From Ralstonia soli (GTDB lineage: Bacteria; Pseudomonadota; Gammaproteobacteria; Burkholderiales; Burkholderiaceae): a stretch of DNA of 64,000 nt. The stretch lies in assembly GCF_023955655.1 (NCBI RefSeq), contig NZ_JAMXHT010000003.1, forward strand, positions 372,001-436,000, given 5' to 3'. The notes below the pieces were generated by a model. The model saw only the letters and a program-made list of their open reading frames with translations, was not told the DNA's origin and did not search any database. Positions 1 to 64,000 of this stretch are shown one piece after another (position 1 is the first letter of the stretch; the number at the start of each line of letters is the position of its first letter). The position numbers were made by a program, and so were the translations under genes.

Positions 1-105
1 GCCGAGCTCGCGTGCAATGCGCAACACATCGGTGGCCATCGCTTCGAGCTGTTCGCGGCGGTAGGCAAACACGGGGGCAGTCTTGGAATCGAGCGTTTGA
101 GACAT
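1..105 (-). CDS. pmbA: PmbA/TldE metalloprotease-family protein, N-terminal 35 residues only
   Basis: The 5' end of a leftward gene that continues past the window edge. The visible protein starts MSQTLDSKTAPVFAYRREQL and continues with a helical stretch ending ATDVLRIARELG, which resembles the N-terminus of betaproteobacterial PmbA. In other bacteria PmbA (TldE) pairs with TldD in a metalloprotease that processes modified peptides and affects CcdA stability. The gene is divergent from yjgA, with about 95 bp between the starts. The assignment rests on only 35 residues and on the usual pmbA/yjgA/mog neighbourhood in Burkholderiales. Confidence 0.7.
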   Translation of the reverse strand, partial: MSQTLDSKTAPVFAYRREQLEAMATDVLRIARELG

Positions 106-199
106 AGGCAATCTGGAGGGGAAAAACGGAGGCCGCGATTTGGCCAAATCGGGCCAAAACGGGCGGAAGCACCCATCATAGCAAGATACAATGCGCGCC

Positions 200-814
200 A
201 TGAGCCGAGCATCCCGACACAACCCCACGTATCTGCAACCTGTCGTGCGCACCGACATCGGTGACGAGGACGATCCGGATACGCCCAAGAGCAAATCGCA
301 GCGCAAGCGCGAGGTGAACGCCCTGCAAGACCTGGGTGCGGCGCTCGAAGCGCTGCCCAAGGACAAACTCGCCAAGGTACCGCTGCCCGAGAAGCTGACC
401 GACGCCCTGCGAGAAGCCAAACGCACCACAGCCCATGAAGGCAAGCGCCGCCAGATGCAGTACATCGGCAAGCTGATGCGCGCCCTGACCGACGAGGAAG
501 TCGAAGCCATCCGCCGCGTGCTGGCCTCCTTCGTGGGGGCGTCCAAGGCGGAAACCGCCCGTCTGCACGCCATCGAGCGCTGGCGCGATCGCCTGATCGC
601 CAGCGACGACGCCGTCACCGAGTTCATTGCTGCGCACCCGGACACCGATGTGCAGGCCCTGCGCACGCTGGTGCGCAACGCGCGCAAGGAAGCGCAACTG
701 GCCAAGCCGCCCAAGTCGTCGCGCGAGATCTTCCAGATGGTCAAGCACGCGCTGGATGGCAATAGCCGTGATGACGAAGCCGATCAACCCGAAGCCGAAG
801 ACGACGAAGCATGA
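200..814 (+). CDS. yjgA: YjgA/DarP family ribosome-associated protein (DUF615)
   Basis: A charged, all-helical protein of about 204 residues. YjgA (DarP) binds late 50S ribosomal precursors and helps 23S rRNA maturation. The segments [28 protein letters not shown] and [13 protein letters not shown]-type helices are typical of DUF615. Two in-frame ATGs exist, at 191 and 200. A TACAAT hexamer (187-192) that could be a -10 box overlaps the first, so 200 is preferred. The stop overlaps the mog start by 4 bp (ATGA), indicating translational coupling. The C-terminus is acidic. Confidence 0.85.
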
Positions 815-1458
815 CTGCCCCCGCCACTTCCTCCCCGCTCACCCGCCGCCATCCCGACGAACTGATCGTCGGTTTTGTGTCGATTTCGGACCGCGCCTCG
901 GCTGGCACGTATCAGGATGAGGGGATTCCAGCGCTGCGCGACTGGTTTGGCGCCGCACTCACGTCGCCGTGGCAAGGGGTGGAACGGCTGATTCCGGATG
1001 ACCAGGCCACGATTGCCGAAACGCTGATCGACCTGGTCGACCACGCGGGCTGCGACTTGGTGCTCACCACCGGCGGCACCGGTCCCACGCGCCGCGACGT
1101 GACGCCCGAGGCCACGCTGGCCGTCGCCACCAAGGAAATGCCGGGCTTCGGCGAGCAAATGCGCCAGATCAGCCTGCATTTCGTGCCGACGGCGATCTTG
1201 TCGCGTCAGGTGGCGGTGATCCGTGAAACGCCGTCACGTGCCACGCTGATCATCAACCTGCCCGGACAGCCACGCGCCATCAAGGAAACGCTGGAAGGCC
1301 TGAAGGATGTTGAAGGCCGCCCCACGGTGCCAGGCATCTTTGCCGCCGTGCCCTATTGCATCGACCTGATCGGCGGCCCGTACGTCGAAACGAACGACAG
1401 CGTGGTCAAGGCCTGGCGGCCCAAGCACGCTGTCCGTGCCAAGCCGTTGCAGGCTTAG
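811..1458 (+). CDS. mog: Molybdopterin adenylyltransferase (MogA/MoaB family)
   Basis: Predicted to activate molybdopterin with ATP to adenylyl-molybdopterin, the step before molybdenum insertion in molybdenum cofactor synthesis; cytosolic. The 215-residue protein carries the MoCF_biosynth signature: [18 protein letters not shown] near residues 25-43 and [17 protein letters not shown] near 90-106, with the glycine loop and Asp expected for MPT binding. It overlaps yjgA by 4 bp. Its stop overlaps the stop of the converging orn gene. A molybdoenzyme that would use the cofactor (sorA) lies at 60 kb. Confidence 0.9.
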
Positions 1459-2102
1459 GGAGCGACCGAGGAGGCCAATGCTTCGGCCTCCGGCGTCTGC
1501 CGTTCGTCGCGGATAAAGTGCTCGCGGTAGTAACGCAGCTCTTCGATCGACTCGATGATGTCAGCGAACGCAGTGTGCCGCTGGTGCTTGGTAAAGCCCT
1601 TGGCAATCGCCGGTTGCCAGCGCTTGCACAGTTCCTTGAGGGTCGAGACGTCCAGGTTGCGGTAGTGGAAGTACTCCTCCAGCTTGGGCATGTAGCGCGC
1701 CATGAAGCGGCGGTCCTGGCAGATCGAGTTACCGCACATCGGCGACTTGCTCTTCGGCACCCACTTCTTGAGGAATGCCAGCAGTTCCGCTTCGGCTTCG
1801 GCTTCCGTGGTGGTCGACGCCTTGACCTTGTCGATCAGGCCCGAGCGGCCGTGCGTGCCCTTGTTCCAGGCGTCCATGCCGTCGAGCAGCTCGTCGGATT
1901 GATGGATCACCAGCACCGGGCCTTCCGCCAGGATGTTCAGCTCCGAATCCGTCACCACCACGGCCACTTCGATGATGCGGTCGTTTTCGGGGCTCAGGCC
2001 GGTCATCTCCATGTCGAGCCAGACCAGATTGTTGTCGCTCTTGGCGGCAACACGGCTGGGGGTCGCGGACGATGCGGCTGGCTGGGGTGCAGAAGTACTC
2101 AC
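1455..2102 (-). CDS. orn: Oligoribonuclease
   Basis: A 3'-5' exoribonuclease of the DEDDh superfamily that degrades 2-5 nt RNA and, in several bacteria, the c-di-GMP breakdown product pGpG. ExoI is LDMEMTGL (Asp30, Glu32), ExoII is around [16 protein letters not shown], and ExoIII is HTAFADI. The start is GTG at 2102: no ATG occurs in frame before the catalytic LDMEM, and AAGG lies 6 nt upstream of the GTG. The N-terminal extension of about 25 residues is Ser/Ala-rich. Convergent with mog, sharing 4 bp at the stops. Confidence 0.95.
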
Positions 2103-2110
2103 GGAATGCC

Positions 2111-2136
2111 TTGAGAAAATGACTGAAGGCTATAAT
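2111..2136 (+). promoter_or_regulatory. Candidate promoter of the M48 protease-rsgA operon
   Basis: A perfect -10 hexamer TATAAT lies at 2131-2136, 30 bp before the ATG at 2166. TTGAGA at 2111-2116 resembles a -35, but the spacer is only 14 bp, so the -35 assignment is weak. The site lies in the 63-bp gap between the divergent orn and protease genes. Confidence 0.35.
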
Positions 2137-2165
2137 TTTCGCATATCTGATAGGTGTTTCCCCAC

Positions 2166-3431
2166 ATGCCCGCCCCGACCGTCTTTAGCGTTGTCTTCCT
2201 GATCGCCCTCGTGCTGATGTCCGCCACGCGCCTGTGGCTGGCCGCGCGGCAGATCCGCCACGTGGCGCGCCACCGCGATGCCGTACCCGCGCAGTTTGCC
2301 GAATCAATCACGCTGGACATGCACCACAAGGCAGCCGACTACACCATCGCCCGCACCCGCTTGGCCATGCTCGAAGTACCGGTGCAGGCCGCCTTGCTGA
2401 TCGCGCTGACGCTGTTCGGTGGGCTGAACTGGATCAACCAGGCATGGCTGGGTGTCTTCGGGCCGGGTTACGTGTATGGCGTGGCGCTCATCGCGTCGGT
2501 CATCGTCATCAGCAGCGCGATCGAGCTGCCGTTCTCGCTGTACGCGCAGTTTGTCGTCGAAGAACGCTTCGGCTTCAACCGCATGACGTTCAAGCTGTGG
2601 GCGCTCGATCTGGTGAAAGGCATCGTCATCGGCAGCGTGCTGGGCCTGCCGCTGCTGCTGGCCGTGCTGTGGCTGATGGACAAGATGGGCGCGTACTGGT
2701 GGCTCTACACCTGGATCGTCTGGATGGCGTTCATGCTGTTTGTCCAGGCGATCTACCCGAACGTCATCGCCCCGCTCTACAACAAGTTCACGCCGCTGGA
2801 AGACGAGGAAATGCGCACGCGCATCGAAAGCCTGCTCAAGCGCTGCGGCTTCGCCAGCAAGGGCCTGTTCGTGATGGACGGCAGCCGCCGCAGCGCACAC
2901 GGCAACGCGTACTTCAGCGGCTTTGGCGCCACCAAGCGCATCGTCTTCTTCGACACGCTGCTCGCACGCCTGAATGCGTCCGAGATGGAGGCGGTGCTCG
3001 CGCATGAGCTGGGGCACTTCAAGCGCCATCACATCACCAAGCGTATCGCCGTAACGTTCGTGCTGAGCCTGGGCGCGCTGGCGCTGCTCGGCTGGCTGAT
3101 GACGCGCACGTGGTTCTACCTCGGCCTTGGCGTGGCGCCCAACCTGTTCTCCGACAACCACGCGCTGGCGCTGATGCTGTTCTTCCTGGCGCTGCCGGTG
3201 TTCACGTTCTTCGTGTCGCCGGTGGCCAGCCTGTCGTCGCGCAAGGACGAGTACGAAGCCGACGCTTTCGCCGCCGAGCACGCTGACGCCAAGCAACTCG
3301 TCTCGGCGCTGGTCAAGCTGTTCCAGGACAACGCTTCCACGCTCACGCCGGACCCGGTCTACTCGTCGTTCTACTACTCGCACCCGACCGCGTCGCAGCG
3401 CGTAGAGCGCCTCGTGCAGGCCCGCGCATGA
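2166..3431 (+). CDS. M48 family membrane metallopeptidase (Ste24-like)
   Basis: A predicted integral-membrane zinc protease of peptidase family M48A, related to Ste24 CAAX proteases. The zinc motif is HELGH (His280, Glu281, His284), and a downstream EYEAD motif supplies the likely third ligand (Glu364). About seven hydrophobic segments are visible, beginning with [12 protein letters not shown] at the N-terminus and including two after the HELGH helix. The ATG at 2166 is chosen over an in-frame GTG at 2154. The 421-residue length fits the family. The stop overlaps the rsgA start (ATGA), so the two are co-translated; bacterial substrates are unknown. Confidence 0.88.
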
Positions 3432-4375
3432 CCCGCGGCAAACCGGGCCGCGCCCAGAAGCAAGCCACCGCCGGCGAACACGGGCTTGTCATCGCGGCGC
3501 ACGGCCGTCACTACCTGGTTGAGCGCGAAGGCGGCGGCTATCTGCAATGCTTCCCGCGCGGCAAGCGCAGCGAATGCGCCGTCGGCGATCGCGTGGTCTA
3601 TGAAGCCACCGCCGTCGACCAGGGCGTGGTCGTGCGCGTGGAAGAACGCCGCAACCTGCTCCACCGCTCCGATCAGTTCAAATCGAAGATGCTGGCCGCG
3701 AACCTCGACCAGGTCGTCATCATGCTCGGCACCGAGCCGAGCTTCTCCGAAGATCTGCTCGGCCGCGCGCTGGTCGCCGCTGAATCGCTTGCCATCACCC
3801 CGCTGATCCTGCTCAACAAGATCGACCTGACCGCGCGGCTGGAAACCGCCCGCTCGCGCCTGGCGCTGTATCGGGAACTTGGCTACACGATCGTGGAACT
3901 GTCGGTGCATGGCGCGCCGGAAGCGGCGCACGCTGCGCTGGAACCGCACGTCGCCGGGCGTGCATCGATCCTGATCGGGCAGTCGGGCATGGGCAAGTCG
4001 TCGCTGCTGAACCTGCTGATTCCGGGTGTCGATGCGCAGACACGCGAGATCTCCGAGAAGCTTGATTCCGGCAAACATACGACCACGTTCACACGGCTCT
4101 ATCACCTGCCCTCAGATTGGGGCCGGGGCGGTGTGCTGATCGACTCACCGGGGTTTCAGGAATTCGGCCTGCACCACCTGAGCGAGGGCATGCTGGAACG
4201 TGCCTTCCCCGAATTCCGTCCGCGCCTGACTGAATGCCGCTTTTACAACTGCCGGCATCTGCAAGAGCCTGGCTGTGGCATTCTGGGTGCGATGGCCGAA
4301 GGCAAGATCGATCCGCGCCGGCACCAGCTCTATGCGCAACTGCTGCACGAATCGGAACAGCAGAAGCCCTGGTAG
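3428..4375 (+). CDS. rsgA: Ribosome small-subunit-dependent GTPase RsgA
   Basis: A circularly permuted GTPase that checks late 30S maturation and releases RbfA. Order of elements: N-terminal OB-fold (about 1-85), G4 NKID near residue 131, then G1 GQSGMGKS (184-191) and G3 DSPGF, in the permuted order that defines the family. The C-terminal zinc motif is C-x4-C-x-H-x5-C in [14 protein letters not shown], about residue 270. The length of 315 residues is usual. The start overlaps the protease stop by 4 bp. Confidence 0.96.
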
Positions 4376-4405
4376 CGGCTTCGCAACACGTTCGGGGAGG
4401 CTGAG

Positions 4406-4720
4406 ATGAAGTTGCTGATCAGCAGTCCATCGCTTGGCATGGCGGCGCACTGGCAGAATGTGTTGTCCGCTGCCGGCATCCGCACCGAGCTGCGCAACAT
4501 CTACCTGAGCAGCGTGGCGGGCGATGTGCCGCCGCAGGATTGCGCCGCGCAGGTGTGGCTGGTGAATCCGGCGCAGGAAGCGCAGGCGCAGGCGCTGCTC
4601 GATCAGGCGCGGCATCCGCCCACCGGCCCCGCCTGGCGCTGTGCGCATTGCGGAGAGACACATGAACCCCAGTTCGCCCAGTGCTGGCGCTGCGGCAAAG
4701 ACCGCGAGGACGCGGCCTGA
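4406..4720 (+). CDS. DUF2007-type protein with C-terminal zinc ribbon
   Basis: A 104-residue protein. Residues 1-70 (MKLLISSPSLGMAAHWQNVL onward, with WLVNPAQEAQAQALLDQ) match the DUF2007 'putative signal transducing protein' fold, a ferredoxin-like domain related to PII-like modules. The tail has a two-knuckle zinc ribbon, CAHC...CWRC. GGGGAGGCTGAG upstream is a good ribosome-binding site. It follows rsgA by 30 bp on the same strand and is probably in its operon. Its role is not established. Confidence 0.75.
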   Translation: MKLLISSPSLGMAAHWQNVLSAAGIRTELRNIYLSSVAGDVPPQDCAAQVWLVNPAQEAQAQALLDQARHPPTGPAWRCAHCGETHEPQFAQCWRCGKDREDAA

Positions 4721-4743
4721 CCAACGCTAGACGGTGTGCCGCA

Positions 4744-5685
4744 TCAACCCAGCCACACGGCGATCGACAGCATCGCCAGCAGCAGCATCCACAGCACCAC
4801 CGCACGCCACACCAGCCCCACGGCCGACTGCAAGGTGCGCACGTTTGGCTCTTGCCCGACTTCCACGGGATAGGAGCCGTCCTCATCGGCAAGGCTCTCT
4901 GCCGAATCCCGCTGCGCAATCGGGGTCCCCAGACGTACGCCCAGGGCACCGCCGCCGGCTGCCAGCAGAATGCCGTTCACTTCGTCGCTCCACTTTGCAG
5001 CACGATTGCGCCAGGCGTACACCGCGTCTTCAAAGTTGCCGACGATGGCGAAGCCAACCGCCGTCAGGCGCGACGGGATGTAATCGATGACAAAGAACGC
5101 CTGCCGGGCGAACAGGCCCAGCGCGGGGCTGCGCTCCATCGACGTGTCGCTCCAATGGCGAGCCAGGTATTCGGCGCCGCGATACAGCACCACTCCCGCC
5201 GGACCGATCGGCACCAGAAACCAGAAGAACACGCCGAACACGTGACGGTGCGCTGCCACGATCGCGCATTCGAGCGTGTGGCGGACGATCTCGTTGACCG
5301 GCATATCGGTCGTATCCAAGCCCGACCATTCGTTGAGCAGCAGACGCGCGGTGACAACGTCATCGCTGCGCAGCGCCTCGTGGATATCGGTGAAGTAGTG
5401 GCTGAACTGGCGGAAGCCGAGCGTCAGGTAGACCATCAGCACGTTCCACAGGAACGCCAGTCCAAGGCTGATCGACGACAGCAGGTAGTGCACCAGCGCC
5501 ACGACCAGCACCATTGGCAGCGTGACCACACACCAGGCGAGCACCGCATCGCGGCGATGGCCCGTGTCGAACCATTCTTCTGCCCGCGCGGCCAGGGCGC
5601 GTACGACGTCGTAGATCGGGTTGTCTCGGCTGAGCGCACGGAATTGCTCGAGGATCAGCGCGCAGAGTACGGAGAAAAAAGTCAT
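4744..5685 (-). CDS. CobD/CbiB family membrane protein
   Basis: A 313-residue multi-pass protein with CobD/CbiB character: N-terminal MTFFSVLCALILEQFRAL, hydrophobic segments near residues 48-90 and 140-170, and an FVIDYIPSRLTAVGFAIVG segment like the conserved DxxPxRLTA of CbiB. True CbiB makes adenosylcobinamide phosphate from adenosylcobyric acid. No other cobalamin gene is visible nearby, and such stand-alone homologues in Ralstonia/Burkholderia may do something else. It is convergent with the DUF2007 gene. Confidence 0.75.
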   Translation of the reverse strand: MTFFSVLCALILEQFRALSRDNPIYDVVRALAARAEEWFDTGHRRDAVLAWCVVTLPMVLVVALVHYLLSSISLGLAFLWNVLMVYLTLGFRQFSHYFTDIHEALRSDDVVTARLLLNEWSGLDTTDMPVNEIVRHTLECAIVAAHRHVFGVFFWFLVPIGPAGVVLYRGAEYLARHWSDTSMERSPALGLFARQAFFVIDYIPSRLTAVGFAIVGNFEDAVYAWRNRAAKWSDEVNGILLAAGGGALGVRLGTPIAQRDSAESLADEDGSYPVEVGQEPNVRTLQSAVGLVWRAVVLWMLLLAMLSIAVWLG

Positions 5686-5780
5686 TGGAGGGCGTTGCGA
5701 AGGCGTGGATCACGCCGTGAATGCGATGAGCAAGACGATAGCACACGGCGTGCGCGCAACAGCGCACCGTGACACCCGCG

Positions 5781-6473
5781 CTACGCTGCCAGCAGGTGAT
5801 AGAGGTTGCGTAGCATGCCGGCTGTCGCGCCCCAGATGAAGTGGTAGCCCGCCTCCGGTTGCCCCGACGCGGGATATGGCATCGCGTAGAAACGCCGCAC
5901 GCGATCTTCCCAGCGCAGCTCACGCATCTGGTGGTTGGCCGGATCCATCAGAAAGGCGAGCGGCACCTCGAACACCTCGGCCACTTCGCTTGGGTCCGGC
6001 TGCAGCGTGAAATCGGGCATCAGCAAGCCCACAACAGGGCTCACATGGAAACCCGTACCGGTTATGTAGTCCGGCAGGTGCCCGACCACCTCGATATGGC
6101 CGGCATCGATGCCGACCTCCTCCATCGTCTCGCGCAGCGCCGTGTCGACCATGTCACGGTCGAAGGCTTCACGCCCGCCGCCAGGAAAACTGACCTGACC
6201 CGCATGTTGGCTGAGCGACGCATTGCGTTGCGTCAGGAGCACAGTCAATCCGGTCTCGCGCTGCACCAGCGGCACCAGCACAGCAGCCTCACGCAGCTTG
6301 AGCGAGGCGTCGATCAGGCGCGATTCATCCGTTTGCTCCGGTTGCCACTCGGGTTGCGTGCGCAATCGCTCGCGCACGAACCCGGCCGTCAGCCGCGCCG
6401 CCTCGAGCGCCGGCAATGGTGCCTCGATCGGCACGACCGGCAACTGCTCTGGATCGAATACGGGACGGCGCAT
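5781..6473 (-). CDS. Nudix CoA pyrophosphatase (NudL/YeaB-like)
   Basis: Predicted to hydrolyse coenzyme A and derivatives to phosphopantetheine and 3',5'-ADP. The UPF0035 signature LTQRNASLSQHAGQVSFPGG runs directly into the Nudix box (GGGREAFDRDMVDTALRE..EEVGID), the combination that marks CoA-specific Nudix enzymes. About 230 residues from the ATG at 6473; the frame stays open upstream to a TTG at 6521, but no strong ribosome-binding site decides between them. A family-level call; the substrate is inferred. Confidence 0.85.
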   Translation of the reverse strand: MRRPVFDPEQLPVVPIEAPLPALEAARLTAGFVRERLRTQPEWQPEQTDESRLIDASLKLREAAVLVPLVQRETGLTVLLTQRNASLSQHAGQVSFPGGGREAFDRDMVDTALRETMEEVGIDAGHIEVVGHLPDYITGTGFHVSPVVGLLMPDFTLQPDPSEVAEVFEVPLAFLMDPANHQMRELRWEDRVRRFYAMPYPASGQPEAGYHFIWGATAGMLRNLYHLLAA

Positions 6474-6539
6474 CGGACTGGGAACGGATTGGTCGTGAAC
6501 GTAAGACACAGGTGGGGGCAATCTTCCGCCCCCAAAGAG

Positions 6540-6565
6540 AAAAAAGGCACCCGAAGGTGCCTTTT
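6540..6565 (-). terminator. Intrinsic terminator of the rpsP-rplS operon
   Basis: Read leftward: stem GGCACC, loop TTCG, stem GGTGCC, then six T. It is flanked by an A-run on the other side and sits 16 bp after the rplS stop. Confidence 0.9.
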
Positions 6566-6580
6566 CGCAACGCCCGCAGA

Positions 6581-6967
6581 TTACTCCGCAGCGGCTTCCT
6601 TGCGCTTGAAGGTCAGCTTCTCCTTGATGCGAGCCGACTTGCCCGAGCGCTCGCGCAGGTAGTACAGCTTCGCACGGCGCACATCACCGCGACGCTTCAC
6701 TTCGATGCTGGCCAGCAGCGGCGAGTACAGCTGGAACGTACGCTCCACGCCTTCGCCCGAAGAGATCTTGCGAACGATGAACGACGAGTTCAGGCCACGA
6801 TTGCGCTTGGCAATCACGACGCCTTCATACGCCTGCACACGCTTGCGGTTGCCTTCAACGACGTTCACGTTGACGATCACGGTGTCGCCAGGGGCGAACG
6901 GGGGGATCGTCTTGTTGGCCGTCAGGCGCTTGATTTCTTCCTGCTCGATTTGCTCGATGAGATTCAT
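6581..6967 (-). CDS. rplS: 50S ribosomal protein L19
   Basis: L19 sits at the 30S-50S interface. The protein (128 residues) starts [15 protein letters not shown] and contains [20 protein letters not shown], the family signature region. AAGGAG lies 7 nt before the ATG at 6967, which fixes this start over a nearby upstream ATG. Last gene of the rpsP-rimM-trmD-rplS operon, followed by a terminator. Confidence 0.98.
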
Positions 6968-7040
6968 CTTTTTCTCCTTGACCATCATGCCGGCGTTTTG
7001 CCCGGTCGATTGACCGTGGCCCCGGTAGAGGATGGGAACT

Positions 7041-7829
7041 TCACTTGGCCGAGGCTCCCGGTGTGGAAGCTTCCGACCCCTTTGCCGTTATCGCCGCGGC
7101 AGCGAGGAAAACCTCATCGCTGCGGGACAACAAACCTTGCTTGCGCGCCGCCTCGATCAGATCAGGGCGTTTGTGCATCGTATTCAACAGCGCCTGCTGA
7201 CGGCGCCACTTCTCGATCTCGGCGTGGTGGCCGCCCAGCAGCACATCGGGCACACGCACGCCTTCGTACTCTTCCGGCCGCGTGTAGTGTGGGCAATCCA
7301 GCAAGCCGTTGACGAAGCTGTCCTGCACTGCCGACTGCGCATCGCCCAGCACGCCGGGCAACTGCCGCACCACCGCGTCGATGATCGCCATCGCCGCAAT
7401 CTCACCACCGGAGAGGACGAAATCGCCAAGGCTGATTTCCTCATCCACACGGCGATCAACCAGACGTTGATCAATCGCCTCGTAGCGTCCGCACAGCAGC
7501 GTGAGCGCCGGCAACTGCGCCAATTCCATCACCCGCTTGTGCGTGAGCGGCTTGCCTTGCGGCGACAGCAACACGACGTGCGAAGCGGCAGGAGCCTGCG
7601 CCTTTCCAATCGCGTCCAGCGCCGCTTCCAGCGGCTTGGCCAACATCACCATGCCGGGGCCACCGCCGTAAGGCCGGTCGTCCACGGTACGGTAATTGTC
7701 CGTCGTGAAGTCGCGTGGGTTCCAGGTGCGCAACGTGTACACCTGCTGTTTGGCTGCGCGGCTAGTGATGCCCCAGTCCGTCAGCGCCCGGAACATGTCC
7801 GGAAACAGCGAGATGACATCGAACTGCAT
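7041..7829 (-). CDS. trmD: tRNA (guanine-N1)-methyltransferase TrmD
   Basis: Methylates G37 of tRNAs reading CNN codons, which prevents +1 frameshifts; a SPOUT trefoil-knot enzyme. Visible motifs: [35 protein letters not shown] and [11 protein letters not shown], all hallmark TrmD loops of the AdoMet knot. The start at 7829 ([13 protein letters not shown]) matches the family N-terminus and has GGAG about 9 nt upstream; an ATG at 7850 is an alternative. About 262 residues. Lies between rimM and rplS as in most bacteria. Confidence 0.97.
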
Positions 7830-7852
7830 CGCCGAATTCTCCGGCCGCATGT

Positions 7853-8494
7853 TCAGTAATCCAGACCCCAGTCGACGACGATGCGCTTGCCAGCCACATC
7901 CACCGACTTCACGTACACCTCGACAAACGGCACAAGCCGCTCGACCGCATCTTCGCCCACGATACGCAGGATTTGATGCGCACCGTTGTCGATGAGGCCG
8001 GCCACCGTGCCGAGGGTTTCCTGCTGCTCGTTGACGACCGTGGCGCCGATCAGATCGACCCAGTAGAACTCGTCATCATCCGGTTCGGGGAAGTCGGCCC
8101 GGCTGACCCACACGGCGCAGCCGCGCAACGCCTCGGCGACATTGCGATCGGGCGCGGCAGGCGAACCTGCCACTACCGTGCCGCTATGCTCGCGCGACGT
8201 GCCCACGGGAAACACTCGCCAGTCCGTCGACGTTGCCAGCACCCCCGCCGCCGGCTTGAGCCACCAGACGCGCGCGTTCAGCAGCGCGTTAGCGTCGCCG
8301 TGCGGCTGGACCTTGATCCAACCACGAATACCATAGGCGCCACCCACATAGCCCACCTCGACGAGATCGTCTGGGAGCGTCGGGTTCGCGCCCGTGCCCG
8401 GACACATGGCCTGCAAGCGTTCGGCAACCTTTTGCAAGGTCGCCTGCGTTGCGGCAGCCACAGGGCCGGGCCGTGTCGATGCAGCGCGCGTCAC
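7853..8494 (-). CDS. rimM: Ribosome maturation factor RimM
   Basis: Binds S19 and helps assemble the 30S head. The N-terminal RimM barrel contains [20 protein letters not shown], and the C-terminal PRC-barrel contains [20 protein letters not shown]. From the GTG at 8494 the protein has 213 residues, including a 40-residue leader before the barrel. An internal ATG at 8407 would give 184 residues, nearer the usual length; neither start has a strong ribosome-binding site. It ends just before trmD. Confidence 0.93.
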
Positions 8495-8540
8495 GGCAGG
8501 AAGTGCACGGACGGCACCGTCGATCGACGCATGCTAAAAC

Positions 8541-8795
8541 TTAGGCAGCTGCCTTCTTGGCGCCTTGCTTCACCAGACGGGCAACCGTCGGCGACAGTTG
8601 CGCGCCCACGCCTTCCCAGTAGGTCAGGCGGTCTTGCACGATGCGCAGACCTTCTTCGCCTTCACCGGCGAGCGGGTTGTAGAAACCGACGCGCTCGATG
8701 AAACGGCCATCACGGCGGTTACGCGAGTCGGTCGCAACGATATTGAAGAACGGGCGCTTCTTGGAGCCACCGCGGGCCAGACGGATCACGACCAT
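8541..8795 (-). CDS. rpsP: 30S ribosomal protein S16
   Basis: An 84-residue S16: [20 protein letters not shown] at the N-terminus and GFYNPLA in the middle are diagnostic. The start at 8795 is set by AAGGA 8 nt upstream and by the family N-terminus. First gene of the rpsP-rimM-trmD-rplS operon; a promoter with a 17-bp spacer lies 50-75 bp upstream. Confidence 0.98.
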
Positions 8796-8820
8796 GGATC
8801 TTTTCCTTGAAAAACTGGGT

Positions 8821-10014
8821 ATGCGTACAGAGAAACACGCAAGTATAGCGCAATTTTGCCGGCCAAACAAACACTTAGACCCGACGCGCGCGTATCGCGG
8901 CCGGCGCGCGTGGGGTGGGCAGTACGCGCGGGCCGCGATTGTGCTCGCAGCGTGGCTCGGGCTGGCGCACCCGACCGCGGCCAAGCTGCCTGTCGAAACG
9001 CTCCACGTTCCGCCCGGCTTTCACGTCGATGTATTGACCGATGCGATGCCGGACGCACGCGAAATGGCGCTCTCCCCGTCCGGCATGCTTTATGTGGGCA
9101 GCCGCGCGGGAAAGGTCTATGCGATGTCGCTGCAGACGCCGAATGCGCCGGTGCACGTGGTGGCGTCAGGGCTGCAGCTACCCGTGGGCGTGGCTTGGCG
9201 TGACGGCAACCTGTATGTGTCTGCGGTATCGCGCATCGTGCGGCTGGATGGTATCGACAAACGCGTCACCCACCCTCCGGAACCCGTCGTCGTAAATGAC
9301 AAGCTGCCGACCGAGACGCAACACGGCTGGAAATTCATCGCATTCGGGCCGGATGGCAAGCTGTATGTGCCGGTGGGTGCGCCTTGCAACATCTGCCGGC
9401 CCGACGAGAACCGCTACGCCAACATCATGCGCATGAACACCAACGGCAGCGGCCTTGAGCTCGTGGCGCGTGGCATCCGCAACACGGTCGGCTTCGACTG
9501 GCACCCGGTCACGCACGAGCTGTGGTTCACCGACAACGGCCGCGACATGATGGGCGACGACGTGCCGGATGACGAACTCAATCGCATCTCCCGGCCGAAC
9601 CCGCACTTCGGCTATCCGTTTTGCCACGCTGGCGACATCCCTGACCCTGAATTCGGCGCCGGACATCCATGCAGCGACTATGAGCCGCCCGCTGGCAAGC
9701 TGGGGGCGCACGTCGCGGCGCTCGGCATGCGGTTCTATACGGGGAGCAGCTATCCGGCGGAATACCGCAACAATGTCTTCATTGCCGAGCACGGGTCGTG
9801 GAATCGATCGTCCAAAGTCGGGTACCGCGTGGTGCGCGTGGTGCTCAACGATACCGGCAAGGTGGCAAAGCAGGAGCCTTTCGCACAAGGCTGGCTGCAA
9901 GGTGAACGCGCATGGGGCCGCCCGGCCGATGTGCTTGTCGCACCCGACGGCAGCTTGCTCGTATCGGACGATCTGGCCGGGGCGGTGTATCGCATTCGCT
10001 ACACAGGAAAATGA
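8821..10014 (+). CDS. Secreted PQQ-dependent-type sugar (glucose/sorbosone) dehydrogenase-like protein
   Basis: A beta-propeller protein of the GDH-B/sorbosone dehydrogenase family. Residues after a hydrophobic segment ending LGLAHPTAA form the mature protein. [55 protein letters not shown] and [12 protein letters not shown] are typical propeller motifs. The visible Cys pairs (CNIC, CHAGD...HPC) suggest an exported disulfide-containing enzyme. The sugar substrate is unknown. Start uncertain: the ATG at 8821 gives a long signal region and overlaps the rpsP promoter; an ATG at 8794 is also in frame, and the only later candidate, GTG 8941, leaves too short a signal peptide. Confidence 0.8.
8842..8870 (-). 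promoter_or_regulatory. Sigma-70-type promoter of the rpsP operon
   Basis: Read leftward: TTGTTT (8865-8870), a 17-bp spacer, TATACT (8842-8847). Transcription would start near 8835 and give a leader of about 40 nt before rpsP. It lies inside the 5' end of the opposite-strand sugar-dehydrogenase reading frame, so that gene's true start is uncertain. Confidence 0.7.
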
Positions 10015-10207
10015 CGCAGGCGCCGCCTACCGGGTGGGCAAAGCGTGCGGGAAACATCTCGTTACATGGGTAACGTTCGGACAGTGGATGCGTGGTAGGT
10101 GAAGCCTTACATTGACAGACATGAACACGCGCCGCCGACCTCTCTCTCACCCCCCTGAAGCAGGCGGTGCGTGGCGCTTTCGAATCCTTGCCCGACAGGA
10201 GAAAGTC

Positions 10208-10600
10208 ATGCCGATCCGCGCATTGCTTCGCCCCCTGGCGGCAGGCGTTCTGATCGTCGCCTCTGCGGGCGCTCTGGCTGCCAACGCATCGGCGCGTCAG
10301 GCCGCCGTCGCCTTTGCAGAACCCGCCATGCCAGCGTGGACACAAGCCGACGCTGCGCGCCCCGCACGTCCGCTGGTGGCGCAGATGTTCTTCGTTGAAT
10401 CCCGAGGCGAACAGGCCGCCCGCATCCGCGCGCAGATGGAACGCATGGAAGCGCGCGCCCGCGCGGACGATCGGCTCAATGGGCGTGTGCAGCCCCACGA
10501 GGGCGGGGGGCGCGGCGACTGGCAACAGCAGGAACGCATGCGCCAGGAGCGCGGCAACGGCGATCAGGGCGGCAACTGGCGCGGCTCGCGCCGGGGCTAA
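10208..10600 (+). CDS. Small secreted Arg/Gln/Gly-rich protein, function unknown
   Basis: A 130-residue protein with a clear signal peptide (MPIRALLRPLAAGVLIVASA, cleavage after ALAANA or ASA). The mature part has a short helix rich in RAQMERMEARARAD and a low-complexity Gly/Arg/Gln tail (GGGRGDWQQQERMRQERGN). AGGAGA 5-10 nt before the ATG at 10208 sets the start. I do not recognise a family. It stands alone between the sugar-dehydrogenase-like gene and the TM2 gene. Confidence 0.7.
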   Translation: MPIRALLRPLAAGVLIVASAGALAANASARQAAVAFAEPAMPAWTQADAARPARPLVAQMFFVESRGEQAARIRAQMERMEARARADDRLNGRVQPHEGGGRGDWQQQERMRQERGNGDQGGNWRGSRRG

Positions 10601-10764
10601 ACAACCTATTCGCCACGCCCGGCTGCAATTTGGCGCCCCTTCTTCCCTTTGCTGATGCGTCTTTAGGACGCGCTCCCGACGTCGCGATCTGGCTGCGTGG
10701 CGCTTCGTGTTGGGCGTAGAATGCGCGGCGCTGTGTTGTCTTGCCGTGTGTTCTACGCCCTGCC

Positions 10765-11220
10765 ATGTCTACGACCGCTCTCCAAAAAAAATCCAAGCTC
10801 CTGACCGTATTGCTCGCCTTCCTGTTCGGGAGCGTGGGCGCGCATCGCTTCTACCTCAAGGGCGGACGCGACTTCTGGGCGTGGTCGCAGGTGCTTGCCA
10901 TGGTGCTCGGCGCGATTGGTGTGGCGTTGCTGTGGTCCACGCAGCGTGCGAGCGTGCCGGGTTGGGTCTGCGCGATCATCGGCGGGGCTTCGGTGCTGGC
11001 GGGGTTTCTATCGGCGCTGGTGTACGGGCTTCGCCCTGACGACAAATGGGATGCGCAATTTAATGCCAACGGCACGCCCACGCGCTCAGGCTGGCCGGTC
11101 GTTCTATTGACCATCCTCACACTGATGATCGGCACCGGCATGCTCATGGCCGGCCTCGCCATCACGTTCCAGACCTACTTCGAAACACAGGTACAGGCGG
11201 CGAAGGAGCTGTCGCAGTAA
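10765..11220 (+). CDS. TM2 domain-containing membrane protein
   Basis: 151 residues. The N-terminal FLFGSVGAHRFYLKGGRDFW is the TM2 signature (two helices joined by a GxxGxHRFYLG-like turn), followed by two further hydrophobic pairs (VPGWVCAIIGGASVLAGFLSA; VVLLTILTLMIGTGMLMAGLA), so about four membrane helices in all. A TAGAAT hexamer at 10717-10722 could be its -10. Its stop directly abuts the stop of the converging radical SAM gene. Function unknown. Confidence 0.8.
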   Translation: MSTTALQKKSKLLTVLLAFLFGSVGAHRFYLKGGRDFWAWSQVLAMVLGAIGVALLWSTQRASVPGWVCAIIGGASVLAGFLSALVYGLRPDDKWDAQFNANGTPTRSGWPVVLLTILTLMIGTGMLMAGLAITFQTYFETQVQAAKELSQ

Positions 11221-12345
11221 TCAGAACAAACTGCCCTGGCGCTCATCGACAGGCTTTCTCGGTTTGGCAGCGCGTGCGGGCGGTTTGAACTGAGACGTGT
11301 CGAGCACGAGTTCGTTGTAGCGGTGGTAGTTGAAGCCGAGCTTGTCGGCCGTCTTGTAGAAGCGCTGCCGCAGCAGGTCTGCCCAGATGCCGGTGCCGCG
11401 CATGCGCGTGGCGAAATCCGCCTTGTAGTCTTGGCCGCCGTGCAGATCGCGGATGCGGTTCATCACGCGTTGCGCGCGATCTGGGAAATGCGCCGTCAGC
11501 CAATCCTGGAATACGGCGTTCAACTCATTCGGCAGGCGCAGCACGATGTAGCTAGCGTAGGTTGCGCCCGCCTCGCGCGCGGCTTCCAGAATCTGCTCCA
11601 TGTGGTCGTCGGTGATGAAGGGGATCATCGGCGCCACGCTCACCCCTACCGGAATGCCCGCTTCCGCCAGCGTGCGGATCGTGCGCAGGCGACGCGATGG
11701 CGTGGCCGCGCGCGGTTCCAGTTTGCGCGCCAATTCCGAATCGAGTGTGGTGATCGTCACCGCTGCGACGACGAGGCTCTTGGCGGCCATCGGTGCGAGC
11801 AGATCGATGTCGCGTTCGATCAACGATGACTTAGTGATGAGCCCAACCGGGTGATCGCAATCGTGCAGCACCTGCAGCACATCACGCGTGATGCGCAGCT
11901 CGCGCTCGATGGGTTGATACGCGTCGGTGTTCACGCCGAGCGCGATCGCCTCACACCGGTAGCCGGGCTTGGCCAGCGTTTCGCGCAGCACCTCGGCGGC
12001 ATTGGTCTTGGCGAATAGCTTGGTCTCGAAATCCAGCCCCGGTGACAACTCCAGATACGCATGCGTGGGCCGCGCAAAGCAGTACACGCACCCGTGCTCG
12101 CAACCGCGATACGGATTGAGCGACACACCAAACGGAATGTCCGGCGATTGGTTGTGGCTCAGGATCGACCGCGCACGCTCGATGGAGACGCTCGTCTGCA
12201 GGCGCGGTGGCGCATCGTCGGTATCCAATTGACCAACGAGCGGCTGCCAGCCGTCATCGACGCGCGTGCGTTCGTCGCGTTCAAAACGACCTTGTAGATT
12301 GGAAGTGGCGCCGCGCCCCTTGCGAGGAACGTGGCGGTCGGACAT
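11221..12345 (-). CDS. PA0069-family radical SAM protein
   Basis: A radical S-adenosylmethionine protein related to spore photoproduct lyase-like SplB but assigned to the PA0069 group. The [4Fe-4S]-binding motif CEHGCVYC (C-x3-C-x2-C) is near residue 77, preceded by NPYRGCEHG and followed by RPTHAYLELSPGLDFETKLF, a stretch typical of this group. 374 residues; the ATG at 12345 is preferred over a TTG at 12354. Substrate unknown; cytosolic. Confidence 0.88.
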   Translation of the reverse strand: MSDRHVPRKGRGATSNLQGRFERDERTRVDDGWQPLVGQLDTDDAPPRLQTSVSIERARSILSHNQSPDIPFGVSLNPYRGCEHGCVYCFARPTHAYLELSPGLDFETKLFAKTNAAEVLRETLAKPGYRCEAIALGVNTDAYQPIERELRITRDVLQVLHDCDHPVGLITKSSLIERDIDLLAPMAAKSLVVAAVTITTLDSELARKLEPRAATPSRRLRTIRTLAEAGIPVGVSVAPMIPFITDDHMEQILEAAREAGATYASYIVLRLPNELNAVFQDWLTAHFPDRAQRVMNRIRDLHGGQDYKADFATRMRGTGIWADLLRQRFYKTADKLGFNYHRYNELVLDTSQFKPPARAAKPRKPVDERQGSLF

Positions 12346-12427
12346 ATCGGGCAAAGCGCAGTGGAATCGGATGCGAGGGCCTGTCGATGCTATCGCATCC
12401 GCTTCCGTTCCGCTGGCGTGGCGCCGA

Positions 12428-14047
12428 CTACGCTTCGGGGTCGAGCTTCACTTCCCAGAGCGATTTTCCGTCGAGGTCGTGCAGCGACACATGCATCGTG
12501 CGCGTGGCCGGGTCGATCTTCGCGCGGCCGTAGTACTGCTGCAGCGCGGCGGGGGACTGGTTTTGCGGATTGTCCTTGGGAATGCTGATGTAGCGCAGGT
12601 CCGGCCCGAAGGTCTGGTCCACTTCGTTCGGCCCAAACGTGCCCGCGTTGATCGGCCCACCAACGAATTCCCAGAATGGCTTGAATTCCGTGAACTTGGC
12701 GCGCGACGGGTGGTAGTACGTGGCCTGCGCGTAGTGCACATCAGCAGTCACCCACACCACGTTCTGGATGTTCTCCTGCTTGATGAAGCGCAGGATCTCG
12801 GCCAGTTCCAGCTCGCGGCCGGACGGTGCGCCGTCATCGGCATTGGCCCACGCTTCATAGGTGCCTTTGGGCACGTCCGGGTTCAGGTCGGGCACCACCA
12901 GCGAGATCGGCATGTCGCTGGCAATCACCTTCCACGTCGCCTTCGACTGCTTGAGCGATTGCTTGAGCCACGCCGTCTGCTTCGGGCCGAGGAAGGCGGC
13001 GTCGGCATCCAGCGTGGTCTGACGGTTCGGCGAGTTGCGGCCGCGATAGCTGCGCTCGTCCAGCATGAACACGTCGAGCAGCGGGCCGTACTGGAAGGCG
13101 CGGTAAATCTGCTCCGGGTCAACCGGGTTGAAGCGGAACGGGTTGTACTCGAACATCGCCTGCTTCGCGCGGGCCGCCAGTACCGTGGCACTGCGCTCCT
13201 GATAGCGCTTCTCTTGCGGGCCGATCTGCTGCCCGGGGTACCAGTTGTTGCGCACTTCGTGGTCGTCCCACTGCACGAGGAACGGCACTTCGGCAGCAAA
13301 GCGGCGCTTGTTCTTGTCGAGCTGGTTGTAGGCAAAGGCGCCGCGGTAGTCATCCAGCGTCTGCGCGACGTGCGACTTCGCTTCGGTGACGAGGTTGGTC
13401 CACAGCGAGCCATCCGGCAGCTTCACCTCGGCCTGGATCGGGCCATCGGCGTAGATCTGATCGCCGGAGTGGATGAAGAAGTCGGGCGATTCGCGGCGCA
13501 TCGCCTCGTACAGGCGATAGCCGCCGAAGCGCTCGTTGATGCCCCAGCCCTGCCCAGCCTCATCGCCGGAGAACACGAAGCAGATCGGGCGATTGGCTTG
13601 AACGGGTGCCGTGCGGAAGCGGCCGGTGATGGGCTCGCTGAACGCCTTGTTGTGCACCGAATCCTGGAAACGCACGCGATAGAACAGGTCGGCACCGGCA
13701 GGCAAACCCGTGAGGTCGACACGTGCGGTGAAACCGCTGGCTTCAGTGGCCGCCGGGCCAACACGGCGCACGACTTTCTTGAAGGCGGCATCGGTCGAAT
13801 ACTCGACGATCGTGCGCGCGAGGCGGTCGGTGCGGCTCCACACGATGGCGCTGTCGGCGGTGATATCGCCGCTCATCACGCCACTGGGCAATTGCGGGCG
13901 CAGGCGCTCGGAAGTCACCGCAGCGGGCGCTACGCCTTGCGCCAACACCTCGCCGATGCGCGAGCCGAGCAGCGCGGCGCCCCCGGTTGAAACGATGCCC
14001 TTGATGAGCGTGCGGCGGGTCGACTTGAAGATCGGCTGGTCAGACAT
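12428..14047 (-). CDS. phoD: Tat-exported alkaline phosphatase D family protein (PhoD-like)
   Basis: A predicted periplasmic Ca/Fe-type phosphodiesterase/phosphatase. The N-terminus has a twin-arginine signal (STRRTLIKGIVSTGGAALLG). The PhoD N-terminal beta-domain is followed by the metallophosphatase core with FVFSGDEAGQGW, FFIHSGDQIYAD, QWDDHEVRNNW and WVTADVHYAQ, which carry the metal-binding Asp/Asn/His residues. 539 residues, full length. It is flanked by the radical SAM and Lrp-type genes on the same strand but separated from both, so probably a single-gene unit. Confidence 0.9.
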   Translation of the reverse strand: MSDQPIFKSTRRTLIKGIVSTGGAALLGSRIGEVLAQGVAPAAVTSERLRPQLPSGVMSGDITADSAIVWSRTDRLARTIVEYSTDAAFKKVVRRVGPAATEASGFTARVDLTGLPAGADLFYRVRFQDSVHNKAFSEPITGRFRTAPVQANRPICFVFSGDEAGQGWGINERFGGYRLYEAMRRESPDFFIHSGDQIYADGPIQAEVKLPDGSLWTNLVTEAKSHVAQTLDDYRGAFAYNQLDKNKRRFAAEVPFLVQWDDHEVRNNWYPGQQIGPQEKRYQERSATVLAARAKQAMFEYNPFRFNPVDPEQIYRAFQYGPLLDVFMLDERSYRGRNSPNRQTTLDADAAFLGPKQTAWLKQSLKQSKATWKVIASDMPISLVVPDLNPDVPKGTYEAWANADDGAPSGRELELAEILRFIKQENIQNVVWVTADVHYAQATYYHPSRAKFTEFKPFWEFVGGPINAGTFGPNEVDQTFGPDLRYISIPKDNPQNQSPAALQQYYGRAKIDPATRTMHVSLHDLDGKSLWEVKLDPEA

Positions 14048-14123
14048 GGGGGCTCCGGTACGGGTGGAAACGTCGCGGGCCAGCCTAAGTGGTTTTCGTG
14101 ACAGCGTTAGGTCACCAACCCGG

Positions 14124-14621
14124 TCACGCGTCCGCTTCCGTCACGTCGATGGCGAGCGTCTCCTTGATCTCTTCCATCACGATGTAGCTCTTGGACTGCA
14201 CCGCGCCCGGTAGCTGCAGCAGGATGTCGCCGAGCAAGCGCCGGTATTCGCTCATCTCGCGGATGCGCGCCTTGATGAGGTAATCGAAATCGCCCGAGAC
14301 GAGGTGGCACTCCAGCACCTCGGGAATGCGCAGCACCTCGCGCCGGAACTGCTCGAACATATTGCCGGCCTTGCTGCCCAGGCTGATCTCTACAAACACG
14401 AGCAGTGAGGCGCCCAGCATGGCCGGATTCAGCCGCGCGTAGTACCCAAGGATGAAGCCCTCGCGCTCCAGGCGTTTGACGCGTTCGATGCACGGGGTGA
14501 TGGTCAAGCCGACCGCCTCGGACAGGTCTTTCATCGACAGTCGACCGTCCTTCTGCAGCAGGTCGAGGATGCGGCGGTCGAGCTTGTCGAGGGCCCGGAC
14601 GGGCTTGCGTTGGGTTCGCAT
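14124..14621 (-). CDS. Lrp/AsnC family transcriptional regulator, likely regulator of dadA
   Basis: 165 residues. The N-terminal helix-turn-helix is LDRRILDLLQKDGRLSMKDLSEAVGLTITPCIERVKRL, and the C-terminal RAM ligand domain includes VLECHLVSGDFDYLIKARI. It is transcribed away from dadA, 121 bp apart, with a perfect inverted repeat between them. Lrp-type regulators next to dadA (DadR/Lrp) activate it in response to alanine or leucine, so this one probably controls D-amino acid catabolism. Confidence 0.9.
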   Translation of the reverse strand: MRTQRKPVRALDKLDRRILDLLQKDGRLSMKDLSEAVGLTITPCIERVKRLEREGFILGYYARLNPAMLGASLLVFVEISLGSKAGNMFEQFRREVLRIPEVLECHLVSGDFDYLIKARIREMSEYRRLLGDILLQLPGAVQSKSYIVMEEIKETLAIDVTEADA

Positions 14622-14696
14622 GAGGCAAAACGCTCCAAAACCAGAGTTATTGCTGTTTCAATGAAATATACAGAAACAATGACTGGCTATGTGCGA

Positions 14697-14720
14697 ATAC
14701 GATAGCGACATCTATCGTAT
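14697..14720. promoter_or_regulatory. Perfect inverted repeat, probable Lrp/AsnC operator before dadA
   Basis: ATACGATAG and CTATCGTAT are exact reverse complements separated by 6 bp. The repeat ends 22 bp before the dadA ATG, where RNA polymerase would bind. A second, looser inverted repeat (TGTTTC 14654-14659 / GAAACA 14673-14678) lies closer to the regulator gene. Confidence 0.6.
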
Positions 14721-14742
14721 ATGCATCTCCGGGGAGTATCAC

Positions 14743-16032
14743 ATGCGCGTGCTCGTTCTTGGTAGCGGCGTGATCGGCGTGACCAGCGCCTATTACCTGG
14801 CCCGCGCGGGCCATGAAGTCACCGTCGTCGACCGCGAAGCCGGTCCGGCGCTGGAGACCAGCTTTGCCAACGCTGGCCAGATCTCCCCGGGCTATGCATC
14901 GCCGTGGGCCGCGCCGGGCGTGCCGCTCAAGGCCATCAAGTGGATGTTCCAAGAGCACGCGCCGCTCACCATCCGCCCCGATGGCACCCTCTTCCAGCTC
15001 AAGTGGATGTGGCAGATGCTGCGCAACTGCGACGCCGCCAGCTACGCGCAAAACAAGGAGCGCATGGTGCGCCTGGCGGAATACAGCCGCGACTGCATCC
15101 GCGACCTGCGCGCCGACACCGGCATCGCCTACGAAGGCCGCCAGCAGGGCACGCTGCAAATCTTCCGTACCCAGCAGCAGCTCGACGGCGCCGCGAACGA
15201 CATCGCCGTGCTCGAGCGCGCTGGCGTGCCCTACGAACTGCTTTCGCGCGAAGACCTCGTGCGCAGTGAACCAGGCCTGGCCTCGACCCGCCACAAGCTG
15301 GCCGGTGGCCTGCGCCTACCCAATGACGAAACGGGCGATTGCCAGCTCTTCACCACGCGCTTGGCCGCGATGGCTGAACAGTTGGGCGTGCGCTTCCATT
15401 TCAACCGCACCATCAATAGCCTGATCTTCAAGAACGAGGCCGTGCGCGGCGCGCTGGTCGACGGGCAGCCGATGGAAGCCGACCTCGTGGTCGTGGCGCT
15501 GGGCAGCTACAGCTCGCCGTTCCTGAAGAACCTGGTGAACGTGCCGGTGTATCCGCTCAAGGGTTTCTCGATCACCGTGCCGATGACGGATGCTGAAAAG
15601 AGCCCCGTCTCCACCATCCTGGACGAGACCTACAAGGTGGCCGTGACCCGCTTTGACGACCGGATCCGCGTGGGCGGCATGGCGCAGATCGTCGGCTACG
15701 ACAAGCGCCTGGACCCGGGCAAGCGCAAGACGCTGGAGTTTGTCGTCAACGATCTGTTCCCGGGCGCGGGCGATGTGTCGCGCGCTTCGTTCTGGACGGG
15801 CCTGCGCCCCATGACGCCGGACGGCACGCCGATCGTCGGCCAGACGCCGGTGCGCGGCCTGTGGCTCAACACGGGCCACGGCACGCTGGGTTGGACCATG
15901 GCGTGCGGCTCGGGCAAGCTGCTGTCGGATCTAGTGTCGGGCCGCTCGCCGGCTATCCGTGCGGACGATCTGTCGGTATATCGCTATATGGGCGGTGCTC
16001 CGATGCCTGCAGGCAAGCCTGCGCTGGCCTGA
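14743..16032 (+). CDS. dadA: D-amino acid dehydrogenase, small subunit DadA
   Basis: A membrane-associated FAD enzyme that oxidises D-amino acids (mainly D-alanine) to keto acids, passing electrons to the respiratory chain. The N-terminus [20 protein letters not shown] is the dinucleotide-binding fold; [21 protein letters not shown] is a DadA hallmark; the C-terminal [20 protein letters not shown] is the second FAD-contacting region. 429 residues. GGGGAG at 14731-14736 sets the ATG at 14743. No alanine racemase gene follows; a terminator comes straight after. Confidence 0.95.
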
Positions 16033-16055
16033 TCAGCGACATCACCGCACCAAAG

Positions 16056-16084
16056 AAAAAGGGAGGCTTCGGCCTCCCTTTTTT
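16056..16084. terminator. Bidirectional terminator between dadA and the acyl-CoA dehydrogenase gene
   Basis: A 7-bp stem GGGAGGC/GCCTCCC with a TTCG loop, an A-run on the left and six T on the right. It serves both converging genes. Confidence 0.92.
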
Positions 16085-16102
16085 CATATCCGCCGATGCG
16101 GC

Positions 16103-17887
16103 TTAGAACTGCACTTCCGGCACCGCGCCGATGGTCTCACCACCGGTCAGCACGCTCTGCGCAATGCCCGGCGCCTGCGTGAGCAGCACGTCCGCAAACA
16201 CGCGCGCCGTGGCGATCTTCGCGCCGTAGAAGTTCGGGTCTTCGCTCTCGCGGTCGATGGCCACCAGCAGCGCGCGCGCCATCTGCCAGCCCGACAGCAC
16301 GATGCCGCACAGGCGCAGATACGGCACGCTGCCCGCGAACACGGCGTTCGGTTGCGCCTTGGTCTGCGCGACCACGAAGCGCACCACCGATTCCATGGCC
16401 TCGCGGCCCGCGGCCAGACGGACACGCATCGCATCGCAATGCGCACCACCCTTGGCAGCCAGCGCGGCTTCCACCTTCGCGATTTCCGCGCAGATGCCCA
16501 GCGCCACAGCACCGCCATCACGCACCGTCTTGCGGCCGATCAGGTCGTTGGCCTGGATCGCCGTGGTGCCTTCGTAGATCGGCAGGATGCGCGCGTCGCG
16601 GTAATACTGTGCGGCGCCCGTCTCTTCGATGAAGCCCATGCCGCCGTGCACCTGCACGCCCAGGCTCGTCACGTCGATCGACATCTCGGTGCTCCAGCCC
16701 TTCACGATCGGCACCAGGAATTCGTATAGCGCTTCGTTCTGCTTGCGCGCGGCATCATCGGCGGCATGGTGGCCGGCATCGCACGCGGCAGCGGCCACGT
16801 AGGCCAGTGCGCGAGCGCCTTCGGTCATGGCACGCATCGTCAGCAGCATGCGCTTCACATCCGGGTGATGAATGATCGCAACGGCCTTGGCGGCGGATCC
16901 ATCCACCGGGCGGCTCTGTACGCGCTCGCGCGCATAGGCCACGGCCTTCTGATATGCACGCTCCGACACGCCGATGCCCTGCATGCCCACGGCATAACGC
17001 GCGGCGTTCATCATGATGAACATGTATTCCAGGCCGCGATTCTCTTCGCCGACCAGCGTACCGATGGCGCCGCCGTTATCGCCAAACTGCAGCACCGCCG
17101 TCGGGCTCGCCTTGATCCCCAGCTTGTGTTCGATCGACACGCAATGCGCGTCGTTGCGCGCGCCCAGCGAGCCATCTGCATTGACGAGGAACTTCGGCAC
17201 CACGAACAGCGAGATGCCCTTCACGCCTTCCGGCGCACCCGGCGTGCGCGCCAGCACGAGGTGGACGATGTTCTCGGCCATGTCGTGCTCGCCCCAGGTG
17301 ATGAAAATCTTCGTGCCGAAGATCTTGAACGTGCCGTCGCCCACCGGCTCGGCACGCGTGCGCACGAGTGCCAGGTCGGAACCGGCCTGCGGCTCGGTCA
17401 GGTTCATCGTGCCGGTCCATTCACCCGAGATGAGCTTGGGCACGAACAGTTGCTTCTGCGCTTCAGTGCCGGCGGTGAGCAGCGCCTCGATGGCGCCGTC
17501 GGTCAGCAGCGGGCACAGCGCAAACGACAGGTTGGCCGAGTTCAGCATCTCGATGCAGGCAGCGGCAATCAGCTTGGGCAGGCCCTGGCCGCCGTATTCC
17601 AGCGGGTGCTGCACGCCTTGCCAACCGCCTTGGCCGAACTGCGCGAAGGCCTCCTTGAAACCTGCGGTGGCCGTAACGACGCCGTCCTTCCAGCTGCTCG
17701 GGTTGCGGTCGCCTTCCACGTTGAGCGGCGCGACGACTTCACCAGTAAAGCGTGCGCTTTCTTCCAGCACGGCTTGTGCGGTGTCAGCGGTGGCGTCTTC
17801 AAAGCCGGGCAGCTTTGCAACGTTGTCCAGACCTGCGAGTTCGTTCATCACGAACAGCATGTCTTTGACGGGGGCTTGATAGGTCAT
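16103..17887 (-). CDS. Long-form acyl-CoA dehydrogenase (AcdA/DmdC-like)
   Basis: A 594-residue acyl-CoA dehydrogenase. It has the N-terminal helical domain, the FAD/substrate middle domain (MNLTEPQAGSDLALVRTRAE, then IFITWGEHD), the C-terminal four-helix domain and an extra C-terminal 'AcdC' extension from about residue 460. YEGTTAIQANDLIGRK is the conserved segment near the active site. Electrons would go to ETF, whose two genes lie just upstream on the same strand. Similar proteins are often labelled methylthiopropionyl-CoA dehydrogenase; the chain or substrate specificity cannot be told from the sequence. Confidence 0.88.
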   Translation of the reverse strand: MTYQAPVKDMLFVMNELAGLDNVAKLPGFEDATADTAQAVLEESARFTGEVVAPLNVEGDRNPSSWKDGVVTATAGFKEAFAQFGQGGWQGVQHPLEYGGQGLPKLIAAACIEMLNSANLSFALCPLLTDGAIEALLTAGTEAQKQLFVPKLISGEWTGTMNLTEPQAGSDLALVRTRAEPVGDGTFKIFGTKIFITWGEHDMAENIVHLVLARTPGAPEGVKGISLFVVPKFLVNADGSLGARNDAHCVSIEHKLGIKASPTAVLQFGDNGGAIGTLVGEENRGLEYMFIMMNAARYAVGMQGIGVSERAYQKAVAYARERVQSRPVDGSAAKAVAIIHHPDVKRMLLTMRAMTEGARALAYVAAAACDAGHHAADDAARKQNEALYEFLVPIVKGWSTEMSIDVTSLGVQVHGGMGFIEETGAAQYYRDARILPIYEGTTAIQANDLIGRKTVRDGGAVALGICAEIAKVEAALAAKGGAHCDAMRVRLAAGREAMESVVRFVVAQTKAQPNAVFAGSVPYLRLCGIVLSGWQMARALLVAIDRESEDPNFYGAKIATARVFADVLLTQAPGIAQSVLTGGETIGAVPEVQF

Positions 17888-17972
17888 GGCTCTCTCCAGT
17901 CATTCGTTAAACGTGATCAGGACGAAGTGTCAGCGTGTCCGCGCCGTCCTGATAACGCTTGCGCTCGCGTAT

Positions 17973-18009
17973 AAAAAAGCCGTTTCCAAACGAGGTCGGA
18001 AACGGCTTT
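17973..18009 (-). terminator. Intrinsic terminator after etfBA
   Basis: A 12-bp perfect stem (AAAGCCGTTTCC / GGAAACGGCTTT) with a 10-nt loop and a T-run on the leftward strand. It separates etfA from the acyl-CoA dehydrogenase gene, so the latter probably needs its own promoter or readthrough. Confidence 0.88.
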
Positions 18010-18065
18010 GCGTGGGGCCGCATTGTCCATTCGGGCGCACCGGGAAGATGCGCCGCCCGGTTCGA

Positions 18066-19001
18066 TCAGCCCAATGCGCTCACCAGCTCCGGCACGACAG
18101 CGTTCAGATCACCCACGAGGCCGTAGTCGGCCACCTGGAAGATCGGCGCTTCCGGATCCTTGTTGATCGCCACGATCACCTTGGAATCCTTCATGCCGGC
18201 CAGGTGCTGGATCGCGCCCGAGATACCGACGGCGATGTACAGCTGCGGCGCGACGATCTTGCCGGTCTGGCCGACCTGGTAGTCGTTCGGCACGAAGCCG
18301 GCATCCACTGCAGCACGCGAGGCACCCAGCGCGGCGCCCAGCTTGTCGGCCAGCGGCGTCAGCACCTTGGTGTAGTTCTCGCCCGAGCCCACGCCACGGC
18401 CACCCGACACGATGATCTTGGCAGCGGTCAGTTCCGGGCGGTCGCTCTTCGTCACTTCGCGCGAGACGAATTGCGAGATGCCCGCGTCAGCCACGGCGGT
18501 CAGGTTTTCGGTGGCAGCCGAGCCACCGGTCGCTGCAGCCGGGTCGAATGCCGTGCCACGCACGGTAATCACCTTCACCTTGTCGGCCGATTGCACGGTG
18601 GCAATCGCGTTGCCAGCGTAGATCGGGCGCTCGAAGGTGTCCGGGCCGTCGACCTTGGTAATGTCGGACAGCTGGGCCACGTCCAGCTTGGCAGCCACGC
18701 GCGGCAGGATGTTCTTGCCGTAGGCGGTGGCGGGCGCCAGGATGTGGCTGTAGTTGCCGGCAATGGCCAGGGCCTGCTCGGCGACGTTTTCGGCCAGACC
18801 ATCGGCAAACTGGGGCGCGTCGGCCACCAGCACCTTGGTCACGCCTGCGATTTGCGCAGCGGCCTGTGCAGCAGCGCCGCAGCCAGCGCCGGCCACCAGC
18901 ACGTGGACGTCACCGCCGCACTGGGCGGCTGCCGTCACGGTGTTCAGCGTCGCGGACTTGATGGATTGGTTGTCGTGTTCAGCAATAACGAGTGCAGTCA
19001 T
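18066..19001 (-). CDS. etfA: Electron transfer flavoprotein subunit alpha
   Basis: ETF-alpha binds FAD and hands electrons from acyl-CoA dehydrogenases to ETF:quinone oxidoreductase. 311 residues. The C-terminal FAD domain has [54 protein letters not shown] and [10 protein letters not shown], the standard signature. It follows etfB by 17 bp. Confidence 0.97.
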
Positions 19002-19018
19002 GTTTGTTCTCCCCGCGC

Positions 19019-19768
19019 TCAGATAACTTTGGCTTCGGTCTTCAGCTTGGCGACCAGCGTGGCCACGTCGGGCACCATCACGCCGGCGCTGCGCTTGGCG
19101 GGCTCGACCACCTTCAGCGTCTTCAGGCGCGGAGCGACGTCCACGCCCAGGTCTTCCGGCTTGACCGTGTCGAGCGGCTTCTTCTTCGCCTTCATGATGT
19201 TCGGCAGCGTCACGTAGCGCGGCTCGTTCAGGCGCAGGTCGGTGGTGACCACGGCCGGCAGCTTGACCGACAGGGTCTCCAGACCGCCGTCTACTTCACG
19301 CGTGACCGAAGCCTTGCCGTCGGCAACCACGACCTTCGAGGCAAACGTGGCTTGCGGCAGGCCGGCCAGCGCAGCCAGCATCTGACCGGTCTGGTTAGCG
19401 TCGTCGTCAATCGCCTGCTTGCCGAGGATGATCAGTTGCGGCTGTTCCTTGTCGACCAGCGCCTTGAGCAGCTTGGCAACGGCCAGCGGCTGCAGCTCTT
19501 CGTTGGTCTCGACCAGGATGCCGCGGTCGGCGCCGATGGCCATGGCGGTGCGCAGGGTTTCCTGGCACTGCGTCGGGCCGCACGACACGGCGATCACTTC
19601 GGTAGCGACGCCCGCTTCCTTCAGGCGGACCGCCTCTTCCACGGCGATCTCGTCGAACGGGTTCATGCTCATCTTGACGTTGGCAAGATCCACACCGCTG
19701 CCGTCCGTCTTCACGCGGACCTTCACGTTGTAATCGATCACGCGCTTGACTGCGACCAGGACTTTCAT
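19019..19768 (-). CDS. etfB: Electron transfer flavoprotein subunit beta
   Basis: ETF-beta, the AMP-binding subunit of the heterodimer. 249 residues: [20 protein letters not shown], then [18 protein letters not shown] and the signature [16 protein letters not shown]. First gene of etfBA, with a TATAAT promoter about 50 bp upstream. Confidence 0.97.
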
Positions 19769-19814
19769 GCGCTCACTCCACTAATTGATAAGACGATTTT
19801 GCAAAACGCTGGCC

Positions 19815-19843
19815 ATTATAAGGGGGGCCAGTCGCCCGCGTAA
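19815..19843 (-). promoter_or_regulatory. Promoter of etfBA
   Basis: Read leftward: TTACGC (19838-19843), 17-bp spacer, perfect TATAAT (19815-19820). Predicted transcription start about 40 nt before the etfB ATG. Confidence 0.6.
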
Positions 19844-19875
19844 TTTTTCCGAACGGTCGTGCTATTTTAACCGCG

Positions 19876-19909
19876 AAAATTTGCCGGACGCCAGTCAAAC
19901 GTCCGGCAA
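19876..19909 (-). terminator. Intrinsic terminator of metNIQ
   Basis: Perfect 10-bp stem TTGCCGGACG/CGTCCGGCAA with a 9-nt loop, then ATTTT on the leftward strand, 39 bp after the metQ stop. Confidence 0.8.
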
Positions 19910-19947
19910 TCGGTTGGGGAAAACCCTCTAACCGTGTGTAAAAGTGC

Positions 19948-20748
19948 TTACCAGGCCACGATCACCGCGTCTTTGTACTTCGTCTTCACAAAGGACTTCA
20001 CGGCGTCCGAGTGGTAAGCCTTCACGAGTTTGGCGACCCAGGGCTGATCCTTGTCCGCTGCGCGCACGGCCAGCACGTTGGCGTACGGGCCCTTCGGGCT
20101 TTCGATGGCGATGCCGTCCTTGGTCGGGTCCAGGCCGGCCTTCTCGGCGTAGTTGCCGTTGACGGCGGCAGCGTCCAGATCATCCAGCGAACGCGGCAGC
20201 TGGGCGGCGTCCAGCTCGACAAATTTCAGCTTCTTCGGATTCTCGGCCACATCGCGCGGCGAGGCCTTGAAGCCGGCGTTCGGCTTGAGCTTGATCACGC
20301 CCTGCGATTGCAGCAGCAACAGCGCGCGGCCGCCGTTGGTCGGGTCGTTTGGCAGGCCGAAGCGCGCGCCGTCCTTCAGATCCTTCAGCGACTTGATCTT
20401 CTTCGAGTAGATGCCCATCGGGAACGTGATGGTCTGGCCGACGCTCACGAACTTGTAGCCGCGCGTGGCGATCTGGTCGTCCAGATACGGCTGATGCTGG
20501 TAGCTGTTGGCGTCCAAGTCACCGGCGGCCAGGGCGGCGTTCGGCTGGATGTAGTCGTTGAACTCGACGATCTGGAGCTTCAAGCCTTCCTTCTCGGCGA
20601 CCTTCTTCACTTCTTCCATGATCTCGGCGTGCGGGCCGGCGGTCACGCCGATCTTGATCGGCTTGCTCTGCGCCATTGCGCTCCCGGCAGTCAGTGCCAG
20701 TGCCGCACCGAGGCTCGCGGACCATTGCAGCAGTTGACGACGATTCAT
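19948..20748 (-). CDS. metQ: MetQ-type methionine-binding protein of an ABC transporter
   Basis: Periplasmic binding protein for methionine (NlpA/MetQ family), 266 residues. It has an N-terminal signal (LLQWSASLGAALALTAGSAMA) cleaved after AMA by signal peptidase I; no lipobox cysteine is present, unlike E. coli MetQ. The mature part begins with KIGVTAGPHAEIMEEVKKVAE and has EFNDYIQPNAALAAGDLDAN and HQPYLDDQ, all family hallmarks. Last gene of metNIQ. Confidence 0.93.
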   Translation of the reverse strand: MNRRQLLQWSASLGAALALTAGSAMAQSKPIKIGVTAGPHAEIMEEVKKVAEKEGLKLQIVEFNDYIQPNAALAAGDLDANSYQHQPYLDDQIATRGYKFVSVGQTITFPMGIYSKKIKSLKDLKDGARFGLPNDPTNGGRALLLLQSQGVIKLKPNAGFKASPRDVAENPKKLKFVELDAAQLPRSLDDLDAAAVNGNYAEKAGLDPTKDGIAIESPKGPYANVLAVRAADKDQPWVAKLVKAYHSDAVKSFVKTKYKDAVIVAW

Positions 20749-20779
20749 GAGGTTCCCCCGTATTGATGTCGATGAATGA

Positions 20780-21433
20780 TTAACGATGGCTCAGGCGGCG
20801 CACGAGCCAATCGCCCGTCGATTGCACCGCCTGCACAAAAACGATCAGGATGACGACGACCGCCAGCATGATGTCCGATTCATAGCGTTGATAACCGTAG
20901 CGGATACCCAGATCGCCCAAGCCGCCACCGCCGATGGTACCGGCCATGGCCGAGTAGCCGACCAGGCTGACGAAGGTGATCGTCAGGCCAGCGAGGATGC
21001 CAGGCATCGCCTCGGGCAGCAGCACCTTGTAGACGAGCTGACCGGTGGTCGCGCCCATCGACTGCGCGGCTTCGATCAGGCCGCGATCCACTTCGCGCAG
21101 CGCGGTTTCCACCAGGCGCGCGACAAACGGAATCGCAGCGATCGTCAACGGTACGATGGCCGCTGCAGTACCGATGGAAGAGCCCGCCAGCAGGCGCGTA
21201 AACGGAATCACCGCCACCAGCAGGATGATGAACGGCACCGAGCGCACGGCGTTGACGATCAGGCCCGCGATGCGGTTGAACGTCGGCGCCGACAGCACAC
21301 CACCCGAGGCCGTCAGATACAGCAGCACACCCAGCGGCACGCCAAACAGCGCACCGATGCCGCCGGACACGCCCACCATGGCCAGCGTTTCCCAGAAGGC
21401 CGGCAGAAACAGATCGGTCAGGTCAGACCACAT
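20780..21433 (-). CDS. metI: Methionine ABC transporter permease MetI
   Basis: 217-residue inner-membrane permease with five hydrophobic segments ([40 protein letters not shown] and others). [26 protein letters not shown] is the EAA loop that docks on MetN. The start lies inside the 3' end of metN (11-bp overlap), indicating coupled translation. Confidence 0.94.
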
Positions 21434-22472
21434 GGTTGATCTCCTCGACCACGACGCCTTGTTCGCGCAGGAAATTCATTGCGTTGTTGATGTCAGCCGT
21501 TTCGCCCGTGGCCAGGATCGCCAGCGAGCCGAAGGCCTGGCCCTGGATCTCGTCGATATGGCCGTGCAGGATGTTGAAGTCGAGCCCGTAGTGGCGGATC
21601 GCCTGGGCCAGCACCGGCTGGTCCACGCCCGCGCCGGTGAAGGCCAGACGGAACAGGTGGTCGCGCCCGCCGTGCTCGCGCGCAACGAGGCGGCTCTCCA
21701 CGCGCGCCAGTACCGAGGGCGGCAACTCTTGCGAGATGACCTCGCCGATGAGTGCGCGCGTCACGTCGTTCTGCGGTTTCAGGAACACGTCGATCACGCG
21801 GCCCAGCTCCACCACGCGGCCGGCATCGAGCACCGCCACCCGGTCGCACACCTGCTTGATGACTTCCATCTGGTGCGTGATCAGCACGATGGTCAGGCCC
21901 AGCTCGCGGTTGATCTTGCGCAGCAGGTCGAGGATCGAACGCGTCGTCTCCGGGTCCAGCGCAGAAGTGGCTTCGTCGCAAAGCAGCACATCGGGCTGGC
22001 TGGCCAGCGCACGCGCAATGCCGACGCGCTGCTTCTGGCCGCCGGAGAGTTGTGCCGGATAGCGGTCCTTGAACGCGGCCAGGCCAACGAGGTCCAGCAG
22101 CGGCAGCACGATCTCGCGGATGCGCTCGCGCGGCGTACCGGCCAATTCGAGCGGGAGTGCCACGTTGTCGTACACCGTGCGTGACGACAGCAAATTGAAG
22201 TGCTGGAAGATCATGCCGATCTTGCGGCGCGCCTGGCGCAGCCCGTCGGCATTCAGTGCAGTGAGCTCCTGCCCCGCCACGGTGACGGTGCCGGCGGTCG
22301 GCCGGTTCAGCAGGTTGATGACGCGCACCAGCGTGCTCTTGCCTGCGCCGCTGCGGCCGATGATGCCGAAGATCTCGCCGCGGTCAATGGTCAGGTCGAC
22401 GTCGCACAGCGCGTGGACGTCGTTGCCGCCCGCCCCCCGAAAGTGCTGCGATATCCCCTTGAGTTCAATCAT
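21423..22472 (-). CDS. metN: Methionine ABC transporter ATP-binding protein MetN
   Basis: ATPase of the MetNIQ importer, 349 residues. Walker [10 protein letters not shown], signature [15 protein letters not shown], Walker [14 protein letters not shown], switch His in VLITHQMEV. The C-terminal NIL domain (about 265-349) is the regulatory methionine-binding module that gives trans-inhibition. The start [11 protein letters not shown] at 22472 fits the family. No Shine-Dalgarno-like sequence is visible; a terminator-like hairpin ends 10 nt before the ATG. Confidence 0.95.
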
Positions 22473-22482
22473 GCGTACATAC

Positions 22483-22520
22483 AAAAACGGCAACCGCCCC
22501 CGAATCCAGGCCGTTGCCGT
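22483..22520 (-). terminator. Terminator-like hairpin directly before metN
   Basis: ACGGCAAC (22487-22494) and GTTGCCGT (22513-22520) form a perfect 8-bp stem with an 18-nt loop, followed leftward by a T-run that ends 10 nt before the metN ATG. It could end transcription from the upstream hydrolase gene or act as an attenuator in the metN leader. Confidence 0.65.
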
Positions 22521-22639
22521 CTCTTTATTGTTTGGAATGAGGCGCTAGTGTAAGGCAGCCGCTACATGCGAGGAACGATTCTTTAACGATGTCTTTATTA
22601 CTTTTTAGAATGTCATCGGCGATTCGTCATCATCCACGT

Positions 22640-23563
22640 CTACAACTCGGCCAGCGCCTTGACGTGCGCCACCACGCTACGGCCCAGCGCGCTCAGGTTG
22701 TAGCCGCCTTCCAGACAACTGACGATACGGCCCTTGGCATGCACGCGCGCCAGTTGCATGAGTTGCTGCGTGATCCAGGCGTAGTCGGCTTCGACCAGGC
22801 CCATCTGGCCGAGGTCGTCCTCGCGGTGTGCGTCGAAGCCAGCAGAGATGAACAGCATCTCAGGCTGGAATGCGTCCAAGCGCGGCAACCAGATCGTCTC
22901 CACCACTTCACGCACCGTCAGACCATTGGTGTACGCCGGCAGTGGGATGTTGACCATGTTGGCCGCTACCGCCTCGGTGCCCGAATACGGATAGAACGGG
23001 TGCTGGAAGATACTGCACATCATCACGCGTGGCTCATCGCGGAAGGCCGCTTCGGTGCCGTTGCCGTGATGCACGTCAAAGTCGACGATGGCCACGCGCT
23101 GCAAACCGTGGTGCTCCAGCGCGTGACGCGCCGCCACGGCCACGTTGTTAAAGAAGCAGAAGCCCATCGCGCGACCGGGTTCGGCATGGTGGCCCGGCGG
23201 GCGCACACTGCAGAACGCGTTTTCCAGCTCGCCCGCGATGACCTTGTCGGTGGCATCCACCGCCGCACCCGCGGCCAGCACGGCAGCCATGTAGGTGTGC
23301 GGGTTCATCGAGGTATCGGGGTCGATCGGCATGTAACCTGCGATCGGCACGCTGGCCACCAAGTCGCGCAGGTATTCCGGGCGATGCACGCGGCACAGCT
23401 GCGCTTCAGTGGCGGGCGGCGCCTCGCACGGGACAAGCAAATCTTCGATGCGGCTGGCGATGAGCTGGTCTTCAATCGCGCGCAGGCGGTCCGGGCATTC
23501 GGGATGGTGCGGGCCCATCTCGTGCCGGAGGAATTCGGGATGCGTATAGAGGCCGGTCGCCAT
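22640..23563 (-). CDS. Histone deacetylase-family (acetylpolyamine amidohydrolase-like) hydrolase
   Basis: A 307-residue zinc amidohydrolase of the arginase/HDAC fold. Visible: HPECPDRLRAIEDQL at the N-terminus, VRPPGHHAEP (the catalytic His pair), DFDVHHGNGTEAAF (zinc-binding Asp and His), and a later SAGFDAHREDDLG with the third zinc ligand. Bacterial members deacetylate small molecules or proteins; the substrate here is unknown. It lies upstream of metN on the same strand and is divergent from mltB. Confidence 0.88.
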   Translation of the reverse strand: MATGLYTHPEFLRHEMGPHHPECPDRLRAIEDQLIASRIEDLLVPCEAPPATEAQLCRVHRPEYLRDLVASVPIAGYMPIDPDTSMNPHTYMAAVLAAGAAVDATDKVIAGELENAFCSVRPPGHHAEPGRAMGFCFFNNVAVAARHALEHHGLQRVAIVDFDVHHGNGTEAAFRDEPRVMMCSIFQHPFYPYSGTEAVAANMVNIPLPAYTNGLTVREVVETIWLPRLDAFQPEMLFISAGFDAHREDDLGQMGLVEADYAWITQQLMQLARVHAKGRIVSCLEGGYNLSALGRSVVAHVKALAEL

Positions 23564-23663
23564 ATTGATGTTGTGATCCGGGTGCTTCAGTGTCTCCAGC
23601 CGCTACGTTAGCACGGCTATGCGACAACGCCGCGCGCGCAGGCGATCCGACAGGCGCATCCGC

Positions 23664-23669
23664 TACAAT
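23664..23669 (+). promoter_or_regulatory. Candidate -10 box of mltB
   Basis: TACAAT in the context CGCTACAATG, 26 bp before the mltB ATG. No convincing -35 is visible. Confidence 0.3.
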
Positions 23670-23695
23670 GCCCCGATCCCGTTTGAAGCCTGCCC

Positions 23696-24820
23696 ATGAG
23701 CCAATCGCCCTCTTCCCGTCGTCCCGTATTGCGCGCCCTGGTGGCGGGCGCCGCGCTCTCCGCGCTGTCCTTCCCGGCATTCTCGCTGGCCGCCAAGAAG
23801 GCCGCCAAATCGCCCAAGCGCCGCGTTGCGGTGCATGAGGAAGAGATCGATCCCGACCGTTACCGCAACAACCCGCAGACGCAGGCCTTCATCGGCATGC
23901 TGGTCGGCCAGTACAACTTCGATCGCGCGTCGCTCGATACGCTGTTTGCGAGCACCGCCTATTCCGCCACGGTGGCGCGCCTGATCCTGCCGCCGGCCAC
24001 GCCCGCGCGCCGCAGCTGGACGGCCTATCGCGGCCGCTTCATCGAGCCCATCCGCATTAGCGCCGGCGTGCGGTTCTGGCAGCAATACGGCGACACCCTG
24101 CGCCGTGCAGAGAAGGAATTCGGCGTGCCGGCCGACGTGATCGTCGGCATCCTGGGCGTGGAGACCATCTACGGCCGCGACATGGGCAACTTCCGCGTGA
24201 TCGACGCGTTGTCGACACTCGCCTTCGATTACCCCGACACGCCCAACCGCGAAGACCGCAGCACGATGTTCCGCAACCAGCTCAAGGACTTCCTGCTGTG
24301 GTGCCGCGACACCGGCACGGATGCGTTCTCGGTGCTGGGTTCATACGCGGGCGCGGTCGGCATTCCGCAGTTCATGCCGACCAGCATCCGCGAATACGCC
24401 GTGGACTATGACAAGGACGGCCACATCGACCTGCGCAACAGCGCGGTGGACGCCATCGGCAGCGTTGCGCGTTTCCTGCAGATGCATGGCTGGGAGCCGA
24501 ACCGGCCCGTGATGTGGAATATCGCCGGCGACACGGACAGCCAGGGCATTGCGGCGGCGGCGGCCGACGGACAGCCGTATCCGCGCATGACGCTGTCCAA
24601 GCTCACGCGTGCGGGCCTTGCGCTGGCGCCGGGCGTCGATGCCGCCCGCGAGCAGGAAACCGATGTGCTGATGATCGACCTGCCCACTCCCGGCCAGCCG
24701 ACCGAATACCGCGTCGGCCTGCGCAACTTCTACGTGCTCACGCGCTACAACCGCAGCTTCTTCTACGCCGCGGCCGTGTACGAACTGGGCCAGGCCGTGC
24801 GACAGGCGATGCAGGGTTGA
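23696..24820 (+). CDS. mltB: Lytic murein transglycosylase B
   Basis: Cleaves the MurNAc-GlcNAc bond of peptidoglycan with 1,6-anhydro product formation; glycoside hydrolase family 103. 374 residues. The N-terminal hydrophobic segment (ALVAGAALSALSFPAFSLA) is a signal peptide without an obvious lipobox. GILGVETIYGRDMGNFRV holds the catalytic Glu156, and SYAGAVGIPQFMPTSIREYA and DYDKDGHIDLRNS are further family motifs. A bidirectional terminator follows. Confidence 0.93.
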   Translation: MSQSPSSRRPVLRALVAGAALSALSFPAFSLAAKKAAKSPKRRVAVHEEEIDPDRYRNNPQTQAFIGMLVGQYNFDRASLDTLFASTAYSATVARLILPPATPARRSWTAYRGRFIEPIRISAGVRFWQQYGDTLRRAEKEFGVPADVIVGILGVETIYGRDMGNFRVIDALSTLAFDYPDTPNREDRSTMFRNQLKDFLLWCRDTGTDAFSVLGSYAGAVGIPQFMPTSIREYAVDYDKDGHIDLRNSAVDAIGSVARFLQMHGWEPNRPVMWNIAGDTDSQGIAAAAADGQPYPRMTLSKLTRAGLALAPGVDAAREQETDVLMIDLPTPGQPTEYRVGLRNFYVLTRYNRSFFYAAAVYELGQAVRQAMQG

Positions 24821-24837
24821 TCCGCCGCCGACGCAAA

Positions 24838-24867
24838 CAAAAAGCGCAGCCGAAGCTGCGCTTTTTT
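24838..24867. terminator. Bidirectional terminator between mltB and cysM
   Basis: Stem GCGCAGC/GCTGCGC with a CGAA loop, an A-run on the left and six T on the right. It serves mltB (+) and cysM (-). Confidence 0.92.
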
Positions 24868-24887
24868 CATGGCGGCGCCGAGTCTCG

Positions 24888-25790
24888 TCAGGCCGGAAAC
24901 ACGCCCGTCGACAGGTAGCGGTCACCGCGATCGCACACCACGAACACGATCGTCGCGTTCTCGACTTCTTCAGCAATCCGCAGCGCCACGCACAGTGCGC
25001 CCGCCGCCGAAATCCCGCAGAAGATGCCCTCTTCGCGCGCCATGCGACGGGCCATGTGTTCGGCGTCGGATTGGCTCACGGGCTCGGTGCGGTCAATGAA
25101 CTTCGGATCATAGATCTTCGGCATGTACGCCTCGGGCCACTTGCGGATGCCCGGAATGCGCGAACCCTCTTCCGGTTGCGCGCCCACAATCTGGACGGCC
25201 GGGTTCTGCTCTTTCAGGAAGCGGGAGACGCCGGTGATGGTGCCCGTCGTGCCCATCGCCGAAACGAAGTGGGTGATGCGGCCTTCGGTCTGCTGCCATA
25301 GTTCCGGGCCAGTGGTCTCATAGTGCGCGAGCGGGTTGTCCGGGTTGGCGAACTGGTCGAGGATGACGCCCTTGCCTTCCTTCTCCATTGCATCAGCCAG
25401 GTCGCGTGCGTATTCCATGCCACCCTTGACGGGGGTCAGGATGATCTCCGCGCCGTAAGCCGCCATGCTCTGGCGGCGTTCCACCGACAGGTCTTCCGGC
25501 ATGATCAGCACCATCTTGTAGCCGCGGATGGCGGCCGTCATGGCCAGCGCAATGCCGGTGTTGCCCGACGTGGCTTCGATGAGCGTGTCGCCGGGCTTGA
25601 TACGGCCGCGCGCCTCGGCGTGCTTGATCATGGACAGCGCGGGGCGATCCTTGACCGAGCCGGCCGGGTTATTGCCCTCGAGCTTGCCGAGGATGACATT
25701 GCCGCGGCGCGCATTGGCCTCGCCGGGGATGCGCTGGAGCTGAACCAACGGCGTGTTGCCAATGGTGTCTTCGATGGTGAGATAAGCCAT
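24888..25790 (-). CDS. cysM: Cysteine synthase B
   Basis: A PLP enzyme that makes cysteine from O-acetylserine and sulfide or thiosulfate. 300 residues from MAYLTIEDTIGNTPLVQLQR; the PLP lysine is Lys47 in NPAGSVKDRPAL. TSGNTGIALAMTAAIRGYK is the substrate-binding loop, and GTTGTITGVSRFLKE binds the cofactor phosphate. The compact C-terminus ending DRGDRYLSTGVF is typical of CysM rather than CysK. It stands alone. Confidence 0.94.
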   Translation of the reverse strand: MAYLTIEDTIGNTPLVQLQRIPGEANARRGNVILGKLEGNNPAGSVKDRPALSMIKHAEARGRIKPGDTLIEATSGNTGIALAMTAAIRGYKMVLIMPEDLSVERRQSMAAYGAEIILTPVKGGMEYARDLADAMEKEGKGVILDQFANPDNPLAHYETTGPELWQQTEGRITHFVSAMGTTGTITGVSRFLKEQNPAVQIVGAQPEEGSRIPGIRKWPEAYMPKIYDPKFIDRTEPVSQSDAEHMARRMAREEGIFCGISAAGALCVALRIAEEVENATIVFVVCDRGDRYLSTGVFPA

Positions 25791-25854
25791 GATGCAAGCG
25801 GGAAGAGAATCAGGCCATTGTAATGCAGCATGAAAGCCCTGCCCGGCACATGGC

Positions 25855-25880
25855 AAAACGCCCCGCTTCAAGCGGGGCGT
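25855..25880 (-). terminator. Intrinsic terminator of the ComEA-like gene
   Basis: Stem ACGCCCCGC/GCGGGGCGT with a 5-nt loop, then TTTT on the leftward strand. Confidence 0.85.
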
Positions 25881-25899
25881 CGTCACTGCGCTGAACTGC

Positions 25900-26217
25900 T
25901 TACTTCTTCTTCGGATCCTTGGCGTCTTTCTTCGCTGCGGCCGGCGCAGCCGCTGCCTTGCCAAACGTCAGCCCTGCGCTTTCGAGCTTGGCCAGCGTCT
26001 TGTCGCCAATGCCGGGCACGCGGGCCTTGAAGTCGGCGGCATCTTTGTACGGGCCGTTCTTGGTCCGTTCTTCAACGATGACTTTGGAACGCTTCGGGCC
26101 GATGCCGGACAGCGTCTCCAACGCGGCATGGTCCGCCGTATTCACATCCACCGCCGCCCACGAGACCGACAGCATGGACAGCGACATCAACGCAACGGCC
26201 AACAGCTTCTTCAACAT
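25900..26217 (-). CDS. ComEA-like helix-hairpin-helix DNA-binding protein
   Basis: 105 residues. Signal peptide or membrane anchor MLKKLLAVALMSLSMLSVSWA, then VDVNTADHAALETLSGIGPKR and ..FKARVPGIGDKTLAKLES, two helix-hairpin-helix motifs. ComEA-type proteins bind incoming DNA in the periplasm during transformation and ratchet it inward; Ralstonia is naturally competent. The tail is Ala/Lys-rich (AKKDAKDPKKK). Confidence 0.88.
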   Translation of the reverse strand: MLKKLLAVALMSLSMLSVSWAAVDVNTADHAALETLSGIGPKRSKVIVEERTKNGPYKDAADFKARVPGIGDKTLAKLESAGLTFGKAAAAPAAAKKDAKDPKKK

Positions 26218-26240
26218 GTGCTCCTCCTGAGTTCAGAGAT

Positions 26241-26266
26241 AAAAAAACCGCCACAAGGCGTGGCGG
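26241..26266 (-). terminator. Intrinsic terminator after hldD
   Basis: Stem CCGCCAC/GTGGCGG, 5-nt loop, seven T on the leftward strand. It ends the LPS heptose unit before comEA. Confidence 0.9.
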
Positions 26267-26349
26267 TCTCGACACATCTTAAAGAGCATCACCGGGATGC
26301 GGCAGCAGACTCACAAAAAGTCACGCGCTGTCTTATTGCTGGCGATCGG

Positions 26350-27345
26350 TCAGACCGGCTGCTTCAGCAACCATTGACAGTAGCGCTCGACGCCTTCCTG
26401 CACCGTCAGGAACGGTGCCGTGTAGCCCGCCGCGCGCAGTCGCGATTGATCCGCCTGCGTAAAGCACTGATATTTCCCGCGCAGCGCGTCCGGAAACTTC
26501 ACGTATTCGATCAGGCCTTCCTGTGCCAGCTCTTCAGTAGAGAGCACCGGTTTGCCTTCGGCTCCACGCAGCGTATTCACCACCGTCGTGGCGATGTCGT
26601 TGAAAGGTTGAGCGCGGCCGGTGCCGAGGTTGAAGATGCCCGACTTGTCCGGGTTGTCGAAGAAGAACAGGTTGACCTTCACCACGTCTTCCACCGACAC
26701 GAAGTCCCGCATTTGGCCGCCTTGCGGGTAGCCGTTGTACTCGCCGAACAGCTTGACGGTGCCTTCGCTGCGGAACTGGTTGAAGTTGTGGAACGCCACC
26801 GACGCCATGCGCCCCTTGTGCTGCTCGCGCGGGCCGTACACGTTGAAGTAGCGGAAGCCGACGATCTGCGACAGCGCCGTCGGCATGACACGGCGTACCA
26901 CCTGATCGAACAGCAGCTTGGAATAGCCGTACACGTTGAGCGGGCGCTCGAACTCGGGCTCCTCGCGGAAGGTTTCCGAGGCGCCATACGTGGCCGCCGA
27001 CGACGCATAGAGGAACTGCACGCCCTGGTCCAAGCACGCGCGCATCACCGCCAGCGAGTAGCGGTAGTTGTTCTCCATCATGTAGCGGCCGTCGGTCTCC
27101 ATGGTGTCGGAGCACGCGCCCTCATGGAAAATCGCGCGGACCTTGCCGAACTCGCCGCGTGCAAAGCGTTCAACGAACTCGGTCTTGTCGAGGTAATCGC
27201 TGATCTGGCAGTCGACGATGTTCTTGAACTTGTCGGCACGCGTGAGGTTGTCGACAGCAATGATGTCGGTCTCGCCGCGCGCGTTCAGGCCCTTGACGAT
27301 GTTGGCGCCGATAAAACCTGCCGCGCCGGTAACGATGATGGTCAT
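26350..27345 (-). CDS. hldD: ADP-L-glycero-D-manno-heptose 6-epimerase
   Basis: Last step of ADP-heptose synthesis for the LPS inner core. A 331-residue extended [19 protein letters not shown] binds [15 protein letters not shown] holds the catalytic Ser/Thr, and YGYSKLLFD the Tyr-x3-Lys. [21 protein letters not shown] is the HldD substrate loop. The start overlaps the hldE stop (ATGA), so the kinase and epimerase are co-translated. Confidence 0.95.
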
Positions 27346-28283
27346 GATGCTTGGGAGAAAAGTTCTGCGTGAGTGACGACCGCTGTGCCCAGCTTGCCGA
27401 CCACGATGCCGCCCGCGCGGTTGGCGTACTGCACGGCTTCCTTGATGTTGGCGCCGGCGCCCAGCAGCGTCGCCAGCGTGGCGATAACGGTGTCGCCCGC
27501 ACCCGACACGTCGAACACCTCGCGCGCCTGGGCCGATACGTGCAGCACCTCGTGCTCGGTGTAGAGCGTCATGCCCTCTTCCGAACGCGTGAGCAGCAGC
27601 GCTTCGAGCTGCAGCTCACGACGCAGATTCTGTGCGCGGATGGTGAGGTCCTGCTCCGACTTCCACGTGCCGACAACCTGGCGCATCTCGGCGCGGTTGG
27701 GCGTGATCATGGTTGCGCCCTTGTAGCGCGAATAATCGTCGCCCTTCGGGTCGACCAGCACGCGGCGGCCCGCCTGGCGGGACACCTCGATCATCTTGCC
27801 CACGTGGGTGAGACCGCCCTTGCCGTAGTCGGACAAGACCACCACGTCGTGCTGCGGTGCCAACGCGCCAAAACGATCGAGCACCGACATCAGCACTTCG
27901 TGCGTGGGCGGGTTCTCGAAGTCGACGCGGATCAACTGTTGCTGGCGCGCCAGCACCCGCAGCTTGATCGTCGTGTTGACGGCCGGGTCGCGATGCAGGT
28001 GGCCGGTGACATGGCTCTCGCCGAGCAGCGTTTCGATGCTGCGGCCGGGCTCGTCGTCGCCAACCACGCCAAGCATGCCGGCCTGTGCACCGAGCGCCGC
28101 CACGTTGCGCGCCACGTTGGCAGCACCGCCCAGACGCTCATCCTGCCGCTTGATCTGCACGACAGGCACCGGCGCTTCCGGCGAAATCCGGTCGACGTCG
28201 CCAAACCAGTAGCGGTCGAGCATCATGTCGCCAACCACAAGGATGCGGGCGGCGTGGATCTGTTCGGAAACGGGCGTAGTCAT
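27342..28283 (-). CDS. rfaE1: D-glycero-beta-D-manno-heptose-7-phosphate kinase (HldE domain I)
   Basis: A PfkB/ribokinase-family kinase making heptose 1,7-bisphosphate for LPS core. 313 residues: [42 protein letters not shown], and the catalytic [15 protein letters not shown] near the C-terminus. The nucleotidyltransferase domain that is fused in E. coli HldE is absent; in Burkholderiales it is a separate gene (rfaE2), not seen here. Start at 28283 ([16 protein letters not shown]). Confidence 0.92.
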
Positions 28284-28320
28284 GAGTCTAGAGTTTCGGC
28301 AGCAGCCGAGGTCACTGCGA

Positions 28321-29685
28321 TTACGATTGGGTGGAGCGCCCGATGGCCTGGTATTCAAAGCCCGCATCGCGCATGGCTTGCGGCTCGAACAGGTTGCGGC
28401 CGTCGAACACCATCGGCGTCTTCAACAGGGCCTTCACGGCGTTGAAGTCGGGGCTGCGGAACGCCTTCCACTCTGTCACGATGACCAGCGCGTCGGCGTC
28501 CTTGAGCGCGTCCATCTGACCAGTGCAGAACGTCACGCGTTCCAGTTGCTCGGCAGAAAGATCGAGCGCCAGTGCATGACGGGCCTCTTCCATCGCAACC
28601 GGGTCATAGACCTGCACGCGTGCACCGCGCGACAGGAGTGCCCCGATCAGGATGCGGCTCGGTGCTTCCCGCATATCGTCGGTGTTCGGCTTGAATGCCA
28701 GACCCCAGATGGCGAAGGTGCGGCCGGTCAGGTCCGCGCCCATGCGGTCTTCGATCTTGCCGACCAGCACTTCCTTCTGCTTGTCGTTGACGGCCTCGAC
28801 GGCTTCGAGCACGTGGAGCGTCTGACCGTACTCCTGCGCGGTGCGCACCAGCGCCTGCACATCCTTCGGGAAGCACGAGCCGCCGTAGCCGGTACCGGCG
28901 TAGAGGAAGCTGTAACCGATGCGCGGGTCCGAACCGATGCCCAGGCGCACGAGTTCGATGTCAGCGCCCACCTTGTCGGCCAGGTTGGCCATCTCGTTCA
29001 TGAACGAGATGCGCGTGGCCAGCATCGAGTTGGCAGCGTACTTGGTGAACTCGGCCGAGCGCACATCCATGTAGAAGGTGCGTTCATGGTTGCGGTTGAA
29101 CGGTGCGTACAGCGTGCGCATCATCGACTTGGCCTTCAGGCCGTCGGCATCGCCATACGTGCCGAGCACGATGCGGTCCGGGCGCATGAAATCGTCCACC
29201 GCCGCGCCTTCTTTCAGGAACTCAGGGTTCGACACCACCGAGAAGCCGACGTCCGACTTGCCGCGCGCGGCCAGCACTTCCGCCACAGCTGCACGTACCT
29301 TGTCGCCAGTGCCCACCGGTACGGTCGACTTGTCGACGATCACCTTGAAGCCATTCATGTGCTGGGCGATGTTGCGCGCGGCGGCCAGCACGTACTTCAG
29401 GTCAGCGGAGCCGTCTTCATCGGGCGGCGTGCCGACGGCGATGAACTGCACATCGCCGTGCGCCACGCTGGCGGCCACGTCGGTCGAAAACTGGATGCGC
29501 CCCGCCGTGCGGTTGCGCTCAATCAGCTCCTTCAGGCCCGGTTCGTAGATGGGCACGCCGCCGGCGTTGAGCAGGTCGATCTTTTTCTGGTCGACGTCGA
29601 GGCAGAACACGTCGTTGCCAAGTTCCGCCAGACATGCGCCGGTGACCAGACCGACATAACCGCTACCGATGATGGTGATTTTCAT
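28321..29685 (-). CDS. ugd: UDP-glucose 6-dehydrogenase
   Basis: Oxidises UDP-glucose to UDP-glucuronate with NAD, supplying surface polysaccharide and LPS modification. 454 residues: [20 protein letters not shown] (NAD site), [15 protein letters not shown], and [16 protein letters not shown] with the catalytic cysteine; the C-terminal domain has [11 protein letters not shown]. It lies between lapB and the heptose genes on the same strand and fits the LPS theme. Confidence 0.96.
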
Positions 29686-29750
29686 ACGAACACTTCAAAG
29701 ATTGAAAAAGCGCCGACGTGGACTACGTGAGCACACCACGCCGGACTGAA

Positions 29751-31025
29751 TTACATGCTGGCACCACCGCTGCCGCCGAGGGTCTCGGTACGGCGCGGTG
29801 CATAGGTTTCCCAGCGGTTGCAACCCGGGCACTGCCAATAGAACAAGCGCGCGCGGAAACCGCATTCCTGACAGGTATAGCGGGCCAGGTTGCGCGTCCG
29901 GCTTTGCAGCAGATCGCGAATGGCACCGAGATCCTGCGCGCGCTGGATATCAGCATTGCTGCCCGCCTCGACAGGATCGGCCAGCGCGCTCTCAGCCACA
30001 TCAGCCGTAGCAGACACCTCATGGCTGACCGCCTCCGACGCACGCGTTGCCTCCGCTTCCACCAGTCGCGTCAACGCCATCAGCGATGGCTGGCGACGAA
30101 TCTGGTCGCGCATCAACGCCACGGCATCGTCGATACCGTGCACATCCAACTCGTATTTGTAGACCGTATCGAGCAACTCCGGGCCCAGGCGGGCGTCCAT
30201 CTTGGAGCGCAGCCACGCCAGCCCTTCGGCGGCACGCCCGAGCTGCGTATACGCCTTCATCAGTCGCTCGGCGACCAGCGGCAGGAAGGCCACATTCTGC
30301 TGTTCAATGCTGCGCCAGCGCTTGATGGCGCCTTCGACGTCGCCCTGACCTTGCGCCACATCGCCCAGTTGGATGGTGGCGCGCACGTTTTTGGGGTTCT
30401 CCTGCAGCGCGCGTTCCAGCCACTCCACGGCGGCGGGCACGTCCTTGCGTTGCAGTGCTTCCTGCGCCAACTCGCAGCAGAACTGTGCGATCTGGACGGC
30501 GTAATCCTTACCCTGCAGTTTCTGCAACTCACGTGCCGCTTCAATGGCCTTGCGCCATTCCTTCTCGATTTCGTACAGCTCGAGCAGCACGCGCTTGGCC
30601 GGCTCGGCGAATGTGCCTTCCATCAACATGCGCAGAGATTCCTCGGCGCGGTCCAGCAAGCCGGCTCGCAGGAAATCCTGGCCAAGCTCATACAGCGCAT
30701 GATCGCGCTCATTGGGCGGCAGATCGGGGCGGTTGACGAGGTTTTGATGCACGCGGATCGCGCGTTCAGTTTCGCCGCGACGGCGGAACAGGCTACCCAG
30801 CGCAAAGTGCAGCTCGGTAGTTTCCGGGTCCAGGCGGGCAACTTCAATGAAGGCGTCGATGGCCTTGTCCGGCTGCTCATTGAGCAGGAAGTTCAGCCCC
30901 TTGAAGTACGAGCGCGGCAGCGACGATTGCTCGGTGCGCAACTGACGTGCATCGAGGCGCGCGGCCACCCAACCCAAGCCGAACACCAGGGGGATGGCCA
31001 ACAGCCACCAGAGATCAAAATCCAT
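29751..31025 (-). CDS. lapB: LPS assembly protein LapB (YciM), TPR protein
   Basis: Inner-membrane-anchored, cytoplasmic TPR protein that with FtsH and YejM controls LpxC levels and so LPS synthesis. 424 residues: N-terminal helix DFDLWWLLAIPLVFGLGWVAA, then at least eight TPR-like helical repeats, then a rubredoxin-like metal site CQECGFRARLFYWQCPGCNRWETY at the C-terminus. It sits 3 bp after lapA, as in most proteobacteria. Confidence 0.94.
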   Translation of the reverse strand: MDFDLWWLLAIPLVFGLGWVAARLDARQLRTEQSSLPRSYFKGLNFLLNEQPDKAIDAFIEVARLDPETTELHFALGSLFRRRGETERAIRVHQNLVNRPDLPPNERDHALYELGQDFLRAGLLDRAEESLRMLMEGTFAEPAKRVLLELYEIEKEWRKAIEAARELQKLQGKDYAVQIAQFCCELAQEALQRKDVPAAVEWLERALQENPKNVRATIQLGDVAQGQGDVEGAIKRWRSIEQQNVAFLPLVAERLMKAYTQLGRAAEGLAWLRSKMDARLGPELLDTVYKYELDVHGIDDAVALMRDQIRRQPSLMALTRLVEAEATRASEAVSHEVSATADVAESALADPVEAGSNADIQRAQDLGAIRDLLQSRTRNLARYTCQECGFRARLFYWQCPGCNRWETYAPRRTETLGGSGGASM

Positions 31026-31028
31026 GCG

Positions 31029-31352
31029 TCAGACCTTGGGGCCGGGAACGTGATACGGGGAATCGGCGACCACTGCCGCAGGCGCCTCAACGGCCTCCTC
31101 CGCCTTCTTCATACGGCCGATCTGGCGGCGCAGGCGGCTTGCGGCAAAGCGATGCCGCACCACACGCGGCGCCATCGCCAGCATGGCAAGAAGGATGCCG
31201 GCCACGAAGAACGCCAGCGCAATCAGGATCAGCGGTGCGTGCCAGACCACACCAAACGGCAGCACGAGCGAGACTTCCGCCGTGTTGTGCAGTGCCAGCA
31301 CGAAGAGCAGCACAAACAACAGGATGCGGATGACCCAGACGAGAAATTTCAT
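31029..31352 (-). CDS. lapA: LPS assembly protein A (LapA, DUF1049)
   Basis: 107 residues: a first membrane segment (FLVWVIRILLFVLLFVLALHN), the conserved NTAEVSLVLPFG, a second segment (APLILIALAFFVAGILLAML) and a coiled-coil tail beginning RLRRQIGRMKKAEE. LapA works with LapB in LPS biogenesis control. First gene of lapAB; separated from ihfB by a terminator. Confidence 0.92.
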   Translation of the reverse strand: MKFLVWVIRILLFVLLFVLALHNTAEVSLVLPFGVVWHAPLILIALAFFVAGILLAMLAMAPRVVRHRFAASRLRRQIGRMKKAEEAVEAPAAVVADSPYHVPGPKV

Positions 31353-31480
31353 GCGGATTCGGAAACGGACGGCGGTGCGATGGCCAAATGCAGCGCGATT
31401 GCCGGGTTGTGCCGCATTGTAGCGGATTCATCCGCCGGCCAGCCACGCGCGAGCGCGTGCGCGAGTGTGCCGCGACAATA

Positions 31481-31509
31481 AAAAACGCCCCGGCAGAACC
31501 GGGGCGTTT
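31481..31509 (-). terminator. Intrinsic terminator of ihfB
   Basis: Stem CGCCCCGG/CCGGGGCG with a CAGAA loop and a T-run on the leftward strand. Confidence 0.9.
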
Positions 31510-31534
31510 CTGAAACAACCTTTGCGACCAGGAC

Positions 31535-31957
31535 TCACCGCGACATGACCAGCGGCACCGCCATATCCGCTGAAAATCCAGCGGTCGAGCGTTTGCTGTC
31601 AGCCTGTCGGGCTGCCTTGACAGCCGAGAGCGACACTGCTGGCTCACCCTCCGAAGAGAGTTCGCCTTGTCGCTCCAGACTGCGGTCGACCCGCTCGCGC
31701 AACTCCTTGCCTGCCTTGAAGTGCGGCACCCGCTTCTCGGGCACCAGCACCTTCTCGCCGGACTTGGGGTTGCGACCGACACGCGGCGGACGACGATTCA
31801 GACCGAAGCTGCCGAACCCGCGGATCTCGATGCGGTGGCCGTCTGCCAGGGCGTCGGACATCGCATCCAGGATCGTCTTGACCGCGATGTCCGCATCCCG
31901 CAGCAACAGCTGCGGAAAGCGGGCGGCCAGCTTTTCCACGAGTTCGGACTTGGTCAT
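31535..31957 (-). CDS. ihfB: Integration host factor subunit beta
   Basis: Nucleoid protein that bends DNA sharply as the IHF heterodimer. The HU/IHF core is residues 1-95: [61 protein letters not shown] tail of about 45 extra residues ([17 protein letters not shown]...) exceeds the usual 95-105 length and resembles extensions seen in Ralstonia. An ATG two codons upstream (31963) has a better-spaced AAGGA and may be the true start. Downstream of rpsA, as in E. coli. Confidence 0.93.
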
Positions 31958-31995
31958 GGGCATCGTGCGCGTCCTTGCAGGTCGAACGTGGATGC

Positions 31996-33684
31996 TTACT
32001 GGTTAGTTTCGTTCAGCTTGGCCTTCAGCAGCGCGCCGAGGTTCGTGGTACCAGCGGTGCCGGTATCCGCAGCGAACTTCTGCATCGCTTCTTGCTGGTC
32101 AGCGCTGTCCTTCGCCTTGATGGAGACGTTGATGTTGCGCGACTTGCGATCGATGTTGACGATCATCGCGGTCATCTGTTCGCCTTCCTTCAGCACGTTG
32201 CGGGCGTCTTCCACGCGGTCGCTCGAGATTTCCGAAGCGCGCAGGTAGCCTTCCACGTCGTCAGCCAGCTGCACCACGGCACCCTTCGGATCAACGGCCT
32301 TGATCGTGACGTTCACGATCGAACCCTTGTCGTTGGTCGAGATGAAGTTGTTGAACGGGTCGCCCGACAGCTGCTTGATACCCAGCGAGATGCGTTCCTT
32401 GTCGATGTCGATGGCCAGCACAACAGCTTCCACCTCGTCGCCCTTCTTGTACTTGCGAACGGCTTCTTCGCCAGTCTCTTGCCACGACAGATCCGACAGG
32501 TGCACCAGGCCGTCGATGCCGCCCGGCAGACCGATGAACACGCCGAAGTCGGTGATCGACTTGATCTGGCCCGACAGCTTGTCGCCCTTCTTGTGGTTGC
32601 GACCGAAATCGTCCCACGGGTTGGCCTTGCACTGCTTCATGCCCAGGCTGATACGACGCTTGTCTTCGTCGATATCCAGAACCATGACTTCCACTTCGTC
32701 GCCCAGCTGGACAACCTTCGACGGCGCCACGTTCTTGTTGGTCCAGTCCATTTCCGACACGTGGACCAGGCCTTCGATACCGGCTTCGATCTCGACGAAC
32801 GCGCCGTAGTCGGTCAGGTTGGTCACCTTGCCGAACAGGCGGGTGCCTTGCGGGTAGCGACGCGAGATGCCGACCCACGGATCTTCGCCCAGTTGCTTGA
32901 CGCCCAGCGAGACGCGGTTCTTCTCTTGGTCGAACTTGAGGATCTTGGCGGTGATTTCCTGGCCAACCGACAGCACTTCGCTCGGGTGACGCACACGACG
33001 CCATGCCAGGTCGGTGATGTGCAGCAGACCGTCGATGCCACCCAGATCCACGAACGCGCCGTAGTCGGTGATGTTCTTGACGATACCGTTGACGATCGCG
33101 CCTTCCTTGAGCGTTTCCATCAGCTTCTGACGCTCTTCGCCCAGCGTGGCTTCAACCACGGCACGGCGCGACAGCACAACGTTGTTGCGCTTGCGGTCCA
33201 GCTTGATGACCTTGAATTCGAGGGTCTTGCCTTCGTACGGCGTGGTGTCCTTGATCGGACGCACGTCGACGAGCGAACCCGGCAGGAATGCACGAATACC
33301 GTTGACCATGACGGTCAGGCCGCCCTTCACCTTGCCGGTCACGGTACCGGAGATGATCTCGCCGGATTCCAGTGCCTTCTCAAGGTTCAGCCACGAAGCC
33401 AGGCGCTTGGCCTTGTCGCGCGACAGGATGGTGTCGCCGTAGCCGTTTTCCAGTGCGTCGATCGCGACCGAAACGTAGTCGCCGACTTGCACTTCCAGCT
33501 CGCCCTGGTCGTTCAGGAATTCTTCGACCGGAACAAATGCTTCAGACTTCAGGCCCGCGTTCACAACGACGAAGTTGTGGTCGATACGCACAACTTCCGC
33601 AGAGATCACTTCGCCAGCCTTCATATTGGACTTGGCGATCGACTCTTCGAACAGGGCGGCAAAAGATTCGTTAGTTTGGGACAT
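31996..33684 (-). CDS. rpsA: 30S ribosomal protein S1
   Basis: 562 residues with six S1 (OB-fold) RNA-binding repeats; S1 recruits and unfolds mRNA at the 30S platform. Repeat hallmarks: [72 protein letters not shown] and [24 protein letters not shown]. The start [16 protein letters not shown] at 33684 is the family N-terminus. It follows cmk, the standard arrangement. Confidence 0.98.
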
Positions 33685-33819
33685 AAAAGATAGGCATCCG
33701 CAGAACATGCCTCGCATGGCTTTCGCTGATGATGGGCGAAGACAGGTATGCGGGGTTATGAGTTGAACAACCGCCGACAGCAACATGCCGCCGGCACCGA
33801 TCGAACCAGTTCAGCCGGC

Positions 33820-34515
33820 TCAGTTCGCCTTGTTGGCGCCCTGCACCTGCCGGTACCAGTCCAGTACCTGCGCAACCACTTCATCGACCGACATGTCGGA
33901 CGAATCCAGTTGCCGCGCATCTTGCGCCGGACGCAGCGGCGCGACACTGCGGGTGCGATCCCGCAAATCACGCGCTTCCAAGTCCTGCGAAAGACTTTCC
34001 ACTGTAGCAGAAAAACCCTTTGCAATCAATTGTTTATAGCGCCGCTCGGCGCGTGCCTGCACGCTCGCCGTAAGGAACACCTTGAGCACCGCTTCAGGGA
34101 AAACCACGGTGCCCATGTCGCGTCCGTCGGCCACGAGGCCGGGCGCTTCCAGGAACGCCCGCTGACGTGCATGCAGCGCCTCTCGCACGGCGCCATGCAC
34201 GGCAATCGCCGAAGCTTGGTTGCCGACCGATTCGTGACGTAGCGCCAAGCTCACATCTTCGCCCTTGAGCCAGATGTGATCGGCCTTGAAGCGCACATCC
34301 AGCGTGCTGGCGATGCGCACGAGGCTATCGACGTCGTGATCGTCGACGTTTTCACGCATGCTGGTGAGCGCCACCAAGCGGTACAACGAGCCGCTGTCCA
34401 ACAGGTGAAAACCCAGCAAATCGGCAACCTGATGAGCGACCGTGCCCTTGCCGGATGCGGTCGGGCCGTCGATGGTGATGACCGGATACGGCGTGGAAGC
34501 AACGGTGTCGGACAT
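33820..34515 (-). CDS. cmk: Cytidylate kinase
   Basis: Phosphorylates CMP/dCMP with ATP. 231 residues: [20 protein letters not shown] (P-loop), [37 protein letters not shown] (the RDMGTVVF signature). Start ATG at 34515. It lies between aroA and rpsA. Confidence 0.97.
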
Positions 34516-34542
34516 GATGAAAATCTGGCGGTTAATTGCGTC

Positions 34543-35847
34543 TCAGGCGGTAATGCCGCCGAACGCGGTGAAATATTCCGGGAAGGTCTTGGCGACGCAG
34601 CGCGGATCGTTGATGCGCACCGGCACCGGGCCGAAGGCGGCCAACGAGAACGCCATCGCCATGCGGTGATCGTCGTAGGTGTCGATGCCGCCAGCGGGCG
34701 AGGTCCATTGCGACGGGGGCGTCACGCGGATGTAGTCAGCGCCCTCTTCCACCTCGGCGCCGAGCTTGCGCAGTTCAGTCGCCATGGCGGACAGGCGGTC
34801 GGTTTCCTTGACACGCCAGCTGGCGATGTTGGTGAGCGTGGTGGTGCCGTCCGCAAACAGCGCGGCCACGGCCAGCGTCATCGCCGCGTCCGGGATGTGG
34901 TTGCAATCCAGCTCGACCGCGTGCAGCTTGCCGTCGTCGCGCTCGACACCGCGGACTTCGATCCAGTTGGCGCCGGCCATGACGTTGGCGCCCATGCGGT
35001 TGAGCGCGTCGGCAAACCGGACGTCGCCCTGAATGCTGGACATGCCAACCCCCTCCACACGCACCGGCCCACCGCCCAGCGCGCCGGCCGCCAGAAAGTA
35101 CGATGCCGATGAAGCATCGCCTTCCACGAAAATCTCGCCCGGCGCCTTATACGTGATGCCGGTCGGAACGGTGAACGACGCCCAGCCGTCACGCTCTACC
35201 TGCACGCCAAAGCGCGCCATCAGGTTCAGCGTGATCTCGATGTAGGGCTTGGAGATCAACTCGCCAACCACTTCGATCGTGACAGTGCCGGCGGACTCCA
35301 CCAGCGGCAGCGCCATCAGCAGCGCGGTCAGGAACTGGCTCGACACATCGCCGCGCACGCGGATGGGCGCGTCGATCTTGACGGGTGCGGCGTGGATCGC
35401 CAGCGGCGGGTAGCCTTCGTTGCCGGTGTAATCGATGCGCGCGCCGACTTGGCGCAGGCCATCGACCAGATCGCCGATCGGGCGCTCGTGCATGCGCGGC
35501 ACGCCGTGCAACGTGTACTCGCCACCTTGCAGCGCGAGCGCGGCAGTCAGCGGGCGAATGGCCGTGCCGGCGTTGCCCATGAACAGATCGGCGGATTTGT
35601 TCGGGAAACGGCCGCCCGTGCCGGTGACGCGGTAGGCGTTCTCGCCCAGGTTTTCGACCGGGACACCCAGCTTGCCGAGCGCATCCAGCATGACGCGCGT
35701 GTCATCGGAATCAAGCAGGTCGCGCACAACGGTTTCGCCCTGCGCGAGCGCGGCCAGCAACAGCACGCGGTTGGAGATGCTCTTCGAGCCCGGCAGCTTG
35801 ATGGTGCCGCGCGCAGACTTCAGCGGACCGACGTCGAGATGTTCCAT
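34543..35847 (-). CDS. aroA: 3-phosphoshikimate 1-carboxyvinyltransferase (EPSP synthase)
   Basis: Joins shikimate-3-phosphate and PEP in the shikimate pathway. 434 residues: [18 protein letters not shown] (PEP/S3P site), [20 protein letters not shown] (class signature), [15 protein letters not shown] and [13 protein letters not shown] near the C-terminus. The start at 35847 ([14 protein letters not shown]) matches the family; the frame stays open further upstream. It follows tyrA by 25 bp. Confidence 0.97.
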
Positions 35848-35872
35848 GAATCCAATCAGTTCAAAACAAACG

Positions 35873-36781
35873 TTATTCGGGTTGCGCGCCGTTGCCACCT
35901 TCCGGGGCCACGCGCTGCGGCCAAGCAAGGCGCGCTTCGCTCGCGCGGCGGAACACGCGTTCAAGCGAAGCGCCATCACGCTCGGCAATCATCGTCTTCA
36001 GACGACCGATCACCGCTTCATATGTATTCAGTTCGCGCAGCAGCGCTTCGCGGTTCGACAAGCAGATGTCGCGCCACATCTCGGGCGACGATGCGGCGAT
36101 GCGCGTGAAATCGCGGAAGCCACCGCCGGCAAAATCGAGCTTGAGTGCGCCATCTTCGGCATTGATGATCTGCGCCACCAGCGCGTACGACAACACATGC
36201 GGCAGATGGCTGACGGCGGCAAACACGGCGTCGTGCTGCACGGCCGACATGATGTGGCAATGCGCGCCTGCCGCTTCCCACATGGCCTGCACACGCTCGA
36301 CATCAGCGCGGCGGTTTTCCTGCAGCGGGCAGAGTACGGCCTTCTTGCCGACATAGAGATCGGCCAGCGCAGCCTCCACGCCGTTGAGTTCTCGGCCGGC
36401 AATCGGGTGCGCCGGCACGAACTGGCTGACCTGATCGCCCAGCGCCGTCTTGGCCGCCATGATGACGTCGGACTTGGTGCTGCCGGCATCGGTGACGATG
36501 GTGTCGGGGCCGAGGTGCGGCTGCATGGCGAGCAGCAGTGGCAGCGTCTGCGCCACGGGCGCGCACAGCACGACCATGTCGGCGCCACGCACGGCCTCTT
36601 CCATCGGCAGCGCTTCGTCGATCACGCCCAGCCGGATCGCCGTCTCCAGCGACGCAGCTGACCGCCCGACGCCCACGATATGCCCGACCACGCCGGCGCG
36701 TCGCAACGCCAGTGCAAGCGACCCGCCAATCAGGCCGACACCGACAATCACCAACCGGGAACTGGAAAAAGAAGAGGCCAC
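35873..36781 (-). CDS. tyrA: Prephenate dehydrogenase
   Basis: NAD(P)-dependent conversion of prephenate to 4-hydroxyphenylpyruvate for tyrosine. 302 residues: [21 protein letters not shown] binds the nucleotide, [11 protein letters not shown] and [18 protein letters not shown] are the catalytic region. The start is GTG at 36781, with AGGG about 8 nt upstream; no ATG is available before the nucleotide-binding fold. It has no fused mutase or ACT domain. Confidence 0.94.
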
Positions 36782-36847
36782 AACACCGCCCTGCCAGAAA
36801 AAAGCAAAGCGGCATTGTAGCCCGATGTGCGGAGCGCGACGTTCCCG

Positions 36848-37963
36848 CTAGTGCGCCGAGGGATAGGACCCCAGCACCTTGAAATACGCCGCGTCATGAC
36901 GCAGCTTTTCGAGCGCGCGCGCCACCTGCGGGTCACGCTGATGGCCTTCCACGTCGACGTAGAAGTAGTACTCCCACGCCCCGCTGCGGGCCGGACGCGA
37001 CTCGAAACGGCACATCGACACGCCGTTGTCCGCCAGGGGCGCCAACAGCTTGTAGACCGCACCGGCCTCATTCGGCACCGACAGGATCAGCGAAGTGTGA
37101 TCGCGCCCGCTCGGCTCCGTCTCGTAGTTGCCGATGACGACGAAGCGCGTGCGGTTGTGCGGATCATCTTCCACGTTGGCCCGCACCACATGCAGCCCGT
37201 AGCGGTTGGCCGCCTGAACGCTGGCCAGCGCGGCGACGGTTTCGTCCTCACCCGCCATGCGCGCGGCCTCGGCGTTGCTCGACACGGCTTCGCGCGGCAG
37301 GTTCGGATAGTTCGTGTTGAGCCAGCGCTGGCACTGCGCCAGCGCCTGCGCATGCGCGCGCACCACCTTTACCTGCGACATGTCGCCCGTCTTGTGCAGC
37401 AAGTTGTGATGCACCCGTAGCGCGATCTCGCCGCTGATCTTCAGCGATGTCTGCAAGAACAGATCGAGTGTGCGCGACACCACGCCTTCGGTCGAATTCT
37501 CGACCGGCACCACGCCGCAATCAACCGTGCCGGACTCCGCCGCACGGAACACCTCATCGATGCTCGGGCACGGCATCGGCTGGATCTCGTGGCCGAAATG
37601 CGCAACCACCGCCTGCTCGGAGAACGTGCCCGCCGGGCCGAGGTAGCCGATGCGCAGCGCCTGTTCCAGGCCACGGCAGGCGGACATCACCTCGCGCCAG
37701 ATGGCGGCGATGCTCTCGTCATGCAGCGGGCCCGCATTGCTCGACTGCATCTTGCGGATGACCTGCAGTTCGCGGTCCGGCCGAAACGCCGGCGACGAAT
37801 AGCGCTTCTTCACCTCGCCCACTTCCTGCGCCACCTTGGCGCGGTCCGAGAGCAGCGTGAGCAGCTGGCTGTCGATGGCATCGATCTGCGTGCGCAGCGG
37901 CGCCAACTCCGCCGCCAATGCGGCGTCCTTGTTCTGTTTCGTATCGTCTGACTGACTGGTCAT
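36848..37963 (-). CDS. pheA: Bifunctional chorismate mutase / prephenate dehydratase (P-protein)
   Basis: Makes phenylpyruvate from chorismate. 371 residues in three parts: AroQ chorismate mutase (about 15-100, LRTQIDAIDSQLLTLLSDRA); prephenate dehydratase (about 105-285, IGYLGPAGTFSEQAVVAHFG and the catalytic NSTEGVVSRTLDLF region); ACT domain for phenylalanine feedback (about 295-370, SLILSVPNEAGAVYKLLAPL and the ESRP-like FESRPAR). Start at 37963 (MTSQSDDTKQ). Confidence 0.96.
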   Translation of the reverse strand: MTSQSDDTKQNKDAALAAELAPLRTQIDAIDSQLLTLLSDRAKVAQEVGEVKKRYSSPAFRPDRELQVIRKMQSSNAGPLHDESIAAIWREVMSACRGLEQALRIGYLGPAGTFSEQAVVAHFGHEIQPMPCPSIDEVFRAAESGTVDCGVVPVENSTEGVVSRTLDLFLQTSLKISGEIALRVHHNLLHKTGDMSQVKVVRAHAQALAQCQRWLNTNYPNLPREAVSSNAEAARMAGEDETVAALASVQAANRYGLHVVRANVEDDPHNRTRFVVIGNYETEPSGRDHTSLILSVPNEAGAVYKLLAPLADNGVSMCRFESRPARSGAWEYYFYVDVEGHQRDPQVARALEKLRHDAAYFKVLGSYPSAH

Positions 37964-38056
37964 TGTAGAAATCGGTTCGGCAACGGATTGCGGATTGCAG
38001 ATTGCCTCGCGAAGCAAACGCTTCGCGCTATGTTCTGGGCTGATCGGGCGCCTGCC

Positions 38057-39193
38057 TTAGGCGGAAGCCCGCTCAAACTCGCGCATGAAGTCGACCAGCG
38101 CTTCCACGCCTTCCAACGGCATCGCGTTGTAGATGCTCGCCCGCATGCCGCCCACGGACTTGTGGCCCTTGAGCTGCACCAGCCCGCGCTCGCGCGCCTG
38201 CGTCAGGAACGCCTCGTTGCGGGATTCGTCGTTGAGGAAGAACGGCACGTTCATGCGCGAACGGCACGTCGGATGGATTTCATTGCGGTAGAAGCTGCTG
38301 GCATCGATAAAGTCGTACAGCATCTTCGACTTGACGATGTTGCGCGTCTCCAGTGCTTCGACGCCGCCCTGACGCTTGATCCACTGGAACACCAGCCCGG
38401 CGATGTAGATCGCGTAGGTAGGCGGCGTGTTATACATCGAGCCGTTTTCGGCCACGACGCGCCAGTTGAATGCCGACGGGCACAGCGGGTGGGCATGGCC
38501 GAGCAGGTCCTTGCGCACGATCGCGATGGTCAAACCGGCCGGGCCGATGTTCTTCTGCGCGCCGCCATACAGGACCTGATAGCCATTCCAGTCGATAGGC
38601 CGCGAGAGGATATGGCTCGACACGTCGGCCACCACCACACGCCCATGCGCCTGGCCCACGTCCGGCGTGTGCTGATATTCCACGCCGACGATGGTTTCGT
38701 TCGTGCACAGGTGCACATAGGCCGCGTCAGACGACAACTGCCACTTCGATACGTCGGGAATCTTGTGGAAACGCTCGGCCTCGCTAGTGGCAGCGATATT
38801 CACCTCGCCGTACTTGCGCGCCTCCTGCTGCGACTTCACCGACCACGTACCGGTGACGACATAGTCAGCCTTCGGAGCGTCAGCCGATAGCCGGCGCATC
38901 AGGTTCAGCGGCACGATGGCGTTCTCGGCGATGGCACCACCTTGCAGGAAGAGGATTTCGTAGTTGTCCGGCACCGCCAGCAATGCACGCAGATCGGCAA
39001 AGGCCTGCGCCATGATGCTTTCGAACTCGCGCCCGCGATGGCTCATCTCCATCACGCTCATGCCGCTGCCGTGCCAGGAGAGCATTTCCTCCTGCGCCTG
39101 TTCCAGCACCTCGGTCGGCAACACTGCCGGACCTGCCGAAAAGTTGTACACGCGCGCCTGGCTGGCTTGAAGAGCTCGATCCGCTTGGTTCAT
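38057..39193 (-). CDS. serC: Phosphoserine aminotransferase
   Basis: PLP enzyme of serine (and pyridoxal phosphate) synthesis. 378 residues: [20 protein letters not shown] and [14 protein letters not shown] at the N-terminus; PLP lysine in [20 protein letters not shown]-terminal [20 protein letters not shown]. The start at 39193 is the family N-terminus. It heads the serC-pheA-tyrA-aroA-cmk-rpsA-ihfB run. The T-run of the upstream gene's terminator lies about 10 bp before its start codon. Confidence 0.96.
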
Positions 39194-39211
39194 GGGGCGA
39201 AGGACAAAAGA

Positions 39212-39247
39212 AAAATGGCTGTCTGGGCGCAAACCCAAACAGCCATT
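39212..39247 (-). terminator. Terminator of the DUF2059 gene, abutting serC
   Basis: A long stem (AATGGCTG.. / ..CAGCCATT, 14 bp with one mismatch), loop of 6 nt, then TTTTTCTTTT on the leftward strand, ending 12 nt before the serC ATG. Confidence 0.85.
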
Positions 39248-39306
39248 ATCCACCAACTGGCGGCGCGACGGGGATTGCGCCCCGATCGTCGGCCTAAGCC
39301 GGTCAA

Positions 39307-39867
39307 TTACTTCGAAGCGGCGGAAATTTCCTTGTCAGCCATGTCGCGCATCTTCTTGCCGACTTGCGGGCCGTACTTCTGCATCACGCTGCCCCACACT
39401 TCCTGCATGGCCTTGCCTTGGTTGGCCATGAACTTCTGGCCGCTCGGCGTCTTCAGGAATGCAGTCAGGTCCTTGATCTCCTGGGTCGAGTAGTACTTGC
39501 CCAGCGAGTCGTAGTGAGCCTGCAGAGCGTCCTTCTGGAACGCGGCCGTCTCAAAATCCTTGCCTGCACCGTCGGTCATGCGCTGCACTGCGCCGTTCTT
39601 CTTCAGCTTGTCGACCGCAGCCTGCTTTTGCTTGTCAGTCAGAGTCTTGTTCTCGACCAGTGCCTGTTCCAGCACCAGCGGGGCTTCCTGCTTGGCACCG
39701 TTTTCGAGCACTTCACCTTGGCCCTTGATCGCTGCGTCAACGTTCATCGTCGTCAGCAGGTCCTTGATGGCTGCGGTCTTGTCGGCGTCACCGGCCTGCG
39801 CGAACGCAAACAGCGGAGCGAAACCGGCCACCACGATCAGATGTTTGAGTTTGAGACTCTTGTGCAT
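39307..39867 (-). CDS. Exported DUF2059 protein
   Basis: 186 residues with a signal peptide ([19 protein letters not shown]). The C-terminal part, [39 protein letters not shown], carries the DUF2059 pattern of a helix pair followed by the FLKTPSGQK motif. The periplasmic role is unknown. It lies between gyrA and serC, a position kept in Ralstonia/Burkholderia. Confidence 0.85.
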
Positions 39868-39995
39868 TGTTGCTCCCTTAAGATAAGCGTTGCGTTTAGG
39901 CCGGGCGTGTGACGCAAAAGTTCCAATCCCTTGCCGCGCATAGGTCCGGCATCATGACAGAACTGCGCCCGGCGGCAAGCAAAAGATGTTTCTAA

Positions 39996-42665
39996 TTATG
40001 TCTCGATGCTGCCATCAGACTGCATATCGGCATCGGGGGCAGCTTCCGCTGCATCCGGACCCTCGGCCCCTTCCGCGCCCTCGGCGTCGGACTCCACCAC
40101 ACGTTGCAATCCGGACAGCTTGTTGCCCTCACCCACCGAGATGAGCGTGACGCCCTGCGTAGCGCGGCCCATTTCGCGGATCTCGTCCACACGCGTACGA
40201 ATCAGCACGCCGCCAGTCGTGATCAGCATGATTTCGTCTTCCGGCGCCACAAGCGCGGCGGCGACCACCTTGCCGTTCCGCTCGGTGGTCTGGATGGCGA
40301 TCATGCCCTTCGTGCCGCGGCCGTGGCGGGTGTACTCGGAGATCGGCGTGCGCTTGCCATAGCCGTTTTCGGTGGCGGTCAGCACGCTGCCAGCACCGCT
40401 CTGGGCACCTTCGCCCTCGGTTTCGGCGGGCGCGACCAGCATGGCGATCACCTGCTGGTTCTCTTCGAGATTCATGCCGCGAACGCCGCGCGCTTGGCGG
40501 CCCATCGGGCGCACATCGTTCTCATCGAAGCGCACTGCCTTACCGGCGTCGGAGAACAGCATCACGTCGTGCTGGCCATCGGTGATATCCGCACCAATGA
40601 GGAAGTCGCCCTCGTCTAGGTCCACGGCGATGATGCCGGCCTTGCGCGGGTTCGAGAACTCGGTGAGCGCTGTCTTCTTCACGGTACCCTTCGAGGTGGC
40701 CATAAAGACGAAATGCTGCTCGTCGAATTGCTTGACCGGCAGGATGACGTTGATCTTCTCGCCCGGCGACAGCGGGAACATGTTGACGATCGGGCGGCCG
40801 CGCGAGTTGCGGCTGCCTTGCGGCACCTCCCAGACCTTCAGCCAGTACAGCCGGCCGCGATTCGAGAAACACAGGATGTAATCGTGCGTGTTGGCGACAA
40901 ATAGCGTGTCGATCCAGTCGTCTTCCTTCGTTGCAGCCGCTTGCTTGCCACGCCCGCCGCGCTTCTGTGCGCGGTATTCGGAGATCGGCTGGCTCTTCAT
41001 ATAGCCGCTGTGGGACAGCGTCACCACCAGATCTTGCGGCGTAATGAGGTCTTCTGTATCCAACTCCGTGGCATTGTGCTCGATCTGCGAGCGACGCTCG
41101 TCGCCGAATTCCGCGCGGATCGCGGTGAGTTCCTCGACGATGATGGCAGTAATCCGTTCCGGACGTGCCAGGATATCCAGCAGGTCGGCGATCTGCGCCA
41201 TCACTTCGCGGTATTCCTGGACGATCTTGTCCTGCTCCAGCCCCGTGAGGCGTTGCAGGCGCATCTGCAGGATTTCCTGCGCTTGCGTGTCGGACAGTTT
41301 GTACAGGCCATCGCCCTGCATGCCGAATGCTGGCAACAACCCTTCCGGACGATACGCCGCGCCACCGCCCGAGGTTTCGCTCTCGGCACGAATAAGCATG
41401 TCGCGCACCAAGCCCGAATCCCAGCTACGGCTCATCAACTCTGCCTTGGCGACCGGCGGGGTCGGCGCGGCCTTGATGATGGCGATGAACTCGTCGATGT
41501 TGGCCAGCGCAACCGCCAAGCCTTCCAGGATGTGACCACGTTCGCGCGCCTTGCGCAGGTCGAACACGGTGCGACGCGTCACCACCTCGCGGCGGTGCAG
41601 CAGGAAGCACTCCAGCATCTGACGCAGGTTCAGCAGTCGCGGCTGGCCGTCGACCAGCGCCACCATGTTCATGCCGAACGTGTCCTGCAGCTGCGTATTC
41701 TTATAGAGGTTGTTGAGCACAACCTCCGGCACTTCGCCGCGCTTGAGTTCGATCACCACGCGCATGCCGGACTTGTCCGACTCGTCGCGGATATCAGAGA
41801 TGCCCTCGATGCGCTTCTCCGTCACCAACTCCGCGATGCGCTCGAGCAGCGTGCGCTTGTTAACTTGATAGGGCAGCTCGTCGACGATGATCGCTTGGCG
41901 TTGCCCGCGGTCGATATCTTCGAAGTGCGTCTTGGCGCGCATCACCACACGGCCGCGGCCAGTGCGATAGCCTTCGCGCACGCCCGAGATACCGTAGATG
42001 ATGCCGGCGGTCGGGAAATCCGGCGCGGGGATCAACTCGATCAGCTCATCCACGGTCGCATCCGGATTGCTCAGCAGATGCAGGCAACCGTCGACAATCT
42101 CGTTCAGGTTGTGCGGCGGAATGTTGGTCGCCATGCCGACCGCGATCCCAGACGAGCCGTTGACCAGCAGGTTCGGAATGCGCGCCGGCAGAACCGATGG
42201 CTCGCTTTCGCTGCCGTCGTAGTTCGGCTCGAAATTGACGGTTTCCTTGTCGAGGTCGGCCAACAGTTCGTGGGCGATCTTTGACAGGCGGATTTCGGTG
42301 TACCGCATGGCTGCGGCGTTATCGCCGTCGACTGAACCGAAGTTACCTTGGCCATCGACCAGCATGTAGCGCAGCGAAAAGTTCTGCGCCATCCGCACGA
42401 TGGTGTCGTATACAGCAGTGTCACCGTGAGGGTGATACTTACCGATCACATCGCCGACGATACGTGCGGACTTCTTATAGGGACGGTTCCAGTCGTTGTT
42501 CAGTTCGTGCATCGAATACAACGCACGACGATGTACCGGCTTGAGACCATCCCGCACATCCGGAAGGGCGCGGCCCACGATCACGCTCATCGCGTAAGCG
42601 AGGTACGAACTGCGCATTTCTTCTTCGAGCGATACCGGGAGTGTCTCTTTGGCGAATTGATCCAT
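39996..42665 (-). CDS. gyrA: DNA gyrase subunit A
   Basis: Type IIA topoisomerase cutting/religating subunit. 889 residues. The catalytic tyrosine is Tyr122 ([10 protein letters not shown]); the quinolone pocket reads [13 protein letters not shown] with Thr83 and Asp87, Thr83 being usual in this group. The C-terminal beta-pinwheel has the GyrA box QKRGGRGKQ. The acidic tail is Ala/Glu/Asp-rich. Start ATG 42665; the leader holds a 14-bp perfect palindrome. Confidence 0.98.
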
Positions 42666-42687
42666 TGGGCGAACGGTGGGAGGCCTC

Positions 42688-42701
42688 GTAGTGATCACTA
42701 C
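42688..42701. repeat. 14-bp perfect palindrome in the gyrA leader
   Basis: GTAGTGATCACTAC, 23 bp before the gyrA start. Either an operator or a small leader hairpin. Confidence 0.6.
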
Positions 42702-43002
42702 AAGGCACTGCGGTTGCGCGAATAACAGAACATTTTACCATGCCGCAAGCCCCCTCCCCCTCACCCCGACGAGCGACGCATCCTCAACCCCGGGCACGTT
42801 CCCTGCGAGGGCGACCAAAACTGTCGACCCAGTCCCCATAAGGGTTTGCGAGCCATTTACTGCCTTGTTGCGTACACACCACAAGGCCATGGTGCCCCGT
42901 TCGAATCGCTTATATTTGCTTTTTAGGAGTGCGTGCTTGTGGCACAATCCCCCAGCGAAGAGGCAGACATTGTTCGAAGTGGAGCCTTCACCACACCGAG
43001 AA

Positions 43003-43011
43003 TGTTATACT
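43003..43011 (+). promoter_or_regulatory. Extended -10 promoter of the OmpA-family gene
   Basis: TG-T-TATACT, an extended -10, with no clear -35. The predicted leader is about 70 nt, with AGGAG just before the ATG. Confidence 0.5.
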
Positions 43012-43086
43012 CCGAAGAATGTATGACTTGTTTTCGTCCCATCTGCTCGCAGTCTTCTGCGGTGATCTCATCCTGAGAGGAGAAAT

Positions 43087-43743
43087 ATGAAAAAATTTGC
43101 CAAGCTCGCGTTCGCTGCAGCTGCGGTAGCTCTGACTGCATCCGCTTACGCTCAGTCCGTGCCCTACGAAAAGAAGGCCGTCAACGACAACTGGGGTAAC
43201 GGCACGAGCGAGTGGGTCTGGAAGAACGGCACGAACGAACTGTGCTGGCGCAATGGCTTCTGGACGCCGGCAACTGCCAACGCACAGTGCGACGGCGCTC
43301 TGGCTCCGGCTGCTGCTCCGGCACCGGCTCCGGCTGCTCCGGCTGCTCCGGTCGTTTCGAGCGAGAAGGTCACCTTCGCCGCTGACACCCTGTTCGACTT
43401 CGACAAGGCTGTGCTGAAGCCGGAAGGCAAGGCCAAGCTGGACGACCTGGTCTCGAAGCTGAAGGGTATCAACCTGGAAGTCGTGATCGCCGTTGGCCAC
43501 ACCGACTCGTTCGGTTCGGACAAGTACAACGACCGCCTGTCGGTCCGTCGTGCTGAAGCCGTCAAGGGCTACCTGGTCAGCAAGGGCATCGAAGCCAACC
43601 GCGTCTACACGGAAGGCAAGGGCAAGCGCCAGCTGAAGGTTGATCCGAAGTCGTGCAAGGGCGCTCGCAAGGCACAAATCGCCTGCCAGCAACCGAACCG
43701 CCGCGTGGACGTCGAAGTGGTCGGCACCCGCAAGGCTCAGTAA
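43087..43743 (+). CDS. OmpA-family outer membrane protein
   Basis: 218 residues: signal peptide (KKFAKLAFAAAAVALTASAYA); a short N-terminal domain (about 22-78) with WVWKNGTNELCWRNGFWTP; an Ala/Pro hinge (about 80-97); then the peptidoglycan-binding OmpA-like domain with FDFDKAVLKPEGKAKLD, GHTDSFGSDKYNDRLSVRRA and QPNRRVDVEV. There is no eight-strand barrel, so this resembles short anchor proteins rather than E. coli OmpA. Strong ribosome-binding site (GAGAGGAG); likely highly expressed. Confidence 0.92.
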   Translation: MKKFAKLAFAAAAVALTASAYAQSVPYEKKAVNDNWGNGTSEWVWKNGTNELCWRNGFWTPATANAQCDGALAPAAAPAPAPAAPAAPVVSSEKVTFAADTLFDFDKAVLKPEGKAKLDDLVSKLKGINLEVVIAVGHTDSFGSDKYNDRLSVRRAEAVKGYLVSKGIEANRVYTEGKGKRQLKVDPKSCKGARKAQIACQQPNRRVDVEVVGTRKAQ

Positions 43744-43760
43744 TTCGGTTCTCACCGAGA

Positions 43761-43791
43761 AAAAGCCCAGCGAAAGCTGGGCTTTTTTTTT
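43761..43791 (+). terminator. Terminator of the OmpA-family gene
   Basis: Stem AGCCCAGC/GCTGGGCT, GAAA loop, then a long T-run, 18 bp after the stop. Confidence 0.93.
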
Positions 43792-43833
43792 CGTCTGTGC
43801 AACGGAATCGCCTGATCCCGCTGAACCGACAAT

Positions 43834-43868
43834 AAAAAAACGATGACGCCAATCGCGCCATCGTTTTT
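43834..43868 (-). terminator. Terminator of the glycine-zipper lipoprotein gene
   Basis: Stem AAAAACGATG/CATCGTTTTT around a GC-rich loop, with a T-run on the leftward strand. Confidence 0.8.
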
Positions 43869-43911
43869 CTTTGGGGCATTCACCGCCCCTCGCACGAGCC
43901 GCCTCCTCTTA

Positions 43912-44397
43912 TTAATAGGCAGGAGTCGCCTGGTCGTTGGCAACCATGGCGCGATCACCCACGCGCAGGTTGTTCGGGTTGCGTTGGGTGACCGTCGCGA
44001 CACGGCCATCATCCAGGCGCACGCTGACGCGGTACACCGTCTGGCCGCCCGCCCCGGCACGCTGCTCGACCTGGTTGCCGGCGTAAGCGCCGAGCGCTGC
44101 ACCACCAATGGTCGCCACCGTGTTGCCCGTACCGCCGCCGACCTGGTGTCCCAGGATACCGCCCGCCACACCGCCGATGATCGTGCCCAGAATACCTGGG
44201 CTATTGGCCGGTGCCTGGACGGGCTGGATCGATTCGACCCGGCCATAGAGCGCACCCGTCTGCTGCGGCTGACCGCCGTACGCCGGCGGCTGACCATACC
44301 CACCGTTGTAGCCGCCGCCGTAGCCCGGTGCCGCACAACCCGCCAGCACTGCCAAGCCTGCCACACCCAGTCCCGCCAAAATCTGTTTGGTTTTCAT
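43912..44397 (-). CDS. Glycine-zipper 2TM lipoprotein (SlyB-like)
   Basis: 161 residues. The lipobox LAVLAGC marks lipidation at about Cys21. A Gly/Tyr/Gln-rich stretch (GYGGGYNGGYGQPPAYGG) follows, then the glycine-zipper region TIIGGVAGGILGHQVGGGTGNTVATIGGAALGAYAGN, then a C-terminal beta domain (TVYRVSVRLDDGRVATV). Predicted outer-membrane lipoprotein like SlyB/PcP, linked elsewhere to envelope stability. Convergent with the OmpA-family gene. Confidence 0.9.
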   Translation of the reverse strand: MKTKQILAGLGVAGLAVLAGCAAPGYGGGYNGGYGQPPAYGGQPQQTGALYGRVESIQPVQAPANSPGILGTIIGGVAGGILGHQVGGGTGNTVATIGGAALGAYAGNQVEQRAGAGGQTVYRVSVRLDDGRVATVTQRNPNNLRVGDRAMVANDQATPAY

Positions 44398-44557
44398 CGA
44401 TCTCTCCTTGAGCGAAAGTGACTATTGGAGGAAACGCATGCGCGTTCGTTCACCTCTGTTTCAATGTGAAACCTTTTTGCGGGCCGTCTAATTTGGTCGA
44501 GGCGACGCTTTTTGGTACATTTCCTCACCTAGCCGTTATACCCAGGCGCAGCGCAAC

Positions 44558-45274
44558 ATGACTACCATTCACGCGAACGCCGATCCAGGCGAACTCGAAA
44601 AATTCAGCGAACTTGCCCACCGCTGGTGGGATCCGAACAGCGAGTTCAAACCCCTGCACGAAATCAACCCACTACGCCTCGGCTGGATCCAATCGATCGC
44701 GCCGCTGGCAGGTAAGCGCGTTGTCGATGTCGGCTGCGGTGGAGGCATCCTCTCAGAAAGCATGGCGCGTGCCGGGGCCAACGTCAAAGGCATCGATCTG
44801 TCGCGCAAAGCATTGCGCGTCGCCGATCTGCATGGCCTTGAAGCCGGCGTGGCAGTCGATTACGAGGAGATCGCTGCAGAAGCGCTCGCCGCGCGCGAGC
44901 CCGGCAGCTTTGATGTCGTAACTTGCATGGAGATGCTCGAACATGTGCCCGATCCGGCGTCAATTGTGCGCGCTTGCGCGACACTGGTGAAGCCGGGCGG
45001 CTATGTGTTCTTCTCGACCATCCACCGCAACGCTAAGGCCTACCTGCTGGCGGTCATCGGCGCGGAATACGTGTTGAACATGCTGCCGCGGGGCACACAC
45101 GATTACGCCAAGTTCATCCGCCCGTCAGAATTGGCCGGCTTTGTGCGCGCCGCCGGCCTCCAAGCCGAAGAGATGCGCGGACTCGAGTACAACCCGATCA
45201 CCGACCGCTACGCCCTCACCCAGGACACCAGCGTTAATTACCTGATGGCTACGCGCCGTCCGCCCCAGGCATGA
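44558..45274 (+). CDS. ubiG: Ubiquinone biosynthesis O-methyltransferase UbiG
   Basis: SAM-dependent methyltransferase for both O-methylations of ubiquinone. 238 residues: [26 protein letters not shown] is the UbiG N-terminus; [20 protein letters not shown] is SAM motif [17 protein letters not shown] is motif II. It overlaps gph by 4 bp. Confidence 0.97.
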
Positions 45275-45960
45275 TGACCGGCCGGTTTCCCGATCCGCTG
45301 GGCGCGGTGCTGTTCGATTTGGACGGCACGCTGGCGGACACGGCGCCTGACCTCGCCGCCGCAGCCAACAAAGTGCGCACCGACCGCGGCCTCGCCCCCC
45401 TGGCCTACGAGGCGCTGCGCCCTGTCGCTTCGCACGGCGCGCGGGGCTTGATTGGCGTGGCCTTCGGCGTCGGGCCCGAAGATGCGGAATTCGAACCGCT
45501 GCGGCTGGCCTTCCTCGCGAACTACGAGGCGGAAATCTGCGTACGTACACGGTTGTTCCCCGGAATGGGCGACGTGCTGGCCGAACTGGGTCGCGCGGGT
45601 ATCCCGTGGGGGATCGTCACCAACAAATCGGGCCGGCTGACGGTGCCGCTGGTCGCGCAACTGACGTTTCCGGTGCCGCCGGCCTGCGTCGTGGCGGGTG
45701 ACACCACGCCGCACGCCAAGCCTCACCCCGCCCCGCTGCTCCACGCAGCCCAGTCGATCGGCGTCGAGGCACGGCAGATCGTCTACGTGGGCGACGACCT
45801 GCGCGACATCGAAGCCGGCCGCGCCGCCGGCATGCCTACCATTGCCGCCAGTTACGGCTATTGTGGTAATGGGCCGCAGCCTGCGGAATGGCGTGCCGAC
45901 GCGCTGATCGCCAGCGCCGCCGAGCTGATCCCGCTGCTGCTCGAATCACAACGCGCCTGA
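45271..45960 (+). CDS. gph: Phosphoglycolate phosphatase-type HAD hydrolase
   Basis: 229 residues: [20 protein letters not shown] (nucleophile Asp), WGIVTNKSG (motif II), [12 protein letters not shown] (Lys motif) and [20 protein letters not shown] (acidic motif). Dephosphorylates 2-phosphoglycolate; the pairing with ubiG is common in proteobacteria. Two adjacent ATGs (45271, 45274) are possible starts. Confidence 0.92.
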
Positions 45961-46072
45961 GCGCGACTCCCGGGCGAATGCCCAGCACCTTTCCGGACCG
46001 CCGCCTCCCCACGGGACGCGGCGGTCGACCGACTGACGAAGTACGCCACGCCGTGGCCGGACCGACACCAGC

Positions 46073-49000
46073 ATGAGCACCTCACCCGATTCGCATCCTG
46101 ATTTGCAATCGAATTCCAACGGCTGGCGTGCGCGGCTGGACCGCGTGCGCCGCACCGCCGGATGGCAACGCGCCGCGCAGGTCGGCACCTCGCGGCGCAC
46201 CAGGCGCATCGGGCTGGGCGTGCTGATCTTCCTGGTGGTGTTCGGGCTACTGGGTATCTTCGGCGGGCCGCCGCTGCTGCACCATCTGGCGCAAACACAA
46301 CTGAGCAAGTTGATTGACCGCCCCGTTTCGGTCGGCAAGATCCGCATCAACCCATACACGCTGCGGCTTGATGTGGACCAGCTCCACATCGCCGAGCGCG
46401 ACGGCAAGACGCCGTTCGTCGACGTCGGCCACCTGCACGTGAACGCGTCGTGGAGCTCCATCTTCCGCCGCGCGCCCGTCATTGAAGAGCTGAGCATCGA
46501 TGCGCCGCGCGTACGTATCGTGCGCACTGCCGAGCAGCGCTTCAACTTCTCCGACATCGTCGACAAGCTGACCCAGCCCGAGAATCCGCCGAAGCCCAAA
46601 TCCGCCGAGCCGGCGAGGTTCGTCTTCGCCAACCTGCAGCTCACCAACGGCGCGATCGATTTCGTCGATCAGCCACTCGGTACGCAGCACACGGTGGATG
46701 GCCTGCAGATCGGCGTGCCCTTCGTGGCAAGCCTTCCGGCTGACGTGAACATCTTCGTGCAGCCGCTGTTGGCGGCGCGCATTGACGGCGCCCCACTGCA
46801 TTTCGCGGGCAAGACCAAGCCGTTTGCGGATTCGCTGGAATCGAACCTGAACATCAAGATCGACGGCCTGGATCTCCCGCGCTACCTCGGTTACGTGCCC
46901 GGCCCGCTGCCGGTGGCCGTGCCGCAAGGCAAGCTGACGACCGACCTGACGATCGACTTCCAGAAGCCCAAGAGCGGCGCGCCGGTACTGCGCGTGCACG
47001 GCACCGCCGGCCTCGACAACCTGGAAGTGACCGACGCCCAGAAAGCGCCCCTGGTGGCGGCCAAGCAAGTGCGCGCGGCACTCTCTGACGTGCGCCCGCT
47101 CGACAACGTATTCCACCTCGATGCGCTGACGCTCGATGGCGTGCGCGTTGATGCCACGCGCGGTGCCGATGGTGGGATCAACTTCGCGCAACTCGGCGGC
47201 AAACCCACGCCCGCCGAAGCGAAGCCTGCCAAGCCCGAAGCTGCCCCGGCTGCCAAACCGAAGCCGCTGGATGTGATGGTCGGCAAGCTGCAGCTAGCGA
47301 ACAGCATCGTCCACTGGCGCGATGCCACCACCCAGCCCGCTGCGGACCTGATGCTGGAAGACCTGCACGGCGAGATCGCCGTACGCACGCTCGGCGGCCC
47401 GACAACGCTCGACGTGGGGGCCAAGCTGGCACAAGGCGGCACGCTCCAAGTCAAGGGCAACACCTTGCTGGAGAAGAACACCGGCGAGCTGGAGCTGAAG
47501 TTGGATGGCATGAAGCTAGCGGGCATCGGCCCGTATCTGCGCCAGGCCGGTGCGCCGCAGTTGCAGAACGGTGCGCTCTCGGTCGACGGCAAGGTCGCGC
47601 TCGACTTCGGCCCGGACAAGTTCAACGTGCGTGCGGAGCCGCTGACCGCCAGTGTGGCCGACCTGTCGATGGCGCCCGCCACCCGCAAGGACGCTGCACT
47701 GCGCGCCAAGCTGCTGCGCGCCGACGTGAAGAGCTTCGACCTGGCCGCACGCACCCTCGCCTTGAATGAAGTGCGTGCCGACGGCCTGCAGCTTGACGCG
47801 CTGCGCAAGAAGGACGGCACCACCACGTTGACGCTGCTCGACAGCGCGCATCCAGAGACAGCCAAATCGGCGGCACCTGCCAAGGCCAAATCCAACGCGC
47901 CGGCCGAAAAGCCCTGGGCCGTGACCGTGCAGACGCTGAAGCTGGACAACAGCGCCGTCGGTTTTGAAGACCAGACCAACGCACGCCCGGTGAAGGTGCG
48001 CGTCGAGCCGCTGAACGTGGTCGTACAGAACGCCTCGACCGATCTCGGCAAGCCGGTCAACGTGCAGATCGGCGCGGGGCTGGGCGCCAAGGGCAAGCTC
48101 GACGTGCGCGGCGACGTGGTGCCGCAACCGCTCAAGGCGGATCTGAAGGTGAGCTCGCAGAACCTGTCGCTGGCGGGGTTCGATCCGTATCTGGACAAGT
48201 CGCTCAACGCCGCCATCACCAGCGCGCTGCTGACGATGGACGGCCGCCTGGTGCTCAACCAGGGCAAAGCGCTGACGGTCAACTACCAGGGCAACGCCAC
48301 GCTGGGCAACGTGCGCCTGCAAGACCGCGTGACCTCGGACGATTTCCTGCGTTGGCGCTCGCTCGCGCTCAACCGCATCCAGGCTAACTACGACGGCAAC
48401 ACGCCCCACGTGCGCGTGGGTGCAGTGGCACTCTCGACGTTCTATGCGCGGATCATCATCAACCCCAACGGCCGTCTGAACCTGCAGGACATCCGCGTGC
48501 AGCCGGAGGAAGAGCGGCGCTCGCTCACACAGTCCGAACCGACGTCGGCTTCCACACCTGCCGCTGCGCCCGCAGCCGCGGCCGCGCCGGCAGGCACGCC
48601 GGCCTCGGCCGTTGTCTCCGCGCCACCCGCGCCCAAGGCCGGCGGCGCAGACTTGCGCATCGACGCCATCACGCTGCAGGACGGCAACATCCGCTTCACC
48701 GACAACTTCGTCAAGCCAAACTACACCGCCAACCTGACCGCCATCGGCGGCTCGATCGGCACCATCAGCACCGCGGTCAACCAGACGCCCGCCGACGTAA
48801 CGCTGCGTGGCAGTGTCGACGGCACGGCCCCGGTGGACATTCACGGCAAGGTCAACCCGCTCGCGCCCACGGCCTTTGTGGACCTGACCGCCAAGGCCGA
48901 CGGCGTGGAGTTGACCAACCTCACGCCTTACTCCGCCAAGTACGCCGGCTACCCGATCACCAAGGGCAAGCTGACGATGGACCTGCACTACCTGCTCGAC

Positions 49001-49828
49001 CAGGGCAAACTCACGGCCGACAACCATATCTTCATCGACCAGCTCACCTTTGGCGACCGCGTGGAGAGCAAGGACGCGACCAACCTGCCGGTGCGCCTGG
49101 CGGTGGCGCTGCTCAAAAACTCGCGCGGCGAAATCGACGTGCGCGTGCCGGTGTCGGGTTCGCTCGATGATCCGCAGTTCAGCATCGGCGGCGTGATCCT
49201 GCGCGCGTTCGTCAACCTGATCGCGCGTGCGGTGACGGCGCCGTTCTCATTGCTCGCCAGCGCCTTCGGCGGCAGCGGCGGCGAAGAACTCGGCTACATC
49301 GAGTTCGACCCAGGTACCGCGACCATCAGCCAGGCATCGGTCGCCAAGATGGACAAGCTGGCCACCGCGCTCAAGGATCGCCCGGCGCTGAAGGTCGACA
49401 TCGTTGGCCGCGTCGACCCCGAATTCGACCGCGACGGCCTGCGCCGCGAAGCCGTCAACCGCCAGATCCGCGAACAGAAGCTCAAGGACGCCGGTGACGC
49501 CGCCGAGGCCGACACCAGCGTCACGCCGGAAGAGCAAAACAAGTACCTTGAACGCGCCTACAAGGCCGCCAAGTTCCCGAAGCCGCGCAACATGATCGGC
49601 TTGGCGAAATCTCTGCCGCCGGAAGAAATGCGCAAGTTGATGGAAACCAACGTGCAGGTGACCGATGCGGACCTGCGCGAACTCGCCCAGCGCCGCGCCA
49701 ACGCCGTGCATGTGGCGCTGGCCGAACGTGTGGAACCGGGGCGTCTCTTCGTGGTGGCGCCCAAGCTCAACGCCGAGGGCATCAAGGACAAGGGCAAGAC
49801 CACACGGGTTGATTTCGCGCTGAAGTAG
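46073..49828 (+). CDS. Large DUF748/AsmA-like envelope protein
   Basis: 1251 residues. An N-terminal membrane anchor (RIGLGVLIFLVVFGLLGIFGG, about residues 43-63) is followed by a long repetitive beta-rich region with DUF748 character (FVFANLQLTNGAIDFVDQPL; LTPYSAKYAGYPITKGKLTMDL; QFSIGGVILRAFVNLI). It resembles AsmA-like proteins, some of which move lipids across the periplasm. The last part (VKVDIVGRVDPEFDRDGLRREAVNRQ) resembles an OmpA-type C-terminal module. Low-complexity Ala/Pro linkers near 380 and 830. Exact role unknown. Confidence 0.85.
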   Translation: MSTSPDSHPDLQSNSNGWRARLDRVRRTAGWQRAAQVGTSRRTRRIGLGVLIFLVVFGLLGIFGGPPLLHHLAQTQLSKLIDRPVSVGKIRINPYTLRLDVDQLHIAERDGKTPFVDVGHLHVNASWSSIFRRAPVIEELSIDAPRVRIVRTAEQRFNFSDIVDKLTQPENPPKPKSAEPARFVFANLQLTNGAIDFVDQPLGTQHTVDGLQIGVPFVASLPADVNIFVQPLLAARIDGAPLHFAGKTKPFADSLESNLNIKIDGLDLPRYLGYVPGPLPVAVPQGKLTTDLTIDFQKPKSGAPVLRVHGTAGLDNLEVTDAQKAPLVAAKQVRAALSDVRPLDNVFHLDALTLDGVRVDATRGADGGINFAQLGGKPTPAEAKPAKPEAAPAAKPKPLDVMVGKLQLANSIVHWRDATTQPAADLMLEDLHGEIAVRTLGGPTTLDVGAKLAQGGTLQVKGNTLLEKNTGELELKLDGMKLAGIGPYLRQAGAPQLQNGALSVDGKVALDFGPDKFNVRAEPLTASVADLSMAPATRKDAALRAKLLRADVKSFDLAARTLALNEVRADGLQLDALRKKDGTTTLTLLDSAHPETAKSAAPAKAKSNAPAEKPWAVTVQTLKLDNSAVGFEDQTNARPVKVRVEPLNVVVQNASTDLGKPVNVQIGAGLGAKGKLDVRGDVVPQPLKADLKVSSQNLSLAGFDPYLDKSLNAAITSALLTMDGRLVLNQGKALTVNYQGNATLGNVRLQDRVTSDDFLRWRSLALNRIQANYDGNTPHVRVGAVALSTFYARIIINPNGRLNLQDIRVQPEEERRSLTQSEPTSASTPAAAPAAAAAPAGTPASAVVSAPPAPKAGGADLRIDAITLQDGNIRFTDNFVKPNYTANLTAIGGSIGTISTAVNQTPADVTLRGSVDGTAPVDIHGKVNPLAPTAFVDLTAKADGVELTNLTPYSAKYAGYPITKGKLTMDLHYLLDQGKLTADNHIFIDQLTFGDRVESKDATNLPVRLAVALLKNSRGEIDVRVPVSGSLDDPQFSIGGVILRAFVNLIARAVTAPFSLLASAFGGSGGEELGYIEFDPGTATISQASVAKMDKLATALKDRPALKVDIVGRVDPEFDRDGLRREAVNRQIREQKLKDAGDAAEADTSVTPEEQNKYLERAYKAAKFPKPRNMIGLAKSLPPEEMRKLMETNVQVTDADLRELAQRRANAVHVALAERVEPGRLFVVAPKLNAEGIKDKGKTTRVDFALK

Positions 49829-49836
49829 CCCATCTA

Positions 49837-49845
49837 TGGGATAAT
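49837..49845 (+). promoter_or_regulatory. Extended -10 of ssrA
   Basis: TG-G-GATAAT, 15 bp before the mature tmRNA 5' end, just after the DUF748 stop. No clear -35. Confidence 0.5.
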
Positions 49846-49859
49846 CGATCTTCTTCTCT

Positions 49860-50217
49860 GGGGCCGACCTGGTTTCGACGTGGGTTGCGAAGCAGTGGAG
49901 GGCATACCGAGGACCCGTCACCTCGTTAATCAATGGGAATGCAATAACTGCTAACGACGAACGTTACGCACTGGCAGCCTAAGGGCCGCCGTCCTCGCAC
50001 TGGCTCGCTGACGGGCTAGGGTCGCAAGACTAGCGAGGTCATTTACGTCAGATAAGCTTCAGGTGAGTCACGGGCCTGGAGACGAAAACCTAGTGAATCG
50101 CCGTCGTAGAGCGTGTTCGTCCGCGATGCGGCGGTTAAATCAAATGACAGAACTAAGTATGTAGAACTCTCTGTGGAGGGCTTGCGGACGCGGGTTCGAT
50201 TCCCGCCGGCTCCACCA
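49860..50217 (+). ncRNA. ssrA: Transfer-messenger RNA (tmRNA)
   Basis: Rescues stalled ribosomes and tags the nascent chain for proteolysis. The 5' GGGGCCG pairs with CGGCTCC before the encoded CCA, forming the acceptor stem; GGTTCGATTC is the T-loop. The tag frame at 49950-49982 encodes ANDERYALAA followed by a stop. About 358 nt. The last 17 nt are duplicated at 56881-56897, and a tyrosine recombinase gene follows 98 bp on: the 3' end is the attachment site of an integrated element, which leaves the tmRNA intact. Confidence 0.98.
50201..50217 (+). repeat. attL core: 17-bp repeat at the ssrA 3' end
   Basis: TCCCGCCGGCTCCACCA, identical to 56881-56897. It covers the tmRNA 3' acceptor arm and CCA, a common target for tyrosine recombinases. 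Confidence 0.92.
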
Positions 50218-50282
50218 TCACCTTCCCTCGAAGCATTGAGGGACAAGCAGTAACGGTCATTTGCGCGTTCGGTTTTGGGTAT

Positions 50283-50304
50283 GTGTCCCAAATGGGTGTC
50301 CCAA
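50283..50304 (+). repeat. Two direct copies of GTGTCCCAA, candidate integrase arm sites
   Basis: Copies at 50283-50291 and 50296-50304, 13 bp apart, just inside the left border and before the integrase ATG. A third copy lies near the right border at 56788-56796. Confidence 0.5.
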
Positions 50305-50314
50305 CCGAACGTCA

Positions 50315-51871
50315 ATGGCTTACAGACTCCCTGCGCACCTGCGCCGGAACCGCTACGGCACGCTGTATTTCCGGCTGTCGATCCCGGCGGACCTTCAGGC
50401 AGACTTCCACCAAAACGAGCTTTACCGGAGTCTCGGCACGGCTAGCGTGCGCGAGGCGACGCTTATCGCGCATCATCTGTATGTGACGATAAGTCGAATC
50501 TTTGTGGAATTGCAGCAGATGGATGCAGAGGACCGAAAAAAGGCAGCAGACGCGGCGCTAAAGGCGCTCAAGACCTCCCCTGGCCTGCGGGACAGGATGC
50601 GCGTTGAACGGCTCCAGCGGGCGCTCCGAGAACAGGAGGCTGAACTGGACCGCCGGGAGTGGGAAATCGTCGGAATCGAGGAACGCCACTCGATCGAAGT
50701 GAAAGCACTGAACGGAGCGATTGGTCGCCTTGCTTCCGGCAGCACGACAACCGTCCCGCCTTCCCGCCCGCTAACGGACGCCATCGCTGCCTACATCGAG
50801 GAGAAGACGACCCGCGCCCGCTGGACGAACAAGACACTCGAAAAACGGCAACACTGGTTCCGGCTGTTTCAACAGTTCATGGGCGAACGTCTGGGCCACG
50901 AACCGCGCCTGAAGGAGATCGACCGCGCGGCGTGTGTCTCTTTCCTGAGCCTTCTGCAAAAGCTGCCGCCAAATATGACAAAGAACCACGCTGGCCGCCC
51001 TCTGGACGAGGTGGCAGCACTCGGACTACCTCCGATGGCTGCGGCCAGCATAAACGGCATCTTGGGCTTCCTGAGCGGATTCTTCGACTGGTGCAAGGAG
51101 AACCCGGCGTTCAAGATCGACCACAACCCGGCATACAAGCTCTCAATCGATGAGAGTGGCACCAAGCAACTTCGAGCGTTCAGGGATGAGGAGCTTGTGG
51201 CCCTGCTCAGTTCACCTGCGTTCAGGTCAAAGACGTTCCTGCACCCCTACCACTACTGGATCATTCCAATGGCCTTGCACACCGGCGCGCGCCTCGGGGA
51301 GCTGTGTCAACTTGGACTTTCGGACATCATCGAGGTGAACGGCGTGCCCTGTATTGATATCAACGACGAGGAGGAGAAGGCGCTCAAGAATCGCAACGCC
51401 AAGCGCTTAGTGCCGATTCATTCGTGCCTGATCGAGATGGGGCTATTGCGCTACGTGGCGGCCCTGCGTCAGCGCGGCGAGACGCGCCTGTTTCCTGAAA
51501 TCAACCTTTCGATCAGCGCCAGCCACGACGCCTCGAACTGGTTCAATGACAAGCGCCGATACAGCGACTCCTGCGGCGTCACCGATCCGGAAACTAACTT
51601 CCACTCGTTCCGGCGAACGTTCATCACTCGAACGATCAAGAAAGATGGCGGAGGCTCAGCACACCCGCACGATGTAGCGCCCATCGTTGGACATGAGCAC
51701 GGGTTGATAACGATGGACGTTTACTTCGATGACAAGGACGATGCCGCAGAGCGCCGCGAAACCGTCGAGAAATTCCGGCTGCCGCCTGCCGCCCTATCCA
51801 TCATTCCGCCGATTGAAGACGTCTCCTTCGGCACACGTCCGCCACGCCAACGACGAGCCGCCCGATCTTAA
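50315..51871 (+). CDS. int: Tyrosine-family site-specific integrase
   Basis: 518 residues from the ATG at 50315; an in-frame TTG at 50261 is less likely. N-terminal MAYRLPAHLRRNRYGTLYFR resembles a DUF6538-type DNA-binding region; a coiled coil (about 70-125) and a core-binding domain follow. Catalytic set in order: Arg326 (TGARLGEL), His430 and Arg433 (HSFRRTF), His460 (VGHEHG), Tyr470 (MDVYFDD), so it looks active. Located next to attL, as island integrases usually are. No promoter of its own is obvious; readthrough from ssrA is possible. Confidence 0.93.
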   Translation: MAYRLPAHLRRNRYGTLYFRLSIPADLQADFHQNELYRSLGTASVREATLIAHHLYVTISRIFVELQQMDAEDRKKAADAALKALKTSPGLRDRMRVERLQRALREQEAELDRREWEIVGIEERHSIEVKALNGAIGRLASGSTTTVPPSRPLTDAIAAYIEEKTTRARWTNKTLEKRQHWFRLFQQFMGERLGHEPRLKEIDRAACVSFLSLLQKLPPNMTKNHAGRPLDEVAALGLPPMAAASINGILGFLSGFFDWCKENPAFKIDHNPAYKLSIDESGTKQLRAFRDEELVALLSSPAFRSKTFLHPYHYWIIPMALHTGARLGELCQLGLSDIIEVNGVPCIDINDEEEKALKNRNAKRLVPIHSCLIEMGLLRYVAALRQRGETRLFPEINLSISASHDASNWFNDKRRYSDSCGVTDPETNFHSFRRTFITRTIKKDGGGSAHPHDVAPIVGHEHGLITMDVYFDDKDDAAERRETVEKFRLPPAALSIIPPIEDVSFGTRPPRQRRAARS

Positions 51872-51974
51872 TCTGTGGGTAAGTCCTCGACCGTTCAACT
51901 TGCTCAGAAATTGCCAATCCAGCAGAGCTCTCTCAAACAGGCGGAGCGCACGAGCCACACTGGTTTTCGGCAAC

Positions 51975-52003
51975 AAAAAAGGGCGCTGTGTGCGCCCTTT
52001 TTT
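51975..52003. terminator. Bidirectional terminator after int
   Basis: Stem GGGCGC/GCGCCC, TGTGT loop, six A on the left and six T on the right. It ends int (+) and the 53-residue gene (-). Confidence 0.93.
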
Positions 52004-52019
52004 CTCAACCAAGAGTAGC

Positions 52020-52181
52020 TTACGCGGCTTTAGCCATCGGGCAAGCCTGCTCCAGAAGTCGCGTCAAGCGGTCGGCCTCAGCTTCCATCAGCTGCGTAGC
52101 CTTCACAAGCTCACGCAGCATGCCGAGCATTTCGCCCTTGCTACCGGTCGAGTGGAGGAACGTAACTTTCTGATGTGCCAT
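52020..52181 (-). CDS. Small helical protein of 53 residues, function unknown
   Basis: Starts MAHQKVTFLHSTGSKGEMLG; the rest (LRELVKATQLMEAEADRLTRLLEQ) is one amphipathic, coiled-coil-prone helix. AAGGTGAT 5-10 nt before the ATG at 52181 is a good ribosome-binding site, which supports a real gene despite its size. It is 37 bp downstream of the 122-residue gene on the same strand, so probably its partner, and is followed by a terminator. I do not recognise a family. Confidence 0.6.
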   Translation of the reverse strand: MAHQKVTFLHSTGSKGEMLGMLRELVKATQLMEAEADRLTRLLEQACPMAKAA

Positions 52182-52218
52182 TTCGATCACCTTTAGTCGT
52201 GGGCGGGGTCGTATGTTT

Positions 52219-52587
52219 CTAGAATGCTGCTTGATTTTGTAGCTTCTCAACTTCTTCGTTGTAGAGCGCTTCGTCATCAGCAGCTAGGGCTGCCGCTACA
52301 GCCTCCAATTGCGAGACTTGCTTCTTCGCGTTCAACAAGAGCCGGACATTTTCCGGTCCCAGATCAACTCCTGGGTTACTCAAGTGACTGATGATGGTGT
52401 CGAGCATTCCCGACACAACGCCCATCGAGCTCAGAAGCTGATGAATATTCGGGTTTTCGATGAGTTGGATGCCGTGGAACCCATACAGCTTCGAGTTCGC
52501 AATCACAGTATTGCTTACCCCGAAAATTCGCTCCCAAGCTTCGGTAACGAACTTCGTAGCCTGTTTCTTGAAGTCTTCCTCTGTCAT
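52219..52587 (-). CDS. Hypothetical helical protein of 122 residues
   Basis: MTEEDFKKQATKFVTEAWER begins an all-helical, acidic, soluble protein with no signal peptide. The C-terminus LLLNAKKQVSQLEAVAAALAADDEALYNEEVEKLQ looks coiled-coil. Transcribed with the 53-residue gene. Codon use is less GC-biased than the flanking core genes, which fits acquired DNA. No family recognised; a two-gene unit like this could be a regulatory or toxin-antitoxin pair, but no motif shows it. Confidence 0.55.
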   Translation of the reverse strand: MTEEDFKKQATKFVTEAWERIFGVSNTVIANSKLYGFHGIQLIENPNIHQLLSSMGVVSGMLDTIISHLSNPGVDLGPENVRLLLNAKKQVSQLEAVAAALAADDEALYNEEVEKLQNQAAF

Positions 52588-52952
52588 AGCACCGTTCTAT
52601 CGCGGTTAGGGAAAACTTCCCCAAACCAGTGATTGTAACGGAACCACCACCAATCTACAAGCGAAGACTCCCCTGTTACTTCTAATATGCACTACTTGGA
52701 TGAAAAATCAAGCCATCAACCGCACACAATTTCCGTAGATGAAACGGAAGTCACTTTCGATGCGTTGACACGATCATCCTGCTTCCATGCAGATATCGGC
52801 ATCAGCGAGCGACTCTTGAGCCGCCGCTCCCGCCCAAAGTGGGCGTCAGCCGAGGCGCCTGAGCCTAGACGATCGATGCACCTTAGCAACAGACACGGCT
52901 TTCCACGATACCACAGCTCAGCGTTCCGGGCTGGACTCCCAGAAAGTGCGGC
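52588..52952. other. 365-bp island segment with no supportable gene
   Basis: AT-richer on its left, then GC-richer. It holds a small hairpin (CGCCCA AAG TGGGCG, 52831-52845). A rightward open frame of 135 codons crosses it but overlaps the recombinase gene antisense and looks spurious. It could contain recombination sites for the serine recombinase; I see no clear pair. Confidence 0.4.
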
Positions 52953-53630
52953 TCAGCCGTCATTTAGCACCGCTGGGATACGTGCCAACACGCGCTGCAA
53001 CTGCGCAAGGTGCCAATCGCCGCCCTTCGGCGTCCTTATCCCCAGCCGATTCAACTCCTCTACCATCCGGCGCTGTGACAACCCTGCGGCCTGATAACCA
53101 CGCAGGGTTTGGGCAAGACCGGATGCAAATACGTCGGCCGCGACCATCCGCTCTGCAACGTTCCCCCGCAGGTTTTCGGGTTTGCCGAGCTTCACGCCTC
53201 GCGCCTTTGCCGCTGCAAGCGCATCCTTTGTCCGCTGGCTGATCCGTTTGGCTTCGTGTTCTGCGAATGCCGCCATGATGTGAATCGTCAATTCGTTCGC
53301 TTCCGGCATGTCGCAGGCCAGGAACCGCACCTTGCTCTCCATCAGCCCCGACACGAAGTGAACATTCCGGGCTAGACGATCAAGCTTGGCTATTAGCAAC
53401 GTTGCGCCATGCTTCCGGCAGGCGTCCATCGCCGCCCGGAGTCGGGCGCGCTTTCCGAGTGCATCTGCACCCTTGCCCGACTCGTGCTCCTCAAACTCTG
53501 CTAACAACTCCCACTGCCCGCCGCTCAGATACCGAGTGACGGCCTCCCGCTGCGCATCCATCCCTAGACCACTCTGACCTTGCTTCGCTGTGCTGACCCG
53601 GTAGTAAGCGATGAACTTGCCATTTGCCAT
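52953..53630 (-). CDS. Serine recombinase (resolvase/invertase family)
   Basis: 225 residues. The N-terminal catalytic domain starts MANGKFIAYYRVSTAKQGQS, with nucleophile Ser13 in YRVST; LLIAKLDRLARNVHFVSGLM and AAFAEHEAKRISQRTKDAL are the conserved arginine and dimer-helix regions. A short C-terminal helix-turn-helix (GYQAAGLSQRRMVEELNRLGI) would bind DNA. No large recombinase domain, so it is of the small resolvase type. A 16-bp palindrome lies 15 bp before the start and may be its own operator. Confidence 0.9.
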   Translation of the reverse strand: MANGKFIAYYRVSTAKQGQSGLGMDAQREAVTRYLSGGQWELLAEFEEHESGKGADALGKRARLRAAMDACRKHGATLLIAKLDRLARNVHFVSGLMESKVRFLACDMPEANELTIHIMAAFAEHEAKRISQRTKDALAAAKARGVKLGKPENLRGNVAERMVAADVFASGLAQTLRGYQAAGLSQRRMVEELNRLGIRTPKGGDWHLAQLQRVLARIPAVLNDG

Positions 53631-53644
53631 GTCTGACCTCGTTG

Positions 53645-53660
53645 TTGAACGAACGTTCAA
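53645..53660. repeat. 16-bp palindrome upstream of the serine recombinase
   Basis: TTGAACG-AA-CGTTCAA, perfect 7+2+7. Likely an operator or recombinase-binding half-site pair. Confidence 0.6.
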
Positions 53661-53690
53661 TATGAGGTCATGCTACACGGAGTTCACATA

Positions 53691-53720
53691 TTGCGCAACG
53701 GAGTTACTCCAGAGTATTAT
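53691..53720 (+). promoter_or_regulatory. Promoter of the ribbon-helix-helix operon
   Basis: TTGCGC (53691-53696), 18-bp spacer, TATTAT (53715-53720). The start would be near 53727, inside the inverted repeat below, with AGGAG before the ATG at 53755. Confidence 0.5.
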
Positions 53721-53722
53721 TC

Positions 53723-53740
53723 GTGTCCCACTAGAGACAC
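53723..53740. promoter_or_regulatory. Inverted repeat GTGTC-N8-GACAC, candidate operator
   Basis: Lies between the -10 and the ribosome-binding site of the first gene in the operon, where an autoregulator would block transcription. Confidence 0.4.
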
Positions 53741-53754
53741 ATAGGAGTTAACAT

Positions 53755-54105
53755 ATGTCAGTTTTGACTGATCACGTCATTGATATGCCGTCCAAGAAAC
53801 CACGCCTTAACCTGACGCTCGACGAAGACACCATGGCGCTTCTGCGTTGGCTGTCCGCTGCGACGAACGTGCCGGAAACCAGCATTGTCAACAAGCTGTT
53901 GTCCTCCCATCTGTCCGAACTTTGGGAGTATCGAACGTGGCTCGAACAGCTCCCGAAAGACAACGAGCGGTTAAATATGTTGGGCGTCAATCTGCTGGTC
54001 TCCTACGGCCCCGATGACCTAGTTGCTGGCCTGAAGCGGCTGGACCCGGCATACGAGACCATGGAAGAAAAGATGGCGCGCGCCCTCAAGGGGGAATCCA
54101 AATGA
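53755..54105 (+). CDS. Ribbon-helix-helix-like protein, probable autoregulator
   Basis: 116 residues. Residues 15-55 (PRLNLTLDEDTMALLRWLSA, then TNVPETSIVNKLLSSHL) show the pattern of an RHH DNA-binding unit: a basic beta strand followed by two helices. A helical C-terminus (YETMEEKMARALKGES) may mediate dimer or partner contacts. AGGAG before the ATG. First gene of a three-gene operon; the stop overlaps the next start by 4 bp. Could be an antitoxin-type regulator, but no toxin is recognisable. Confidence 0.6.
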   Translation: MSVLTDHVIDMPSKKPRLNLTLDEDTMALLRWLSAATNVPETSIVNKLLSSHLSELWEYRTWLEQLPKDNERLNMLGVNLLVSYGPDDLVAGLKRLDPAYETMEEKMARALKGESK

Positions 54106-54398
54106 GTCACGCCGAATTTGACGCGCTGGCCGACAGTCGTATGCAGGAGCGACAGGCCATGAACAACCCGGCGCAATGGGGGCCATTCACGGGCGACGGC
54201 TACTATCCCGTCAACGACGAGCAACTAGCCGATACGCTGGTTGGCGCCGATATCGTCATCGCCGAAGACCGTTTCACCTCGTTTGCTTACATGGAAGGCT
54301 ATCTCTCGCCTGAGCGAGGCTCAAAGCCGTTCTTCGCGATCAAGGACCGCACACCCGGCGAAGTGCATTTGCTGTCCGTTCCCGGCGCAAATGAATAG
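54102..54398 (+). CDS. Hypothetical protein of 98 residues
   Basis: Translationally coupled to the RHH-like gene (ATGA overlap). Sequence begins MSHAEFDALADSRMQERQAM; the middle has FTGDGYYPVNDEQLADTLVG and the end DRTPGEVHLLSVPGANE. Soluble, acidic, mixed alpha/beta by appearance; no signal peptide, no known motif. Its position between a regulator and a larger unknown gene suggests the three work together. Confidence 0.55.
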   Translation: MSHAEFDALADSRMQERQAMNNPAQWGPFTGDGYYPVNDEQLADTLVGADIVIAEDRFTSFAYMEGYLSPERGSKPFFAIKDRTPGEVHLLSVPGANE

Positions 54399-54403
54399 CC
54401 GCC

Positions 54404-55225
54404 ATGCTCGAACCCCTGTCATCCGTGCTGGCGCGGCAAACACCGGGCACGCTCGAACGCGCCCGAAGCATCATCCAGCCGTGTGACCGTGAACGGCTGA
54501 TCGGCATGTATCGCAACGCGTTTGCGACGCAGCAGCGAACCAAGGCATTCTTGCTGGCGGAAGCCCTCACGATTCATCGCCTGCCACCGTGTCTTCGGTT
54601 CGCACATCCACCGCCCGTTCGCCCGCTTACGGTCGATCAACAGCTTGATCTATTCGCCCACGACATCCAGTGGCTCGCAGGACAGCACGCTGCACAACGC
54701 CGTGCTGTCACCGGCAAACGCTACACGCGCTTGTTTGATGAATTCATCTGCCCCGATGAGTTCGAGTGGGTGCGCGAGGCGGAATACTGGTTCAACAACG
54801 GCGAACGCGACCAGTGGGTTATCGTGCGCGGGTTGGCTTTGTCAGAGCGACAGCAATGGGAATGCAAGTGGTTGCGCTCGCCCGTTGTCAGTCGGAAAGC
54901 AGATGCCCTCGCCGAGCGTCGAGATACGGTCTACAAGGCAATCATGTTGCACCTACCCAAGACCAGCCGGACGATGGATACGGATGCAGCCAAAGCGGTC
55001 TTGACCCGCCGATTTCGGGTTTGGCTATGCGGCCAGATGACGCGAGATGGAGGTCGGGTTAGCCCCGCTGCTGCCGCTCGACTCTACGCCATGTGGACCG
55101 GCGACGCGATCGACAGGGGCACGGCCGGCAAGGCGCTGGATTGGCTAGAAACGAACATCCCCGAATCTCGCAATCGCAGACATGGCGGCGCACGTAGCGG
55201 CGAGATCGCCATCTCGAACGTATGA
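54404..55225 (+). CDS. Hypothetical protein of 273 residues, island cargo
   Basis: Five bases after the previous stop, so in the same operon. A basic, Arg/Trp-rich protein without signal peptide or membrane segment: RYTRLFDEFICPDEFEWVRE, YWFNNGERDQWVIVRGLALS, RQQWECKWLRSP, AAAARLYAMWTGDAIDRGTA. The basic tail (ESRNRRHGGARSGE) could bind nucleic acid. I do not recognise a family; replication-initiator and nuclease motifs were looked for by eye and not seen. Confidence 0.6.
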   Translation: MLEPLSSVLARQTPGTLERARSIIQPCDRERLIGMYRNAFATQQRTKAFLLAEALTIHRLPPCLRFAHPPPVRPLTVDQQLDLFAHDIQWLAGQHAAQRRAVTGKRYTRLFDEFICPDEFEWVREAEYWFNNGERDQWVIVRGLALSERQQWECKWLRSPVVSRKADALAERRDTVYKAIMLHLPKTSRTMDTDAAKAVLTRRFRVWLCGQMTRDGGRVSPAAAARLYAMWTGDAIDRGTAGKALDWLETNIPESRNRRHGGARSGEIAISNV

Positions 55226-55564
55226 GCAATATGGGCATCCCTCCCAATCCACAGGATTGGGGGTGCATAGCCGGCTTTTCAAAACGTCCCAAAGCCAATG
55301 CACGTAAGGCTTTGCGTGCCCTCTGAAGGGTCCACACCCTGAAGCACACTGAAGGGTCCACGCAATAGACCAGAAATACGCCCGACTGCGGACCCTTCCC
55401 GACGTTTTTCGTGGACTCTTCTACCCTGCCCCTCCGGTAGCGGCCACACCTGTCCTATCTGCCAGCCGTTGCAGACGATGCCGAATACATGACCGACCCC
55501 CACGAGCGCACAGCTCCTTTTGCGATCGTCGGCCACTACGTGCGTATCGAAAACGCTTAGCCAG
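55226..55564. other. 339-bp gap with repeated GAAGGGTCC motif
   Basis: No gene seen. A hairpin (CCCAATCC ACA GGATTGGG, 55243-55261) follows the 273-residue gene. GAAGGGTCC occurs at 55325-55333 and 55351-55359 as direct copies and inverted at 55390-55398. It could be a protein-binding region or an old origin or transfer site. Confidence 0.5.
55325..55398. repeat. Three-copy GAAGGGTCC motif
   Basis: Two direct copies inside a 13-bp repeat CTGAAGGGTCCAC, 26 bp apart, plus one inverted copy. Confidence 0.5.
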
Positions 55565-55948
55565 TTACTTGTAGGGCATGCCAATCGAACCGCAGGCTTC
55601 CGCCAAAGCGTCAAACACAATGAGGTGCATGCCGTCGCCCCATGCTACAGGCCGAGCGTCGAGGTAGCGATCTACGATGGCGGTCAGTTGAACGTCCGTC
55701 GCACGCATCGCATCAACGCACTTCCCTAACATCTGCTCCCTGGCGAGGTCGCGGAATGCAAAGATCGGCGACATGAACATGCCGTCAATCACGCCCATCA
55801 CATACGCACGGCGCATCAGGTCAGGCAATTCGCGATAGTGAGTGCCCGTCACAAACGGATTGTGAATGTGGACGGGCGGCGGAGGGGACTGCGCGAAAGA
55901 AGCGGTGCCCAGAATCAACAAGGCTGCTGCCGCAAGTAGCTTTCTCAT
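55565..55948 (-). CDS. Exported protein with Rap1a/Tai-like character
   Basis: 127 residues. Signal peptide MRKLLAAAALLILGTASFAQ; then HIHNPFVTGTHYRELPDLMR, RRAYVMGVIDGMFM, CVDAMRATDVQLTAIVDRYL and ALAEACG. The 'YVxGVxDG ... C ... YL ... C' layout with two cysteines resembles the Rap1a/Tai immunity-like fold found in periplasmic proteins. This is an inference from pattern, not a firm family call. Leftward, unlike the operon before it; AT-richer surroundings. Confidence 0.5.
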   Translation of the reverse strand: MRKLLAAAALLILGTASFAQSPPPPVHIHNPFVTGTHYRELPDLMRRAYVMGVIDGMFMSPIFAFRDLAREQMLGKCVDAMRATDVQLTAIVDRYLDARPVAWGDGMHLIVFDALAEACGSIGMPYK

Positions 55949-56162
55949 TGCGATTGTCAGGTGGTCTCGTCGTTTGCTGACTTCTAATTGCGCAAGCCAA
56001 GCAAGCTAATCCTTGAGGCGGAATGGTGTCTCACGCACCGACCGGCAGAAGTTGCTGCCGATTCCAAATGATCCCCTCAAGATACCGCTGTAAGGATATC
56101 CAGTAAGGTTTCCTGAATCATATGTCAGCACGCGTCGGCTCCATCAAAAAGTGGAACCCCTA

Positions 56163-56194
56163 GAAAAAACGCACCTTCTCGATGGGGTGCGTTT
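56163..56194 (-). terminator. Terminator of the 111-residue exported protein gene
   Basis: Stem AAACGCACC/GGTGCGTTT with a 10-nt loop and a T-run leftward. Confidence 0.8.
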
Positions 56195-56232
56195 CGTCAA
56201 CCGGCGCAAGTTTTCGTGGAAACCTTATACCT

Positions 56233-56568
56233 CTATTTCACGTGCTCGATGAACGTCCAGTATTCCACTACGTCTCCACGTCGCCGAATTTTTACCTTCC
56301 CTGTGAAGATGGACGTATCGGTCAATTCGACGCTTTCCCCAACATCAAAGATATCGCACTGGCCATTTGCGAGACCTGCCCCCAGCGCCTTCTTGAAGGC
56401 AACGTTGTCGCGGCTTGCAGAGTAGCCAACTATCTTCCCAAACATTTCCTCGGACTGGCATCCATAGGTCTTCTTTTCTATCCGGTGCGCACTTTGCGCG
56501 CCCGCACTCGCCGCCCATGCCAGAGCCACAATACCCAATGTGACCGAAGTGAAAACTCGTCTCATCAT
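56233..56568 (-). CDS. Exported hypothetical protein of about 111 residues
   Basis: Signal peptide (MMRRVFTSVTLGIVALAWAA, cut after SAGA). The mature part has a Cys pair (YGCQSEEMFG and ANGQCDIF) and a beta-rich C-terminus (VELTDTSIFTGKVKIRRRGD). Two adjacent ATGs (56568, 56565); GAGG is best spaced for the second. No family recognised. It is the last gene before the right border of the island. Confidence 0.55.
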   Translation of the reverse strand: MMRRVFTSVTLGIVALAWAASAGAQSAHRIEKKTYGCQSEEMFGKIVGYSASRDNVAFKKALGAGLANGQCDIFDVGESVELTDTSIFTGKVKIRRRGDVVEYWTFIEHVK

Positions 56569-56787
56569 CGTCCTCGTCAGTCTTCTTGGCGTCGTTATCA
56601 GATACGCAAATGCCGCTACCCTCGGCGCCGGACAATCGTATCGAGCCAGTCATCATGTCGCCTACCCAACGACCGGAGGGCTAAGCATGGCCTTTGCACT
56701 CGGCCTTTATTCGATTCCTCGTTCCTCAATCGAACTAAAACCGCAACCGTGACGCCTCACCCTCCGTGCTAGACTCGCCCCACTCAA

Positions 56788-56796
56788 GTGTCCCAA
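56788..56796 (+). repeat. Third GTGTCCCAA copy, candidate arm site
   Basis: Same orientation as the two copies at the left end; 85 bp inside attR. Confidence 0.4.
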
Positions 56797-56862
56797 TGTG
56801 GACAGATGCCTTACACACCTACAACCCAAGAACCCGCACGGGTGAACGATTACATGCCTAGT

Positions 56863-56897
56863 TGGTGGAGCCGGTGAACCTCCCGCCGGCTCCACCA
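56863..56897. repeat. 12-bp inverted repeat at the right attachment site
   Basis: TGGTGGAGCCGG (56863-56874) is the exact reverse complement of CCGGCTCCACCA (56886-56897), the last 12 nt of the tmRNA copy, with an 11-bp spacer. Confidence 0.8.
56881..56897 (+). repeat. attR core: second copy of the ssrA 3' end
   Basis: TCCCGCCGGCTCCACCA, identical to 50201-50217. Confidence 0.92.
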
Positions 56898-56933
56898 AAT
56901 TCCGCTCTCAAACGTCTTTGGCGTTTGGCAATG

Positions 56934-56968
56934 AAACCCCGCTGGGCTTGGCTCTGCGGGGTTTTTTT
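56934..56968 (+). terminator. Displaced native ssrA terminator
   Basis: Stem AACCCCGC/GCGGGGTT with a 13-nt loop and seven T, 37 bp after the attR core. With the island removed it would sit about 37 bp after the tmRNA CCA. Confidence 0.85.
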
Positions 56969-57158
56969 GTTGCAAACTTCCCCACGCCATTCCCAGTCAC
57001 GACGCCCCCAATCTCGGCGGCTTTATGGGGAGTTGTCGAACGCCCCCGAAAGCAAAAGACCCGTTCGGGATTGCATCTTTGAGTGGCCTTTCAGCGTTTG
57101 CTTTTGACCGGTTGATCTGTAGCCGAGCACCGTCGTTCAGCCCATATCACGCATCACC

Positions 57159-58340
57159 TCAATCCTGCAAGCTCCCCGCCGGGAGCATGCGGTCGGGCCA
57201 ATCCTTCACGACATGCCTTCTCACGAGGTTACGGCCGCCCTGTTTCGCCTCATAACAAGCGGTGTCCGCCGCTTTTATCCAGGCATCCCAAGTGCCGTCC
57301 TTTTCGTCACTCCAAGCGACGCCGATGCTGACCGTAACGCGGACGGTCGTGCTGCCATCGACCACGATAGACATCGCCTGGACCCGCTTGCGAAGGCGCT
57401 CGCTCACAAGCCCGGCCTCTAGCTCGCTGACATTGGGCAAGAAGAGCACGAACTCTTCCCCGCCGTACCGGGCGAAAACATCCCCTTCCCGCAGTTCGTC
57501 TCGGACAGCTTTGGCAACGGATACCAGCACCTGATCACCAGCGGGATGCCCGAACCTATCGTTGATCTGTTTGAAGTGGTCGACATCTAGGATCGCCAGT
57601 GCGCTGTTTGCGCGCGGCGTGGCCGGAATGCGGCCGAGAAACCAACGGCGGTTACCGACACCAGTCAGCGTATCGGTATCGGCTGCGAGCTGAAGGCCGG
57701 CTTCGCCGCGCTCCCGGACCAGCGTCACAATCAATAGCGCGATCCAGAAATTGAAGAAGATCTGAAGAAAAAAAGCCGTCGCAAAGTCGAATGCCGATGG
57801 GATATCGAGGCTGATGCAGACCAGCCGTACAGCGTAAATGGCTGCGCTGATCAACAGACACGCCGCCAATGGGCGGCGCGCCGGTAGTGGCTCGCTAAGC
57901 CGATCCAGCCAGATTTCGCACGCCGATGCCGCCAGGGAGATCACCGCTGTCAGATGAAAGACGCTCGCTCGCTGCTCATTGACGAGCGGAAAGCCCGACA
58001 CGATGCCGATCAGCAACCATGCTGCCGGCACGAGTACGACAATCCAGTAGAGACTGCGGCGGCGTCCGCTCAGGCGGCGCACGCCATCCCAAAACAGCGG
58101 ATAGGCGACCGTCCCAAGAAAAATACTCAGATAGGTCCACAGCCAGTACGGTAAAGCGGCCTGCTCACCAAAGGCAGCCAGTGCGGCGCCGATGGCCAAC
58201 CCAATGAAAGCGGCAGCAATTCGCTCTAGACCCATCGGCCGAGTTGAACGCCTGCGGCTGTGCAGGATAGCCGCGGCGCCGGCAATCAACGAGGTATCGT
58301 GAAGAAGAATAACGGTGGCTAGATCGAACGCCGGGTGCAT
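57159..58340 (-). CDS. Membrane-bound diguanylate cyclase (GGDEF)
   Basis: 393 residues. About six or seven hydrophobic segments (1-207) form a membrane sensor; the GGDEF domain follows (about 215-385) with TDTLTGVGNRRWF, ILDVDHFKQINDRFGHPAGD, the I-site REGD (about 284-287) and active-site GGEEF (about 293-297). Both sites are intact, so it should make c-di-GMP with product inhibition. AGAGG before the ATG at 58340 sets the start. Just outside the island's right border. Confidence 0.92.
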   Translation of the reverse strand: MHPAFDLATVILLHDTSLIAGAAAILHSRRRSTRPMGLERIAAAFIGLAIGAALAAFGEQAALPYWLWTYLSIFLGTVAYPLFWDGVRRLSGRRRSLYWIVVLVPAAWLLIGIVSGFPLVNEQRASVFHLTAVISLAASACEIWLDRLSEPLPARRPLAACLLISAAIYAVRLVCISLDIPSAFDFATAFFLQIFFNFWIALLIVTLVRERGEAGLQLAADTDTLTGVGNRRWFLGRIPATPRANSALAILDVDHFKQINDRFGHPAGDQVLVSVAKAVRDELREGDVFARYGGEEFVLFLPNVSELEAGLVSERLRKRVQAMSIVVDGSTTVRVTVSIGVAWSDEKDGTWDAWIKAADTACYEAKQGGRNLVRRHVVKDWPDRMLPAGSLQD

Positions 58341-58531
58341 ACAGCCTCTTGGGTTTCCAATATTCGAATTATCGAAGAAGCATTTGCCACAAAGATGACC
58401 GGCGCGATTAGGTCTTCCCCTCTGTCCATCATCGTGACGTGCACATCGTCGCACGCCGCGGCCGGCGAGGTTACGGTGTGGCGCACACATTCATATCCAC
58501 CCTTGCTACCCCCATTGCTGGGCTCGTTGGG

Positions 58532-58556
58532 CCGATTCATCAATCGGGCTTTTTTT
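58532..58556 (+). terminator. Orphan rightward terminator-like hairpin
   Basis: CCGATT CATC AATCGG, then GC and seven T. No rightward gene is recognisable upstream. Confidence 0.6.
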
Positions 58557-58576
58557 GTCCCATAAGCGCGCCCAAT

Positions 58577-58608
58577 AAAAAACCCGCAACGCCTTCGCAG
58601 TTGCGGGT
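58577..58608 (-). terminator. Terminator of the RcnB-like gene
   Basis: Stem ACCCGCAAC/GTTGCGGGT, 9-nt loop, T-run leftward. Confidence 0.88.
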
Positions 58609-58634
58609 CTTCTCTTGCTTGGCAGAAGCGGGAC

Positions 58635-58982
58635 TTAGCCGCCGATCGTCACGTTGAATACAAAGCCGTCCGGACGAACGAGGTAGTAGTCACCACCCAC
58701 GCCCACCCAGTGGTAGCCGCGTGGCGGGCGCGCCAGGCGATGTTCGCGCCAGTCGTCAATGATGTACTGGCGATCACGATATTCCGGCGGAATGCGTTCG
58801 CCACGATTCCAGCGGTGGTATTCCATGCGATCGGCGCGGCGGTCCATGTCGACGCGCTCTTCGTGGCGGTCGCGGTCCCAGTGGCGATCGTGATCGCGGT
58901 CACGGTCTTGCGCGTGGCTTGCCAGCGGTACCAGCGCCGAAACGGCCAGCATCAAAGAAGTCAGGATTTTGGCTTTTTGCAT
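58635..58982 (-). CDS. RcnB-family periplasmic protein
   Basis: 115 residues: signal peptide (LTSLMLAVSALVPLASHA), then a stretch dense in Asp/Arg/His (DRDRDHDRHWDRDRHEERVD) and the conserved RcnB core with GERIPPEYRDRQYIIDDWRE and PRGYHWVGVGGDYYLVRPDG. RcnB in E. coli helps nickel/cobalt homeostasis; most homologues are uncharacterised. The His/Asp-rich region could bind metal. Convergent with nothing; own terminator. Confidence 0.85.
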   Translation of the reverse strand: MQKAKILTSLMLAVSALVPLASHAQDRDRDHDRHWDRDRHEERVDMDRRADRMEYHRWNRGERIPPEYRDRQYIIDDWREHRLARPPRGYHWVGVGGDYYLVRPDGFVFNVTIGG

Positions 58983-59312
58983 TGCAGTGCTCCCAGAACG
59001 TCCGGATACGTCGGACCTTGGTTTGAGTCTAGGCTCCGACCGCCGGCAAGGCTGTGACGAGCACCGTTAAGGATGTAACCGAACATTATTGTGCGTCACG
59101 CGCCGGCTGGCGATGCCCTGCAGGCCACAGCGGGTGCCGTGTCGATCATGTCGGTAGGGGCGCGGCGCGTACGAGGCGATGTAGACGCATCCTGCCGGGA
59201 CAGCGGGACCCATACAGAATCGAAGAAATTTGCGATGTTCTGTACCTGTCGGCGGCGATGCGGCGGGTGCTAGCCTGCAAGCTCTTCATCACTTGCAAGA
59301 CACCCTTCCGCC
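58983..59312. other. Divergent intergenic region, RcnB-like / LysE
   Basis: 330 bp without a gene. An imperfect inverted repeat TACAGAATCG...CGAT(GT)TCTGTA at 59213-59244 lies about 70 bp before the LysE-family start and could be an operator or leader hairpin. Confidence 0.5.
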
Positions 59313-59945
59313 ATGCCAACCCTCCCCAACCTGCTCACCTTTGCGCTGGTCGCGCTCGGCATGGTGCTGACGCCCGGCCCGAACATGATCTACCTGATCT
59401 CGCGTTCGATTTGCCAGGGGCGCAATGCGGGGCTGGTGTCGCTGGCGGGCATCGCCACAGGGTTCGTCTTCTACATGCTGTGCGCGGCGTTCGGTATTAC
59501 GGCGCTGCTGATGGCGGTGCCGTTTGCCTACGACGGGCTGCGCTTTGGCGGGGCGATCTATCTGCTGTATCTCGCCTGGCAAGCCGTGCGCCCCGGGGGC
59601 CGCGCGCCATTCCAGGTGCGAGAGTTGCCCGTGGATAGCCCGCGCAAGCTCTACACGATGGGCTTGCTGACCAGCTTGCTCAATCCGAAGGTGGCGGTGC
59701 TGTATCTGTCGCTGCTGCCGCAGTTCATCGAGCCGGCGCATGGCAGCGTGCTGGTGCAATCGGTCTGCCTCGGCATCACGCAGATCTGCGTGAGCGTGAC
59801 CGTCAATTCGATGATTGCCGCCACGGCAGGCAGCATTGCGGCGTTCCTGTCGCGCAAGCCGAGCTGGCTGTCGATCCAGCGTTACCTGATGGGCACGGTG
59901 CTGACGAGCCTGGCGTTGCGCATGGCGATGGAAGCGCGCAGGTAA
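59313..59945 (+). CDS. LysE-family amino acid exporter
   Basis: 210 residues with five or six membrane segments. NLLTFALVALGMVLTPGPNM is the family signature, with GxxxTPGPN; FGGAIYLLYLAWQAVRPG is the second conserved region. RhtB/LysE proteins export amino acids or homoserine lactones. No regulator gene is adjacent; the substrate is unknown. Confidence 0.9.
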   Translation: MPTLPNLLTFALVALGMVLTPGPNMIYLISRSICQGRNAGLVSLAGIATGFVFYMLCAAFGITALLMAVPFAYDGLRFGGAIYLLYLAWQAVRPGGRAPFQVRELPVDSPRKLYTMGLLTSLLNPKVAVLYLSLLPQFIEPAHGSVLVQSVCLGITQICVSVTVNSMIAATAGSIAAFLSRKPSWLSIQRYLMGTVLTSLALRMAMEARR

Positions 59946-60057
59946 GGGAGCAGAGGTCCCAGCACCGCAGTGCACCATCGCCACCGCCGACAACCCTGAT
60001 TGACACGCGCGCCACCATGTCCTTGGATACCCAGAGTGACTCCAAGGAGACAACGGC

Positions 60058-61308
60058 ATGCACCCGGATGATCCGCAGCAACGCGCCACGCGGCGCGGCG
60101 TACTCAAGACCCTTGCCACGCTAGGCGCTGGCGCTACGCTCAGCCACCCGGCATTGACCGCGCTGGCCGCAAACACAGGCAGCGTCACCCTGCCCTTCGA
60201 CAACGGCGCGCGCGAACTGGTGGCCTTTCCGCAAAAGCGCCCACTGATCCTGCTGACAAGCCGCCCGCCGCAATTGGAGACACCCTTCGCAGTCTTCAAC
60301 GACGGCACCATCACGCCCAATGACGCCTTTTTCGTGCGCTACCACTGGGCGGGCATTCCCACTTCGATCGAACCGGCAACATATCGCCTGCAGGTGGGCG
60401 GCAACGTCAACACCCCGCTCGACCTATCGCTGGCCGACCTGAAAGCGCTGGGCGAGCCGCGCGAGATCGTTGCCGTCAACCAGTGTTCAGGCAACGGTCG
60501 CGGCCACTTCCAGCCGCGTGTCGGCGGCGGCCAGCTCTCCAACGGGGCGATGGGCAACGCGCGCTGGACCGGCGTGCCGCTCAAACAGGTACTCGACAAG
60601 GCCGGCGTACGCGCGGGCAGCCTGCAGGTCGTGTTCGACGGCCTCGACCATCCGCCGCTGGCTGATGCCAATAGCCCCGATTTCGTCAAGGCGCTGGACA
60701 TCGACCACGCGCTCGATGGCGAGGTGATGATCGCCTGGGCCATGAACGGTGCCGATCTGCCCATGCTCAATGGCTACCCGATCCGTTTGATCGTACCGGG
60801 CTACTACGGCACGTACTGGATAAAACACCTCTCGAGCATCCAGGTTGTCGACAAGACCTTCGATGGATTTTGGATGCGTGCGGCTTACCGCATTCCAGAC
60901 AATCCCTGCGCCTGCGTTGCGCCCGGCACCGCGCCCGCAAAGACGATACCGATCAACCGCTTCAACGTGCGCTCATTCATTACCAGCCTGACGGATGGCG
61001 CCACCGTTGCCGCCGGGCGTGAGCACATCGTGCGCGGCATCGCGTTCGATGGCGGCTACGGCATCACTGAAGTAGCGTTCTCCTCCGATGGCGGACGCTC
61101 ATGGGTGGAAGCCCAGTTGGGCCGGGACCTCGGCAGATACTCGTTCCGCGAGTGGCGCGCGGCATTCACACCCGCGCGGCGCGGCGCCTATGAGCTGAAG
61201 GTGCGGGCTACCAACCGTATCGGACAGAGCCAGCCGATGACGGCGCTGTGGAACCCGCCGGGTTATATGCGCAACGTGGTGGAAACCACGCGCATCACGG
61301 TTGCGTGA
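60058..61308 (+). CDS. sorA: Sulfite dehydrogenase molybdopterin subunit (SorA-like)
   Basis: A molybdenum enzyme of the sulfite oxidase family, 416 residues. Twin-arginine signal (ATRRGVLKTLATLGAG), so exported folded. The Moco cysteine is Cys143 in VNQCSGNGRGHFQPRVGGG, followed by ARWTGVPLKQVL. YGTYWIKHLSSIQV and the C-terminal Ig-like dimerisation domain (FDGGYGITEVAFSSDGGRSW) complete the fold. With the cytochrome next to it, it would oxidise sulfite to sulfate in the periplasm. AAGGAG before the ATG. Confidence 0.9.
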   Translation: MHPDDPQQRATRRGVLKTLATLGAGATLSHPALTALAANTGSVTLPFDNGARELVAFPQKRPLILLTSRPPQLETPFAVFNDGTITPNDAFFVRYHWAGIPTSIEPATYRLQVGGNVNTPLDLSLADLKALGEPREIVAVNQCSGNGRGHFQPRVGGGQLSNGAMGNARWTGVPLKQVLDKAGVRAGSLQVVFDGLDHPPLADANSPDFVKALDIDHALDGEVMIAWAMNGADLPMLNGYPIRLIVPGYYGTYWIKHLSSIQVVDKTFDGFWMRAAYRIPDNPCACVAPGTAPAKTIPINRFNVRSFITSLTDGATVAAGREHIVRGIAFDGGYGITEVAFSSDGGRSWVEAQLGRDLGRYSFREWRAAFTPARRGAYELKVRATNRIGQSQPMTALWNPPGYMRNVVETTRITVA

Positions 61309-61318
61309 GGAGGTGGAC

Positions 61319-61663
61319 ATGCTCGATCGCAAAACGCTGCGCACCTGCCTCGCTTTGGCCGCGCTGATCAGCGCGACGGCCACATACGCGCTGGATGTCA
61401 CGCTGCCGCCCGAAACCGCCCAGTACAAGCCGAACGATCTTCCTGGTTATCGGCTCGTGCTACAGAACTGCATGATCTGCCACGCCGCGCAGTACGTGCA
61501 GACGCAACCGGCCACGCTGCCGCGCAGCTATTGGGAAGCCACGGTCAAAAAGATGAAGGTGCCGTTCGGCGCGCCGTTTCCGGAAGAGGACATTCCGGCG
61601 ATGGTGGACTACCTGGTGAAGACCTACGGGGCAGAACGTGCACAGGCAAACCCCGCCAAATGA
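61319..61663 (+). CDS. sorB: SorB-like monohaem cytochrome c
   Basis: 114 residues: signal peptide (CLALAALISATATYA), haem motif CMICH (C-x2-C-H) near residue 54, downstream Met ligand candidates (KMKVPFG). GAGGAGG just before the ATG. Ten bases after sorA, so co-transcribed. It accepts electrons from the molybdenum centre of SorA. Confidence 0.88.
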   Translation: MLDRKTLRTCLALAALISATATYALDVTLPPETAQYKPNDLPGYRLVLQNCMICHAAQYVQTQPATLPRSYWEATVKKMKVPFGAPFPEEDIPAMVDYLVKTYGAERAQANPAK

Positions 61664-61666
61664 CAA

Positions 61667-61697
61667 CGGGGCGGTCCGGCCACCCCGGATCGCCCCG
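61667..61697. terminator. Candidate terminator between sorB and tusA
   Basis: A 13-bp stem with one G-T pair (CGGGGCGGTCCGG / CCGGATCGCCCCG), 5-nt loop; the T-run is weak. Placed between converging genes. Confidence 0.55.
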
Positions 61698-61720
61698 CTT
61701 GTTGTGAACGCACGACCCGA

Positions 61721-61948
61721 TCAGCGGCGGCGCATGTAGAACGTAAAGACCTTGTCGTGCTCGCTGTGCTCCAGCAGCTCGTTGCCGGTCTGCTTGGCGA
61801 ACGCCTGGAAATCGCGCGTGGCGCCCGGGTCGGTGGCGAGGATCTTGAGCACGTCGCCGCTTTGCATGTCGGCAAGCGCCTTCTTCGTGCGCAGGATGGG
61901 CAGCGGGCAGTTCAAGCCGCGCGCATCAACTTCCTTCTGAAACTCCAT
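61721..61948 (-). CDS. tusA: TusA/SirA-family sulfur-carrier protein
   Basis: 75 residues: MEFQKEVDARGLNCPLPILR with the CPxP motif and active Cys14; LKILATDPGATRDFQAFAKQ is typical. TusA carries persulfide for tRNA thiolation and other sulfur transfers. AGAGGAAG before the ATG at 61948. It is convergent with the sulfite dehydrogenase genes. Confidence 0.92.
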   Translation of the reverse strand: MEFQKEVDARGLNCPLPILRTKKALADMQSGDVLKILATDPGATRDFQAFAKQTGNELLEHSEHDKVFTFYMRRR

Positions 61949-61995
61949 GTCTTCCTCTGGGTTGCGAGCGAGCAGTGTTGCACTGCCCGCGTAAG

Positions 61996-62577
61996 TCATG
62001 CCGCTATTGTAACGAGCCGCGTCGGTTGCCATTGGCGCGGCGGCGGCTCGGCGGGTTCGCCGGTGCGAATGTCGATATAGCTGACCGGCAGGCCGCGCGC
62101 GGTCAGGAAATCGGCCACGGCATAGCCGGTGCCGGCCGTCCACGGGCGCACCTTCTCGAACGGCTTCAGGCGATACTCGACCAGCTCTTCCGACAGCGCG
62201 ATCTCGCCATCGGCCACCACGTGGTACGCGATGATCAACTCGTTCTTGCGGATGAACTCGTACACGCCGATCAGCGAGATTGATTGCGCGTCGAGGTTGG
62301 TTTCTTCCTTCAGCTCGCGCGCGATGCCCGCTTCGGGCGTCTCGTCGCGCTCCATGAAGCCGGTGACGAGCGCGAACATGCCCTCCGGCCACTGCGCGTT
62401 GCGCGCCAGGAACATCTGCCCGCGATACTCGACCACCGCCGCCAGCACCGGCAGCGGATTGTTCCAGTGGACGAAGCCGCAGTCCGGCGCCGGACAAGCG
62501 ATGCGCAGCCGGCCCGCCGTGTGCTGCTCGACGAGCGGCGTGGCACATTGCGGGCAGAAGCGGTAGTCGAAGCTCAT
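61996..62577 (-). CDS. Nudix hydrolase with N-terminal zinc ribbon
   Basis: 193 residues. The zinc ribbon CPQCATPLVEQ...CPAPDC (two Cys pairs) is at the N-terminus, as in NudC-like enzymes; the Nudix box is GFMERDETPEAGIARELKEE followed by TNLD, with the catalytic Glu pair. The substrate may be NADH or another nucleotide sugar; it is shorter than true NudC. Start at 62577 (MSFDYRFCPQC). Confidence 0.85.
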   Translation of the reverse strand: MSFDYRFCPQCATPLVEQHTAGRLRIACPAPDCGFVHWNNPLPVLAAVVEYRGQMFLARNAQWPEGMFALVTGFMERDETPEAGIARELKEETNLDAQSISLIGVYEFIRKNELIIAYHVVADGEIALSEELVEYRLKPFEKVRPWTAGTGYAVADFLTARGLPVSYIDIRTGEPAEPPPRQWQPTRLVTIAA

Positions 62578-62603
62578 GGTGATGAAATGGCTGAGGTAGC
62601 GAT

Positions 62604-63650
62604 TCAGGCGGCTTGTTCGCAGGCAAGGCGGATGTCGGCAGCAAAGGCTTCCACCGTTTCGGGCTGCACATCCCACGAGCACATCAGGCGGCAACCGCCC
62701 GCGCCGATGAACGTGTAGAACTTCCAGCCACGTGCGCGCAGTGCCTCGATGGCGGGCAACGGCAGTTCGGCAAACACCGCGTTCGATTCGGTCGGGAACA
62801 TGATGCGCACACCGGGCACATCGACGATGCGCGAATGCAGCAGTTGCGCCATCGCATTGCCGTGGCGCGCGTTGCGCAGCCAGACGTCGTTCTCCAGCAA
62901 GCCCAGCCACGGCGCCGAGATGAAGCGCATCTTCGAGGCCAGTTGCCCTGCCTGCTTCACGCGATAGGCAAAGTCCTCCGCCAGGCGACGATCGAAGAAG
63001 ACGACGGCCTCGCCCACCGGCAGGCCATTCTTCGTGCCGCCGAAGCAGAGCACGTCCACGCCTGCACGCCAGGTGATCTCCGAGGGATGCACACCGAGCG
63101 ATGCCACCGCGTTGGCAAAGCGCGCGCCATCCATGTGCACGCGCAGCTGGCGGCGCTTGGCAATGGCGGCAATCGCGCGCACTTCTTCCACTGTGTAGAC
63201 CGTGCCCACCTCCGTCGACTGCGTAAGCGAGACGACCTTGGGCTTCGGGTAGTGGATGTCAGACCGGCGCGTGACCAGTGCTTCCACCGCGTCGGGCGTG
63301 AGCTTGCCGTTCTCGCCCTTGGCGGTCAGCAGCTTGGAGCCGTTGGAGAAGAACTCGGGGCCGCCGCACTCGTCCGTCTCGATATGCGCCAGCTCGTGGC
63401 AGATGACGGAGTGATACGACTGGCACAGCGAGGACAGCGCCAGCGAATTGGCCGCCGTACCGTTGAAGACGAAGAAGACCTCGCAGTCGGTCTCGAACAG
63501 GTCGCGGATGCGATCGCACACGCGCTGCGTCCACGAATCATCGCCATACGCGGGCTCGTGGCCGCTGCCGTTGGCTTCCAGGAAGTATTTCAGCGATTCG
63601 GGGCAGAAGCCCGCGTAGTTGTCGGAGGCGAAATGTTGCATGGGCTGCAT
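62604..63650 (-). CDS. ltaE: Low-specificity L-threonine aldolase
   Basis: PLP enzyme splitting threonine or allo-threonine to glycine and acetaldehyde. 348 residues: FASDNYAGFCPESLKYFLEA, RVHMDGARFANAVASLGVHP with the cofactor Asp, and the PLP Lys in VLCFGGTKNGLPVGEAVVF. Two in-frame ATGs (63650 and 63641); neither has a strong ribosome-binding site. Confidence 0.9.
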   Translation of the reverse strand: MQPMQHFASDNYAGFCPESLKYFLEANGSGHEPAYGDDSWTQRVCDRIRDLFETDCEVFFVFNGTAANSLALSSLCQSYHSVICHELAHIETDECGGPEFFSNGSKLLTAKGENGKLTPDAVEALVTRRSDIHYPKPKVVSLTQSTEVGTVYTVEEVRAIAAIAKRRQLRVHMDGARFANAVASLGVHPSEITWRAGVDVLCFGGTKNGLPVGEAVVFFDRRLAEDFAYRVKQAGQLASKMRFISAPWLGLLENDVWLRNARHGNAMAQLLHSRIVDVPGVRIMFPTESNAVFAELPLPAIEALRARGWKFYTFIGAGGCRLMCSWDVQPETVEAFAADIRLACEQAA

Positions 63651-63676
63651 GGCGACCGGCCTGAATGAGGAGTGCG

Positions 63677-63865
63677 TTACTTCTGTTCGGACCAGAGCAC
63701 GCCGCCGGTCGCCCAGTTCTCGCGCTTGACGTCGTTGATGATGATGTCGACGGCACCGGGCGCGCAGCCCAGGGTTTCGCAGGTGACGCGCGTCACGGCT
63801 TCAACGAGCTGTTTCTTTTGCTCGACGGTGCGGCCCTCGAACATCTCGATATGGAAAGTCGGCAT
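63677..63865 (-). CDS. 4-oxalocrotonate tautomerase-family protein
   Basis: 62 residues: after Met1, MPTFHIEMFEGRTVEQKKQL places the catalytic Pro as the mature N-terminus; VDIIINDVKRENWATGG is typical. Promotes keto-enol tautomerisation; stand-alone, so its substrate is unknown. Start at 63865, not the longer upstream frame. Confidence 0.88.
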   Translation of the reverse strand: MPTFHIEMFEGRTVEQKKQLVEAVTRVTCETLGCAPGAVDIIINDVKRENWATGGVLWSEQK

Positions 63866-63893
63866 GGTGTCTCCGGTGTGGTGAGTCGCGTGA

Positions 63894-64000
63894 TCAATCG
63901 CGATAGGAAGCGTCAATTTTATCCAGTTTGCGCAACAGGGCCGGCCACTCCATCACGCCCTCGATGGCGCCGCCGTCTTCCAGTTGCTCAACAGCTCGGT
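63894..64000 (-). CDS. C-terminal 34 residues of an unidentified protein
   Basis: A leftward gene enters from the right edge and ends at 63894-63896 (TGA). The visible tail contains EQLEDGGAIEGVMEWPALLR followed by KLDKIDASYRD. Too short to name. Probably the first part of the tautomerase operon. Confidence 0.5.
   Translation of the reverse strand, partial: RAVEQLEDGGAIEGVMEWPALLRKLDKIDASYRD

Follow-up and report, generated by a model that had tools for sequence, protein, structure and literature searches.

P4-like satellites and PICIs combine an integrase, an AlpA-type regulator and a replication module and are found at tRNA or tmRNA sites. Phage-inducible chromosomal minimalist islands (PICMIs) were described in Vibrio, with a 6.1-kb prototype and a mean size of 6.7 kb in the Vibrionaceae; the accessible part of the report places them at fis, finds complete PICMIs only in Vibrio and describes an ATGA overlap of the integrase and the next gene as common but not universal (PMC10803314). 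In Pseudomonas fluorescens SBW25, the ssrA islands I23, I44 and I55 have a common region of about 18 kb, and a jumbo phage mobilizes I55, according to the accessible text (PMC12595487).

The island analyzed here lies at ssrA within a 64-kb window (the whole stretch of DNA that was analyzed) of Ralstonia soli. As far as the accessible text on PICMIs extends (PMC10803314), the island resembles them in its size, 17-bp direct repeats, integrase, regulator, small gene, replication gene (proposed here to be the gene o273) and accessory genes as well as in the absence of capsid-remodelling or packaging genes, and the ATGA overlap recurs among its relatives. It differs in its integration site, which is ssrA or a tRNA gene in the island group instead of fis, and in its replication gene, since no primase family reached the cut-off and o273 occupies that position. 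In addition, the window copy lacks the integrase-overlapping gene, carries a serine resolvase, and has an RHH-like protein instead of AlpA, which was not found among its nine proteins. The SBW25 islands likewise have a tyrosine integrase just downstream of the tmRNA gene, a short direct repeat with the 3' end of ssrA (14 bp ending in CCGGCTCCACCA) and no recognized transfer genes, but they are much larger and carry AlpA at the far end; the accessible text on these islands does not mention o273 (PMC12595487). With P4-like satellites and PICIs the island shares the integrase, the tRNA/tmRNA site and a proposed replication module, and the AlpA-type regulator is present in its relatives; unlike them, the window contains no recognized primase-helicase (including the P4 alpha type), capsid-size or terminase gene, and no P4 morphogenesis control genes. 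The island is most likely a minimal, non-autonomous, helper-dependent, satellite-like integrative element (probability about 0.6).

Integration at the end of the tmRNA gene

The region 50201..56897 is an integrated element of 6,680 bp at the end of the tmRNA gene, based on an exact attachment repeat, an integrase, a displaced terminator with a corresponding empty site and the failure to find o273 in congeners. The ssrA gene itself is intact (49860..50217, plus strand, identified with ARAGORN). The original prediction that its last 17 nt recur at 56881-56897 holds exactly: TCCCGCCGGCTCCACCA is present in two copies in the 64-kb window, at 50201 (attL core, 50201..50217, plus strand) and at 56881 (attR core, 56881..56897, plus strand), and in none on the opposite strand, where the chance expectation for a given 17-mer is approximately 1e-5 in 128 kb (both strands, own arithmetic). 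The GC content of the island is 56.9%, compared with 63.4% in the 10 kb to the left and 62.5% in the 7 kb to the right. A perfect 13-nt inverted repeat with an 11-nt spacer (56862..56898) ends in attR and is proposed to form the core-site arms of the att site of the element; a tmRNA island in another genus (G280) displays a similar layout.

The native terminator region of ssrA (56898..56973, plus strand) was displaced behind attR by the island. In six out of 15 congeners (G001, G004, G005, G008, G011, and G014) the terminator directly follows ssrA, and the sequence after ssrA is 79-92% identical over 87-96 bp to the sequence after attR. The empty site joining 50217 to 56898, which had been suggested as a check, is thus present in these six genomes; in G011, ssrA itself is broken further upstream by another insert. 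In one further congener (G010), ssrA and the terminator are separated by a different insert of 1.28 kb that carries a copy of att of its own, and the remaining eight have a differing sequence downstream of ssrA, so that their junctions are uninformative. No match to the marker gene o273 was found in any of the 15 congeners, of which 14 have genomes that are at least 90% complete. Both flanks had been regarded as core: the left flank and ssrA do align in the congeners, whereas the alignment on the right extended over no more than the first ~93 bp. With a direct repeat of the RNA 3' end, an adjacent integrase and an empty site, the locus falls among the tRNA/tmRNA-targeting integrative elements. 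Recombination would be driven by the integrase between the att site of the element and the 3' end of ssrA, regenerating the last 17 nt and leaving the tmRNA intact.

Gene content and relatives in the Burkholderiales

The tyrosine integrase (50315 (ATG)..51871 (stop), plus strand, 518 aa) is full-length, as the original prediction supposed, and its start codon is separated from attL by 97 bases. It matches DUF6538 (46.5 bits, cut-off 27) and Phage_integrase (30.8 bits, cut-off 27.1) and contains, in order, an arginine block (GARLGE), an HxxR block (HSFRR) and a GHxx...Y block (VGHEH...MDVY), which we take to be the catalytic residues. A 42% identical relative is also located at the tmRNA gene in G280, within an island bounded by a 25-bp repeat at a distance of 10.2 kb. 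Two ORFs on the minus strand (52020..52277, 85 aa; 52219..52587, 122 aa) match no family at the cut-off and are followed by a small serine resolvase/invertase (52953..53660, minus strand, PF00239, 3.3e-26), a 70% identical relative of which lies beside a related integrase in another genome (G261). The resolvase had been missed when nearly all genes of the island were called unrecognized, a description that otherwise mostly stands.

An RHH-like protein of 116 aa (53755..54105, plus strand, family matches below the cut-off) is proposed to be the regulator; relatives with 34-37% identity are encoded upstream of o273 at two loci (L087 and L091). Its gene overlaps by 4 nt with o98 (54102..54398, plus strand), a small conserved gene with 58-60% identity in two other elements and 27% in the C30 element. 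The second core gene, o273 (54404..55225, plus strand), has an all-helical AF2 model with a pLDDT of 66.6. Family searches with the o98-o273 core (54102-55225) returned no known-family relatives, and no description of the o273 family was found in the open-access literature searched, which is no proof of absence. Two genes near the right end are proposed to be cargo: a Rap1a-like exported protein (55565..55948, minus strand; PF18602, 19.3 bits, below the cut-off of 27.7) and a 111-aa ORF without a family match that has, by eye, a signal-peptide-like start (56233..56568, minus strand). Family searches among the nine island proteins recognized no structural, packaging, conjugation, relaxase or transfer gene; like phage satellites, the island lacks a complete structural gene set of its own.

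Relatives of o273 were found at 16 loci within the Burkholderiales, after exclusion of weak partial matches in three genomes (G045, G144, and G309; E 2e-4 to 8e-4). Thirteen of the 16 loci combine an integrase with a tRNA or tmRNA gene, including one integrase named by eye (L004) and one split in two frames (L048). Clear bounding repeats delimit seven o273 loci of 5.3, 5.8, ~5.9, 6.2, 6.4, 6.7 and ~8.4 kb; for L004, a size of 7.6 kb follows from a weak 12-bp repeat, and an imperfect 15-bp repeat in G890 (which would give 5.55 kb) was left uncounted. The gene order of the o273 loci resembles that of the Vibrio PICMIs, with o273 in the position of the primase, which lends support to the original suggestion of a minimal or satellite-type element. 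The integrase and the next gene overlap by an exact ATGA at seven of 12 loci examined, AlpA was identified above the cut-off in two relatives (L040 and L090), and the cargo of the relatives includes SIR2_2/nSTAND and CAP12-TIR genes above and an HNH gene just below the cut-off. The window copy is atypical within the group in its DUF6538 integrase, its serine resolvase and its RHH-like protein in place of AlpA.

Iteron-like repeats are located 3' of o273 (55318..55398, plus strand), consisting of two copies of CTGAAGGGTCCAC, 26 bp apart, and an inverted GCGGACCCTTC. Their number was reached by 8 of 200 shuffles in the window. Among the 13 loci tested, 11 had repeat counts that at most 12 of 200 shuffles attained, and in five of these none of the 200 did so. 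In G280, a conserved noncoding site is preceded by a protein that scores 27.3 bits against Rep_trans (cut-off 29.6), and a protein resembling it by eye takes the place of o273 in the related island of G261. Based on the repeats and on the Rep_trans-like protein in its slot, o273 is proposed to be a replication initiator.

A conserved noncoding site downstream of o273

The conserved site (56015..56240, plus strand; core CCTAGAAA...CTTATAC at 56159-56230) is 85% identical over 142 bp to a second island of this genome, the sole match for the site in a search of the genome with the island DNA. A version of ~75 bp is located 3' of o273 at all 16 loci (weak in five) and is also present at two loci without o273. 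The idea that the site is exclusive to o273 elements was dropped: a five-copy model matched none of four control loci (L055-L058), but a 13-copy model matched all of them (E 0.04, 1.1e-5, 0.002, and 0.005). The site follows an initiator-like gene in L055 and L057, whereas in L056 and L058 it is on the opposite strand, at distances of 9 and 15 kb from the integrase, and is not tied to that island. The site may serve a helper phage for packaging, or it may act in replication, for instance as a single-strand origin.

Two alternatives bear on this site. The island could be a cryptic plasmid or a replicon of the rolling-circle type that was captured at ssrA, with the site as a single-strand origin instead of a packaging site. 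The orientation of the site, constant 3' of o273 in 15 loci with the exception of C. glebae, and its association with another initiator type are both as in single-strand origins, and the resolvase is plasmid-like, as is the C. glebae contig; the integrase and tRNA/tmRNA gene at 13 of 16 loci, on the other hand, point to an integrative life and make this explanation unlikely. Some copies of the site contain TAGCGT, the CS-6 motif of ssoA, but several copies lack it, including that of the window; this concerns the site more than the element.

Alternatively, an integrative mobilizable element might be moved by conjugation, using the site as an oriT for the relaxase of a helper plasmid or ICE. In C. 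glebae, the conserved CCTAG of the site is immediately preceded by an inverted repeat, TTTCACAAAGTGAAA, an oriT-like layout, and the site is on a plasmid-like contig; at the DNA level, the relatives of the resolvase are genes of plasmids (17 records). However, the inverted repeat is not conserved in most of the 13 aligned copies, a search of 72,556 plasmid records with one copy of the site returned no match and no relaxase was recognized in the island, so we regard conjugation as improbable. Decay of a larger island or prophage into an immobile relic that is fixed in the species would fit the wide intergenic gaps, the lack of AlpA and of an integrase-overlapping gene and the failure to find a close copy, but is very unlikely given the intact open frames of the integrase, resolvase, o98 and o273, the exact attL and attR, and the existence of same-core elements of similar size, which makes small size normal for the group.

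Proposed mobilization and implications

As a satellite-like element, the island would respond to a trigger through its regulator (RHH-like here, AlpA in several relatives), which would switch on o98-o273. The o273 protein would bind the repeats 3' of its gene and start replication of the excised circle, and the serine resolvase would resolve multimers. Transfer would require a helper, because no structural, packaging or conjugation gene was recognized, and the helper would most likely be a phage, given the analogy with PICMIs and the movement of the ssrA island I55 by a jumbo phage. The remaining genes would be cargo, namely the Rap1a-like and the other exported protein here and SIR2-STAND and TIR genes in the relatives. 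It is possible, although doubtful, that o273 represents a new family of replication initiators, defining a class of 5-8-kb phage satellites in the Burkholderiales and interchangeable with Rep_trans-type initiators, and that the ~75-bp site is a helper-recognized packaging signal on islands with differing integrases and initiators and on at least one prophage; our estimate was lowered slightly because the site in L056 and L058 is not tied to an island.

The island looks like a member of a little-known group of small islands in related bacteria. Complete PICMI-type minimal satellites have so far been reported, in the accessible literature, only in Vibrio, and a recurring 5-8-kb type in the Burkholderiales with an unrecognized replication gene would account for some of the "unknown" tRNA/tmRNA islands with defence-like genes. 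Such elements would escape searches keyed on AlpA and primase. The shared cis site, which occurs alongside differing integrases and initiators of more than one type, would provide a handle for finding the helper and lets one ask how so small an element moves.

An island at the 3′ end of ssrA

The terminal 17 nt of the tmRNA gene ssrA (49860–50217) form the left repeat (attL, 50201–50217) of a 6,680-bp island, and the original prediction that they recur at its right end (attR, 56881–56897) was borne out by an exact copy, with no further occurrence in the 64-kb window. The complete-looking tyrosine integrase predicted near the left repeat likewise stood, with an open frame running from an ATG at 50315 to 51871 and DUF6538 and Phage_integrase domains above the cut-off. 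An empty site, the check proposed with that prediction, is present in six out of 15 congeners (16 genomes counting the window's own), where the sequence following attR in the window (79–92% identity) lies directly behind ssrA. One further congener (G010) carries a different 1.28-kb insert delimited by a repeat of the ssrA end (26 nt), and eight carry other sequence behind ssrA with an uninformative junction. A search of the 15 congener genomes found no o273, the marker gene of the island.

attR closes an inverted repeat whose perfect 13-nt arms are separated by 11 nt (TTGGTGGAGCCGG...CCGGCTCCACCAA). In a genome of another genus of the same family (G280), an integrase with 42% identity over 516 aa also adjoins the tmRNA gene, and in the island there 10.2 kb separate the copies of a 25-nt repeat and GGTGGAGCCGG again lies ahead of attR. 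The arms of the inverted repeat would bind the integrase and crossover would occur within the 11-nt spacer, restoring ssrA intact.

Other alterations at ssrA were observed among the congeners. The G010 insert (L036, ~2808–4090), a very small cassette located at this same position, separates ssrA from its native terminator and has a single acetyltransferase-like ORF (by eye) and no integrase-sized ORF. In G011 (L025, L019, L021) ~30 kb of DNA interrupt ssrA behind the first 97 nt (C1:2385864–2385960 and 2416261–2416521) and contain a near-complete but diverged tmRNA match (81%) on the opposite strand, possibly a replacement brought in by a mobile element. The only tmRNA match found in G012 (C4:125520–125907; L020) is 77% identical next to an upstream flank of 91%, and partial replacement of ssrA is possible. 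On a second contig of G004 (C529; L022/L037), 80 nt from the ssrA 3′ end stand ahead of a similar terminator copy, likely the remnant of another ssrA insertion.

Gene content and the putative replication gene o273

Beyond the integrase, the island encodes a serine resolvase, an RHH-like protein, o98 (54102–54398, + strand), o273 (54404–55225, + strand), a Rap1a-like exported protein, another protein whose start resembles a signal sequence, and two small unknown proteins. The predicted lack of transfer, replication and structural genes agrees with the family search, in which the island proteins reached the cut-off for none of the structural, packaging, relaxase or known replication families.

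We read o273 as a putative replication initiator, based on its position, the alternative initiator found in its slot, and the repeats 3′ of it. First, o273 occupies the position of the primase in the phage-inducible chromosomal minimalist islands (PICMIs) of Vibrio, where deletion of the primase lowers copy number according to the PICMI report (PMC10803314). Second, islands with related integrases carry another initiator type there: the G280 protein in this slot scores 27.3 bits to Rep_trans, below the cut-off of 29.6, and is resembled, by eye only, by the corresponding protein of the G261 island, which shares integrase (40%), resolvase (70%) and Rap1a-like (39% identity) genes with the window. 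Third, repeats lie 3′ of o273 whose sequence is common within an element and different between elements, often in two or three copies 23–26 bp apart plus one inverted. Their counts, uncorrected for the choice of statistic, were reached by at most 12 out of 200 shuffles in 11 of the 13 loci tested (out of 16), five of them by none, and were not above chance in the other two (196/200 and 198/200). The repeat on C30, the contig with a second o273 in the window's own genome, is not iteron-like on inspection, and an all-helical AF2 model of o273 (pLDDT 66.6) gave no meaningful fold match.

Related elements and a conserved noncoding site

The second o273 of the genome (41% identity) belongs to an island (L004, ~7200–14835) at tRNA-Ala(CGC), where an integrase gene, an AlpA-like gene and genes for several small exported proteins were named by eye. 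Matches to o273 were found in 7 out of 398 genomes sampled from the family (four clear, three weak and partial), 2 out of 399 from the order, 8 out of 175 from a second family, four genome_contigs loci (three identical to loci of the family sample), and one IMG/VR contig. Overall, 16 distinct loci were defined (window, L004, L033/L038, L040, L034/L039, L035/L041, L048, L083–L090, L091), 13 of which combine an integrase with a terminal tRNA (Ala, Pro, Met, Ser, Thr) or tmRNA. The exceptions are a plasmid-like Caballeronia glebae contig with Rep_3 and a ParA-like ATPase, a disrupted remnant (L035), and L091, which has an integrase and no tRNA within the stretch examined. Seven elements between clear repeats measure 5.3, 5.8, ~5.9, 6.2, 6.4, 6.7 and ~8.4 kb, and L004 measures 7.6 kb from a 12-bp repeat; the remaining loci showed no convincing bounding repeat in the stretches examined.

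The composite gene order, pooled over several loci, is integrase, int-overlapping gene, AlpA-/RHH-like gene, o98-like gene, o273, a ~55–60-aa ORF, cis site, and cargo. The gene overlapping the integrase by ATGA is present in 7 out of 12 loci examined, and the ~55–60-aa ORF was matched in L004, L033, L040, L083–L087 and L089–L091, with no match in the window. Among the cargo, SIR2_2/nSTAND (L048) and CAP12-TIR (L086) exceeded the cut-off and HNH (L040, L089) fell short of it; L091 carries AAA plus subtilase.

The cis site (56015–56240) includes a noncoding 142-bp stretch with 85% identity between the two islands of the genome. A five-copy model found it in 8 out of 10 further o273 loci (E ≤ 0.05), on the o273 strand and 3′ of o273; three matches reached E ≤ 4.3e-5 and five were weak (0.008–0.046), two of these covering the site only in part. 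The reversed sequences gave no match. The same model found the site in the remnant L035 (E 1.4e-4), and L083 and L088, which it missed, matched a 13-copy model at E 4e-16 and 1e-12. The C. glebae copy has the opposite orientation to o273. The conserved core consists of C(C/T)TAGA and CTTATAC, the latter 56–57 bases further on by hand count in the window, L086 and L091; some copies have CTTACA. Among loci without o273, the 13-copy model placed the site behind initiator-like genes in L055 (0.04) and L057 (0.002), and at positions that cannot be tied to an island in L056 (1.1e-5) and L058 (0.005).

A pattern search of IMG/VR yielded 15 distinct loci. Two are clear. One is the L091 contig; in the other, L100, phage tail- and lysis-like genes (by eye) precede the site, which is followed by an AAA-type gene resembling the one in L091, with no o273 within the stretch examined. 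Seven more reached E ≤ 8e-4, pattern-selected and not independent, and six gave no model match. One copy of the site was compared with phage records and another with plasmid records, both without a match. The site may be a packaging signal, a single-strand origin or an oriT. Separately, a 109-kb IMG/VR contig (L098, 5110–6859) carries a weak copy with a Rap1a-like gene (30% to the window's) 1.3 kb on and no o273 within the stretch examined.

Comparison with known islands

From its sequence, the island would be classed as a minimal satellite-like element, and no description of its group was found in the open-access literature searched, which is no proof of absence. It is similar in outline to the PICMIs, whereas AlpA, the primase, the fis site and the int-overlapping gene are missing from the window copy; it is not a PICMI. 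Since PMC12595487 records an ssrA island moved by phage, transfer by phage is, by analogy, the best bet for this island. Its insertion is an ordinary kind of event, integration at a tRNA or tmRNA gene, by an unusual element.
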